In this document: positions 1 to 64,000 of the stretch, piece after piece
Numbering within the stretch: position 1 is the first letter of the stretch
Layout of the letters: each line of letters opens with the position of its first letter
Assembly: GCF_042453785.1 (NCBI RefSeq)
Contig: NC_091677.1
Location: 28,459,501-28,523,500, forward strand
DNA: 64,000 nt
From: Malus domestica
Taxonomy: Eukaryota > Streptophyta > Magnoliopsida > Rosales > Rosaceae
Direction of reading: 5' to 3'
Translations under genes and position numbers: made by a program
The notes under the pieces: model-generated
The model's input: only the letters and a program-made list of their open reading frames with translations
What the model was told of the DNA's origin: nothing
Databases searched by the model: none

Positions 1-1612
1 GCCGGATGCTTAAATAAGCTAAACTTTCAGGAAGTTCTAAAGACTTTTTTTTTTAGTAAAAATAGTTTTTAAAATTAGCTGAACTTTTTACTTTAGTTTT
101 TAAAATTTGAAATTGAAAATGTTTCATGAACTTGTCCGCCATTAATTGTTTTGATCTCTTCATTAAATGAAGATAAAATGATAAAATTCAGGGTACTTTT
201 GTAAAAAAAAATTGGCCTATTGTTTATAAAATTCAGGATACTTTTGTAATTTTCATCCTTGTTTAATAGAAATTTTTCATAAAATAACCAAAATGATTGA
301 TGGTGTCAAATCAAGAGACTACTTCTATTGATTTCAAATCTTAATGACCAAAGTGATGAGTTATGTCAATGTTATGGACCATTTTAATTAAAAATCTAAG
401 TTTTAATGTAACGACAGCGTTAGTAGGTTAGATAACTAGTGTAAGTTTTACTTCTATATGAACAGCGTTTGGTTGACAATAAAATGAATTTGAGAATGAT
501 AAACACCATTTTTATGTTGTAAAAGTAGTACGAATGCCTCGTGTAAAACTAGTGGAAAGGCCTGCATGAAGCGTTGGAAGATGATGATTGGAATTCACAT
601 GCTTCATGTGAAGGCTTTGTGAATAATGTTAGTTTCCTTTCATTGAGACGTGTGCTATAATTTATGTGCACTGTAGTGTAAGATGAAAGACCTATATAAA
701 AAGGTGAATTTGAGTCATTTTATACACCGAATACTAACTTCATTTTCCTTGTGAACGACAAGCGTAAAACAGAAAGCATAAAGAAATTATACAAGTTTAT
801 TTCACTTCTTTTCTTTTGTATTTATCTTCCTTATCCAACAAAAGTAAAGAAAACAAGATAGTTTGTTGCATGATATACTTCCAATCAGATTTGTAGATCT
901 TGTTTTGAAGAATACGTGAATGATTCATATACAGCATCTTGTTCAACCAATTGATATGTTTTCACAAATAACGAAACCCATCCGCCCATCTTTGATTTCA
1001 TTTTCCCTTCTTGTGGACGAAGACAAGTTTGTTTTCCCTTCTTGTGTCAATTAAAAATGAAAAATAAAAGAAAATGATTTGTCCTTTTCCCCACAATATC
1101 AAACTTAAGAAAGAAAGAAAAAACAATATTTAAAGATACAGGATTGTTTATTCATCAATTCCTTTATGTGAACCAAACGGGCCTTAAATTCGAAATATGA
1201 TTCCATCTCCTTCCAGTTTTCTTTCCATTTCTTCCCTTCTTATTTGAATAATGTGGGCTTTAAAATTGCTTTGGTATTCTTACAGTCAAGAAATGAAAGG
1301 CTTTGTGTGGTGTGAGCTAAAGGCCCTCCAAGGATGAATCACAAGCTATAAGTTTCTTAGATAAGGAATGATTGTCATTTTTCATTGGAATGGATATGCC
1401 TTTACATAATCGCAAGTTTGAGCTTAAGGATAATTCATTATGGCACGTGTGACACTCTTTAAGTGGCGGGTTGGAATCTTACATTATCATGTCTATTTTG
1501 CCAATAACATTAACTTTAGGAGATTTTATGAGGAACATCAATTAAGAGTCTCGTTTAGGAGAGCTGATAGTTAAAAATAAAATGATGGGTGTACTACAAG
1601 TTTAAAATGACG
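1..1612. other. Repeat-rich intergenic DNA, no gene seen
   Basis: AT-rich sequence without a convincing coding region. Around 285-415 it resembles the right end of the inverted-repeat element at 38335-38435: both have a 'ccaaaatgattgatggt' stretch and an end reading 'aatgtaa'. It is probably a decayed copy of that family. The rest is anonymous. Confidence 0.5.
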
Positions 1613-1617
1613 TATGA

Positions 1618-2130
1618 TGTTTGTACCATACTTGACCAATCCCGAAACTACCGAGCACCGGCCAACACTATACTGTCAAGGACCCAGAAGAGTTCCCCTC
1701 CGACCAGGAGGCCAATCACTACTCGACACGTGTCAAGATTAGAAGCCAATCAGAGCGCAGCACGTGTCGACATCAAGAACCAATCATAACATGACACATG
1801 TCAATGTGACAAAGCTACAAGTTTTTCTATAAATAGGGGTCATTCCCCCACAATATTGCCTAATGCCATTTTGTGTTAAATCATTCACAAGAACTCACTA
1901 AATTGAGAGCTTGATCCTTTGTACTTGTGTAAACCCTTCACTACTAATAAGAACTCCTCTACTCCGTGGACGTAGCCAATCTGGGTGAACCACGTACATC
2001 CTGTGTTTGCTTCTCTGTCTCTATTCATTTACGTACTTATCCTCACTAGTGACGGAAGCAACCAAGCGAAGGTCACAAAACCTGACACTTTCTGTTGTAC
2101 CAAAGTCTTCGCTGATTTTGTGCATCAACA
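1618..2130 (+). repeat. 5' LTR (513 bp)
   Basis: Matches 9761-10273 along its whole length, with two differences (position 1667 A against G, position 1760 G against T). It starts TG and ends CA. It contains a TATA box at 1828-1835 and three 34-bp upstream modules, so it should drive transcription of the gag side. Confidence 0.95.
1712..1835 (+). promoter_or_regulatory. LTR promoter: three 34-bp CCAAT plus ACGTG modules and TATA box
   Basis: CCAATCA occurs at 1712, 1746 and 1780, exactly 34 bp apart. Thirteen bases into each module is a 10-bp palindrome or near-palindrome: GACACGTGTC (1725-1734), AGCACGTGTC (1759-1768) and GACACATGTC (1793-1802). TATAAATA follows at 1828. CCAAT boxes bind NF-Y and CACGTG-type boxes bind plant bZIP or bHLH factors, so this looks like an amplified enhancer. 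The same array is in the 3' LTR, with CCAATC from 9855 and TATAAATA at 9971. Function is inferred from motifs only. Confidence 0.75.
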
Positions 2131-2132
2131 TT

Positions 2133-2150
2133 TGGCGCCGTCTGTGGGAA
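2133..2150 (+). other. Primer-binding site of the LTR element
   Basis: Directly downstream of the 5' LTR is TGGCGCCGTCTGTGGGAA, the place and style of a tRNA primer-binding site in plant gypsy elements. I did not assign the tRNA. Confidence 0.7.
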
Positions 2151-2237
2151 ACGACACTTATTCCTACTCTCTTCAGCTGTGTCAAGCTGGTTTCTATCAT
2201 TCGTACACTTTCTTTTGATCAGGCATCCCTCTCCAGC

Positions 2238-3656
2238 ATGGGAAGCGAAGGAAGCCACAGCACACAGAATGACACCCCCCTTGCACATAGTGCGAAACAA
2301 CGAAAGAAGGAAGGAAAACGAGTTCTTCTTCAAGCTAAAGTCGATGAGTTGGAAGCTCAGAACAACAAGATAGCAATGAGGAATGAGGTCTTCCAGGAGC
2401 AATATGAGAAGCTCTTCGAGACACTTCACGAAGCTAAGCAAGCTCAGACACGCGAGCTTGTTGCCCCCGTGGAAGTCAACCATCAACTGGGTGCCCTCCA
2501 ACATGGAGGGTCACATGCATTCGACATAGATATCCCTGATAGGGAACAAATTACCCCTCGATTTGATAATCAACATGAGGCTTCTCTTAACCCAGTTGCT
2601 TCGACCCGAACCATGAGAAGCGGAGGGAGACACCTCTTTGCTGAAGGGGCAGAAGGATCGAAAGCCGTCTTTCGCGATTGTCGGGATTTCCTGAAGCAAC
2701 GTCGAGAGAATTCCATCCATATAAGCTCAAAGATCAATGACCCAAGGATTTCTGAGAGACTCGGTCCCCTGCCACGGCCCGAGCCGGCCACCAACTTGGG
2801 GAAGGGGCAACAAGTCCTAGAGAGACATGAGGGTACAGGGGACTCAGAGGTGTTCCGACAGACATACCCTGGAAGCCAGTACAGCGAGTCCAGGGAAAAA
2901 TCACATGCCCTTGATCAAACCTTCCTAATTCCAAGAGGAGATGGAGATTTACGAAAGAAAGCTCCAGTGGCACATAACTCTGCTCATGACCCCCTTGTCC
3001 TACAACTTCTTGAGGAAGTAAACAAGTTGAAGGCTGAACGTCAGGCTGAAATACCTGACTGGAACCAACCCAGGCCTGGCCCTCTTACAAGGAGGATCCT
3101 CAACACCCTCCTTCAAGCAAAGACAAAGCAGAAGCTTGGCTTGCAACTTTATACTGGAAAAGAGGACCCGATTGAGCACCTTAACCTCTTTGAGTCCACC
3201 ATGGCATACCGGATGCACACCGACGAAGAGCGATGTCTTCTCTTCCCCTCCACCCTCTCTGGCGGAGCTCTAAATTGGTATTGTCGTCTTACACCTGAGA
3301 CGGTAGACTCATTTGAGGAATTGAGGAAACTATTTGTTTCCCAACACATTTTCCAAACCGATCGCTTGCACTCTGCAGATGACCTGTACACTATCCGCCA
3401 GAGGCCAGACGAGTCATTACGTATGTATGCTGGCCGCTTCAGCCATGAATACTCCCGGTGTGCCGAGGCAGACGACAAGACTGCCCTCAAAGCCTTCACG
3501 GCAGGCCTACGTGATTGTTTCTTTAAATACATGATCAATGCCAATACTTGGAAGACTTACTCTGAGGTGATGGCGCAGGCTTATAACCATGCCTCCGCCG
3601 AGGCAAAGACATATCAGGAGAAACCCCCTCACCCAACGCCATGGAGGAAGAACTAG
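2238..3656 (+). CDS. gag: Retrotransposon gag polyprotein (gypsy type), gag only
   Basis: An ORF of 472 residues from the ATG at 2238 to a stop at 3654-3656. The open frame continues upstream into the LTR, but the first ATG after the primer-binding site is a better start. The N-terminal third is hydrophilic with a Lys/Glu-rich coiled-coil-like stretch. The C-terminal part, roughly residues 270-450, is a retrotransposon gag (capsid) domain, recognisable from 'HLNLFESTMAYR', 'GALNWYCRL' and 'SLRMYAGRFSHEY' in the usual order and spacing. The protein should form the particle that packages element RNA. No CCHC zinc knuckle is seen, and the expected downstream protease and polymerase are missing; the sequence just after the stop is degenerate. 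The ORF is intact, in line with the element being young. Confidence 0.85.
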   Translation: MGSEGSHSTQNDTPLAHSAKQRKKEGKRVLLQAKVDELEAQNNKIAMRNEVFQEQYEKLFETLHEAKQAQTRELVAPVEVNHQLGALQHGGSHAFDIDIPDREQITPRFDNQHEASLNPVASTRTMRSGGRHLFAEGAEGSKAVFRDCRDFLKQRRENSIHISSKINDPRISERLGPLPRPEPATNLGKGQQVLERHEGTGDSEVFRQTYPGSQYSESREKSHALDQTFLIPRGDGDLRKKAPVAHNSAHDPLVLQLLEEVNKLKAERQAEIPDWNQPRPGPLTRRILNTLLQAKTKQKLGLQLYTGKEDPIEHLNLFESTMAYRMHTDEERCLLFPSTLSGGALNWYCRLTPETVDSFEELRKLFVSQHIFQTDRLHSADDLYTIRQRPDESLRMYAGRFSHEYSRCAEADDKTALKAFTAGLRDCFFKYMINANTWKTYSEVMAQAYNHASAEAKTYQEKPPHPTPWRKN

Positions 3657-3989
3657 CAATAGCTAAAGTTTGACGGTTGGGAAGATCATCCAATGTTTCT
3701 CTAGTACAGGACTCTAACAAAGACCCTGAAGACTCCGACATTGCAAACTCAGACTTAGAGCTAAAGCTAGAAGAGCCCTCATCACTAGAACTTCCAGGCT
3801 CTGACATCTACAATAAGAAGAAACAAATTCTATCACTACATGCATGATCAAAACATAAGGAAGTTCCTATATTACCCACATGAAGATGGTGCAAAGCGAT
3901 GCCGGAACCCTTCTCAATCAGAAAGCAATCCGTCTTCCACAGTCACTACAAAACAAGCAAATGAAGACCGTGTCAAGCGCCAAAAAAAA

Positions 3990-4298
3990 AAAAAAACAGC
4001 TTCATCCAAAAAGCTTCACCCGAAAAGCTTCACCTCCAAAACTTCACCCAAAAAGCTTCATCCAAAAAGTTTCACCCAAAAAGCTTCACCTAAAAAAGCT
4101 TCACCCAAAAAAAAAAAACTTCACCTCCAAAAAGCTTCACCCAAACAGCTTCACCTAAAAAAGCTTCACCCACAAAGCTTCACCTAAAAAGCTTCACCCA
4201 CAAAGCTTCACCCAAAAAGCTTCACCTCCAAAACTTCACCCAAAAAGCTTCATCCAAAAAGTTTCACCCAAAAAGCTTCACCTAAAAAAAGCTTCACC

Positions 4299-4334
<36 letters not shown>

Positions 4335-4915
4335 TCACCTCCAAAAAGCTTCACCCAAACAGCTTCACCTAAAAAAGCTTCACCCACAAAGCTTCACCTA
4401 AAAAGCTTCACCCACAAAGCTTCACCCAAAAAACTTCACCCGAAAAGCTTCACTTAAAAAAGCTTCACCTACACAGCTTCACCTAAAAAAGCTTCACCTA
4501 GAAAGCTCCCTCTACATACTTTCACCTACAAAGCTTCACCATCAAAGCTTCACCTCGAAAGCTTCATCTACAAAGCTTCATCTACAAAGCTTCACCATCA
4601 AAGCTTCACCCAAAAAGCTTCACCTAAAAAAGCTTCACCCAAAAAAAAACTTCACCTCCAAAAAGCTTCACCCAAACAGCTTCACCTAAAAAAGCTTCAC
4701 CCACAAAGCTTCACCTAAAAAGCTTCACCCACAAAGCTTCACCCAAAAAACTTCACCCGAAAAGCTTCACTTAAAAAAGCTTCACCTACAAAGCTTCACC
4801 TAAAAAAGCTTCACCTAGAAAGCTTCACCTACATAGCTTCACCCAGAAAGCTTCACCATCAAAGCTTCACCTAGAAAGCTTCAACACCAAAGCTTCACCT
4901 ACAAAGCTTCAACAC
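3990..4915 (+). repeat. AAGCTTCACC minisatellite inside the LTR element
   Basis: About 900 bp made of short degenerate units of the form AAAAGCTTCACC(C/T), 10-14 bp long because the A-run varies, up to a long pure A stretch near 4309-4331. Larger blocks are themselves repeated, for example 4060-4190 against 4260-4400 and 4610-4740. The HindIII site AAGCTT recurs dozens of times. The open frames across it are low-complexity by-products. Confidence 0.9.
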
Positions 4916-5499
4916 AAAACCTTGCTCCAAATAAACAAATTTTGTTCACAAAACCCAAGATGCCCTTGAACTTGTACAAAAACACAGGTCAACACAAACA
5001 TTTGTTTTGTTCTACACCCACAACATCCCTGTCATAACCAAACAAGCAATTATGTATATGTTTCCAAACATATTATAATAGATCCAACAACAAGCCAAAG
5101 TCCCAAGTTTCATAATGGACAAAAGTACAAGCAATTCATCAATAATGAAGGTGCTACAAAACTTGGAATCTGCCCCAAAATAGAAATCCAACCCAAGAGA
5201 CTTTTTCTCTCTCTCCCTCTTCCGCCTCCTTTCATCTATCAAATTTCTGCAACCTCTGCTCTTCTCCAATGGAGCTGAATTTTGGACACCCTATAGTTTT
5301 TGAGCATATGAACAACTTTCAAGAAGGAACCATTTCTGTTTGAGCGACGGAAATTAAAGTGTTGAAGCTCCAAACATGACAGTCGGATTCTTGCAGATTT
5401 CGAAGCTGCTATGATGTTTCGAAGATCTGGAAATATTTAACCATTAGTTCATTCTGAATTTTTGATATGTTATGAAAGAGACGATGAGGCACAACTTCA

Positions 5500-6260
5500 A
5501 TGAAGAAAGCATGCTGATCTGAACAATAGAAAATGGAGTTTCGAAGCTCACAACAAATCTGACGGGTTGACAGAAAAATAATAACCAGTCATTCATCATA
5601 CCTAAATTTCTTGAGTTATATAGCTCCAAGGGATCTCAAATTTGGATATGTTGTAGTTCACAAGCTGAGGAACAACTTCAATGAAGAAAGCATGCTGATC
5701 TGAGCAAGAGAAAATAGAGTTTCAAAGCTCACAACAAATCTGACGGGTTGACAGACAAATGATAAACAGTCACTCATCATACCTGGATTTCTGGAGTTAT
5801 ACTGCTCCGAGGGACCTCAAATTTGGATATGTTGTAGTTCACAAGTTAAGGAACAACTTCGATGAAGAAAGTATGTTGATCTGAACAAGAGAAAATGGAG
5901 TTTCGAAGCTCACAACAAGTCTGACAGGTTGACAGAAAAATGATGAACAGTCACTCATCATACCTGAATTTCTGGATTTGTACTGCTCCGATGGATCTCA
6001 AATTTGGATATGTTGTAGCTGACAAGGTGAGGAACAACTTCGATGAAGAAAGTATGTTGAGATGAACAAGAAAAAATGGAGTTTAGAAGCTCACAACAAG
6101 TATGACGGGTTAACAGAAAATTGATGAACAGTTACTCATCATACCTGAATTTCTGGAGTTGTACTGCTCCGATGGATCTCAAATTTGGAGATGTTGTAGT
6201 TCACAAGATAAGGAACAACTTTCATGAAGACGACTTTGCGATCTGAGTTATAGAGAATGG
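5500..6260 (+). repeat. About 181-bp tandem array (four units)
   Basis: A block containing 'aatggagtttcgaagctcac' and 'ctcaaatttggatatgttgt' recurs with starts near 5517, 5697, 5878 and 6059 and a partial fifth near 6240, a period of about 181 bp. Units differ by scattered substitutions. No coding frame persists through it. Confidence 0.85.
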
Positions 6261-6844
6261 TGTTATCTTGCATCCACTCAGGCTGATTAGTGGAAACGAA
6301 AAGCAATTCCACCAAAGAAAATATGAAAAAGAGAGAAAAGCTACTAATTGCACTTGATCTTGTCTAGTCAATAGCATGCAGCATCAAACACACAAAAGTT
6401 GGAAATATTTTTAGATAAGGCATATGCGAATGTGTGACATCGAAACAAGGATTCGTTACTTTGACAAATTAGTAACAAGCGAGACACCTCATTCGGCAAC
6501 TCTCTTCGCCTGAAGACTTGGGGGACTCCCACCATATGCTACTGCACCTTGATACTCGGCAGTCTCACAACCACTCAGTGACTTGGATTTTTCAAGTCTC
6601 CAACCGAGAAGTTTTCCTCACTCGGGAAATCAAGGGAACACTACCTCAAACTACATGCTTCACTCACAAAGCTTCAACAATACAGGTTTCAACAAAAGCA
6701 AAAATTCAAAGAACTTTATGAAGAAGGCTTTGGTGTATTTAACACAATATGTTGAAATGAAGCAAAGCTTATTTATTAATATTTTCGATAAGCCACAAAT
6801 ATGTACATATACATGAGTCAAAATAAACAAACAAAAGGGAGCCT

Positions 6845-7519
6845 TCACAAAGGTTGCTTAGGGGAAGTCTCAGCAGTCGGTAGAGCCCCAGAAAGAGAAA
6901 GCACCGGAGGGTGGTTATCCGGAGCCTCAGTACTTGACAAAACCCCAGAAGGAGGAGGCATTGGAGGTTCATCATTTGAAGCTTCATTACCAGGTACAGC
7001 CCCAGAGGACGAAGGCAATAAATGCCTTTGGAACAAACCCACAAACCGCTGATGATCAAGTAAAACCTTACCATCAGATTCCTTCATCTGGTCAAGCTTC
7101 CTCTTCATGTTTGTAGCATAGTCATGGGCGAGCCGGTGCAACTGCTTATTCTCATGCTTGAGCCCTCTAATCTCCTGTTTGAGACTCATCACTTCAGCAG
7201 CCAATGATTCAACTTGGCGGGTTCTAGCAAATAGGCGTTGGGCCATATTAGACACAGAACCTGCACACTGAACACTAAGAGCCAGAGAGTCCTTAACAGC
7301 CAACTCATCAGACCGTTTGGAAAGTAGTCTGTTATCTTTGGGAGTGAGAAGGTTCCTGGCCACCACTGCAGCGGTCATATCATTCTTCATCACAGAATCC
7401 CCAACGGTAAGAGGACCAGTAGGGGATATGAAGGATGGGCGCCATATGTTGTCTGGAGAAGGCGTGGCTGTCTCTTCTCCAAGGTTCAAGTCAAAACGAC
7501 GGTCAGAGGGTCCAGACAT
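6845..7519 (-). CDS. Antisense ORF of the LTR element: coiled-coil protein, function unknown
   Basis: A 224-residue ORF opposite to gag, from the ATG at 7519-7517 to the stop at 6845-6847. I do not recognise a named family. The N terminus has 'RFDLNLGEE', whose DLNL core resembles an EAR repressor motif (weak). Residues about 85-150 are Leu/Glu/Lys-rich with heptad-like spacing ('VESLAAEVMSLKQEIRGLKH'), a likely coiled coil. The C-terminal 53 residues contain two 19-residue Pro/Ser-rich repeats starting 'SGAVPGNEA' and 'SGVLSSTEA' and a shorter third starting 'SGALPTAET'. A related, frameshifted copy lies at 17078-17754 in another element. Antisense extra ORFs are known in some plant Tat-lineage LTR elements; whether this is one of them, or a captured host gene, is open. 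Confidence 0.7.
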   Translation of the reverse strand: MSGPSDRRFDLNLGEETATPSPDNIWRPSFISPTGPLTVGDSVMKNDMTAAVVARNLLTPKDNRLLSKRSDELAVKDSLALSVQCAGSVSNMAQRLFARTRQVESLAAEVMSLKQEIRGLKHENKQLHRLAHDYATNMKRKLDQMKESDGKVLLDHQRFVGLFQRHLLPSSSGAVPGNEASNDEPPMPPPSGVLSSTEAPDNHPPVLSLSGALPTAETSPKQPL

Positions 7520-7660
7520 TTTCAAATGTGTTGAAGAAGGAAGAGGTCAGACAAATCAAGATCTTAGAAGTGCAAGAAATGAGCTTCTACTGGTAGAGAT
7601 TCAAGTGTGCTGTGGAACTTAATGCCAGCCTCTATAAAAATCTGCACTCGACGGAGCTTC

Positions 7661-7870
7661 AGAAATCGAAGAGGCGTTTGCTTTCTCAAAAGCTGGGCTG
7701 CTCAGAGACCACGAGGGCCGATCTCAGAAATCGAAGAGGCGTTTGCTTTCTCAAAAGCTGGGCTGCTCAGAGACCACGAGGGCCGATCTCAGAAATCGAA
7801 GAGGCGTTTGCTTTCTCAAAAGCTGGGCTGCTCAGAGACCACGAGGGCCGATCTCAGAAATCGAAGAAGC
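7661..7870 (+). repeat. 65-bp tandem array (three full units)
   Basis: The motif AGAAATCGAAGAGGCG recurs at 7661, 7726 and 7791, with a diverged start at 7856, an exact 65-bp period. The three full units are almost identical, so the expansion is recent. Because 65 is not a multiple of three, each unit is read in a different frame and no repeat protein is implied. A diverged version lies at 17898-18140. Confidence 0.9.
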
Positions 7871-9760
7871 ACCTGCTTTTTCAGCCTCGTCAGCACCTGT
7901 CACATGCACAATCAGCTTTGCGAAAATTACGGGCAATCTGTCGAAGATTTCTGGTGAAGTAAAAAGAACGTGAATCTTACTGTTCAATCACCGCTCTCCA
8001 TATGCACCATCAACTCCTCGGGTACCACATATAACTTTTTCAAAGATCTCTGACAAAGTTTAGGCACGAGAATTTCGAAGTTCCAGCTACCCTACTATTA
8101 CCCATAAGGGTAAAGGAACAGCACCACTGCTTGACAACTGGAAAGTCCCTATGTGTGTCGACCTCCGTGTTTTGCGGCAAGACAGGTTGGCAAGAACGTC
8201 CAACCTTTACTCACATTCGAGAAAAGACTCCCAACATAATTACTTTCTCAAAAACCGGAGTAGCACCGCTTTCCGAATCTCGAGAGTCAGATCCTTGACG
8301 GGATTGCTTGTTCGAAAACCAAAGAGGCACAACTCTCAGAACTTCGAGAGCCAGATTTCCTTAGATAAAGCTTGTCTGTAATCTTCACACGTAACATCAG
8401 CTTTCCAGATACCACATACCACTTTTTCAAAGTGCTCTGACAAAATTAAAACACGTGAAGCTGGCAGCTCCCACTACATTGCTGTGACCAAGAAGGGTAA
8501 AGGAATAGCATTACTACTTGTTATTGGGAAATCCCTATATACATTGACCTCCCTCCTCAACGGACAGGCAAACCTGCAAAAATGCTCAACCCTTTCTCGC
8601 ATTCGAAAAGGAACCCTCAACATAACCTCTCGAAATACTCAGCTTTATTTCCCCCCGATAATACCGCAGCAAATAAGCCACACCAAGAACAAGAGTATCT
8701 CATATCATCAGGGTCGAAAGCAAGAGTATCCCATATCATGCTTTCTCCCTATCTTTGTCTTTGTCCTTGTCCACACTTGCAGGACAAGGAGAAAGAGAGC
8801 AGTCAGTCGGAACCTGAAATCAAACCTCCAATTTGGAACTGACTGCCTGGAGCCTTTGCCTGGTTGCTTACTTAGCATTGCTATCGAGTACTCATCCTCA
8901 ACTGCTGTCAAGGTCACGAATTCCACCGGCAAATACCTCATGACAGTTGATCAGATATTGGCTATTTACACTGAAGCTGCCAAGCGTGGATGAGTCACTA
9001 TGAAGGAATGTTCTGAAGGACCATTAAAATGCAAAGGTTGCACACCACTTCTGCCATGCAAAAGATTGAAGCAGAAGGTTCAACGGTGAGCTGAAACAGA
9101 TCACTACAGCATGACACCTTTCCATACCACATTCATTATTCCGTCAACAGCAAAAGTATCCCATATCATCAAGGTCGAACGTACTCTAGATTTGATGGAC
9201 TTGTTTTGACCCTCAAATTTTTGAGTCGGCCTTATACTCTGAAGGGCACCAGAAAACCCTCCAGCACAGTTCAAGAATAAGCTTGTGGAAAGTTACTTCT
9301 TCAAAAGCAAAAGTATCTCATATCATCTCTTATCCATTTGCTTCTCCTTATCCTGGCAGTTGAATGAGAGACAAGGAGAAGGAGAACAATCAACCGGAAG
9401 CCGAAGTCAAACCTCTGATCCTGGGTTGCTTACTTGGAAGTTTGACTGCTTACCTTGTCTGTCACCTCTTTCGGCAGATCTCCTAGCTCGGCGACTTGGG
9501 GGACTCCTACTATAGGGTTTGTATCACACTTGACTAAGCCCGAAACTACAACTAAGCTTTAAGTGAAATTGATACATTACCTTGTGCGTCAACATCAGCT
9601 AAGTACACCATTCCCGGATGGAGGAAAGGTACTTCCAGAGAAGGGCAGATGAAGATCAGACCACACTTCGGTACTTAGAAGTTTCGTGATTACTCAAGGG
9701 ATTGGATCTTGCAAGTCCCCAACCGAGGAGTTTCCCTCACTCGGGAACTTAGGGGAGCAC
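7871..9760 (+). other. Non-coding 3' internal region with an older LTR-like piece
   Basis: No persuasive coding sequence. It is collinear with 18140-19960 in the second element. At 9495-9515 a purine-rich 'gacttgggggactcct' is followed by 'gtttgtatcacacttgact', which resembles the start of this element's LTR and matches the LTR start of the second element (19861). This looks like a truncated LTR of a related subfamily held inside the newer element. The true polypurine tract for the outer LTR is 'aggggagc' at about 9751-9758. Confidence 0.6.
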
Positions 9761-10273
9761 TGTTTGTACCATACTTGACCAATCCCGAAACTACCGAGCA
9801 CCGGCCAACGCTATACTGTCAAGGACCCAGAAGAGTTCCCCTCCGACCAGGAGGCCAATCACTACTCGACACGTGTCAAGATTAGAAGCCAATCAGAGCG
9901 CATCACGTGTCGACATCAAGAACCAATCATAACATGACACATGTCAATGTGACAAAGCTACAAGTTTTTCTATAAATAGGGGTCATTCCCCCACAATATT
10001 GCCTAATGCCATTTTGTGTTAAATCATTCACAAGAACTCACTAAATTGAGAGCTTGATCCTTTGTACTTGTGTAAACCCTTCACTACTAATAAGAACTCC
10101 TCTACTCCGTGGACGTAGCCAATCTGGGTGAACCACGTACATCCTGTGTTTGCTTCTCTGTCTCTATTCATTTACGTACTTATCCTCACTAGTGACGGAA
10201 GCAACCAAGCGAAGGTCACAAAACCTGACACTTTCTGTTGTACCAAAGTCTTCGCTGATTTTGTGCATCAACA
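9761..10273 (+). repeat. 3' LTR (513 bp)
   Basis: The same length and ends as 1618-2130, with two base differences. It is preceded by a purine tract and followed at once by TATGA, the target duplication also found at 1613-1617. Confidence 0.95.
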
Positions 10274-10278
10274 TATGA

Positions 10279-11601
10279 AAATCTTCTTCTTTTTTTTCAC
10301 GAGAGATGTTGGTAAATGGAAATGATCTAAGCTTGTGAAAGGGGCATTGCAATCCCATATACCGAGGAAATGAGGTGACCCTCCAACTTCAAGCAACCTC
10401 TCTCTACCAAATCAAACTCTTAGTTAATTTTCATATTCATACCACTTAGTACTACGGTCAAGTAATATTTTTTTTTATTTGTAAATGAGATGTTTTAGGA
10501 TTTGATTATCGTCAAGGCAAATTTAAACTAAATTATTGTTAGTTCATTGCGAGGTTAAGATCATCTCCAGTTGAGGCTCTAAATAGGGACAACCATCATA
10601 TAAAATGGTATATATAAGGACAAAATGAATCTCCAATGGAACGAAAGTGAGTCTCTGAGGTATAGGAACTCATTGGATATATATTGTATGTCCTCATAGA
10701 TAGGAACAACCTTGAGTGGAAAATGAAGTCTACAATCTTGATTGTAGTTTTTAATGCTTTTAATTAATTAAAAAATGGTTAAAATAAACAAAAAAATGTG
10801 CACTATGAGTGGAAAATCATATCCACAATCTTGAGTGAAGATTTTTCTTTTAATGCTTTTAATTTTAATGTTTTTAGTTAATTAAAAAATAGTTAACATA
10901 AGTAAAATATGTGCACCTAATCAAATAATCACGTAAAATAATAAAAACTTTAAATTTAGGGATACTAATATAAAAGGAGAAAGATTCTCTCATCTCTATT
11001 TTTTCCTTCTCTCCCTCCTCTATTATTTAAACAGTTACGGTTAAGTCACGTCAACATCTTATATTAATTTTTTATAGAAAGAGAAAGACAAAATAGAGAT
11101 TGTGAGATGAAGGGATGGAAAGAGGAAGGGGAAAATTCTTAGTCCAATATAAAGGCTCTACCATTGGAGGCAATATTCTTTTAGGAACACAAAAATTCCC
11201 TTTAAATTCTTAAATAAGTACTCAAAAGTAATAATTGGAGTCTTTAAATAGAAACTTCCATTGAAGTGCTCTAAGTTCACCTCCTCCCTCTAGTCTAGAA
11301 CTATAGATAACACCGTTTGTAAAAAATAAAAAATAAAAAACTAACTCTCATCTTCCCATTGGACCTTCCACTCTCATCACAACCGTCGAAAAATCCCCAT
11401 TTTTTGTTTAATCAGCAAGCACTAAAAGCCTTCGACCAAAAAAAAGCCTTAGATTGACGATCCTAACCGTACGCTTATAAAAAGTAATCTCATCCAACGG
11501 CTCCTGCTGTATCTTAATATTACTGACGAGGACACTCGTGAAAATGACTGAATGAGGAAGAAGAGCTCGCTCTGTGATCGTCTCTTTTACAGAGAGAGAA
11601 A

Positions 11602-11603
<2 letters not shown>
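10279..11603. other. Intergenic DNA upstream of the NECAP-like gene
   Basis: AT-rich, no gene seen. About 10555-11275 may be a decayed inverted-repeat element: 'gatcatctccagttgag' on the left loosely mirrors 'ttccattgaagtgctct' on the right, and a short segment ('tttttaatgcttttaatt') is repeated near 10750 and 10850. The proximal promoter and 5' leader of the NECAP-like gene should lie at about 11300-11787. Confidence 0.4.

Positions 11604-11647
<44 letters not shown>
11604..11647 (+). repeat. (GA)n microsatellite in the NECAP-like gene leader
   Basis: About 22 GA units in a row, 140 bp upstream of the start codon and therefore probably in the 5' UTR or core promoter. GA tracts are common near plant transcription starts. 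Confidence 0.9.
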
Positions 11648-11650
<3 letters not shown>

Positions 11651-11787
11651 CAAATTATCAATCTTTAATCCTACCAAATTAATCTACCAAGTTCCCATCA
11701 AGTTCCAAGTTCCAACCCTCAGCAACCGGTAACTTCAGATTCAAATTTCATCTCAGTGCTTCTGAATCCTGATCCCAAATCTGGAAG

Positions 11788-14695
11788 ATGGAGAAGGAAC
11801 CGGTGGTACCGAACCAGCAAGAAGAAACGGAAGCTGAAGCTTTGGAGCTTGTTCTTTTTCAAGTGCCTGAATGTTACGTGTACTTGGTAATATACATACA
11901 CACATACTTACATTCATGCATACATCATGTGCCCGAATCCTTGTGCTTTCCTGAATTTTTTGAGTAATTCTGTTAATGGGTATCTTGGGAATGCATAATT
12001 CAACTAGATTTCTTGATGAACATTGGTGCATGTACTAGTTGAATGAATGAATATTGCAGGCGTGCAATTGCCAATGTTGGTTAATTCCGGAGTTAAATGT
12101 TAATTAAAATTTGTTTAATTTGTGGTAATTTGAGTGCAAAATTAGGGTAATGGAGGAATAGTTTAATTTTGTTTTGCTAGTTCAAGTGTTGACAGTAAAT
12201 CCCTTTTCAGCTAGTAACCACTTAGTGCTTGTTTTCGATCTGCCATCAAATACAAAATCATGGCTCTTGGTTTTCAGTTTACAAGTAATCATAAGGATTC
12301 GATAATGCGAGAAATGTTTGGTTACTCTTGTATGGCGGTTCTTGAAGTTATTTGTGGTGTCAAGCTATTTTGTAATGTAACTTTTGCAGATACCGCCGAG
12401 GAAAAGTGCAGCTTCATACAGGTTTTGCTCAACTCATGGAATAAAAAATAGGATATTCATCTGACAGTTTATTTATGATTAATCTGATACGATGCCATCT
12501 GTTATCATGATTGATATGAGTTATTTGTAATTTTAATTCGGTCCACACATCGATTAGTTACCACAAAATGAAGCTTACAATTAGGCTAGATTGTATGAGT
12601 TTTTCGTAATCTATTTTGGGGATAAGTTTTCTGAGATTGAGTTAGATTGACACAAAACCAAGGAATCAACAAATAAACAGATAAACAAACGGAGATGAGT
12701 TTTATTAGTCCGGATATTGGGTGCTTCTTAACCATAGAAGTTAGAACAAACAAACAAAAAGAAGAGTAATCTATCTATTGGCGTTGATTACTGGCGGAAC
12801 TCTTTATTGCATGTGTTGGAGATGAGTTTTACGTCTCTGAAGTTTATTTCAGGGCTGATGAATGGGATGTAAACAAATGGGTATGGGAAGGGATATTGAA
12901 AGTAATCAGCAAAGGAGAAGAGTGCATTATCAGACTTGAAGATAAGAACACCAGTGAGGATATTTTAGTTGTTATATAAGATGTAAACTGTGTTGTATGC
13001 CTTCCTTTTGTAGCATGGGACATTTTGTTATTTAAAATGTAAGGTGATATATCCTTGCAGGTGAACTATATGCTCGGGCGTTTTTGAGAAATGGAGAGCC
13101 TTATCCAGTGGAACCTGTAATTGATAGCAGCAGGTTTATCCTAATTCTCACTAACTGGAACGCATCTTTATTGGACTTCTCATGTTAAAACATCACGCGC
13201 CTAAATTACTTACAAGAAGATTCCTTTGCATTAAGTTTATCGAGGAGCATAATCTTATGTAAGTTTTAACTTATGCATTTTGATTAGTTTCTAGAGGGTG
13301 ACTGAATGTTATTTGTTCTGCAGATATTTTGTTCTACGTGTAGAGGAGAACATTGGTGAGCTTATATACTTTCTCATTGTTGCAATCTCTAATGATTTAG
13401 TGAATCCTACTAGCCTATTGTTGGAACAATTCAAAGAGTGTTTTAGCTTGTATTTCCATTCGTACCTAGAACTAGAAGATATTGGGTGAAAAATTGCCTT
13501 AGATCAAGAGAAACCATGGAAATTCATCCTCTGATACATATCCATTCTAGGCATGTGAACTTTCCTTTACTGCGTGCATGACTTTTAAACTTCCAAATAG
13601 ATGGCCTGTAGTGGGAGAGGGCTAGTAATTACAAGCCTTCCATTTGTCCATAGTGGCTTGGACAAGAGTAGACTAGAACGTTGAAGTTAATTAGTGCCAT
13701 CATCATGTGGTGTTTTGCCACAAAATCATAGACGAGGAAGTTGACCAAGAATTGCAACTCGTATCTAAGTATTATGCCACTTCTTTTGTTTCATTTTATT
13801 TTTCTTAGCTCTTGTATTCCTGTTTCCCCAAAGTTTTGTGCCAGACAGCAATGCAATTTCGGGCTTCTTAGACAAATTTTTATTTCCTTTGATTTGTTCA
13901 TGTCATGTATGATCCTCATTACATTGAAATTGATGCAGATGGTCGACTTCGGCATGCATTCATTGGCCTTGGATTTCGAGAAGGAACAGAAGCTTATGAT
14001 TTCCAAGCCACCTTGCATGATCACATGAAGTATGTCCTATATGTACAGTGACAATTTTGCGTATTCTTCATTTTCTACTATAACATTTTTAGAAGCTTTT
14101 GATTTGATTTTTAATGCATGTGTATCAGAGGATGAATTTCCGTCTATCGAGCTCATGTACCTTTCTAAATTGTTTTGAAGATATCTGGACAAAAAGAAAA
14201 CTGCGGAAGAGATGGAACAAAAATTTCAGCAAACTTCCTCAGTTGATTACAGCTTAAAAGAGGGGGAGACTATTGTACTACAATTAAAGAATGTTAGTGA
14301 TCTGCATCGCATTTTCTTTCAAGATGTGTGGTTTTGACTTATGCTACTTACTGGAGCATGCTGATTGAATTTCTTTTCGGTGTCAACAGAAAACTGCTGA
14401 AATCGTGAAGTCCAAGGTTTCTGAGAACAACTCCTCACCAGAGAAAAAGGCTAACAAAAAAGAATCCTTGATTTGTATCAAACCACCACCTCCTCCCCCG
14501 GCACCACTTTCGCCTTCTGCTACTGTTGACAAGTCTTCCTCAAACTTGCCTTCAAATCTCAACCTTGAGGGAACTTCTAAGCACGAGGCCTCAGAATCAC
14601 CGGAACATGAGTCGAAAGAAACAAGCTCTTCCGGGAATCAAAGCACTCAAGATATACCAGATGACGACTTTGGGGATTTTCAGACAGCTGTTTAA
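11788..14695 (+). CDS. NECAP: NECAP-like adaptin-ear-binding coat-associated protein
   Basis: Eight exons: 11788-11886, 12390-12421, 12853-12953, 13061-13133, 13324-13355, 13939-14029, 14181-14292 and 14390-14695. All introns are GT-AG. The joined frame is 281 residues and closes exactly. Residues about 19-170 form the PHear (NECAP) domain, shown by 'LVLFQVPECYVY', 'DEWDVNKWVWEG', 'ELYARAFLR', 'RYFVLRVEENI', 'RHAFIGLGFREGTEAYDF' and 'VDYSLKEGETIVLQLKN', in family order. A Pro/Ser-rich tail ends in 'DDDFGDFQ', an acidic FGDF motif of the kind that binds AP-1/GGA ear domains. NECAPs are cytosolic accessory proteins of clathrin-coated vesicles that link adaptor ears to cargo uptake. Length fits the family. 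The ATG at 11788 follows a GA-rich leader and starts the only frame that joins exon 2. Confidence 0.95.
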
Positions 14696-15440
14696 TACGA
14701 ATCGATAAACTTTGATATGAGATATCAAACGCCTGAAGATGTCGTTCGCTTTTTGATGCATTGCGCGTTTGTGACGGTTTAGATTTTGTTTGTACAAAAA
14801 TTTGGTTGATCTGGTGCATACAAAAGTGAAGTTACTGAGAAAGCAAAATTTGCAAATTATAAAAATTAGAGGGAAGAAAAGAAACTTATATGGAAAGATC
14901 TTTAAAATTGCACTGCAGGTAATTTTGTGAAAACAACTTGAATTACTACATGGCAATAATGTATCAATCTTTCTAAATACTTAATCGTTAGTTCGTGTGT
15001 GCTTAATTTGTTTTTTAAAAAACATTAAAAAAAAGGAACATCACTGGTCTTTTATGGATGAGGATCTCTCTGATCCTCTTTGTGAGGATCCATGAGATCA
15101 ATTCATTTTGATCGTTCATCGTACATAGTTCATTTTGATCGTTCATCGTACATCGTGCGATTAGCTTTTGTTAGTCACTGTTTGTGTTTCATTCAAAATG
15201 ATTTATGATTGCAAAATGACTGATGAACATATAGGATAAACTAATCTCTAGGATCCTCACAAAGAGGATCTGATTAGGATCCTATTCCATCTTTTATTTC
15301 GAAGTACATGATGAGTAGAGCACACCGAGAACTTGAATGTGCCATATCATCGAAATCAAAGATACTTCAAACTACTCTACTAGTCTTGCTGCATGCATGT
15401 TGCAGTGCATGCCAATTGCAAATTCTACAAGTTGGTAGAG
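14696..15440. other. Space between convergent genes; contains a MITE
   Basis: 3' flank of the NECAP-like gene and, on the other strand, of the coiled-coil gene. Apart from the hairpin element at 15056-15287 nothing coding is seen. Confidence 0.5.
15056..15287. mobile_element. MITE-like hairpin, GGATCCTC family, copy 1
   Basis: The two ends are inverted copies: TCCTCTTTGTGAGGATCC on the left is mirrored by GGATCCTCACAAAGAGGA on the right. Inside, 'gttcatcgtacatcgtgcg' is shared with copies at 30831-31053 and 33735-33927. About 230 bp, non-coding. No target duplication could be fixed. Confidence 0.75.
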
Positions 15441-16340
15441 CTATAGCCTGAAACCGATAAGTATAGACATCAAAAATACCAAAACGATAAGCAACGTGGA
15501 AATATTCGCCAACAAACTCGCTATCTGATCATCATCTTCATCTTCTTCTGCATATATGCCGCTCTCACTCATACTACTCTTACTCGTGGTACTGGACGCT
15601 GCAGGCATCTGTTATATATACACACAGACACACAACACACACATATAAATGTGATGATCGACATGTTTAATGGAAGCTGATTGATTGATCACGAAAAGGA
15701 GAAATTATAACTAGTTTTAATTCATAAAAATTTACATTACCTGCAGCATTAGACCAGACAAGGAACACTTGATATCAGCAATTGTACTTGCCATCTCCAT
15801 GAACTTATCCTCCAAATCGGCATTTAATCTCTTTAATTCTTCATAATCTTCTCCTTGTTTCTTCATCATCTATAAATGATATAAATAAATAAGTAATACA
15901 TCTTAAAAGATTAAAAAAAAAAAACAAACAGAATGCAATCGACGTTGCTTTATAATTCCCCATCAAAAGGGCATGAAAAGTTGGTTGATTTGATTTGTGA
16001 CCCAAATTAATTTATTGATGAAGGTTGATGATGATTCGATATAATACCGAAAGCTGATCTGTTTGAGGCTTTGGCTGTGGCCTGTGGGAGTGTAGCTTGG
16101 CTTCTAGCCTGGAGAGGTTGCTCTTTATGTCACGAATTTCTTTCTCGATACGTGCATTCTTTTCCCCATTGGCTTCCAGTGCAACTGCAACCTCTTCTTC
16201 CATAAACTACCCATGCACGTACAGAAAATATATATGCTTACTTAATAAAATCATTTGATTAATGTACTTACTCGATCAAGTCTCTACAGTCTCGTCATAT
16301 ATATATATACACATATATATACACATACATACGTACATAC

Positions 16341-16379
<39 letters not shown>

Positions 16380-16510
16380 GATACCTGGTTTTGGTTGCCC
16401 AGCAGAGGTTGAACTGATGAGTCTGAAGGAGAATGCCGATGATAACAGAATTGAAAGGGTAACAAGGGTTGCACCCGTCTACTGCTGCTTGCTGATTTTG
16501 CAGCTCCCAT
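15441..16510 (-). CDS. Small coiled-coil protein with C-terminal membrane segment, function unknown
   Basis: Four exons on the minus strand: 16510-16385, 16206-16048, 15869-15741 and 15608-15441. Every intron is GT-AG and in phase 0. The joined frame encodes 193 residues. Residues 1-42 are Ser/Arg-rich and may be a targeting region. Residues 43-138 are charged with heptad-like leucines and isoleucines ('ARIEKEIRDIKSNLSRLEAK', 'EELKRLNADLEDKFMEMA'), a likely coiled coil. An acidic stretch (EEDEDDD) precedes a hydrophobic segment 'LLANISTLLIVLVFLMSILI' five residues from the C terminus, as in tail-anchored proteins. I do not recognise the family. The start at 16510 is the first ATG joining the second exon in frame. 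Small organelle- or ER-anchored coiled-coil proteins have this plan, but the role is not known. Confidence 0.75.
16295..16379. repeat. (TA)n / (CATA)n microsatellite in an intron
   Basis: A compound AT-rich microsatellite of TA, ACATAT and CATA units, with about 20 TA dinucleotide steps at the right end. It lies within the first intron of the coiled-coil gene. Confidence 0.9.
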
Positions 16511-16912
16511 GCTTTCCTTTCTTGAACAATACTAGTACTTTGATTGGATTGGAATCAAGAAATTCCTTAACAACAAGATTCAAGTGAGATGGAAATGTCA
16601 AAGATTTAATACGCGAAACCAGCTCCGCTTTTCTTTCCTTGTTTGGCTCAGCTGGGTAACTTGGCAAGTTTGCAACCAAATAACAGGCAACTTTCTAGGA
16701 GCTACTTATTCCTGATAATTAGTTTGTTTAGTTATGCTAGTGTCATGGCCGGGAGATAGACGAGACCGAGTCTAGCACCGAAATTGTCATTGTGTGACAC
16801 TGAGATAACTCTAGAGCTTTCATTTAGTGACACTAAATAACTACAAGCCTATTCTCTAGCTAAAAAAAAAAAGTTCATTGACGCGTGCCAATGGTACGTA
16901 TTTTTTCTCATA
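16511..16912. other. Upstream region of the coiled-coil gene
   Basis: Holds the presumed promoter and leader of the minus-strand gene. An open frame at 16479-16679 overlaps its start codon in another frame and has no supporting features. Confidence 0.4.
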
Positions 16913-16953
16913 CAATGGCGTTCTAAGATTCATATAGCCGACCCCACTCAGTG
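16913..16953 (+). mobile_element. 3'-terminal scrap of an RTE-type LINE
   Basis: The sequence 'ttctaagattcatatagccg' followed by 'accccactcagtg' matches the 3' end of the LINE at 20310-21061. It stops exactly where homology to the LTR element starts (16954). Confidence 0.8.
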
Positions 16954-17077
16954 AAGAAAGCTTTGGTGTATTTAACACAATACGTTGAAATGAAGCAAAA
17001 CTTATTTATTGATATCTCCGATAAGTTACAAATATGTACATATACATGAGTCAAAATAAACAAACAAGAGGGAGCCT

Positions 17078-17754
17078 TCACAAAGGTTGCTTAGGAGAAG
17101 TCTCAGCAGTCGGTAGAGCCCCAGAAAGAGAAGGCACCGGGGGGGGGATCATTCGGAGCCTCAGTATTGGACAGAACCCTAGAAGGAGGAGGCATCGAAT
17201 GTTGATCATTTGGAGCTTCAATACGCGGTACAGCCCCAGAAGACGAAGGCAATAAATGCCTTTGGAACAAACCCACAAACCGTTGATGATCAAGTAAAAC
17301 CTGACCATCAGATTCCTTCATCTGGTCAAGCTTCCTCTTCATGTTTGTAGCATAGTCATGTGCGAGCCGGTGCAACTGTTTATTCTCATGCTTGAGCCCT
17401 CTAATCTCTTGTTTGAGACTCATCACTTCAGCTGCTAATGATTCAACTTGGCAGGTTCGAGCAAATAGGCGCTGGGCCATATTAGACACAGAACCTGCAC
17501 ACTGAACACTTAGAGCCAGAGAATCCTTAACAGCCAACTCATCAGACCGTTTGGAAAGTAGTCTGTTATCTTTGGGAGTGAGAAGGTTCCTGGCCACCAC
17601 CGCAGCAGTCATATCATTCTTCACCACGGAATCCCCCAACGGTAAGCGGACCAGTAGGGGATAAGAAGGATGGGCGCCATATGTTGTCTGGAAAAGGCGT
17701 GGCTGCCTCTTCAACGAGGTTCAAGTCAAAACGACGGTCGGATGGGCCAGACAT
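17078..17754 (-). pseudogene. Broken copy of the antisense coiled-coil ORF
   Basis: Same protein as 6845-7519, with the ATG at 17754-17752. The coiled-coil middle is nearly unchanged ('SLKQEIRGLKHENKQLHRLA'). The reading frame is broken at least twice: near 17631-17638 a C run is one base longer than in the intact copy, and near 17139-17147 a run of G has lengthened. N-terminal, middle and C-terminal parts therefore lie in different frames. The G and C runs suggest slippage after selection was lost. Confidence 0.8.
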
Positions 17755-17897
17755 TTTCAAAGGTGTTGAAGAGAGAAGAGGTTGGACAAATCAAGATCTT
17801 AGAAGTGCAAGAATGGAGCTTCTACTGGTGAAGATTCAAGTGTGCTTTGGAACTTAATGCCAACCTCTATAAAAATCTGCACTCGACGGAGCTTCAG

Positions 17898-18140
17898 AAA
17901 TCGAAGAGGCGTCTGCCCAGAAATCGAAGAGGCGTTTGCTTTCTCAAAAGCTGGGTTGCTCAGAGACCACGAGGGCCGACCTCAGAAATCGAAGAGGTGT
18001 TTGCTTTCTCAAAAGCTGGGTTGCTCAAAGACCACGAAGGCCGATCTCAGAAATCGAAGAGGCGCTTGCTTTCTCAAAAGTTAGGCTACTCAGAGACCAC
18101 GAGGGCCGATCTCAGAAATCGAAGAGGCACCTGCTTTTTT
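17898..18140 (+). repeat. Diverged 65-bp tandem array
   Basis: Three to four units of the 'agaaatcgaagaggcg' repeat seen at 7661-7870, here with several substitutions per unit and a short partial unit at the start. Confidence 0.8.
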
Positions 18141-18562
18141 TAGCCTTGTCAGCACATGTCACATGCACACTCAGCTTTGCTGAAATTACGGGCATTCTGT
18201 TGAAGATTTCTGGTGAAGTAGAAAGCACGTGAATCTTACTGTTCAATCATCCACTTTCCACACGCACCATCAGCTCATGGGTACCATAGATAACTTTGCC
18301 AAAGATTTCTGACAAAGTTTAGACACGTGAAGCTTGCAGCTCCCACTACATCGCTATGACCAAGAAGGGTAAAAGAATAGCAAAGAAACAGCATTAACAA
18401 AGTTTAGATACATAAATTTTGAAGGTCTAGCTACCATATTATTACCTACAAGGGTAAAGGAACAGCATCGCTGCTGGATAATTGGAAAGTCCTTGTGTGT
18501 CAACCTCTGTGCTCTGTGGCAAGGTAGACTAGCAAACATGCCCAACCTTTACTTACATTCGA

Positions 18563-18830
18563 GAAAACACTCCCAACAAGATTGCTTGCTCCAAAATCGA
18601 AGAGGCACCGTCCTCCGAATCTCGAGAGCCAGACTCCCAACATGATTACTTTCTCAAAAATCGAAGAGACACCGCTCTCCGAATCTCGAGAGCTAGACTC
18701 CCAGCAGGATTGCTCTCTCAAAAATCGAAGAGGCACCGTTTTCCGAATCTCGAAAGCCAGATCTCCGACAGGATTGCTTGTACGAAAACCGAAGAGGCAT
18801 CGCTTTCTCAACTTCGAGAGCCAGATCTCA
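18563..18830 (+). repeat. About 64-bp tandem array of the CGAAGAGGCA type
   Basis: About four units, each with 'aaaatcgaagaggcaccg' and 'gaatctcgagagccaga'. The first element has about two units at the matching place (8225-8365), so unit number differs between copies. The core is related to the 65-bp array. Confidence 0.75.
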
Positions 18831-19860
18831 TTGGATAAAGCTTGTCTGTAATCTTCACACGCAACATCAGCTTTCCAGATACCACAGACCACTTTTTCAA
18901 AGTGCTCTAACACACGTGAAGCTGGCAGCTCCCACTACCGTGCTATGACCAAGCAGGGTAAAGGAATAGCATTACTACTTGTTGTTAGGGAAACTCCTAT
19001 ATATGTTGACCTCCATCCTCAACGAACATGCATACCTGCAAAAATACTCAACCCTTCCTCATATTTGAGAGGGCACTCCCAACGAAGCCTCTCGAAATAC
19101 TCAGCTTTCTTTCCCCCCGATAATACCTCTGCAAACAAGCTACACCAGAGCAAGAATATCTCATATCATCAGGGTTAAAAGCAAGAGTATCCCATATCAT
19201 GTTTTTTCCCTGTCTTTTCCTTTGGCCTTATTCTTACCTGCAAGACAAGGAGAAAGAGAGCAATCAATCAGCACTTGGAATCAAGCTTCCAGTCAGGAAC
19301 TAACTGCCTGGAACCCCTTACCTGATTACTTACCTGGCATTGCTCTCGAGTACCCATCTTCAACATCTTATGCTTTCAGAGAAGATACTACATCTGCATG
19401 AGGAACAGATAGGGAAAGTGAGAAGGATACAAGGAAGCATGTGGAGACAAGCATAACAGAACACGTGCCGATACATCCACTACATTGTCAACAGCAAAAA
19501 AAGTATCTCATATCAGCAGGGTCGAACGTACTCTAGATTTGATGGACGTGTTTTGACCCTCAAATTCTTCAGTCGGCTTTATACTCTGGAGGAAACCAGA
19601 AAATCCTCCAGCCCAGTTCAAGAATAAGCCTGTGGAAAGTTACTTCTTCAAAAGCAAAAGTATCTCATATCATCTATTCTCATTTTCTTCTCTTTATCCT
19701 TCATGCTGCCTGCAAGATAGGGAGAATGAGAACAATCAGCCGGAACTCGAAATCAAACTTCTGATCTGGGACTGATTGCTTGGAGCTCTGATTGCTTACC
19801 TTGTCTGTCACCTCTTTCAGCAGATCCCCTAGCTCGGCGACTTGGGGGACTCCTATTACA

Positions 19861-20309
19861 TGGTTTGTATCGCGCTTGACCAAGCCTGAAACTACAAGTA
19901 AGCTTCAAGTGAAATTGATACATTACCTTGTGCATCTCCACCAGTTAAAGATACCACCCCTGGATGGAGGAAGTGTACTTCCAGAGAAGACGCCACATCT
20001 ACCTATGAGACAGTTAAGGCAAGTGAAGACGAGAGCCTGCATCTATGTCATTTGTACTAAATCATTCACTTGTATTCACTAAAGGAGAGCTTGAACCTAT
20101 GTACTTGCGTAAACCCTTCACAATTAATGAGAACTCCTCTACTCCGTGGACGTAGCCAATCTGGGTGAACCACGTACATCTTGTGTTTGCTTTCCTGTCT
20201 CTATCCATTTACATACTTATCCACACTAATGACCAGAGCAATCTAGCGAAGATCACAAACTTAATACTCTATGTTGTACCAAAGTCCTCACTGATTTTGT
20301 GCATCAACA
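19861..20309 (+). repeat. 3' LTR of the truncated element
   Basis: About 449 bp, starting TGGTTTGTATCG just after a purine tract and ending GTGCATCAACA as in the first element. The last 260 bp align well with the 513-bp LTR. The block carrying the three CCAAT/ACGTG modules is absent. The 5' half matches 9516-9650. Confidence 0.75.
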
Positions 20310-21061
20310 ATTCTTAAGTCCTTACCTTTTTGCGTTGGTAATGGATGAGTTAACATGACATATTCAAGATGATATTCTTTGGTGTATGCTTTTCGCAGAC
20401 GATATAGTGTTGATAGATGAAACTCAGGAGGGGTAAATGCGAAGCTTAACTTTTGGAGAGAAGTGTTGGAATCTAAAGGTCTTCGCCTAAGCCGATCAAA
20501 GACAAAATATATGGAGTGCAAGTTCATTGCAAATGGAGGCCAAAATGAGTTAGGGGTGAGGATCGGAGATCAGGAAATACCAAAGAGCGACTGTTTTCGC
20601 TACCTATGATATATCTTGCAAAAGAACGGAGAATTAGATGGAGATCTCAACTATAGAATACAAGCTGGATGGATGAAGTGGAAGAGTGCTTCCGGCGTGT
20701 TGTGTAACCGTGGTAGGCCACTAAAGCTCAAGGAAAAATTTTATAGGACGGCAATAAGGCCGGCGATGCTGTATGGCACAGAATGTTGGGCGGTGAAGCA
20801 TCAACATGTACACAAAATGGGTTTGGACATGTACAAAGAAGACCTACTGACGCTCCGGTTCGAAGATGGGACTACGGGATAGAGGTTCAGGGCCGAAGGG
20901 GTAGAGGTAGACCTAGGAAAACTTTGGAAGAGACCCTAAGAAAAGACTTAGAGTACTTGGATCTAACGGAGGATATGACACAAAACCGCGCAAAATGGTG
21001 TTCTAGGATTCATATAGCCGACCCCACTTAGTGGGAAAAGGCTTTATTGTTGTTGTTGTTG
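20310..21061 (+). pseudogene. RTE-type LINE reverse transcriptase remnant
   Basis: The translation shows 'LSPYLFALVMDEL' and, further on, 'FADDIV', the catalytic FADD block of non-LTR reverse transcriptases, but in a frame broken by stops and shifts. Downstream come the usual conserved tail ('gattcatatagccgacccca') and a terminal TTG repeat after 'aaggcttta'. The 5' end is missing, as is common for LINEs. It abuts the LTR end at 20309 without a visible target duplication. Confidence 0.8.
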
Positions 21062-21309
21062 AATAGATACGTGCAAGGGATGCTATCAAAACATACAGTA
21101 CTTGAAAACAAGAAGAAATACCATTCAGGCAAAGGAACAATCTCTTGTTCTACCTATTTCATTCACTAACAACCTAATATTTGAAAGGAATGAGGATGAT
21201 TTTCGTTTGCGCATTTACTAACATCTAAAGAATGAAGTGATTGGATAACAAACTTTGGATATCTTATACGTACATTCTCATACCTGGAAAAAAAAAATCA
21301 AGATATGAA
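21062..21309. other. Anonymous spacer
   Basis: AT-rich spacer between LINE and gag relic; nothing recognised. Confidence 0.4.
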
Positions 21310-21700
21310 ATTACCATGGGGTCTCTTGCGATTCACCATTATTTGACTTGGAAACTTTCCGGGCTCTCTTTGAGCAATTGGATTGGATCAACAAGCTGCC
21401 CAATTTGAACTTCAAATTTCCCAATGACAGCTTGTGTGTTTTGCTCTAATCTTGGAAGTATTAGAGTCATTCACTGGGGCCTCGGTTGTAGGCGTTCACC
21501 ATGTTGCCTTGCTCTTGCATAAATTCTGGATAAGCAGCTCCTAATGGCCATGCAATGGCAGGCCTCACGCACAGCACAAACTTCATTTGATTGTGTCATG
21601 GAGTTCATAGCAAGGATAGCATCGAATTTCCTCTCTAACTTTGCAATCTGCGCATTAGAAAAAGGATCATTACCTTTTGTATCTGTGTGTTTTGAGTTTC
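21310..21700 (-). pseudogene. Probable gypsy/Athila-type gag relic
   Basis: Read on the minus strand, pieces such as 'FMQEQGNMVNAYNRGP' and 'FKLGSLLIQ' recall the linker after the gag zinc knuckle in Athila-like elements (a CPAF..EQ..YNR block followed by a QIGQL block). Stops and shifts interrupt it and the cysteines are mostly lost. The call rests on memory of the family pattern and is tentative. Confidence 0.4.
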
Positions 21701-21730
21701 ATTCGCAATTTGCTCGATCGTATAGTAAGG

Positions 21731-23208
21731 GGCGTAGTTAAACTCAGATTTTAAAGGATTTTAAAAGCCTAATGTAGTCAAGGATTTTAAAGGATTTTGA
21801 AATCCATGTAATTCTAAGTATAATTAATCGAGATTTTAATAGTTATTTTAAAAATCTATCTAAATGTAGGTGTATTAAAAAATTAAAGATTTTATAGAAT
21901 TTCATTAAGTTGTAAATTTTGTGAAATTTAAAAGCAATAAGTATATATAAACCAAATAAAATCTTAGTATATATAACCAAAACCAAATAGAATATTACTT
22001 CACACCATAGGATTTCAAATTCATAGACCTCTTTGAATGTTTTACTCTCTCTTCTTCTCACTGCTTGCCAGCCACTTTTTTCGCTTTATCTTCTCCCTTC
22101 ATCTATGCAATTTTTTCTTCAATTTTCGTTGCTGGGCTATCTCATTTATGGGTTGAATCATTTCTCAAATGGGTTCTTGGGTTCATCTCTATAAATTTCG
22201 GATATGGGTTGCCGGGTTCCCTCATTTGTGGATAAATATGATGTTGGATTGCATCATTTCGTTGCTGGGTTGCATCATTTTTTAAATTTTGTTTAATTTA
22301 ACTCATACCAGAAATCTTTATCGCATGCCCAATTTTTTTTTTTAAATCTGTGCAAAAAGCACCAATCTTTCATAGACTTGTGATCATTTTATCTCATGCC
22401 TAATTTTGTATTTGTAAAAAATCGAATGAAAATTGTATTTGTTTTCAAAATTTGATATGTTAAAGATATATTTGTTACCATTTGATTATTTGACAATCAA
22501 GATTCAACGTTTTAAAATCTATCAAAATTCATAGAAATTTATTATATAAATGTTCTGAAATCTTTCAAAATCTATATGGATTTTGTAGGCCTCAAACCGT
22601 TCCAATTCATTTTACATCTCCCACCGATCTTGAATATCGATTGAAATATAACCTTAATTGATCAAACAACGGTTTATTGGTCATATGCTATGTGCAAGAT
22701 AAAAAAACACTAGGCTTGAGAGAGAAAAATGGTGTTTTGTTATGGGTTTAGGTGGAGAGCATTTTTGCTCATTATCATAAACTATGGTATATTCTTAATG
22801 TACACCTAATTATTTGTCATGTGTCTTTTTATTTAATTTTTGCTACTTTTTTTTCAAAATTGAAAAAGTAACATTCATTGTAAAAGTTAACTAGAGTTAG
22901 AAAAAATACACGTAACAAATTATTAGGTGCATGTTAAACATATACTATAATTATAGTAATGACCAGTATACGAGGTGGTACACCACATGTCACTATACAA
23001 ATAATGGGAAATGTGTGTTAAAAATTTATAACTTAAAAATAAAATTTATCATCACTTTTGTAAAAACAAGTGGTATAATACTTGTGTTCCAGTCACAATG
23101 AAAAATTTCTCCACTTTTAAGGGTGTTTGGTTTCAAGAAGAATGAGTCTTTGAAATTACACATGTCTACATCTCATTGGGCCATGTCAGGTGTCATTAAA
23201 TTTGGATA
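21731..23208. other. AT-rich repeat relics, no gene seen
   Basis: Repeats of 'gattttaaaggatttt' near 21747-21800 and 'tttcaaaatctat' near 22560 suggest a decayed inverted-repeat element spanning about 21735-22600. Short homopolymer and TA-rich stretches fill the rest. No coding signal. Confidence 0.4.
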
Positions 23209-23216
23209 CTGACCCG

Positions 23217-23637
23217 TAGACCTGTAAACGGGTCGGGTTTATTAGGTTTGGGTCGGGTTCAACCCGACCCGTTAAGTTAACGGGTCACCCGAATCCAACC
23301 CGTTAAGCTAACGGGTCACCCGAACCCGACCCGTTAAGCTAACGGGTCACCCGTTTCACCCGTTAACAATTATTATTATTTTTTTTTTTGCATAAAGTTT
23401 ATTTTTTGTTATTAAGACTTTACTAAAATTACTAAAATATCCTCAACTAACGAGTGCTAACGGGTGTTAACGGGTCCTAACGGGTCTAACGGGTTGACCC
23501 AAAGTGACCCGTTATTTAACGGGTTGTTAACGGGTTCACCCGTTAGCGATCCGACCCGTTAAGCATCCACCCAAATACAAATATTAACGGGTTGGGTCGG
23601 ATCGGGTTAACGGATTGGGTCCAAAATGCCAGGCCTA
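23217..23637. mobile_element. hAT-type MITE rich in ACGGGT repeats, with 8-bp target duplication
   Basis: A 421-bp element with short inverted ends TAGACCTG and CAGGCCTA. It is flanked on both sides by CTGACCCG (23209-23216 and 23638-23645), a perfect 8-bp target duplication as made by hAT transposases. Most of its body is made of GTTAACGGGTCACCCG-type subrepeats in both orientations. It encodes no protein and would need a hAT transposase from elsewhere. Confidence 0.9.
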
Positions 23638-23645
23638 CTGACCCG

Positions 23646-24793
23646 TCGGTATCCAAGTATTGTACATAAATAATTGAACACGTGGAGGCTAGAAGAATCT
23701 CCAATGAAATGAAATGTGTCTCTACGTTTCTTACTTTCTTGTACCTCTCTCCTTCCTTATTATATTGTTCCATAAGCAAAACCAAACACAAAGTTGGGGT
23801 TTATGCATTAATCCAAGTCTCTCATCTGAGATTTTGGGTTTCTGTTCTTCTGGGTATTTTTAATATTAGTTGATCATCAGATTTTTCAGCACTCACAATT
23901 CACAGCAACAAGTAAGTTCTCAACCCTCAATTTTCATCACAATCATCAAACTTTGCTGCTTTTGATCATGGCTACAAGCAAAGCTCTTTTCTCATTTACC
24001 TGTTCGGTTACCGGGAAAATTGCTGGAAATTCATATGAATTAGCTACTTTTTTGTATCAATTTTCGTGCTTTTTGCCTTATGAGAGAGAATTTGTAAATT
24101 AATTGGAGGGTTCTATTATTTACAGATGGGTTGTTTTTCTTTCAAGTTAGGGATCGTTTGTGTTGTTGCTTCCTGAAATAAATTGGTTTTGTTATATTTT
24201 TAAACTATATTTAATCATTTGTTTGGTGTTCTCTCAAACACTCTGGCATTTGGTTTGCTTTGGAAAATTGGAAATTGGAAGTAATGATAGGATGCTAAGA
24301 CTTGCAATCATATTAAGATAGGGTCTCAACTCATTAATTTTTGAACTTGTATTTCACTAAACTAAATTGTACCGAATACCCGTCAACCCTTGTGCCGTGA
24401 TGCTTGATGATAATCCCTTTTTGAGGTGTTATACAGTATGTGTATACGGTTGGTCACTGGAAAAAGTTACTGTTGAATTTGATCTCTTTCAATCAGTTTC
24501 GTTGCTTGTCTGATTTATTTGGTTCACGGGGCGAAACTATTACGTGCTACTGATATTGAACACTTACAGTAATTCTTAAAGAAACATGGTGTAATTCTTA
24601 GTTTCATTTTCGGAGATGGAAGATTTCAACGTTCTATGGGGTTCTTCTTCCTAAGAGCCATTTTTATGTATTCTTGTGAGCTAATACTAAATTCATATGA
24701 TTTCTTGCAGATAATTACCAATTTGATGTAGAAACTGAGTGGGGGAATTACAAAATACCAGGAGACATACGACGATTGTGTAAAGTTTAATTT
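23646..24793 (+). other. Promoter and 5' leader with an intron, upstream of the 24.8-kb gene
   Basis: A likely leader exon ends at 23911 at a strong donor (a|gtaagt). The matching acceptor 'ttcttgcag' ends at 24710, giving a 799-bp intron in the 5' UTR, and the start codon lies 83 bases further on. This is inferred from splice signals only. Confidence 0.5.
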
Positions 24794-26912
24794 ATGATCA
24801 GTATGGATGTGAAAGGTGTAACCTGGGTTGGTGGTGTATACCAGAAATTCGAGACTATGTGCTTGGAGGTAGAAGAAGATATGTACCAGGTAAAGCCTTT
24901 TGGAAGTCCTTTTCTGTCTCCCCGATTCCTAAAAAATAAGGAATAATGACCACATACTACTGGTCTGGAAGTGTTGATCATAAGTTTTCAATTATCCTTC
25001 CTCTTCCTCATCATCCTCCCACTTTGAGTGCTTATGAACATATTTATCTCGTGTGCATTTTTCTTTGGAATAAAATATGGTGTTTATGTGGTTCAGTGAT
25101 CATATGAGATAGTGGTCATGTTAATTTCATTCCGTAGTCCAGTTAACTTATTTTGTTGATCATTCTATTTATTTGGAACAGGACACGGTCAAATTTGTTG
25201 AGAATCAGGTACAGACTGTTGGTGCAAGTGTTAAAAAGTTCTATGCAGAAGTAATGCAAGATTTGGTCTGTCACTCTTCAGTGGATCCGGAGATTATACC
25301 AGCCTTTGGGGACCTTGTAGAAAATAATTTTCATGTTGATAATTCTAAAAAGTCAAAGGTTAGTAAGAAAGGAGAGCCGGTAAAAGTTGATGTTGAAAAA
25401 TTGAGTGGGGATTCAGAGGTGATTGCTGCAATGAATATGGATATGGACCATAAATCATTGTTCCATGGACAGCACATGGATGAATATCGCATGCTATCCT
25501 CAGGGAATTGTGCTGGAGGAGCATGCTCTGATGTATACTTAAGACAAGACTATGATGGGAGTAATTTTAATAATTCAAACTCGGTTGTCAAAGAAAACCC
25601 AATCAAGGAGAACTTACCCGGGGCAATCACTCCGGTTGAATCTGATTTGGGTAGGCCATCATCATCCTGCTGTGTAAATTTGAATGATACCTATGAAGTT
25701 TCGAGCGAACGTAGAGATACAGCTATAACCCCATCTATAACCGAAGGTATGACATGTAAGTCCACAAGGGAAAGTTGTGTGATTGCAAATGCAAGCCAAT
25801 GTACGGCTGATGTTTCAGTTGACAGCCGAACATCTAATATGATTGTTTTGGATAAATTGGAAGCAAAAGAATGGAATGAAATACCAGATTCATCCTTTGG
25901 TGGCTCATCAGTAGAATCAAATGGTGACTATTCTTTTTAACCCTCTACAAGTGTTTTGTTTTCACCAACCTTCCTACTTGTTCTCTTTGATTTCCGGGTT
26001 GGCTGCTGCAGACAATTGTTTGAACAATGGGTTTGTTTCTTTGTTAGGATCCTCTCCAAGTGGACAAGTACACTCTGAAAAATATGCTGCCAAGGAAATC
26101 TCTGCGTCTCATCCTGGTAACACACAGTACATCTCATTCAGATGCACAATAATCTGATAACAGTTTTTATATTGATATTGACTGAAAATGATTATGCAGA
26201 TAACAACACTGAGAAAATAAAGGAGTGTTTTTTCAACTGTGGACCATAACTGATTTACATTCATGGGGGGTCTAGATTTTATACTAGTTCATGAAAAATT
26301 GCACGTTCTTTTTTACATGTAGAGTTGTGTACTTGATGGGTTTACTGGTGCATGATAAATTGAATGTTATTTTGTTCTCCTAGTAGTAACCAATGACTCA
26401 ATTTCCCAGGGGGTTTGCATGACTCCAATTTTTATGCAACTGAGAGTAATACTGTTGTACATGGAACGGAAAACATTCAACAATCTGAAAGGGCAAAGCT
26501 TGAGGAGACTTGTGTAATGGTGACTGGTGAGGACATTCATTTTGTTCCTCACGTGGACAGTAAACATAGGCCTTACAAGGTTATCTCTCTCTCCCTCCCT
26601 ACACCTCCCTCCCTCCCTCTCTCTCTCTCTCCTCATTCTCTCTCCCCCACACCCCCCCCCCTCTTTTCTCTTTCTCCCTACTTTAATTGGCATTAATTGG
26701 GACTTCTTTTCTAGAAAAAAATTCAGAATGTCCTTGCTTTGAGGAAGAGGTCAGCAAGGAAGCAAGAATATGAGCAGCTTGCATTATGGTATGGGGATGA
26801 TGAGAAATCAAATTTAGAAAGTGGAGAACGTCTCGGGCATTCTCCGACCGTGGAGGAGACACAGAAATCACCAGCTCATGAATTTTGTGAATCTGAATGG
26901 GAGATTCTCTAG
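24794..26912 (+). CDS. Plant protein of unknown function, acidic/Ser-rich, with conserved C-terminal end
   Basis: Five exons: 24794-24889, 25182-25923, 26012-26116, 26410-26579 and 26715-26912. All introns are GT-AG and the joined frame gives 436 residues. The N-terminal 60 residues ('VTWVGGVYQKFETMCLEVEE', then 'FVENQVQTVGASVKKFYAEV') look folded and helical. The long middle is Ser/Asn/Asp-rich and probably disordered. The C terminus has a basic helix ('LALRKRSARKQEYEQLALWY') and ends with the acidic-aromatic tail 'ESEWEIL'. I do not recognise a named family and give no function. A second in-frame ATG at 24803 could also be used. The fourth intron carries a long CT-rich tract. The gene faces the TBL gene tail to tail. 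Confidence 0.8.
26580..26690 (+). repeat. CT-rich microsatellite in an intron
   Basis: A nearly pure pyrimidine tract (TCTC and CCCT units, then a C run) occupying most of the last intron of the unknown gene, ahead of its AG acceptor. Confidence 0.85.
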
Positions 26913-27724
26913 GTACCCTAGTAAAAGCTTGTGTAAATAAACCGCCTCACTGCAGCCTCTCCGTGGTGATCATGGTGCCATTCAAAATTCCTAGCTTAGG
27001 CTAAAATTTGTACCATAGTGGGAAATAAACTAGAATGTCTCCCGCTCTAGTCTTGAGTACGTTAACAATTATGTAACGTCCATAAGATTAAGTACTTGAA
27101 ATTTACATTACAAATGGGTCCGACCCAATAGAGTCCTACCTTTATGGTCACCATTGTTAAAAAGATGGTTACTATTATTGTCTATGGTTAGCTATTGTTT
27201 GTGCTGCTATGCTGTATTTTTTGTTCCTCGTTTTCTTTTCTTTCAAGTTTTTTGTTTTTATGTTGGAATTTGAAAATGGAATCTGTTGAACCTGTGTTAC
27301 TGGTTCAAATAAGTGCCCAGAGGGGAATAATGGATCGTAGTTTCGTGCTTGTGCTACTGATTGGAACAACTGTGGATGCATACATTCTCGCACATTGTTT
27401 CGTATGTTTGGTAGTCAATTTCTTCAATTTATTTCTTTATTGTCTTTGCTAAAAAAGCTATAATAGATAAAGCACATGCAGGAACTTTACATCCACACAG
27501 AAGGTAAATTCTCATGATTTGGAATACTCGATTTTGGTTTGTCTGCTTATTTGGACAGGCTACCCCGACGTGTCTTGGCAGCTGTTCAGGTTAGTAATCA
27601 ACGGCAGGTATGGTTTCTGTACATTTTGTCTTCTCTTATAACTCTCGTCTTTGAAATTTCCTTCAACCTTATGAAGAACGAAGATGCTAAGTTTACTAAC
27701 ACTGATGGCAGATCAAATAAGAGG
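26913..27724. other. Space between convergent genes
   Basis: 3' flanks of the unknown gene (+) and the TBL gene (-). Only short T-rich open frames are present, with no coding features. Confidence 0.5.
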
Positions 27725-29308
27725 TTAAGAACTAAGAATGACTTTGGAGGTGTCCAAGACCAAAGATACATACAATAGCCTATTCCAGGTATCTGGCAGG
27801 CCAGGCAAACACCAGTGGCTGCAATCAGCATAAGTCTCCGGTTTTCTATTTTGCAAAGCTAATAACTGCTTCCACTCCTTTGTCGCATAAACTGCTGGAT
27901 GCGCATCTCTTCGATGCTGAGACAGCTTTGTAATGTTCAGGTACGTCACTGGGGTCTTCATGCGCTGCATTGTTCTCTCAATAACTTTTATAATTTTCCC
28001 CGGAAATGTTGTTTCGTAGGAATCGCCTTCAATGGGTTGGGTTTCGTTGTAACACCAATGCTTTCCCTTGTGCTCTGGTGAAATGCTGCGGAAGAAGACT
28101 CTTGTTTTAGTCGCATCCACATTTTGATCAACCCAACGTGCCCAGGTATTCATTGCCATATCAAATGCTGATTCAATCTCCATATTCTCCATTGTTTTGC
28201 CCTCGTATTGAAACAAGTCCCACCTGCAAATCTCAATTCCATTGGACAACTCCTTGAAAAATATTCATTCATTTTAATTATTAGATCACAAGTGACTTAC
28301 GTCTTGATCTTCCCATGGTGCACCCACCAGTGACCGGTGTTGAATACCATAATGTCTGCCCCTATCCACTTCATGGCCGAGGTTGCAACTCTGTCAAGCC
28401 TAAGAATCCTAGCACCACTATCTTGGTTAACATTTTGCTGCATTAAAAATGGGCTCCAGTAGAATTCAACAGAACAGTTGTACGCCTGCAGTTAAAGAAA
28501 CAAGCAACACCACCACAGTTAAGAAGTCAAGGTCCTATTTTTTATTTTCATCTCCTCAATATCACTATATATGAAGAAAATAGTTCAGTGACGGAGGATC
28601 TTTTGTATAAATGAAAACTCAACCTACCTTAGCTGTGAAGACCTTGTAGATGCCGCTTTTCACGCTGACTAGGGTTTGAGAGGGAGGTAGAGCTGAGTAA
28701 AGAAGACAAGCTAGGGATTCCCACTGGTTTCTGTTAAGTGAGTCTCCAACTATGATCACTCTCTTTCCTCTTAGTCTCTCCAACATGTCTGTTGCGTCAA
28801 ACCTTCCAACCATAACGCACGTGTTTATGTTAGGTACAAATTACAATTAAGGCAACATACAACGTTTAATTCATATACTAGGATTAAGTAAGCAGTTAAC
28901 TTGCCTTGGAATCTTACACCCCTTGGCCTCCCAGCTCCATTTCTCATATATGAAATCCGACCTTCCATTCCTTTGGCAGCTGACCTGGTCACTAAGAAAC
29001 GGACACTGTGCCCCTTTGTACATAGGACTTCCCTTCGGATCGTAAACCCATTTTCCATCAAATATGTTGCACTTGTCTTCTTCATTCAATTGTGTCACAT
29101 GTTCCTCGAAGTATCCTTGTTGCAAGAACTGAATGTTTGCATCTGATTCATTGATCGATATTGTTGATGTTATGTCTATGTTCCCAAGAGTTGATAGGTT
29201 TACGCTGTCGTGGCTGTGTTTGAGAAAGAATATCGGAATGATGCAGCTTATACAGCTTGCAACTATGCAGAGCCTCCATCCTCGACTAACGGGGGATACG
29301 TTGTCCAT
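27725..29308 (-). CDS. TBL: Trichome birefringence-like (TBL) polysaccharide O-acetyltransferase, gene A
   Basis: Four exons on the minus strand: 29308-28905, 28802-28628, 28485-28301 and 28223-27725, giving 420 residues. The first intron appears to start with GC (AAG|GCAAGT), since only this site joins 'CKIP-R' to 'FDA'. The other introns are GT-AG. Residues 12-29 are a membrane anchor. The TBL domain follows with 'CNIFDGKWVYDP' and 'CPFL'. The GDS serine motif 'VGDSLNRNQW' is near residue 154 and the DxxH motif 'DCSHWCLPG' at 388-396 completes the catalytic set of the PC-esterase fold. Family members work in the Golgi and add acetyl groups to xylan, mannan or other wall glycans; the substrate here is not predictable. 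The upstream in-frame codons lack an ATG, so the start is 29308. Confidence 0.93.
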
Positions 29309-29702
29309 GGCTGGAGGTATTGAGCTCAAGAGAGGTCTGGTTTATAAAGTATAAGCAATCTATCTTTTTCATATTTGAAAAACCGTAAGATACAAATTTA
29401 CATGGAAAATTCCACTATTGTGGTACTGAACTCATCATAAATATGTATTATTCTCGTCGTATTCATGTAAATCGAACATGAGGACTCCCCCGATATTGTT
29501 TTGTTGTGCGTTTCAAAAGCATGTCAACTACTCCTGTTATTGGTGAGTAAACGCAACAATCATATATTGTCAAAAATGTTAACCACTTCATTAACCCTAT
29601 TATATTTTTACTAGGACAACTTGGAAGGGGACAATAGTTAGTTAGAATTTTGCCAATTGCATCTGGGTTAGGTGGCTGGCTCAGGAGAAATAGGTTAAGT
29701 TG
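29309..29702. other. Promoter side of TBL gene A
   Basis: Upstream sequence of the minus-strand TBL gene. AT-rich; no distinct motif can be claimed. Confidence 0.4.
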
Positions 29703-30138
29703 TCATTTAAGGGTGTATTCAATTGAGAATTTGAGATATTTTAATGGATTTATAAATTCATGAAGTTTAAGAAAGTTTAATTGATTTGTAAAGATTCTAT
29801 AAAAAAAATTTATTCAATTCCCTCGAAATCTCAGAAGAAGATGAGAGATTTGTGAATACTTAAATTCTACTATGAAATCTCTCAAATACCCTCAAATTTC
29901 TCAACTTTTTAAAATTCTTTAAAATAAATTCCTAATTGAATACATTTGAAATATTATAAACTTTTTTGAAATCCTAATTGAATACACTCGGATTTATAAG
30001 GATTTTAATAAACTATCTTAAAATCTTGATTGAATACACTTTGAATTTAAGAGAATTACTTAAAATTCTGATTGAATATCCTTAGATTCATTAAAAGAAT
30101 TAAAATTCCTCAAATTCTCAATTAAATACATCCTTTAG
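29703..30138. mobile_element. MITE with ATTCAATTGAGAATTTGAG inverted ends
   Basis: The left end GGGTGTATTCAATTGAGAAT is mirrored on the right by 'attctcaattaaatacatcc'. The inside is made of related AAATTC/GAATTT-rich segments in both orientations. About 436 bp, non-coding. The target duplication is not clear (a TTA-type 3-bp one is possible). Confidence 0.7.
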
Positions 30139-30656
30139 TGTTACGCTATTGGTATCTTTTTTTTTTTTTTTGTGATAACTTTACTATTATTTCATTTCAC
30201 TTGTAGATCTTAGGGTTGAACCTCATAGACGGCGAGTTCAAAACTAATTTATTTCGGCACACACACCCCCCTCCCCGCAACCCAGGTTAGATGTCTGGCT
30301 CAGGAGATACAGGTTCAGTTGTCATTTTGTATTCTGGTCTATTGGTATTATTTTTTACGGTAAGAATTAGTATTTCTTTTTACTTTTAGGTCTTAGGTTG
30401 AATCTCGTCGATGACAAGTTCAAAACCAATTTATTTCCCCCTAATATAATTATATCGTTGTATCATAAAAGAAAAATGCTTAACCTAGTTCCCAACTGTT
30501 GTTATTTTAGCCAATGTGTAATCCAGTCCAATGTTTGTCTGACATTGGATTAGTGCAAAATAACCCACTCCACGGTAGCTCCCGGTAACAAATACGCCCA
30601 TTGGTTTCATTTTAAACGCAATCCTTCATTCCAGAATTCCACATAAATATTATCAA

Positions 30657-30790
30657 GGAACTTTAACGAAAAACTTCCGGTATTATTCATTTTAATAAAA
30701 AATCACATTTTTACACTAAAAATTCTAGTACTATTCATTTAACTATTTTATTTTGTCCTTATCGTTAAAACTCAAAGTTTTCAAGTCATT
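30657..30790 (-). mobile_element. Short interspersed repeat, TTTAACGA family, copy 1
   Basis: About 130 bp. Its reverse complement reads 'aactttgagttttaacgata' then 'aatagtac', an A/T stretch, and 'ttttttcgttaaa'-like sequence. The same order is found at 35172-35285 and 57341-57470. It is non-coding and behaves like a small MITE family. Confidence 0.65.
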
Positions 30791-30830
30791 TTCATTAATC
30801 TTCCTTATTATCAAATCATTGATTCCAGAT

Positions 30831-31053
30831 GGAAGATGATCCTCTCCAGATCCACTTTGTGAGGATAGGGATCCCCACATCCTAGCCATTCATCGTACAT
30901 CGTGCGGTCAGTTTTTGTCAAGTACTATTTGTGTTTAATTTTAAATAAAAAAAGTCAAATGATTTTTAACCGCACGATGCACGATGAATGACTAAGGGTG
31001 AGGATCCCTAGGATCCCCACAATTTGGATCCTGATGGGATCCAAATCCATTCC
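30831..31053. mobile_element. MITE-like hairpin, GGATCCTC family, copy 2
   Basis: Inverted ends: left 'gatcctctccagatccactttgtgagg', broken here to stay short, mirrored by 'ggatcctgatgggatccaaa' on the right. Inner arms 'attcatcgtacatcgtgcgg' and 'ccgcacgatgcacgatgaat' pair almost perfectly. Same family as 15056-15287. Confidence 0.75.
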
Positions 31054-31076
31054 GGATTATTAGTTTGGCGATGTTT

Positions 31077-31912
31077 GATCCTTTCAAGTAGTCTTTCTTG
31101 TTAAAACAAAATATTTTACTCAAGTCCAAACGCTCAACCACACCAATTTCTATCTCGAAAAATACTAGGACCGATCAACTAGTATAACTCAATGGTTTGT
31201 AAGTGAGCTGTCTCATTTTCGACACCCGTGAATGGTGGGACTGTATTATATTTGTATTGAATTTGATACTTATTTATTTCTAGCCTACTGTGTGGCTTAG
31301 TTGACTTCATGTCTAGTTAGTGTAGAATATTTCTTTTCCTAATTAGAGTTGAATAATATTGAACAATGCTAGGAGCCTAGGACCATGATGTTTTTAATTA
31401 TTTATGCTATTGTTATTTTTATTAACTAATATTTATTTCACAAGTATAATAGTTCAATAGTATTCCTCTTTAATTATATATACTTTAATTGATCCTTTCA
31501 AGTAGGTATTTTGTTAGAGCAAAATATTTTACTCAAGTCCAAACGCTCAAACCACACCAATTTCTATCTAAATCGACAAATACTAGGACCTATTAATCAG
31601 TACAGCTCGATGATATTTTTCTCTATTTGTAAGTGAGCAGTCTCATTTTTTTATACAATGAATGGCATGACTGTAATATACTTTTGGTGAGAGTGATATT
31701 TATTTATATCTAACTCATTGTGTGGCTTAACTAATTTATGTCCAGTTAGCGTAGAATATTTATTTTCCTATTTAGAGTTGAATAACATTGTACATCAAAA
31801 CAATGTTAGGACCATGATCTCTTTAAATTATTATACTTTTGTATTCATTATCAATTAATATTTATACTACTAGTATAATAGTCCAATAATATTTCTCTTC
31901 AATTATAAACGA
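31077..31912 (+). repeat. Two-unit tandem duplication of about 415 bp
   Basis: 'gatcctttcaagtag' starts both units (about 31077 and 31492). 'actcaagtccaaacgctca', 'ccacaccaatttctatct' and 'agtgtagaatatt'-like blocks recur in the same order 415 bp apart. The units have diverged by substitutions and small indels. Non-coding. Confidence 0.8.
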
Positions 31913-33734
31913 GTGTATAAATTCAACTATTGAAGATCGGAAGACCACAACAGCGCACACATTGTGCAACTCAGCCCAACCTCCTTAATGTATAATGTCG
32001 TTGTATGAAAAATTTATTATAGATTTATAAAGTGAATATGAGATAAGTTTACGTTCATATCTATTTTCAAAAGAAAGCCCTCAAATTGAAAGATCGTTCA
32101 CCAATTGCTCTTATTTTAAGGGGTGGTTTTTCCTCTGGCTTTAGGGTTTAGCAGTAGAGAAAGAGCTTGATTTTGGGTCCAGTAGTTGGGTGATAATATT
32201 GAAAGCGTGTAGAGCTTGACAGGTTGAAGTTCAATGCGAAACCTATCCGCATTATTCTTCACAGTCAAGATTGTTATTCAGGTCAAAGAGTCAAGGAGCA
32301 ATGGCTAGTGAAAAAATGAATTAAAAGATTAAATTAAATTTAGGTTAAAAGTCCTCGACCTAGACGTGACCGTCAGTCAAAACACATTATGTTGGGTGTT
32401 TATATGTCTTTAGAGAGCGAAGTGTTAAAAAACTACTTATAGTTAGTCTTTTTAACTTTTTATCTCGAATACCGTTCTTTATTTTAACAAATATTAAATA
32501 TTTTATTATCAATTATTTTAAAAGCAGAAAACTCGGGTATACTAGGAAGACTATATTTGTAGATAAAATTTTGTAAACTAAATGACATGAAAGTGATTAC
32601 CACCACCTATCACTACAAACCCTATACTCTTACACCACCATTGCCATCACCACCACCACCCCACACCACAATCGCGCCACCACCACCACCACTACAATCA
32701 CAACGACAGCTGCTACCACCATCGTTCGTCGCCGCTCCTACCACCATTATCACCTCTGCAGCCCAACCACCACACCACTTTATTGACACCACTACCACCA
32801 CCATCATATCCATTGCCCTCACCGTTGTCGTCGTCATCACATATACTATCATGTTTATTTTTATCATTATATATAATTATATCACTTTTACATAAATTTA
32901 TTAAACGCTCAACTGCTTTATTTTGCTGCTGATTATTCTTAAAGGATAGCAAAAACAATTTAAAATAAAAACGCATCAATCCCAAACTGACGCTAAGCTC
33001 ACTCATTTTCTAAAACCACATTTTCTCTCTTTCTTTTCTTCTTGAGTTTTATTAACTTTTTAACATTTACCAAATGAAAAGTTACTATCAATTTAAAAAG
33101 CAACTATTGATTTTACTATTATATAATCCTTTATGGATTCACTTGGAGAATAATTTTTTTACATTGAACTCCTTAACTCTTGCCATAAATACCTGTCCTC
33201 AAAAAGACATGAGTACAACAATATTTGCTGGACAAACGTGGACGGCAGATTTGGTAATATACCACACCATATGAAAAAAGCTGTTGAATCAGCCACCCAA
33301 AAAATTAACCTTGAAAAAGTAATTCCCAGCCTTTCTTTGTTGGTAGGGAAACTGTTTCCCATTATTTAAGAATCGAAATCATTGTGATTCCAAAGTTTTC
33401 AAAACAAGAGGCTGCATCAACCCCACATCCCACTCTTCAAGGAGCCCATCCATACATTTCACCAATCACACTGCCTGCCGGCCTGCCTCTCATTATCAAA
33501 TAAATAAAAAGAAATGCTGAGAAGGCTCTCTCGAGGTTTTTTTATAAATTTTCTGCCACTTTATATTTTTATCATAATATTTTATAATGTTAATATATAA
33601 ATTGTGTCAAAAGCTTGAGGTTACAGAAAGGCTAAAGAGTCCCAGTCTCATTAGCATTTCCCATAAATAAATCAAACATAAAATTCAAAAAATTATTAAA
33701 ATGTTGAAAATGTTGAAAATGCAGTCTGTCTCTC
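31913..33734. other. Intergenic DNA with a CCA-rich triplet tract
   Basis: No gene is supported. 32590-32830 is an imperfect (CAC/CCA)n tract that opens long low-complexity frames on both strands. The remainder is AT-rich. Confidence 0.5.
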
Positions 33735-33927
33735 CAGGAGGATCTTGGAGATTTTCCAATCCCATTTGGTCATCATACATCGTACGGTCAAAAATCATTG
33801 AATTTTTTTTATATTTAAAATTGAATATAAACAGTAATTAACAAAAACTAGCTGCACAATGTACGATGAATGAATGTGATTGGAAGATCTCCGGGATCCT
33901 CACATAGAGGATTTGGCGATGATCCTC
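33735..33927. mobile_element. MITE-like hairpin, GGATCCTC family, copy 3
   Basis: The left arm 'aggatcttggagattttcca' mirrors the right arm 'ggaagatctccgggatcct'. The inner arms carry the family's CATCGTAC motif in inverted orientation. The outer left end looks shortened. Confidence 0.65.
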
Positions 33928-34399
33928 TCCCTCTCTCTCTCTCATTCCATGTGAAGACCTCTCTTTCTCTCCTCTTATCTCTCTCGATATATTTTTGAGT
34001 GCTCCAAACATTGCACTTCGGATGTTTTAATAATTAGATCTATATGTAAAAATACAAATTTCAAAAAATTTAACGGTTAAAATATGTCAAAAGAAATGCT
34101 AAGAAAATTATCTCAAAGCAGGGTTCTTTGACTACTTACAATTTAATAAATTCTCATGTCATCATCATAAAACATTGAAAAAAAAACGTAAGGTGCCAAA
34201 GAATTCAGAAAAAATTCACTTTTAAGAGATTTTCTTTAGCATTTCTTAAGAAATTCCAGATGTTCCAGATCATCCAAGTATATTTTTTTCTCTCTCATAC
34301 ATTATATAAAGAGCCCTTTCAGAAACCTTTTTCCTCACTCCTCGTCCTTGTTTTTTTCTCCCTCTCGATTCCTTGTCCTGGAAATTGAAAATTTGAAAA
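33928..34399 (+). other. Promoter and leader of TBL gene B
   Basis: Sequence directly upstream of the TBL start. A TATA-like 'cattatataaagagccc' at about 34298-34314 lies roughly 90 bp before the ATG and is a plausible core promoter. Confidence 0.5.
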
Positions 34400-37300
34400 A
34401 TGGGTTTCCTATTCAGAGCTCTGCTTTTAACTCTGTTTTTAGTTTCCCACCAAACACAAGCACAGGAATTCAATTCCTCTTTCTCCTCCAATAATGCTTC
34501 TTCTGCTTCTGCTACCAGTACTACTAGTACTACCAGCTCAGTCGCCAGAAGGCTCGCAGGAAAATGCAACTGGTTCCGCGGTACATGGGTCTACGATGCT
34601 TCTGCTAAACCATCCTACTATTCCTCCACCTGTCCCTTCTTAGATCCGCAGTTCGACTGCCTAAAGTACGGCCGCCGCGACACCGCTTTCCTCAAATACA
34701 GATGGCAACCCTTCTCCTGCGCCCTTCCCAGGTACCCAATTCGGTAATTCAACGTTAGACGTGTACAACGGGCCGAGCCCGCAGTACTTGAAATGGGAAC
34801 GCGACTAAAGCCGAGCCCAGTTGTCTGTATTTTTTCTTCCATAATCCGGACTACTCAGTAGTACGAGAAATGAAGGGTCATGATTAATTTGAGGAAATAC
34901 TATTTTTTTTGTGCAGGTTCAATGGGTTGTATTTCTTGGAGAAATGGAGGGGGAAGAAGATCATGTTTGTGGGTGACTCAATGAGTTTCAATCATTGGGT
35001 GTCTTTAACATGTATGCTTCATGCCTGGGTGCCAAATTCCAGGACTTCATATGTTAAGACAAATAGTTTATCTTCAGTCACATTCCAGGTAAATTCCAAC
35101 CGCTTAATTTCTTGTTCAACTTTTTAATTTTTGATTGTGTTTAAAATGGCTTTAAATAAAATAAAAATAATTTTGAGTTTTAACGATAATGATAAAATAA
35201 AGGATAAAGTGAATAGTATTAAGATTGATTTTTTAATGTAAAAATATAATTTTTCATTAAAATGAACAGTATCTAGAACTTCTCCTTAAAGTTTTCTTAA
35301 ATAAATATAATAAAATCATTAGATGAAATAGTGCGTGCATGTTTTGTCCCTTTTCACCTTTAGCTTTTAAGAAAAGGTAATCAAAGTATTTTTCCCTTTC
35401 AAACTCTTTTTTTGGAAGAAATTGAGTTTTAGTAAGTTTTTAGCCAGTCACAATCTACATTAGCTGGATTTGCATGACTGGATTTTGACGGTCGCATTTT
35501 AACTGTTTAAATATCGGTGCAGTACATACATTAGTGTACTGTAGAAAAAATCCGTCATTCGTGCTACTTCTAGTAAGTATTAGTACATGATTGACATGAG
35601 GTGGTGAGATTTATTGAGTTGATTGTCTTAGCCAATGTGTTGTGCGTGTGTGGAGTGCAGTGTGTGAAAGCATTGAAAAGGGGAGCGTGATTGGTGCTTA
35701 TTAGGCCTTTTCACTGTGCCGGGGGTTATGCCAGAGCTTGTATTCTTTCTTATGTGGGAAATATAAACAAAAAAGCATTTGCTTGCTATGTCTTTTTGTA
35801 GAAATTTCATATGACAATGACATAAAAAACTGGTTAAGAACTGTTCCTTTAAAAAGCATTTTTATTCAAAAGCACTTTACTTGAAGTGTATCATGAAATA
35901 ATAATTTGATTCAACCCTTATAAACAAAGGATATCTTTAAAAGTTATAATAATCGGATCTAAAAAATTTGAACCTAAGGATTAAATGATCTGGACCATTG
36001 AAATTTGATCCAACTGCTACAAACATGAGAGTTCTAATAATTATAGTAGTTTGATCAAATTTCAACGGTCCAAATAATTTGATCCTTAAGCTCCATTTAT
36101 TTAGATCCGGAGAGGATCTAGGTTCTTTTTTGGCTAACTTTTTATGCCAAACATAATTAAAAGCATTTGCAGTTATTTTAAAAGCACTTCTAAGCAAGCA
36201 TAAAGGTTATATAATTGCCTACGTTGGATTCCCTCTTAATTTATTTTGCACTCCAGGACTATGGAGTACAAATACTGCTGTATCGCACACCATACCTGGT
36301 AGATCTTGTCAACGAGAACGTGGGACGAGTGTTGAAGCTTGACTCAATTACGAATGGCAAAGCGTGGAGAGGCATGGACATGCTGATATTCGACACGTGG
36401 CACTGGTGGACTCACACCGGAAGAACACAGCCGTACGTTCCTAGCTAGTAGTTAATCTCTCTCATGCCATCACATGCACTTGTTTTGCTGTTTTTTTCAT
36501 TAACGTACGAAGAGTACTGCAGATGGGACTACCTGGAAGAAAGGGGTAAATTGTACAAAGATATGAACCGTCTGGTCGCATTTTACAAGGGAATGACAAC
36601 TTGGGGCAGATGGGTCGACCGATATGTCGATCCTTCCAAAACCAAGGTCTTCTTCCAAGGCATTTCTCCTACCCATTACGAGTGAGTAACTCCATCTTCA
36701 AATCTCCTTTTGTTCTAATGCATTTGAACATCAGCTTTTCTTCCCTACGCATGTGGGTTGTATGCATGCATGATCCGGATGAGCTTTTTGGACAACGTGA
36801 GTGATGATATTTAGTTGCAATATCATCATATGCGACGTCCAAGTCGCTTTCTGAGTCATGCGCAATTTATGCTCACGACCCATCTGTGCATAGGACAAAA
36901 CCTATTTTGAAGATATTTGACATTTGTCCAACAGACTCTTAAAAAGGAACGAAAAATAATCAGGTCCTAATTACCTAAAACGAGCCATTCATCGATCATT
37001 ACCTACAAATTGCTTTAGACAAGTGTGCAAAAAGACTCTTCTATTTTTGTTTTTAATGAGTTATTTTGCGCATCTTCAAATTGTAATTATTATGTTTTTT
37101 AAAAGCCAGTTTGTTTTGTGTAAGTAAATTATAAGTGATTAAGTGGCAATTACTAAATTTTATTTGTTTGTGAAATTAATTAGGGGCAAGGAGTGGAATC
37201 AGCCAACAAGATCCTGCGCAAGTGAAACGCAACCATTCTTTGAGAAAAAGTATCCAGCAGGAGTACCTTTGTCTTGGGTTGTAGTCAACAAAGTGCTGGC

Positions 37301-37475
37301 TAGGATTAAGAAGCCAGTCTATCTTCTCGACATCACGCTTCTTTCACAAATCCGCAAAGATGCACACCCATCCAAGTACAGCGGCCACCACGGCGGCACG
37401 GACTGCAGCCACTGGTGCCTTCCCGGTCTGCCGGATACTTGGAATCAGCTCCTCTATGCTGCTCTATTTGCTTGA
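34400..37475 (+). CDS. TBL: Trichome birefringence-like (TBL) polysaccharide O-acetyltransferase, gene B
   Basis: Five exons: 34400-34731, 34917-35088, 36257-36432, 36523-36681 and 37184-37475, all introns GT-AG, 376 residues. Residues 1-21 form a signal peptide or signal anchor ('LLLTLFLVS'), followed by a Ser/Thr-rich stem (22-50). The TBL domain starts at '[11 protein letters not shown]'; '[10 protein letters not shown]' is typical. The GDS motif '[11 protein letters not shown]' has its serine near residue 132 and the DxxH motif 'DCSHWCLPG' starts at 353. '[10 protein letters not shown]' matches the conserved middle block. Likely a Golgi wall-polysaccharide O-acetyltransferase. The short stem and sequence style fit the TBL37-43 part of the family, which I state from memory. 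Intron 1 interrupts the same Arg codon as in gene A. The 1.17-kb second intron holds a short interspersed repeat. Confidence 0.94.
35172..35285 (+). mobile_element. Short interspersed repeat, TTTAACGA family, copy 2
   Basis: In intron 2 of TBL gene B. 'ttttgagttttaacgataa', 'aaagtgaatagtatt' and 'attaaaatgaacagta' follow the order seen in the copies at 30657 and 57341. Confidence 0.65.
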
Positions 37476-37844
37476 AAATATTAACCACCATTAGCAATAT
37501 TGTTGTATTTCATTAGTCATTCGTTCCTGAAAGAAACTCTCATTGTTTCAGGAAAAAGTAGGGTTTTTTTTTCTTTCCTTGTTTTCTTTCTGCATTTTAC
37601 TTGTGCATGCATTTGAGCAATAAGAGGGTTCGGTCGTGATTCAACTGTATATTTACATCGTTTGGAATACAGTTTAATTGATCCCTCAAATTAGAAAAAC
37701 AAATTTGGTGGTTCAGCATTTTGCATCATCTGTTTGGTGATTCTTTTTGGGCCTCATGACATGTAACCGGTTCTTAGTTACTAGTGTTTATTAATTAAGA
37801 CCTTATTGTTAGTTTTCAGATTTTGATCGAAGTCCTTAGTATTA
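37476..37844. other. 3' flank of TBL gene B
   Basis: Presumed 3' UTR and downstream spacer; nothing else recognised. Confidence 0.4.
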
Positions 37845-38435
37845 ATGTAAGACTTTTTAGCTAAAATAGTTTCTGAGATTTGCATAACTCATCACTTTGG
37901 TTCTTGATATTTGAAATCGATAGAATTAGTTGGATGTGTGGGCACACGAGAAATGATAAAATTAGGAATGAGGATATCTGAGATAAAATAGGAGTAGCCG
38001 AAATTGAAGGAAAGATGAGAGAAAATCGGTTACGGTGATTTGGATATGTGCAACGAATGCCTATTGACGCTCCAGTTAGAAGATGCGACTACGGGACAGA
38101 GGTCTAGGGCTGAAGGAGTAGAGGAAGACCTAGGAAGATTTTGGAAGAGACTATAAGAAAAGACCTAGAGTACTTGGATCTAACGGAGGACATGACACAG
38201 AACCGAGCGCAATGACGTCTTAGGATTCATATAGCCGATCTCATTTAGTGGGAAAAAGGCTTTGTTGTTGTTGTTGGTTATTAAATTAAGTGTATTTTTG
38301 TCATTTGAATCCTTATTTAACATAATGTTTCACGAAATGACCAAAATGATTGATGGTAGAGAATCTCAGGGACCACTTCTAATGATTTTAAATCTCAGGG
38401 ACAATTTTAGCTAAAAAGTCTTGATGTAATAATGA
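37845..38435. mobile_element. Inverted-repeat element interrupted by a LINE fragment
   Basis: The left part 'agactttttagctaaaat' and the right part 'attttagctaaaaagtct' are inverted copies, with flanking 'gagattt' and 'aaatctc' blocks. Between them, at 37940-38280, sits a LINE tail. The right half resembles 285-415. The outer element is therefore older than the LINE insertion. Confidence 0.65.
37940..38280 (+). mobile_element. RTE-type LINE 3' fragment
   Basis: Collinear with the end of the LINE at 20310-21061: 'gacgctccagttagaagatg', 'agtacttggatctaacggag', 'gattcatatagccgat' and a final TTG repeat after 'aaggctttg'. The upstream part, absent from the other copy, reads like the C-terminal region before the tail. 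5'-truncated and frame-broken. Confidence 0.8.
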
Positions 38436-39229
38436 ATTTATATGTCAGTTACATAATTTAAAAAAAAAAATAGTAATTGATTTAGAGTTTTAATACTCAC
38501 ACCTTCATTAAAGTCCTAATTAATTTTCAATTCAAAACATTTCTAAAATAAAAAATAAATAAAATTAGACTAAGTTTGTACCTATTAGGTTTTTATAAAA
38601 AGATTTCCAAGTTTTTTAAATATACCCTTTCAGATAATTTTTTCAATTTTTTAAATCTACCCATTCGTAAATATATTTGTTATCGTAAAATGTACCATTT
38701 TATTCTTTATATAAAACCATTTAATTTTTTTGTAATCCATTTTTTAAACTTACATTCTTTTTCGTTGATTTGAGAATGTGTCGATGTCAAGTTTAATCGA
38801 AAAAATTTACTAATGTTATTAACCTAATATCTAATTTTTGTGGTTTTGAAGAATGTACCGTATTTTGGTACAATAATTTTTTTGTTAATTTTGATAAATG
38901 GATCCATGTTTATGTGTATACACAATAGATTGGAGAGTATAAATTATGTTTTCACATTTTTAATCTCACAAATTATGGGGTTTATTTAAAATCTCATTAA
39001 ATAAACAATTAGAATTTCATTTTTAATTTAAAAAATACAGTAATCTACATAAAAATACATTATTACACTAATGTCAAAAACTTTCATAAAAACTAAAAAC
39101 CATTAAAATTTTATTGAAAAAACATTTATAATTAGTAACGGCATCCAAAGTCATCCTAGTAAAAATGGCACTTGAATAGTCTCAAATGCCTTGAAAACAT
39201 AAGTTTGATTACATTATATTGTGGTTAAT
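38436..39229. other. AT-rich intergenic DNA
   Basis: Very AT-rich, no gene, no clear repeat boundary. Confidence 0.4.
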
Positions 39230-40255
39230 GTTGGAACTTGGTGATCGGTAAACTAGTGCTCTGAATAGAGATCTATAAACTGGTGGACCACAATGAATAG
39301 TTCATAAGTAACATTGTTTGGATCAAAACTTAAACTTTGGGCTCGGGGGAAGTTGGCCCAAAGAGCAGCCTAAAAGGAAGAAGCCCAGTCAAGGCCAGCC
39401 GAAGTCCAGAAGACAGGAGAAGCCCGTTTCTGACTAGGTGCAGGCCATGCAGACTACTTGCTCACCTACCCAATGGCCAAGTGGTATAGACCAGCCAGCT
39501 AATCAGCCCAAAAAGTACTTTTTAATGGCAGTACAAGTAAATAGCTGATGAGTCACTATCCTTCAAACTACATTCGAGCAAGATTATTGCTACAGGAGGC
39601 CAAACCAAGTTGTCTATAAAAGGAGAAGGAGAAGTCAGAATCAAGGACACTCAAACAAACAAACAAAAGCACAAACTCTGCTCAAAAGGCATATTTGCTT
39701 TCAAAACGAAGCTGTAGTCAGCCCAAGCCTTCATCCCTTTCGGGATAAACCCTTTGTAATAGCTCTGCTACCCTACTCAAAGCCTGTTGTAGTATCGATT
39801 TTCTTTCTGCAAACTCATTTCCCAACCCCTTTTCTAAAGCCTTCAAACCTTCTGTTAACCCACAAAGATAGGAAGTTGCAAGACGATTAGCCTTGCCCGA
39901 CCTGTTTTGTTTTTGTCTTTTTCATTCATTAGCATAGCAATATGTTGTATACTTCAAGTTGTACCCAAGTTATTTCTAGTAATATGGATTTTAAAAGACC
40001 CTCTCAGCGCTTGAATCCGATTTGAATATGTCTTCACAGTTCAAATCAGATCTAAGTTCTAAGCCTTCGGGCATATAAGATTTGATCACCTTAAAAAGTC
40101 CTTGGCCTCAAGGCATAAAAAAGAACCTAATGTGGACTTAACCCATCCACTACAAGCTTTGATAACGAGAAGTCCGAAGTTACTTGGGGCGCAAGTAATC
40201 GACCTGCCACTTGGTTTTATTTCTGTTATATTATGATGACCGTATAACGTTCGAG
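39230..40255 (+). mobile_element. Probable degraded LTR or LTR-element fragment
   Basis: Less AT-rich than its surroundings. It starts TGTTGGAACTTGG at 39230 and has a TATA-like 'ctataaaaggagaagg' at about 39615 followed by a leader-like stretch, as in an LTR with promoter. No second LTR, primer site or coding domain was found, so the assignment is tentative. Confidence 0.4.
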
Positions 40256-40266
40256 TACGAGATGAA

Positions 40267-40830
40267 TTCTGATGGGAAGCCTCAAGGCCTATTCAAGGCC
40301 CTACAAAGGCACCTATTTGGATTCATCCTATTTCTCGGGCAAGAACATTGAGTATAGAAGGGGTTCTGATGGGAAGCCTCAATGCCTATTCAAGGCCCCA
40401 CAAAGGCACCTATTTGGATTCATCCTATTTCTCGGGCAAGAACATTGAGTATAGGAGGGGTTCTGATGGGAAGCCTCAAGGCCTATTCAAGGCCCCACAA
40501 AGGCACCTATTTGGATCCATTCTGCTATTTGAGTTCAGGTAATCAGAAGTATAATGGTTATAAGAACCATATAACTCACAAAAGGAACCTTATGTGTTTG
40601 AGTACTAAGTTAGTTATTTATGGGAAGCCTCAAGGCCTACATCTAAGGCCCCACAAAGGCACCTGTCAATAACTAACATGGTCTCTCGAATATATATGAT
40701 TAAAACTCAAAACATCCGTTCTACATCTACCATGCTGAAGATGGTAGTGGCACGCCTGAGCAATTCCAAGTTAATCTTGATCGTGAGCCTCAAGGCCTAC
40801 ATTCAAGGCCCCATAAAGCCACATTTCAAA
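40267..40830 (+). repeat. 97-bp tandem array with AAGGCC core
   Basis: Three full units start with TTCTGATGGGAAGCCTCA at 40267, 40364 and 40461, exactly 97 bp apart and nearly identical. Two diverged partial units follow near 40620 and 40785. Each unit has the self-complementary core 'aaggcctattcaaggcc'. Probably internal to the degraded element upstream. Confidence 0.85.
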
Positions 40831-42020
40831 GTTAACTCTGTCATTCTCTTTCAGCCTTGCCCGACAAGCCCGCCAATAAAGCAGGAGCCCGACAGAAAGC
40901 ATCAACCGGCGCCAATCTCTCGGGGAGCTGTGTGCTCGTCGGCCAGGAAGCATTCCCCACGAAAATTCCCGTCACGAACAAACATAAATCTAATTGTTTG
41001 GGAAGAGTGAAATTGGAATATTAGTATCTATCATCCTAAAAAGTATGACGAAAACAAGGGAATAAAAAACCCAGATAAATGAAACCAGAACTTCATCAAA
41101 TTTACCAATCAAAAGAAACTTAATCTCTTTCAATTGATTTACTCAGTCTTTGTTGGTTTGCAAGGTTATGCACTTAATTCAATTCCTCCAACAATATCAT
41201 GGTAATGGTTGGACTCGTAAACAATTCCATATACTTCACTGAAAAACTAATCCAAGGTTAACGAAAATTAAGACAAGAACTCATCTAAAAGTATGAAACA
41301 AAATTTTCTTATTGGAACAAACAGATTGTCATGATTGTATAGTTATGCTCTTCACCACAAAATGTCGCAAGTTCTCAACTGAAACAAATAGGTTTTCCTG
41401 TTTGTTGGCTTCCGTTCTTGGTCTGAGGTTACTGAAAATTAAGAGAATATCACATCTACAAGGTAAATTGACATTAGGCTTGTGGTTTTTAATTGCATGT
41501 CTCGTTTGTGTCTCTTTACTAATTTCTTGACGTTTGTTTCTTCACTTATTCCAAGTTAATTATTGGTTTATTTTATGTTTTAATTTTTAATTAATTTTAT
41601 GAACTTACTTTGGAATAAGTGGAGGGATAAGTGTCAAGAAAAGAGACACAAATAAGACATGTAATTAGGGAGAGATTTTTCAGTATGACCGGTACATGGA
41701 GTGGTAAACCATATGTCACTAATATATACTATATATTTAATAGTGTATTGGAAAAATGAAAGCAAGCATTCATTTGAAATATCATCTCTAAATGCATGCA
41801 TTTGGTACATAGATAGCTAACTGAACTGATAAGGATAAGGGACGGATTGAAGTGCCCGATCCTTATTCAACACATACTGAAGAATTTGACATGCGTGGCA
41901 GCCCAAGGCTCTCCCTCGTGTCAGTAGACATAGAGACAATGTTGGGTTGGATAACGCAAACCTGAAACAGTTCGACGTGTGAGCTGCTGGGTAGCATGGC
42001 AATCTGACTCTCAAGAACAA
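40831..42020. other. Intergenic DNA upstream of the LEA gene
   Basis: No gene is supported. 40860-40990 is GC-richer and may belong to the degraded element; the rest is AT-rich. Confidence 0.4.
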
Positions 42021-42079
42021 ACGTGTCAAGAAGCCACCACGTGGCACTTTCCCACCCAAGAGATGTCGCCCTCCATGCA
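42021..42079 (+). promoter_or_regulatory. ABRE/G-box and RY motifs upstream of the LEA gene
   Basis: ACGTGTC (42021-42027) and CCACGTGGC (42037-42045) are ABA-responsive element or G-box sequences, and CATGCA (42074-42079) is the RY core. They lie 255-315 bp before the start codon. ABRE plus RY pairs are typical of seed-maturation promoters acted on by ABI5- and ABI3-type factors, which fits the encoded protein. The role is inferred from motifs. Confidence 0.6.
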
Positions 42080-42334
42080 GGGACGACGTCGTTACCCACC
42101 TCCTCAGCACCGCCATGGCTTCCTGTTTTTAACCCCAATCCGGCCCAACATCACTCTCCACTTCTGAAACGCCAATCAAATCTTTCTAGCGAAAAAAAAA
42201 AGAACCCGAAACCCAAAATCTCTGTATTGAATATAACCTGATCGATCGTGTTATTGCATCGAATACATATTGTGTGTATACATATCAAACAGCTAGCGCT
42301 TTGGTTTGAATCAAGAAAGAAGGAAAGGAAGGAA

Positions 42335-44936
42335 ATGGCTTCCGAGCAGCAGCAAAGAAGGGAAAACACAAAGCCGGAGAGGGAGGTGCACATAGAGAAA
42401 GAAAAGGTGCCCAAAATGACTACTCACTTTGAGGCTATGACGGTGCATGTTACTGATACGAGTGCTGGCAGAAAAGACACTCCTCTCGACAGCGGCAGCA
42501 AGCAGTCATCGAAGGACGAAGGCGATAAAGCAGCCTCGATGAGGAGTGGGAATACGGTGGGCGATGTGGGAATGGAGAAAGCAAGAGAGACTCATGAGAT
42601 CGGGTCTCATAAGCTCGAGTCTCTTAAAGATACTCTGGCGTCGGCGAGGGAGGACAGACAGAGAGAATCGCAGGCAGACAAGGCGAGGGCAGAAAACATG
42701 GTGGCAGATAAAGAAGCTGAGTCTAAGAAAGAGAGCCGCCAACAAGGTGGACCTGGAATTCCTCAGTCTGAACAGAGCCATGAAGCTAAAAGTCAAGCCG
42801 GAGGTCAAGCTCATGGTCAACGTCAAGGTAGTGGCCCTCAGTTTGAACAGGGCCATGAAACTAAAAGCCATGGCGGAGTTCAAGGTGTAGCTCATTCATT
42901 TGAACAGCGCCATGAAGGTAAAGGTCAAGGTGGAGGTCAAGGTGGAACTCGTCAATCTGTTGGGAAGGTTGAAGAGCGCCATGAAGCTCAAGGTCGCCAA
43001 ACTACTGGGAAGGTTGAAGGGCTTCAAGGAGGTCAAGGACAAGCCCATGGTGGACGGCAAGGCCAATCTTTTGGGAAGGTTCAAGAGCGTCAAGGAGCCC
43101 ATGGTGGAGGTCAACAACAACGAGAAGGCAGTGGTGGTGATCGCGGTCATCAGACGGTTGGAAAGTTTGAAGTGAGTGGTGAAGAAGAGCAGGGTCGGAC
43201 TGATAAAGGCCGAGAAAGTAGTGAAGCTGATAAAGAACGTAGACGCACACAAATACACGAGGGTGTGGAGAAAATGACTCTTACCGGGGAAGACAAGAAG
43301 CTGCAGCTGGGCCAAGAGGACGAGCAGCAAGGTTCTAAAGGAAGACGAGGCTCCGAGTCTGAGATGAAAAGCACACACGAGAGAAGCACTACTGAAGAGG
43401 AGACTAAGATAATCAAAGACGAAGAGGGTCGACGTCAAGGAACCAAACAACAACAACCATCTTTGGAAGAAATCTCACAGCTGAGAGGAACAGCTCAGCA
43501 AAATTCTATGGAGGCGATGAGGGCTGCAGAGGAGCGTTACGCCAAGGCTAAAGAGTCGGCCAGGCAAGGGCTTGGCAGCGCAACCGAGTATGCCTCGGAG
43601 ACAGCTGGACAAGCCAAAGACACTCTCCTCCAAGGAACACAAACTGCCAAAGAGACTCTCACTAGTGCAGGTAAGACCGCCATCGAAAAAACAGCTCCAC
43701 TAGCGGAGAGAGCCAAAGACGTTGCTGTCTCCGCCGGTCAGACCACTCTGCATTACGTGGAAGAAGGGGCTGTGAAGGCCAAGGACAAGACTTTGGAGGG
43801 CGGGAAGACTTCGGCGGCGTATGCAGGTGATGTGGCGGTGGACTTGAAGGACAAGGGGACTGTAGCCGGTTGGACGGCAGCGCATTACACCACAGAGGCT
43901 GCAGTGGAGGGGACTAAAAAGGCAGCGAAGGTTGTGATAGGGGCAGCTGAATATGCTGGGCATAAAGCAGTGGATATTGTTTCGAAGCCTTTGAGTGTGG
44001 TTAAAGATGCCGCTGCGGTGGCTGGGGAGAAGGCTGAGGAGTATACCGCGAGGAAGAAGGAGGAGGCGCAGAGAGTACTGGAGGCCAAGAGATCAGCTGA
44101 AGAGCAAAATAAGCAGCAGGTATATATTTGTCAAGAGTGCTATTTAATTACATACCGCTCACAGATTTGCTAAATTGATTCAAGTGTTAAAAAAAATTAT
44201 TAATTAAATTACGAACAATTATTACTGGCCTTCATTACCAATCAAGCGAGAGATGAGTTGTTTGAATGTTTTATTTTACTTGAAACAGTCTCATCAAGGA
44301 GGAGAAAGAGAAGGATCCGAATGGGAGCAAGGCACGACATGGAACAAGCAAGCTCATGAGAATGTTAGCGTTGGGATTCGAGGAGAGGGTGACCGATCAT
44401 CCGAAAAAACTCAGGTACGGTTCCTCTTCCAATTACATGAACATGACTGTATATACATCTAATATATATTATCGATGCGATGAATCAAATAATTAAAATT
44501 TGAGCTAGAAATATTAGTTTATTAAGCTGGCATTTGAGAGGAGAGTTTAATGGGTTGATTGTACTTGAATGATAATCAGGGTTATCAAGGTGGACAGGAA
44601 TCCCAGAATCGATCTCAGGGCCTCATGCGAGGGGCAGACATGAGTCGGGATCAGTGCAGGGATGAGAGTTGGATGAAATCGCGGAGCGGTGGCGCTGGGG
44701 CAGGAAGCAACGAGGAGTACATGATGAGCATGGACAGCTCTCAAGTGGGAGAGGCTGGTGAGGGAGTGCTGGGAGCAGTCACGGAGACTTTACTGGAGAT
44801 TGGTCAGACAACAAAAGACATGCTGATCGGCGGGCAGCACGGAATGGAGGAGGAGGAACTGAGTGGTGGCCAAGAACAGCAGTGGAAGTCGTCGACGGAT
44901 GGACGGAGCAAGCAAGGGATGACCAAGAGGAATTGA
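42335..44936 (+). CDS. Seed LEA / SBP65-like protein
   Basis: Three exons: 42335-44119, 44289-44414 and 44580-44936, all introns phase 0 and GT-AG, 755 residues. The N terminus 'MASEQQQRRENTKPEREVHI' and 'KVPKMTTHFEAMTV' match seed biotin-containing protein SBP65 and its LEA relatives. Residues about 140-290 are Gly/Gln/His-rich with degenerate repeats of 'GKVEERHEAQGRQ' type, including four GK(V/F)(E/Q) sites; in SBP65 a lysine carries biotin, but I cannot say which one would here. Residues about 390-590 are Ala/Lys/Glu/Thr-rich with 11-residue LEA_4-like repeats ('AKDTLLQGTQTAKETLTSAG'). The protein is hydrophilic and probably disordered, protecting seeds in desiccation and storing biotin. 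Open frame continues upstream of 42335, but without an ATG of matching context. Confidence 0.88.
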
Positions 44937-45779
44937 GGATAGCAAAGCAAGCAAGGGGTGACCGAGTATGAAACTATATTCTGCACGACTACTTCTACTC
45001 TCAGTTTTGGGTTCCACTTTTCGGTGTAGATATTTTGCGAGTGCATAAAAGGGAGATATAATATAGATATATATGTACGAGTTATATTTCGTGTTAATAA
45101 TTTGGGTTTGGTTGATGTTTTTGGTGAATAATTTTGAGTGTTTATGTATTAAAAACCACCTTCCTTGGAATCGTGACGATTTGTTGTTGTTGTTTTTGTA
45201 TTTGTATTTTTATTATTATTATTTTTATATATTTTTATATATTTTTAAATTTCTTTATTGAAATAGGGCAAAAGCCCACACAGAGAAATACGTAAGAGGG
45301 TAGGGCCCAAATGAACGAGCAAAGTGTGTCCAACAAATACAAGCGAAGGCTGTGAAACAACCATTGAAGTAATTATCCGTAGCATCGCCCTTGCAGCCGA
45401 CACACCAAATGAGAAAGCATAAGGGAAGCCACGGTTTAAGATGCATTTTATAGACGAATATCAGAAGACATGAAAGTGAGTTGCATCGCGACTTTCTCGA
45501 GTGTTTCAAGAATATTTCAACCATTTTTCTATAAAAATACAAAAGAAGTATCGAATCTTATAAACCGTTATCCTTTATACAAAGGAATCTTATAAACCGT
45601 TATCCTTTATACAAAGGGAATTGTTATTGGCACTCAAAATTTCTTATCCTACACTTCAAATTTTCTATATTTAGAAAGAAAAATACACTTGTGAGGAGTG
45701 TAGAATGAGATTTTTGGAGTGCTAATAGTACTGCCCTATACAAAACATATAAATAAAATACTCGGACTACATGTACTCT
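44937..45779. other. Intergenic DNA downstream of the LEA gene
   Basis: 3' flank, then AT-rich DNA with a (TTATTA/TTTATA)n stretch near 45200-45250 and a 34-bp direct repeat (about 45553-45618, 'cgaatcttataaaccgttat'). Confidence 0.5.
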
Positions 45780-46099
45780 TGGTACCGTTTGGTACCTGGG
45801 ACATGATGGAACGGAGTGGAACGAGACGTTCCGTCCCACGTTTGGTGCCCTTAAAACGGGTGGAACTCGCTGTTCCACGGGACAAGTTTTGGGTGAATCT
45901 TCGTTCCACCTCATCCCCCTGGAACGACTCGTTCCACATCTGTGGAACACAAAATTATAACCTATTCGTCTCCTTCTTCTTCCTCCTTGTTTCTATCCGA
46001 GGGCATCTTTGCTCCCTCTCTGTTCCGTCCCGTCCTGTCCCATCCTATCCCGTCCCATTCCGTTTCGTCCATTCCCGTCTGCATACCAAACAATACCTT
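45780..46099. mobile_element. MITE with GTTTGGTA inverted ends
   Basis: The left end GGTACCGTTTGGTAC is mirrored by 'gcataccaaacaatacc' on the right. The body is rich in GGAACG/CGTTCC and later CCCGTCC runs. About 320 bp, non-coding. End sequence and length fit a hAT-type MITE. No target duplication was found. Confidence 0.6.
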
Positions 46100-46177
46100 A
46101 AGGAACGTGTTATGATATAGAGTGAGGAACGTGTTACAACACTGATATATCAACCTAACCTAATTTCAATACGTTCT

Positions 46178-46473
46178 TGATAATAGAAATGAAGAGTTGC
46201 AGAGAATGAACCAATGTTGCAAATAAAGCAGGAAATAAGAACAATTCTTAGAGAGAGAAAGAAGAGAATTCTCAATTATATTTTATGTATTGTATTTCCA
46301 TCATTTGTTTGGAGCTATTGCATTTGCTTATATAGCCACACACAGCTTACACTTTAAGCAATCTGTTTTTAACAGAACCAACTACCTAACAACCTTTCTG
46401 TTAACCGTTTTAACGTCTACTAACAGTACTAACTACTACTAACAGTTTTCCTATTAGCCTACATCATTCATCA
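46178..46473 (-). repeat. 3' LTR of the copia element
   Basis: 296 bp, similar to 51573-51849 but with indels (277 bp there) and many substitutions, so the element is old. Next to it, on the minus strand, is the purine tract GATTGAGGGGGGA (46474-46486). Confidence 0.9.
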
Positions 46474-47958
46474 TCCCCCCTCAATCTCAACTGGGTTTCC
46501 CAGCTTAAGATTGAAGCAATGCTTAATAAAAGTAGAACTGTGAAGACCTTTAGTAAGCACATCAGTTGTTTGTTCATCAATTGCAACATCCAAATCTCCT
46601 TGTTGTACTCTTTTGCGAACAAAGTGATAATTTGTGTCAAGATGTTTAATTCTGGAATGGAACACTGGATTTGCACTTAGTGCAATAGCGGACATATTGT
46701 CATAGAAAATCACAAGTGGATTGGGTAGAAAAACATCCAAGTCCTTCAAAACATTCCTTACCCAAGCAATATTAGAGGCAATGTGAGCAAGTGCTTTGTA
46801 CTCAGCTTTAGTTGAGCTTCTAGAAACTGAGCTTTGCTTCTTAGACTGCCAAGAAATAGGATTATTACCAAGTAATACAACATATCCAGTCATTTACCTC
46901 CTTGCATTTAAGTCAGCAGCCCAATCAGAATAAGAGAATGCATTGAGACATGGTCCTGCAATAGCTAAGTAAACAACACCAGCTTGAATTGTACCCTGAA
47001 GATACCTTATAATTCGTTTTACAACTCCTAGATGTATATCAGTTGGCTCTGTCATGTATTGACGGACACAATTTACTGCAAAAGCAATATCTGGCATAAT
47101 AAAGGTTAAATATTGTAATGATCCAACTAAGCTTTTGTAAAAACTAGGATCTGCAAGTGATGTTCCTTCTATCACTAACATCGAATTGTGTGGTTTGCAA
47201 GGAGTTGGAGCGGGCTTACATGAATCCATTCATGCCTTGTGAATGAGATCCTTGATATACTTGGCCTAATTTACAAATAAGTCCCCATTGACCTTATATT
47301 GAATTTGCAGCCCTAAGAAATATGTCAGCTTCCTGAGATCCTTCAAGTCAAATACCTTAGAGAGTTCCTTCACTATTGATTAAATTATTACAGGATTAGA
47401 TCCAATCAAAATAATGTTATCTACATAAAGTAAAAGAATGACAATATTTGAGTGATCTTTCTTTGTAAACAAGCTTGTATCAGATGGTAAGGCAGTGAAT
47501 CCCATAGCAAGAATATAACTTGTGAATTTTGAATTCCAAGCCCTTGGTGCTTGCTTGAGACCATATAAGGATTTCAAAAGTTTGCACACACGTGTTGGAT
47601 GTTGTGGATCAACAAATCCTTGAGGTTGTTTCATATAAACCTCTTCCTGCAATTCTCCATGAAAAAATGCATTCTTGATGTCCAGTTGTTTTAAATCCCA
47701 ATGATTCATTGCAGCTAATGCTAAGATAATTCTCACAGTTGTATGTCTCACCACAGGGCTGAAAGTTTCAAAATAAACTACTTCATGCTTCTGAGAAAAC
47801 CCTTGAGCAACCAGCCTAGCTTTATATATAGACACACTGCCATTTGGATTCTTTTTCACTTTGTATACCCACTTACTGTCCACAATTGATCTATCTAGAG
47901 GTGATGGAACAAGACTCCATGTTCCCTGGGCCCAAAGAGAATCATACTCTTCTTGCAT
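46474..47958 (-). pseudogene. pol: Copia reverse transcriptase / RNase H remnant
   Basis: Three open pieces in the same frame, split by in-frame stops near 47378 and 46891 and further stops between 47230 and 47378. The first carries the copia RT start ('SKWVYKVKKNPNGS', 'KARLVAQGFSQ', 'LDIKNAFFHGELQEEVYMKQ', 'LYGLKQAPRAW'). The catalytic YVDD box reads YVDN, losing one metal-binding aspartate. The last piece is RNase H with 'SRSSTKAEYKALA' and 'HLDTNYHFVRKRV'. Product inactive by stops and by the active-site change. Confidence 0.9.
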
Positions 47959-48025
47959 GGCTTGTTGCCACTAAGGTATACTAGATGTTTTTCTAAATGA
48001 AGAAGGTTCTTTGCAAGTATTTACT

Positions 48026-49103
48026 TCAGTAATAAAGGAGAAACCTCCAAAAAAATGGCTCATCTTCAGTGATTTGTAAGGACTGCAATTCTGGAAATGT
48101 TGCCAAATAAGCTACATAATTTTTCTTCATAATAGTTCCACTCTTTAATCTTGTTATCATAGGATGCTGAGGATTTACTCTTGACATTGAAGAATTGGTA
48201 TTTATATTTGTGGAACCTGGAGGTATGGGAAGAATTACCTCAAGTTGTGACTCGTGATGGACAGGCAACAAGGGTGATATATCTGCTGTTATTGTAGAGT
48301 GATGGTGATGGGGATGAATATCTGACATAGCCCATGTCTCAGATAGTTCTGTAGTACCAATGCTGCTATGACTAGGCTGCAATGCATCTTGTGATATAGA
48401 CATTACACCAAAATTTTGATTGTGAGTAGATTGTGATTGTTGTACCTGTGGAATTGGTATTTGAATTATCACATGAACTGACTTATCTTGAATTGAAGTA
48501 CGCTTATCACTTTGTTGTGGTTTTCCTACAGACTTAATGGAAAGACATCTTCATCATGTATAATATGTCGTGACACTATTAATCTGCCAGTGTTTTGATC
48601 AAAGCAAACCCTTATAACCAATAGAGAATCCTATAAATACACATTGGCTTGATCTTGGTTGTAATTTGTTACTATTGAATGGTCTCAAGAAATGATACAT
48701 TGCAGTTCCAAAAATTTTGAACTGTTGAACTTCAGGATTATGACCAAACACCAACTGATATGGACATTTCATCTGTAGCACTTTGCATTCTATTAATTAA
48801 CAACACAGCATATGCACATGCATGGTACCAGAATCTTGGAGAAAGATTAGCTTGAGACATCAGTGTGACTGCAGTTTCTACTACATGCCTATGTTTCCTC
48901 TCAGCAAGTCCATTTTGCTGAGGGGTGTGAGGACAAGAAACCATATGAGTGATGCCCTTGCTCGCCAAGAAATCCACAAATGATTTGCTCATGTATTCCC
49001 CTCCACCATCATATTGTAAACATTTTATATTAACATTGAATTGATTTAACACAAAAGCTTGAAATTTGACAAAAATGGAGAAAGCTTCTAATTTATTTGT
49101 CAT
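48026..49103 (-). pseudogene. pol: Copia integrase remnant
   Basis: Pieces in different frames. 48738-49103 has the integrase core with 'YDGGGEYMSKSF', 'GITHMVSCPHTPQQNGLAER' and the final catalytic glutamate in 'AERKHRHVVE'. 48599-48781 continues with 'FGHNPEVQQFKIFG' and 'PRSSQCVFIGFS'. 48026-48472 is the Ser/His/Gln-rich linker before the polymerase. Frames shift between pieces. Confidence 0.85.
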
Positions 49104-49190
49104 GGAAAATATCCATATGAACCTTGAATATTCATCTACAAAGTTTATGTAATATCTATAACCTTGTACAAATTGACTTGGAGCTGGACC

Positions 49191-49803
49191 TCATATATCA
49201 CTATGTATTTTCTCAAACAAATAGATAGCTCTGTGTTCTCTACTAAGAAATGGCTGCATACTCATTTTCCCCTGAATACAAGAAGAACATACAATATGAG
49301 TTGTATCTATACTAGCAAATATATTTGCAGATTTTAACATAGCTTGTAAAACTTCCTCTGAAAAGTGTCCAAAACGTTGATGCCAAACTGAAGCAATGAC
49401 CTTTTTGCCAATGAACGCAACACATCTACTCAACTTTGCAACAAATGAATCTGAAAATGCATTAACTAGAATTCTGAACAGATCCCTACCATCACTCATT
49501 CCTTGATATAAAATCACCTGTGTGGCCTTATCCTGTATGAAAAACATCACATATGAACCAACAACCATTATTCTTACACAATTTCTTGATAGATAAAAGA
49601 TTGACTGTTATCATTAGAACATGTAAATCATTTTTCAATATAAGAGAGTTATTGGATGAAGTAGTAATGGTTGAGGAACCAATCCTTTTGACTATCAAAC
49701 ATTCACCATTGCCAATGATAATCTTCTCATTTCCATTGTATGGTGCAACTTGATTAATGTTGGTATCATTGGCAGTCATGTGGTGTGTTGCACCAATGTC
49801 CAA
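49191..49803 (-). pseudogene. pol: Copia protease and pre-integrase zinc-finger remnant
   Basis: 49528-49803 holds the protease start. The active-site triplet, normally DSG in copia, reads DIG ('LDIGATHHMT' in context), so the catalytic context is altered. 49191-49568, in another frame, has 'VWHQRFGHFS' and 'CSSCIQGKM', the HH-CC zinc finger before integrase. Confidence 0.85.
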
Positions 49804-49985
49804 AATCTAAGTTTCAGCATCATTGAATCCATTGTCATTGGGAACATTTGTATTTGGTGGCCTCATATTGGTTTGTGCAGACAAAGTAGTGAGGGAAGGT
49901 GGTGGTGGATTACCTTGGTATAAGAAATTGTTCTTGTGATAACATTCAAGGGCAATGTGACCCTTCTTTCCCCATATTTGACACA

Positions 49986-51122
49986 CTACAAAACTTGAAG
50001 ATTGTCCATTGTTATCAGCTCGGAAATAACAATTTGGTGCAGTGTGTCTTCTCCTTGAACATATTTGACACTCAGGTGAGATATCATTCTTATAGCTGGT
50101 ATTGCCATTCCAAGATCCTCCTTTGCCATAATTGTTTCCAAAGAATTAAGAACTTTTTCCATTCCTAGAATATGAATTATTTCCATTGTTCCCAGCACCA
50201 AACATTGAGTTATTCCTAAATCTATTTGAGAAATTTCTAGAGAAAGACTTCGAGGTATTGTTTCTAGAGAAATTGCCTCCATTACTCCCATTAAATTTCT
50301 TGTTATTCCCCTGAGAAATTACCCCTTTGTTGGAATCTATTCCTATTACTCACATGTCCTGACCCCTTGAAAGTTTGAGCTAGTCACCCCCTTGTGAATT
50401 TGAACTTTTCCCCTGCTCATAATTCTAGTTTCCTACTTGAAATATGCTAGAACTTGCCCCATCGCCTTGTACATACGTTGCAGACATGGAATTTGAAAGA
50501 ACCTGTATCTGAGCCTCAATACTAGCTTCTGCACCTAAAAATTGTGCTCGAAAATCTTTAAGTGACATTATGGAATCCCTTGCAAGAATCATTGTCTTGA
50601 TTACTTCAAAATCAACAAGCAAACATCAATGATATAATCATTATCAGATATCTTCTCACCAGCAGAAATTAATTGATCTCGAATCCCCTTGAGTCTAAGC
50701 ATGAATTTGTCCACAGAATCTCCTCCTTTTTGTGTAGTGTGAGATTCCATTTTTAGTTGATTCACACGAACCATTGATACATAGGCGAACCTTTCTTGTA
50801 GACAGTTCCAAGCTTCTTGTGAAGTTTTGCACCCAATGACATGTTCGATGGCATCATTGGAAAGGGTGACAAGGAGCAGACTTAGCAATGCAAGATCCTT
50901 TTTCACCCAATCTTTGTATGTTGTAGTAATTTCTATAGTAACTCCAGTGTCTGTATTGATTACATACTTTGGTGGACATGGTAAATCTCCAGTAAAGAAA
51001 TCAAACAAATCATAACCTTTCAAAACAGACTGAAATTGAAAGCTCCATTTCACAAAATTATCATCTTGAAGCCTAACTGTAAGCATTCCCAACAACCCCT
51101 CAATCTTTACAGACTTAAACAT
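49986..51122 (-). pseudogene. gag: Copia gag remnant
   Basis: 50601-51122 has the copia gag (UBN2-type) fold: 'FVKWSFQFQSVLKGYDLFDF', 'AWNCLQERFAYVS', 'LKGIRDQLISAGEKISD'. Two further open pieces, 50425-50622 and 49986-50291, lie in other frames. The CCHC zinc knuckle region is at 49986-50100 but split by frame changes. Confidence 0.85.
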
Positions 51123-51554
51123 GATGATATTTCAAGAAACTTGTAATGAAAGATTATATGATATACCTAACAATACACTTTGGCTATTGGCTTTACAAAC
51201 ATGCAATAATCAAGAAAATGGCTATTGGCCTTGTTGAAATTCACTAGAAATGGCTATCGGCCTTATCAACAACACAATCTTGGCTATTGGCTTTATGAAC
51301 AACACAATCTTTGGCTATCAGCCTTAATAATTCTCTACTGCAAAGACTCAATTTTGGCTATTGGCCTTGAATTTTCAAGTAAAAAAAAAAAACCATGCGA
51401 AACAATGTTCACTGACGCATTGAAACAAATAGAAAATGGGCATTGCGTAAACTAGAAAAAGAAGAAGCTTGATGGTAGTCGAAATTGTTACCCAAATCGC
51501 AAAAAAACACCACAAATCCTCAACAATGTCAACGGAAGAACGACATCGAGAATC

Positions 51555-51571
51555 GTTCGGCTCTTGATACC
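51555..51571 (-). other. Primer-binding site of the copia element
   Basis: Read on the minus strand directly after the 5' LTR: TGGTATCAAGAGC, close to the TGGTATCAGAGC site complementary to initiator tRNA-Met that most copia elements use, with one inserted A. Confidence 0.75.
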
Positions 51572-51572
51572 A

Positions 51573-51849
51573 TGATAACAGAAATGAAGAGTTGCAGAGA
51601 ATGAACTAATGTTGTAGAGAAAGCAAGAAAGAAAAAGAATTCTTAGAGAGAGAAAGAAGAGAATTCTCAATTGTATTTTATGTATTGTATTTCCATCATT
51701 TGTTTGGAGCTATTACATTTGCTTATATAGCCACACACAACTTACACTCTAAGCAATTTGTTTTTAACAGAACCAACTACCTAACAACCTTTCTGTTAAC
51801 CATTTTAACAACTACTAACAGTTTTCCTATCAGCCTACACCATTCATCA
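51573..51849 (-). repeat. 5' LTR of the copia element
   Basis: 277 bp, homologous to 46178-46473. It contains 'cttatatagcc', which may be its TATA box read in the reverse direction. Confidence 0.9.
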
Positions 51850-52051
51850 GCTCCAACATAAGGCACTAGACTCCTCTGTGCCACCTGACTACTTGCCTAA
51901 TCATACTTAAGAACATTGGTCACGGAACAATGAGTGGTTCACTTCCACAATAATTCTCTAGTAAGCATTAAAATTACACCAAACTCATTTAGCAAATTAG
52001 GCTGTTTTCTTTTGAATTCTCTGGTAACCTGTTTAGCAACTTACAAGGATT

Positions 52052-52499
52052 GAGTAAATTGTAGTAAAAGTCCCTCAATTTTAACCCAATTGGAGCAATG
52101 GTCACTTAACTAAAAATTCATTACCATTGGTCCCTCAACTCATCAAAACATGCAACTATAGTCATTTTCGTCAACCCGTTAGAACTTCCGTCCAAATGAG
52201 TAATGTGCCATGCATGTGAGGTTGAATCAAGGGGCAACTATGGAAAATTAAATAATAAAAATTGTAACAATGATCCTTTAACTTTAATCCAACTAAAGAA
52301 ATGGTCCCTCAACCTTAACCCATTTGATACAATGGTCCTTCTAACATAACTTATTTTGACAAAATTCTTATGGAATTGACGAAAATGACCATAACTACAC
52401 GTTTTAATAAGTTAAGAGATCAATGGTAATGAATTTTTAGTTAAGGGACAATTGCTCCAATTTGGTTCAAAATTGAGGGACCATTGCTATAATCTACTC
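52052..52499. mobile_element. Foldback element with about 120-bp inverted ends
   Basis: The first 120 bp are an inverted copy of the last 120 bp. 'aactaaaaattcattaccat' on the left pairs perfectly with 'atggtaatgaatttttagtt' on the right, and 'gtcattttcgtcaa' pairs with 'ttgacgaaaatgac'. Total 448 bp, non-coding. Long inverted ends fit a Mutator-like or foldback MITE. TACAAG occurs just outside both ends but not at equal distance. Confidence 0.85.
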
Positions 52500-52677
52500 T
52501 ACAAGTATTTTGATTAGACTTGACATTCGTGTCATGTTTTTCGTGTTTGTGTCATTTTCGTGACATACATGATATCTTAATGGATCGTGTCATGTAATAA
52601 CCGTTAAAGTAAACGGGTAATATAACCCAACCAGAAATCGATCCGTTAATCTTATTAGGTAATTGACCCGATCGGTT

Positions 52678-52971
52678 TGTAACATCCCACATGGCCCAGG
52701 GGTGAGGATCATGTAAGCCTTATATGTATGTTCCTATCTCTACCTAGCACGAGGCCTTTTGAGAGCTCACTGGCTTCGGGTTCCATCGGATCTCTGAAGT
52801 TAAGCGAGTTCACGCGAGAGCAATCCTAGGATGAGTGACCCATTAGGAAGTTTTCGTGTGAGTTCCCAGAAACAAAACCGTGAGGGCGTGGTCGGGACCT
52901 AAAACGAACAATATCGTGCTACGGTAAAGTCGAGCCTAGGATGTGGTGGGGGCCCGGGCTGGGATGTGACA
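52678..52971 (+). repeat. Cassandra 5' LTR
   Basis: 294 bp. Its 5S-like core lies at about 52768-52870 with box A AGTTAAGCGAGTT and box C AGGATGAGTGACC, the pol III internal promoter parts of 5S genes. Several substitutions separate it from the 3' LTR. Confidence 0.92.
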
Positions 52972-53041
52972 ATTTGGTATCAGAGCTAATCCCTGACCGG
53001 AAGTGTGTTGAGAGGACGTCAGGCCCTTAAGGGGGGTGGAT

Positions 53042-53335
53042 TGTAACATCCCATATCACCTAGGGGTGAGGATCTTGTAAGCCTTATATGTATATTCTCA
53101 TATCTACCTAGCACGAGGCCTGTTGGGAGCTCACTGGCTTCGGGTTCCATCAGAACTCTGAAGTTAAGTGAGTTCGCGCGAGAGCAATCCCAGGATGGGT
53201 GACCTACTGGGAAGTTTTCGTGTGAGTTCCCATAAACAAAATCGTGAGGGCGTGGTCGAGGCCCAAAGCGAACAATATCGTGCTACGGTAGAGTCGAGTC
53301 TAGGATGTGGTGGGGGCTTGGGCCGGGATGTGACA
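53042..53335 (+). repeat. Cassandra 3' LTR
   Basis: 294 bp, the same ends. The 5S-like core is closer to true 5S here (AGTTAAGTGAGTT, AGGATGGGTGACC). Confidence 0.92.
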
Positions 53336-54192
53336 TGTTACCCGTTAAGAAAAATATATTTTAAATTAATAAATAATGAAAATGAAAACATAATTTGACC
53401 ACTAAAAAATTGAAAACATAATACTAAATTTATATGTATATCACATTATCACATAAATATTATTTCAAAACATAAAAACAACATTTGTCTTTTAAGTATT
53501 ACATACCCAAAATAAGAGTCTAATGAAAAAACATTAGTACATTACTACACAATACCAAATGGTTAAGGATATGCAAAATGAAAGGAGTTGCATTTCAAAG
53601 TTGAGGAAACCTTGCACGTTTTTTACAATAAAACCCAAGGGAAATTATATTGGTTTATTTTGAACTCCCTTAAAAATTCTATTCATGAAGGTTTGTATGG
53701 TTTTAAAAATTGAAACGATGATCTACTTATCCTCAAAACGTAGAGCGTTTGCATATTTTTTTTCACATTTTTTGCACTTGTAAATTAATTATTATATTTT
53801 TAATGTATTTGATATTTTTAAATTACTTGATATTTTTATTTTAGTGTGTTTTATAATTTTTTTAATCTCACTATTTGCCTATCATATACTATAAAAATAA
53901 ATAAAAATATTTTTTTAAAAATTTATATAGAATAATAATATAATAAATATTTTAATATACAATATATAGATATACTTTGTGACTATTATATTTTATAGTA
54001 AATTCTTTTTTAATAGTTTAAAAAAATTAAATTCATCAAAATAATTTTTTTCTTCGCAATCAAACATTCAAATGCTCTCTCTACATCCTCAAATTATCGA
54101 TTTTGAGAATTGGGTTTTCTTAATCGAAGAAAAAAAGAATTGGGTTTTCAAGTTTTAGTTCATCTGATCAGAAATATACCTTTAAAGAAATC
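53336..54192. other. AT-rich intergenic DNA
   Basis: Strongly AT-rich; no gene or defined repeat seen. Confidence 0.5.
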
Positions 54193-54437
54193 ATGAATTC
54201 CATGTTCAATTCGTTTGATGATTTGTGTGCTGAGTTTTTGGGCCAGAGGGTGAAGTCCTCCTTCCCCACACAGCAGCTGAAGAGTACGTTCCATCAAATA
54301 ACACGATTAGTACAGCAAACCAAGAGGGAAATATGGAATCCTTGCCGGAGGCTAAGAAGCAGAGCCGGAGGTCGCCGCCGAGGTTCGCGGTGGAGCTGGA
54401 TGGACTCAACTGCTTTGAGACACTCGTCTCTCTTTAA
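54193..54437 (+). pseudogene. Small plant protein gene, apparently frameshifted
   Basis: The frame from the ATG at 54193 starts 'MNSMFNSFDDLCAEFLGQRV' and a different frame ends 'SPPRFAVELDGLNCFETLV' before a stop at 54435-54437. Together these resemble the two ends of one small plant family (about 80-110 residues), which I recall as stress- or elicitor-responsive but cannot name with certainty. The change of frame must occur between about 54255 and 54330. A single indel would join them, so this is either a recent pseudogene or an assembly error. Alternatively, the 34-residue ORF from the ATG at 54333 is used alone. Confidence 0.5.
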
Positions 54438-55018
54438 CCATCTGCCGCTGGAAGTCTAATCCCAGATTATATTTAGATTGTTATACCAAGAAAAAGAAAA
54501 AGAAAAAATAGAGTATCGAAGTAAATGTTAATAAGATAAACTACAATTCTTTCAAAAAAACCAAAAAAAAAAAAAAAACAAAAGAGTATCGATGTAAATG
54601 TTAATATTGTACTCCCGTGTCAAGCCTGTTAACAACTAGTTATTAACGGATTTTTACTGTATGATACGATAATAATCCGATTAATTATTATGTAGGCTTG
54701 AAATTCGTTATTTTCATATTATTTACGTATCGTATTAATGAGTTGTAAGACAAATTCCGAGATCTAATTTTGATACCACCATCATTTGACTGGTAATAAT
54801 GCTGTAACGATATCTAATGAACATGCGACTGCCGGATGATATTGTAAAACTATCATATACAAACATACACAAGCATTCAGTCATTCATTCACAATGAAAT
54901 ATGTATCTAAGAAGGCGACATATATTAAAAACAAAAATAATAAAATTAAAAGAAAAAAAAAGTGAGTAATTGCAAGTATCAAGCAAGCAGAGGAGAAAGA
55001 GACGAAAAGAGGGAGAGA
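54438..55018. other. Intergenic DNA
   Basis: AT-rich spacer; 'agagtatcgangtaaatgtta'-like sequence is repeated near 54510 and 54585 around an A-run. 3' flank of TAXIMIN is at the right edge. Confidence 0.5.
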
Positions 55019-55462
55019 TTAACAGGGGATTTGAGAAGTGAACCATTCCATCACATGAATTGGAGCTTTCACCAACTGCAGAGCCAGCTCCACCATCACC
55101 GTCACGCACAAACAGCACGGGCATATGCACGTCAGCAACAATCTGCCACCCACCACCGCCACCACGACGGCACCACCCACCACAAGCAATAAATCAGATC
55201 ACAAATTCAAAATTCAAAGCACTGAACAATCAGTCAATCACAATTTGAGATACCAAGATAAGATGAGGTGATCGATCAAATTGCAAATTGAAAATTTCAG
55301 AGAGAAATCAATGAATTGGAGAGAGGAAGAATACAAGGAATCATATTTATACCCGACGATCCAGATGACGATGCCGACGATGGAGAGGAGGAGGGAGAGA
55401 AGAGCGAACGGAAGGCCCAGTAGAAAGCCCAAAGGCCTGCAATCACCCTCTGAAGAGCACAT
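55019..55462 (-). CDS. TAX2: Signaling peptide TAXIMIN (TAX2-like)
   Basis: Two exons on the minus strand, 55462-55353 and 55142-55019, joined at a GT-AG intron to give 77 residues. The N terminus '[20 protein letters not shown]' followed by 'IVIWIVG', the Cys-rich centre '[15 protein letters not shown]' and the end '[10 protein letters not shown]' are the hallmarks of TAXIMIN. Two hydrophobic segments flank the Cys cluster. Family members are small, highly conserved, secreted or plasma-membrane peptides; in Arabidopsis TAX1 influences organ separation and lateral organ fusion. The C-terminal part resembles TAX2 more than TAX1 from memory. The frame extends seven codons upstream without an ATG, so 55462 is the start. 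Confidence 0.95.
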
Positions 55463-55505
55463 TTTCGAATTTCTCTGTCTCACTTCCGCTTGATTTCTCC
55501 GATTT

Positions 55506-55615
55506 TGCTGCTTCTGCTTCCTTCAGCAAGTGCTTCTGCTTCCTTCCCTTCAACACGTGCTTCTGCTTCCTTCAACACGTGCTGCTTCTGCTTCCTTCCA
55601 CAACTGCTTCTGCTT
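55506..55615. repeat. CTTCTGCTTCCTTC minisatellite
   Basis: Irregular repeats of TGCTTCTGCTTCCTTC with interspersed 'aacacgtgc', just upstream of TAXIMIN and probably in its 5' leader or promoter. Two CACGTG G-boxes (near 55553 and 55576) occur as part of the repeat. Confidence 0.75.
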
Positions 55616-57340
55616 CACCCTCACGCACTTCAATGTGGCAGACAGAGAGAGAGAGAGGATAATGGACAAAGACTTCGATTCCGTAGTGGGCGACTCACGG
55701 CACGTGGCGTTTTACTGGGAATCCGAATTTTCCACTTTCCTTTGGCGTCTCTCTAATTATAAAATTTACTTTTTACAATTTTTCCTTATACCAAAATTTT
55801 GAACAAAATTTATAAATCAAATAATGTGTTACTAATAGAAAATAAGCACGTTAATCAACACTTGATTAATAATCTAATCATCAACAACTACATCATTTGA
55901 TTTATAAATTTAATTTAGAAATTTAATCTCCTTCACATTATTTTTACAAATTAAGATTAACAAGAATTTTAAAATACTTTTGAAAGAATGAATTTGATGA
56001 CATTTGTAAAATCCAACAACTTTTATATGGAATGCGGAGAATTCTTATAAATTTTGTTGGCTTAATAGGATTAATAGTCTCTGTGATGATAAGGTTGTCA
56101 AAAAATTACCCTCATGGTAAAAAAATTAGGATGTAAGTTCCTCTGGTTAAGTTTATTGAGATTTAGACCCAAAATTTGAAAGTTTTGCTAACTTTCCGCT
56201 AATTGTTAGCACAAAAGGCTCACATGTGAGACTAAAAAGATAAAATTAGTCTCACATATAAACTTTACGTGCGAATAATTAACTGAGAGTTTGTTTTAGC
56301 CTCATATGTGTGGGTGTGGCTCTTAAATCCTAATTTTTTCACTACATAGATTATCTTCTGACTATCTTATTACTAAGGAGACTAATAATCCAATTAAGCC
56401 AATTTTGTTTGTAGATTTTGAAGGATTTTCAAACACTTTTTATTCTTAACTCAAGAAATCTAAACAGTTAATACTGTGCCACATTTATAATGTTTTTTCT
56501 TTTTCTCCAGCCCGTTCATCCCAACTATTCGCAACATTCTTCGTCGCTGTATACTTGGCACCGCCTTCGCTCGTCAATGTCATCTTTTGTCCACCTTCTA
56601 CTCATCAGCTCCTCTACCAAATCTCATAGTTTTACGGTATGAAATAAAATAATAAACAATCAAATAACAAAATAAGAGAAGGAAAGCAAGAACAAAACTC
56701 ATGATAGAAGGAAGAGAAACAATTAGTGGCAAAGTTAGAAATTCAAATTAAAATGGTCTTTTAAGTCATATGAAAGAAATTACACAAAATATTACGATAT
56801 GATTAACATGAAAAAAATTAAAAGTTCAAATTTTAATCAAACAAGAGTGGTGAAGCTTTAAATTTTGTATGAAAAATTCAATATTGAACTGATTAACAAA
56901 ATTTGTTTACGAGTTTTGATAAAAAAATAAATAAATAAAAACATTTAGAAACAGACAAAAATTTAATGTCATGACTCATGACTTAAAACTATTACCATGA
57001 GATTTTCTGCGTGATTATGGTCCAGAGACCGAAAAGTATCCAATTAAACATAAAGCTATTGGTTCGATTTTGATTGTAGAGGTCTCGAAACCAGATAATA
57101 CATAAATGAATACTATGTATTTATTTTATTTTCAAAACTAATTTACAAATTTATTAAAAAATAAGAAAAACGAACTGAACTAAACCAAACAAAAAAGAAA
57201 AAACCCAGAGAAAAACGAAATCAAATAGTAATTTAAATTTCATTTTTAATTAAAAAAAAACCAAACTGAATAAATTCGAAGCCATCCCCTAGTATAAACA
57301 AAATTTACCAAATAATAAAAAGAAAACTAATGAAAAGAGT
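55616..57340. other. AT-rich intergenic DNA
   Basis: No gene is supported. A 'gagagagagag' tract lies near 55646. The rest is AT-rich and without clear repeat borders. Confidence 0.45.
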
Positions 57341-57470
57341 TTGAAAACTTTGAGTTTTAATAATAATGACAAAATAAAAGGTAAAATAAATAGTACCATG
57401 TTTGACTTTTTAATGTAAAAATGTATTTTTCGTTAAAGTAAACAGTACCGCGAATTTTTCGTTAAAACTC
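57341..57470 (+). mobile_element. Short interspersed repeat, TTTAACGA family, copy 3
   Basis: Same order of blocks as 30657-30790 (inverted) and 35172-35285: 'gaaaactttgagttttaat', 'aatagtacc', 'gtaaaaatgtatttttcgtt', then 'aaacagtacc'. Confidence 0.65.
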
Positions 57471-57475
57471 TCAAT

Positions 57476-58397
57476 AAGAAAGCCTTTTGGAGGAGCATTG
57501 TATTTGGGCTCAAATCTGGCTTCAAACAAAGAACTTGGGAGTTGAAACTCTCCTCAACCACAACCACCGCCCAAGCAAACGGCAGCAATGAGCGCAACAT
57601 CGGGGCATAGAATAAACCCGGCCGGAGACTTTCATCATCACCGAATCACATTTTACAATTTCCGAAACTGAATTACACGCGCCTTCTTGTCGCGTGGGGA
57701 ATCACTTCCAAATATTCCACAAAGCGAGTCCCCCGCCACATAATCCCCCAATAAACTTAGGCTCAACGTGACGCTCACGCCCTACTCTCCCGCTCTCCCA
57801 TTAGTCCGTTGTGTGTCACTCCCTCATATGTCGCGTGAGTCAATCCCCGCACCCGTGCTATGATACTTCCCGGTCACGACTCTTTTGGTGCTCCCACACG
57901 TTTCGTCACTCCACCGCTCCCTCACGAACCTCTCCCTCGCCGTACACCTGTAAGATAAGGATACAGAGAGAGAGTGAGAGACGGAAGAGAGAGAAACTGT
58001 GAGACGGTGAAACGTTTTAGAGAGAGAAAGCGAAGGAGCGAGATCTGATCGGAGAGAAAGGCAGACGAAGCTGGAAGCTCTACCCATATGGTTGTCGATG
58101 TTGTAACTTGTAAGCCCTAACTCTCTCTCACTGGTTTGTTGCAAGGAAGCCCTAATTTGATTTTCTTGAATTATGTGTGAGATTTGGGAGGAAAATTGGG
58201 TTTTGGTGATCTCTGTTTTGTTTGGGCGGATAGGGGAAAGAAACCCTAGGATTTTGTGAATTGTTTGTGAGATTTGGGGGGAGAATTAGGGTTTTGTTAA
58301 TATTCTTTCGTTTGGGCGGATAGCGGTAAAAAACCCTAAGCATCTTGGATCTTTGTGAAAGGGAAAAACGGGAATTAGGGTTTTGGGCGGTACATGT
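57476..58397 (+). other. Promoter and leader of the GTE4-like gene
   Basis: GC content rises from about 57560. A GA-rich stretch (57965-58060) looks like leader. 'acttgtaagccc' near 58105 could be a leader-intron donor, but no good acceptor was found before the start codon. A 90-bp tandem duplication lies at 58176-58345, and a partial third unit runs into the start. Confidence 0.5.
58176..58345 (+). repeat. 90-bp tandem duplication in the GTE leader
   Basis: Two units start 'tgtgagatttggg' at 58176 and 58266. Each carries 'gttttg', 'gtttgggcggata' and 'aaaccctaag/agg'. A partial third ('gaattagggttttgggcgg', 58372-58390) ends eight bases before the start codon. Confidence 0.75.
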
Positions 58398-58429
58398 ATG
58401 GCTTCGGGGCCTACAGTAGGAGAAGGTGA
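58394..58429 (+). promoter_or_regulatory. Overlapping upstream ORF at the GTE start
   Basis: ATGTATGG puts an out-of-frame ATG four bases before the main ATG. It opens an 11-codon ORF ending in TGA at 58429, overlapping the main frame. If scanned first it would lower translation of the main protein. Confidence 0.5.
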
Positions 58430-60909
58430 TGGAGCCAGAGAGAAACAGAGGTTCACGGAGAGCAAGGTCTATACTCGAAAAGCTTTCAAAGGCCTCAAGA
58501 AGAACAATATCGTCAACAACACCGCCAACACCGACGCAAACACAAATACCAACGCAACCGCCACAACCACTACCGCCTTAGCCGCCCCCTCCGCCCCCGC
58601 CCCCGCCCCCGCCTCTGCCTCTGCCGCTACCCCAACCACCACCAGCGGCAACATCAACGGGATCGACAACAGCATCAACGGGAAGGACAGCAGCATCAGT
58701 GAGAAGGACAACAGCATCAACGAGAACGAGAAGGACAACAACATCAACGAGAACGAGAAGGACAACAACATCAACGAGAACGAGAAGGACAGCAACCAGA
58801 ACCAGAACCAGAAGGACAACAACAACAACGAAAACAAGAAGGACGGAAAGAGTCAGAACAAGGATAACGGGAATAAGGAGAATTCCACTCGGCCTCCGGC
58901 TCATACTATTCTGTCTGAGGATGGAAATTCCGCTCAGCAGCTCATTTCACAGTCTGGTGCTGCTGCCTCTGATGACTCCTCGAGCCTGAACCGGCAAGAA
59001 CCTGCGGCGACAGCAGCAGAGGCAGTGGTAGAGGCAACTATTGAGCGGGAAAGTCGGAATTCACCTGAAGAGAATGGGGTGGTCAAGCCGGCTTCGGATA
59101 GCCGAACTAAGATTAATTTGGCTTCAAGGTCGAAGCAGGAGAAGCGGGAGCTTCGAAGGAAGCTTGAGAGTGAGCTCGATTTGGTGCGGAGTTTGGTGAA
59201 GAGAATTGAGGCTAAACAGGGGCAGATTGGTGGGTTTAGTCACTCCCATGTTTCAGTGAATGATGGGGCGAATAGTGCAGGTGGAGGGCTGAGGCTGGTT
59301 CACTCTGAGGTTGCTTCTGTAGGTGTTCCTCGAGAGGCTACCAGGCCTTTGCATCAACTGAGTATATCCGTGTTGGAGAATAGTCAGGGAATGAGTGATA
59401 TTGTGGAGAAAGAGAAGAGAACCCCCAAGGCGAACCAGTTCTATCGTAATTCGGAGTTTTTGCTTGCCAAGGATAAGATTCCACCTGCTGAGAGTAACAA
59501 GAAGTCGAAATCGAATGGGAAGAGACATGGCGGAGGAGAATTGTGGCAAGGGTTTGGTGGGATGGGAAGCAAGTTTTTCAAGAGTTGCAGTTCTTTGCTT
59601 GAGAAATTGATGAAACACAAGCATGGTTGGGTGTTTAATGAACCTGTTGATGCTGCCAAGCTTGGTTTGCATGATTATCATATCATTATCAAGCATCCAA
59701 TGGACTTGGGTACCATTAAGTCGAGGCTGAACAAGAATTGGTACAAGTCTCCGAAAGAATTTGCGGAGGACGTGAGACTTACATTTCAAAATGCCATGAC
59801 CTATAACCCCCCAGGGCAGGATGTTCATGTAATGGCAGAGCAGTTATCCAGAATATTTGAGGACAGGTGGGCCATCATAGAGTCAGATTACAATCGTGAG
59901 CTGAGGTTTGGATATGATTATGGGGTTAATCTTCCAACACCTACACCAAGAAAGGCACCTCCACTGCTACCACCTCCTATTGATATGCGAAGGATTTTGG
60001 ACAGGTCTGAGTCCATTTCTCGTCACTCTGATCCGAAGCCTAAATCCATGACTATTACTCCTAGGACCCCCGCTCCTAAGAAGCCTAAAGCTAAAGATCC
60101 ACATAAAAGGGACATGACTTATGAAGAAAAGCAAAAGCTCAGCACACAACTCCAGAGTTTACCTTCAGAGAAGCTGGATGCCATTATACAGATTATAAAG
60201 AGGAGGAATTCGGCACTATTCCATCATGATGATGAAATTGAAGTGGACATAGATAGCGTTGATACCGAGACCCTGTGGGAGCTGGACAGGTTTGTAACCA
60301 ATTACAAGAAGAGTTTGAGCAAACACAAGCGAAAAGCTGAAATGCAAGCCAGAGCAGAAGCTGAGCAGAATGTCCAGCAGCAGGTATGTCTTGACTCATG
60401 CTACATTCTAACCTCTGATTCTTGTGGCAACGGCCGTTGGTAAATGATTAAGTTTTCCTTATATTTTACAGACCCAGGCCCCAGTTGCAGCAGAGGTTTT
60501 GAAACAACCCAAGACAGGTAAAATATTTCAGAATGCAATGTTTCATGGCATTGGAATCGGTGATTTCCTTGGAGAAACTGATAAATTGAAGCTCGTTCCT
60601 TTTTTGAACAGATGAAAGAATTATTTCCTCTTCAACACCCATTCAAGGGGATAACCAGGGTGATAATAGGAGTAGGTCGAGTAGTTCAAGCAGCTCTAGC
60701 AGTGATTCTGGATCTTCCTCAAGTGGTACTATAATACATTTTTGTGCTCATAGATGTAAAGTTATTTCACAGATTGCTGAGCATATGGTGTGCAATTATG
60801 CAAGTTCTTGTTTGGTAAAGTAGTTTCTTTTTCTTGCCGTGTTGCTGCAGACTCAGATAGTGATAGTTCGTCAGCATCTGGATCGGATGCAGGTTCGCCT
60901 AGGACTTAA
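58398..60909 (+). CDS. GTE4: GTE4-like BET bromodomain transcription factor
   Basis: Four exons: 58398-60383, 60472-60517, 60612-60725 and 60851-60909, all introns GT-AG, 734 residues. The N terminus 'KQRFTESKVYTRKAFKG' is typical of GTE4. It is followed by Thr/Ala/Pro-rich and Asn/Glu/Lys-rich low-complexity sequence, including three perfect 27-bp repeats encoding INENEKDNN. Residues about 395-500 are the bromodomain ('WVFNEPVDAAKLGLHDYHII', 'HPMDLGTIKSRL', 'NAMTYNPPGQDVH'), with the acetyl-lysine-binding Asn near 470. Residues about 573-645 are the NET domain ('LPSEKLDAIIQIIKRR', 'EIEVDIDSVD', 'TLWELDRFV'). A basic coiled stretch and a Ser/Asp-rich tail close the protein. GTEs are nuclear readers of acetylated histones; GTE4 supports cell-cycle progression in Arabidopsis. 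The ATG at 58398 matches the family start. Confidence 0.95.
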
Positions 60910-63900
60910 CTATTTTCTTTTGAGGTAAGATTCTGTCAACTTGATTTTTGTTCCAAGCATTTTGCAGTTTTTGTTCTTCCATGTTATGTAATCAAGTGCG
61001 TTTATAGTGTTTAGTTGGGGTTGTAAACTACTTTCTTTTGACTAAAATGATATTATCAATGACATTAAACCTGACCAACTTTTTGCAGTAGCTGCCCCAT
61101 TATTTTAATTTTTTATTGGTTTGGAACCAAATGTGTAGGTTCTTATGTTATGTATGGATCAGACTATTTATTAGTATTGATGCATGATTCACCTTGGAGC
61201 CGTGAATGGTGGAATATGTTGTAAATGAATTCTAGATGATAGCGCAAAATGTGTCATGCATGAGGGGTTGCTTACTTTTTCTTGCTACAGTGTGAAGCTG
61301 TTATATATATGTGTGTGTGTAATTGCAATAAGTATTGTATACATTGGAAGTATTAGTACTTAAAACGGTCAGCGTGCTTTAAATTTCTCTCCAAAACATT
61401 TCTCAAAATTCATATTTTTTCCTTCTAAAGATAACGTTTCTTCTTCAATCACTTGTCATTGAAGAGGATGAGCAGCAAGTATATTCCTATGTGTTTTACC
61501 CCCTCGCCTGCTTACTTGTTCACCCCCACCTTTAGTCGTTGACGTTTAATATTTTTGAATGACATCTTTATAAATAAAACTCAAACTCTTGGTTTTCAAT
61601 TGCTATATAGATGTGTAGCAATTTAAATTACTGCCAGGGTCCACATTTTCGGAATTTTCTTTCACTTTCCAGCTGTTTCAAATATGAAGAGAGTTTTATA
61701 ACAAAAATAGGGAAATGGTTGCACACACCTGTTTATCTATGTTCATTGATTCTCCCTTAGGTTCTTCAATCGGAAGGCCATAAATAAACAGGGGTCTGTA
61801 GGAGAAGAAAGGAAATCACTCATAGAACAGAATTTGGAGAGAGGAAGGGGGTGAGAAGAGAGAAGAAGATGGAGTTGGTGTGTGGGAGCAGGAAATCGCA
61901 CAGTTTTTACTGAGAGTGAAATTGAAAGTTCTCTTGTTTTTCGACTGAGGTTTTACTGAGTGGAAACCAAAACATTAATGACAGATTAATCCTTTTAATA
62001 GTCTCTGTGCATTATCTTATGCATTCTTGTTAAACATGAAGTTGAGGGTTGCGTATATACCGGCTGTATACAGGTGTTGCTGTGTCAAAGTAGTTCTATC
62101 TTCTTGAGCACAAGTTTACCACTGACTATTACTTTCTGTTGTAACTATCAAATCTGGTATCAAATATGATCTCATATTTTCACCCAGTGACTCTCCCTCT
62201 TTAGAAATTTTAAGGAATGCATCACCACTCCAAGTGTCCAACTGTCCTTGTCCCCAGAATAACAATCTTGATGTTGCTCAATGGGAGATTGTGTTTCTGC
62301 TCTTTGGTCCTTTTGCCCGCCAAATTTTCTAGTACATTCTAAGGCTGTTTTATTTAAAAAAGAAAGGTTCAGCGTAGAGTCCCATGACCTGTACACAGCG
62401 TTCATTTCTGTTCAGGGAGTAAGGTCAAAGATTTTTGTAAGAAATAAAAAGCTGGAATCCTAGAAGACATGACTCCCTAAGAGTGTCCTGTAAACCAATT
62501 ATTCGATCTGGGGATCCCAGCAAGACTGCCAAAAAAGTTTCTCCTGGGCTCAACTAGCCCTTTAACTAATAAATGCTGTGTATTTCACCAGCGAGAACGT
62601 GTCCACTGGAAATGGGTCTGAAATGGCTCGGTTGTTTTTGTCGTTTCTATTCCAGTTTTGGGGCGTATACGTATATTGTAGTAGTTTCTTAAAAGTTATG
62701 CCAGCCACCATAGTATGGTGGTTATCTACTGTTTTCCTGGTAGGGAAGGATTATTTCAAGGAAGTTAGTAAGATGGATCATTTTTGTTTGTGTATTGGGT
62801 CATGAATTGCAGTACCGAGCAAGTCATGCTCGACTTTTGTTTGTTGCATATTTCTGCTTTCCCTGTTTTTGTATGGCGCAAGTCTATGCGACAATTACAA
62901 GGCAAGCTATAAGGGAATAACCTGCCTTTCTCCTGGGAGAGGGTGTCAGCACTAGATCAGTTAAGTGAGCAAGTCAGGGTTAATGACCTGTTGCATTAGG
63001 TTCGAGTAATTTGATCACATTTAAGCTTTTGCATAAGTGCATGTTTCTTAGATTTTTTTGCCTTACAGGCCATGTGTTACCTTACTCGGCCTTTTTTTAC
63101 ATCAGTTTTGTTTGTTCTTATTTGTGCCTTTGGGCTTTCGTATGCTCTATAGTTTTATAGCACATACATACTTAAAAAGTAAATCTTTTCATGTCGTATA
63201 TTAGTCGAAACTTGAAATGAGTTCTCTCCTGCTTTTTGTTTGGACTTTGATGGATGGTTGGGCATGCAGTGTAATTTTTGCGGTGAAGAGAATAGATGCA
63301 ACCTTGTTAATATATGATCTGGCATCTTATTAATTTGGATTACAAATGATTGCTATTTGTAATGGTTGATGGAAGCAAAACTATGTAACTGAAATACTAA
63401 TGACGATTATCTTAAATGGCAGATCTCTGAAAATTAGGGTAGATGGTGATTGGAAGCTTTTCAGACAAATGTTGGAATTGAATCTTCGATTGGTGTATAG
63501 TGGAAATTTTCTCGGAGGCCTCCAACCATCGTGCAAGTATAGAATGGGGTTCTCTTCTCTCTCATCCGTTGGGTCTTGTTAGAATTTGTATAATATTGGT
63601 AGAATGTGGTGATAAATAGATACAGTTGGGCCTGTTTTGCATAGCACGTGTACATTGCTAAGTACTGCGAGTCTGCGACCCGTCTAAATTTGGATGACTT
63701 GTTTTTTGGTTTGGTGCTGACAGATTGAGGATGCTTTGGTGGATACAAAATTAGATAGCTTGTAAACCAACTTCATTCATATGAATTCTCTTGTATTCCC
63801 ATGAGATTGCTATGTTTGGTAGATTTGTATGCACTTTGCAGTTGTAGAATCTCTCACCAATATCAGGAGTAGACTCCGAATAACTGCCACACTCTTTTTT

Positions 63901-64000
63901 CTCTCTTCTTTAATGCTTTGTTAGTGTTGGAAAGAACCGCAAGTCGTTTTTCATTTTTCTTTTGGTTCGTCCGCGGATGAATTGTTCATGGGTGTGTAGC
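60910..64000. other. Downstream region without a supported gene
   Basis: 3' UTR of the GTE gene, then about 2.8 kb of non-repetitive, moderately AT-rich DNA. All open frames are short and none shows a known motif or splice-linked continuation. A short (GT)n tract lies near 61308-61320. A non-coding transcript or the far promoter of a next gene could lie here, but nothing in the sequence proves it. Confidence 0.5.

Follow-up and report, generated by a model that had tools for sequence, protein, structure and literature searches.

A gag-only LTR retrotransposon of apple, very probably a deletion derivative of a high-copy Retand-like family, with an antisense coiled-coil gene that looks conserved

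Positions 1618-10273 of the 64-kb stretch of the apple genome analysed here, which we call the window, are occupied by an LTR retrotransposon with paired LTRs, TG...CA ends and a 5-bp target-site duplication, TATGA, flanking the element on both sides (1613-1617 and 10274-10278). The 5' LTR (1618-2130) and the 3' LTR (9761-10273), each 513 bp long and on the plus strand, differ at two positions. Directly 3' of the 5' LTR lies a presumed primer binding site, TGGCGCCGTCTGTGGGAA (2133-2150, plus strand), and a purine-rich stretch adjoining the 3' LTR (9743-9760, plus strand) was picked out by eye as the presumed polypurine tract. The gag ORF (2238-3656, plus strand, 472 aa) contains a capsid domain (PF03732, E 3.1e-14). 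Pfam searches with X placed at stops and E values up to 10 found no pol domain in the three plus frames of 3601-9760 or in the three minus frames of 3657-9760. The internal region further holds three different tandem arrays, with units of 14 bp (3994-4911, ~64 copies), 181 bp (5483-6230, 4.1 copies) and 65 bp (7659-7867), and an ORF of 224 aa on the minus strand (6845-7519). The initial annotation, made from these letters alone, had described an open gag without pol, three arrays and a long antisense ORF in a young copy. That description holds, except that the gag frame is open but shortened: its last ~9 codons fall beyond a deletion joint at 3622-3629.

A stretch containing ACTTGGGGGACTCC is repeated at 6485-6536 and 9463-9514, and a sequence like the LTR start lies inside a second copy of the family (19863-19895), with another picked out by eye near 9513 in the first copy; an older polypurine tract and LTR may have left these remnants. 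Elsewhere in the window are Copia-type pieces, RVT_2 and Copia gag (47383-47970 and 50604-51131, minus strand), a PC-Esterase domain piece (27728-28264, minus strand) and a bromodomain-BET gene (58359-60440, plus strand). Exons at ~11770-14700 (plus strand) presumably resemble a NECAP-type gene, and 42242-44170 (plus strand) has what we take to be a resemblance to a seed biotin-containing protein; at E 0.001 Pfam matched neither 14369-14692 nor 42242-44170. Immediately beyond the second copy, ~20330-20430 (plus strand) carries what we take to resemble a LINE reverse transcriptase motif, and a Pfam search at E 0.001 of the three plus frames of 20306-22300 found nothing.

Is the antisense ORF a gene? 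Of 2000 sequences simulated from the dinucleotide composition of 3657-9760, four contained an ORF of this length on one strand or the other. Its predicted protein has FDLNL at residues 9-13, a predicted long helix (60-167) and a Pro/Ser-rich tail. A single-sequence structure model (mean pLDDT 69.6, pTM 0.35) is chiefly one long helix, with block means of pLDDT 89-98 across residues 81-160, and has low-confidence tails. Searches of the protein against Pfam and PDB returned weak coiled-coil scores and nothing else; viral contigs gave no pattern match to the antisense protein or to gag, and 72 pattern matches in prokaryote genome contigs included no confirmed relative. An EAR-motif repressor was considered and rejected. 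Repression motifs of the EAR type take the form LxLxL or DLNxxP (as given in the accessible text of PMC11117936), and FDLNL, without the P of the latter and the first L of the former, is a near match only.

Candidate control sites surround the ORF. A possible TATA box, TATAGA (7631-7636, minus strand), stands upstream of the antisense ATG and is kept in the second copy at 17871; a possible polyadenylation signal, AATAAA (6772-6777, minus strand), stands downstream and is kept at 17010. The 65-bp array lies just upstream of the TATA-like site, and its units are upstream of the antisense ORF in both window copies. An 18-base core of the unit, sought over the whole window with up to 4 mismatches, occurs at 12 minus-strand places, all in the two copies, and at no plus-strand place. 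We infer that the product is an accessory coiled-coil protein with a nuclear role.

The second copy (16952-20309, plus strand) is older, 5'-truncated and without gag or a 5' LTR. Its antisense ORF (17078-17754, minus strand) is 93.3% identical to that of the first and carries two 1-bp frameshifts. Comparison of these two copies only, the second without its 5' half, gave 45 substitutions over the whole antisense ORF, 26 silent and 19 replacement with no stop (dN/dS 0.21). This silent excess, the lack of which the initial annotation had held would count against its reading, was reached in none of 20,000 draws under a null without CpG effects. Codons 1-40 have six silent and four replacement changes (P 0.04); codons 41-167, the core with the predicted helix, have 13 and three (dN/dS 0.06; P 5e-5, 20,000 draws); the Pro/Ser tail, with seven and 12 (dN/dS 0.62, P 0.37), is indistinguishable from neutral.

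Such conservation could also belong to an antisense RNA or to the DNA itself, perhaps as a source or regulator of small RNAs, with the ORF having no protein function. The TATA-like and polyadenylation-like sites conserved between the window copies would suit this, as would the 65-bp array, the most alike of eight stretches compared between them (95.2%), and regulatory antisense RNA is discussed in the accessible part of PMC7264820. We nevertheless consider it unlikely, in that substitutions cluster at the silent positions of the antisense frame, with 13 of 16 in the core silent against 4.4 expected. The antisense frame alone is stop-free. Apart from it, a silent excess (11 of 16 core changes) is seen solely in the mirror sense frame, which has four stops and shows the excess because its wobble positions overlap those of the antisense frame. 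From this pattern of substitutions, the antisense protein appears to be under selection, and the frameshifts of the second copy would postdate the selected period.

How widespread is the ORF? With the antisense protein as query, the window's own genome (651 Mb, 19 contigs) yielded 10,207 first-look candidates, of which the best 150, all at 99-100% identity and with the window copy included, were scored. Among these best-scoring copies, a set that under-counts broken ones and does not hold the window's older copy, 147 have no internal stop and three have one TAG. Within this genome the ORF is family-wide. Two sets of 20 copies were fetched, the first (L009-L028) hand-picked from the list and mostly minus-strand hits, the second (L032-L051) taken in rough steps down the list as 1.8-kb stretches and classed by probes; L015 and L027 were excluded from the type counts, and since every sampled copy was found through the antisense ORF, copies without it could not appear. 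A stop lies inside the ORF in two of the 18 well-placed copies of the first set (L020 and L021). That the ORF is a captured fragment of a host gene would be in keeping with the failure of its protein to match any Pfam family or solved structure beyond weak coiled-coil scores; yet the ORF stands at 150 scored places and element sequence adjoins it in all 20 copies of the first set, which makes such an origin extremely improbable, though an ancient capture is conceivable. An ORF specific to the window copy is ruled out by the 150 scored copies genome-wide. Neither of the outcomes that the initial annotation had set against its own reading, a mostly broken ORF or a host fragment confined to one copy, was seen in the 150 scored as best of the 10,207.

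The 38 well-placed copies fall into several types: four share the window's deletion joint, two have other deletions of pol, 10 carry a TRP28 gene, 19 have integrase without TRP28, and three (L012, L042 and L049) were left unclassed. Of the other pol deletions, L026 retains gag and integrase, while in L045 gag runs straight into the 14-bp array. Integrase was seen in six of the TRP28 copies, the other four stretches being too short to reach pol; reverse transcriptase (RT) was seen in the eight of the 19 integrase copies that were probed for it. Integrase without a TRP28 gene thus characterizes 19 of the 29 sampled copies showing integrase or TRP28 sequence, and one TRP28-less copy, L031+L009, has identical LTRs.

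The initial annotation had suggested a search for an autonomous partner that has the LTR and primer site of the window element; pol-bearing relatives that share its LTR and primer-site leader do exist, namely L029, L030 and L031. Read from the 5' end, these match the window element at 96-99% in the LTR, 99-100% in the leader with the presumed primer binding site and 98% in gag; for L029, the stretch upstream of L013, the values are 96.4%, 99.1% and 98.1%. In L029 the gag-pol frame runs without a stop for 1721 codons, until the stretch ends; it encodes RT, RNase H and the zinc-binding domain of integrase, and the integrase core follows in the overlapping L013. L030 starts like L029, but its gag-pol frame is interrupted; L031 starts likewise, and RT, RNase H and integrase were all found in L009. 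Between the paired LTRs there are no differences over 518 positions in L029+L013, 2 over 512 in L030+L020 and none over 513 in L031+L009. Matching 5-bp target duplications flank L030+L020, L031+L009, L017, L022 and L026. L029+L013, whose open gag-pol frame is the longest, lacks one and may therefore be a recombinant. In L010, L019 and L030, RT probe segments are ~93% identical to L009 and the LTRs 98-99% identical to the window's, a pattern of identities that suggests recombination between family members.

In some relatives there is another antisense ORF, 362 aa long, which is open in L013, L020 and L028 and whose DNA probes match L014, L021 and L025. The two tested, L013 and L028, weakly match TRP28 (PF04195), a hallmark of Retand elements, with E 3.4e-4 and 3.5e-4, a score of 21.2 bits that lies below the Pfam cut-off of 26.2. 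The window copy gave no TRP28 match and retains an N-terminal remnant alone, the first ~62 codons (3622-3807, minus strand), which form the N-terminal part of a 90-aa ORF at 3535-3807.

This remnant meets the deletion joint, at which an 8-bp repeat, AACCCCCT (3622-3629), links gag with the first part of the antisense TRP28 gene. In pol-bearing copies gag reads GAAACCCCCT followed by ACAACC, and the start of the TRP28 gene reads ACAACCCCCT followed by CACCC; the joint in the window, L017 and L022 reads GAAACCCCCT followed by CACCC. Because the joint combines both parent sequences across their common 8 bases, AACCCCCT, we conclude that the deletion occurred at this short repeat, by template switching or repair. 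The same joint recurs in four of the 38 other well-placed sampled copies, L017, L022, L048 and, with 2 extra bases, L036, and the derivative has therefore multiplied. L017 and L022 have target duplications of their own and so are separate insertions; L036 and L048, judged from position alone, are probably separate as well. The LTR pair of L017 shows 0 differences in 512 positions, and the dated gag-only copies (window, L017 and L022) show 0 to 3 in about 513. Loss of a zinc knuckle from gag was considered and dropped, the pattern being equally absent from the L029 gag-pol.

Why would a gag-only element keep an antisense gene? The initial annotation suggested that the design may be a dedicated parasite of an autonomous partner; on such a reading gag and the antisense protein would be peculiar to the parasite and might, for instance, serve to capture the enzymes of its partner. 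The window element is indeed gag-only and has multiplied, and an open antisense ORF is found in each of the five copies known to have the joint (window, L017, L022, L036 and L048), drawn from a list that favours intact copies. However, the full ORF is found at 99.4-99.9% DNA identity in 14 first-set copies with RT or integrase, and the gag-only copies, with so few LTR differences, are too young for an open frame to show selection. Of that proposal, a non-autonomous element with pol-bearing relatives stands; a dedicated gag-plus-antisense design finds no support, the ORF being present in those relatives too, and we regard it as very unlikely.

We conclude instead, with high confidence, that the window element is non-autonomous and arose by deletion within a Retand-like Ty3/gypsy family of high copy number. 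The assignment to Retand is part of that judgement and draws on the sub-cut-off TRP28 match and the layout. Relatives flanked by the same LTRs have gag-pol together with one or two antisense genes, and a deletion between two copies of the 8-bp repeat fused gag to the antisense TRP28 start, removing pol and most of TRP28. Several dispersed copies have the joint in common, and the derivative was thus mobilised after its origin. Non-autonomous LTR elements obtain RT and integrase from relatives, and this, together with the common leader and LTR, leads us to propose that the pol-bearing relatives supply both. RNA of the derivative would start in the 5' LTR and be packaged, reverse transcribed and integrated by the relatives' enzymes, which would recognise the common leader and LTR ends, and its own gag may contribute capsid. 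The antisense gene would be transcribed from its own promoter, comprising the 65-bp repeats and the TATA-like site, with AATAAA downstream. The coiled-coil accessory protein may act for all members of the family, with the nucleus as its likeliest site by analogy to proposals for Grande and others.

How does this family compare with known systems? In the accessible text of the Retand survey of Vicient 2025 (PMC11963269), antisense ORFs are reported in all clusters, TRP28 in 97% and tandem arrays in about half; 10 of 63 clusters lack some domain, and mining demanded an uninterrupted RT. One cluster, Comarum palustre 1, has an LTR of 483 bp, TRP28 and three tandem arrays (PMC11963269). The apple family resembles these clusters in LTR size, in a long stretch ahead of the 3' LTR that holds antisense ORFs, in a weak TRP28 match in some relatives and in the existence of non-autonomous members. 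Its pol-bearing relatives have the antisense ORF between pol and the 3' LTR, and the window element has internal tandem arrays. It differs in that 19 of 29 copies have integrase without TRP28, and gag-only members could not have appeared in a survey that, as described, needed an RT domain.

Gag-only LTR elements are themselves a named class, TR-GAG, in which gag, or gag plus protease, is the sole sense domain (PMC6022998), and one of them, an ATCOPIA63 element, transposed in Arabidopsis ddm1 (PMC8704663). Like these, the window element has two LTRs, gag as its lone sense coding domain and a need for an autonomous relative; unlike it, no TR-GAG is given an antisense gene in the accessible portions of those two papers. 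Antisense accessory ORFs are described for maize Grande (gene23), rice RIRE2, Silene Retand and bean PvRetro13, with nuclear location and an own promoter for Grande and an SMC domain in PvRetro13 (PMC7264820, accessible part); compared by description only, these resemble the apple family in the position of the antisense ORF between pol and the 3' LTR. HODOR (KX869746), a 9,716-bp high-copy LTR element of apple and pear (PMC6901071, PMC13334179, accessible parts), is alike in copy number and close in size to the deletion derivatives, again by description only. The titles and abstract openings surveyed in the open-access literature describe no gag-only element with an antisense gene. Both components are nonetheless already published, the antisense layout for Retand (PMC11963269) and gag-only elements as TR-GAG (PMC6022998, PMC8704663), in so far as the accessible text of these papers describes them. 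The overall design is thus largely known, and the initial annotation's view of the element as the best candidate for an undescribed system is not supported.

The antisense gene looks genuinely conserved, but it is common to the pol-bearing relatives and not special to the gag-only copy. What might it do? One speculative and rather improbable answer is that its protein is a family-wide regulator whose EAR-like FDLNL would draw host co-repressors to element DNA. On this idea it is retained where TRP28 is lost and it, not TRP28, would be the antisense function needed for family spread, even without pol. The function of the Retand antisense genes is an open question in print, and here a single genome lets three kinds of young copies be set naturally side by side: those with both antisense genes, those in which the coiled-coil gene is the only antisense gene and accompanies pol, and those in which it is the only one and accompanies gag. 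For the gag-only element, the parent sequences and the deletion joint are now identified.
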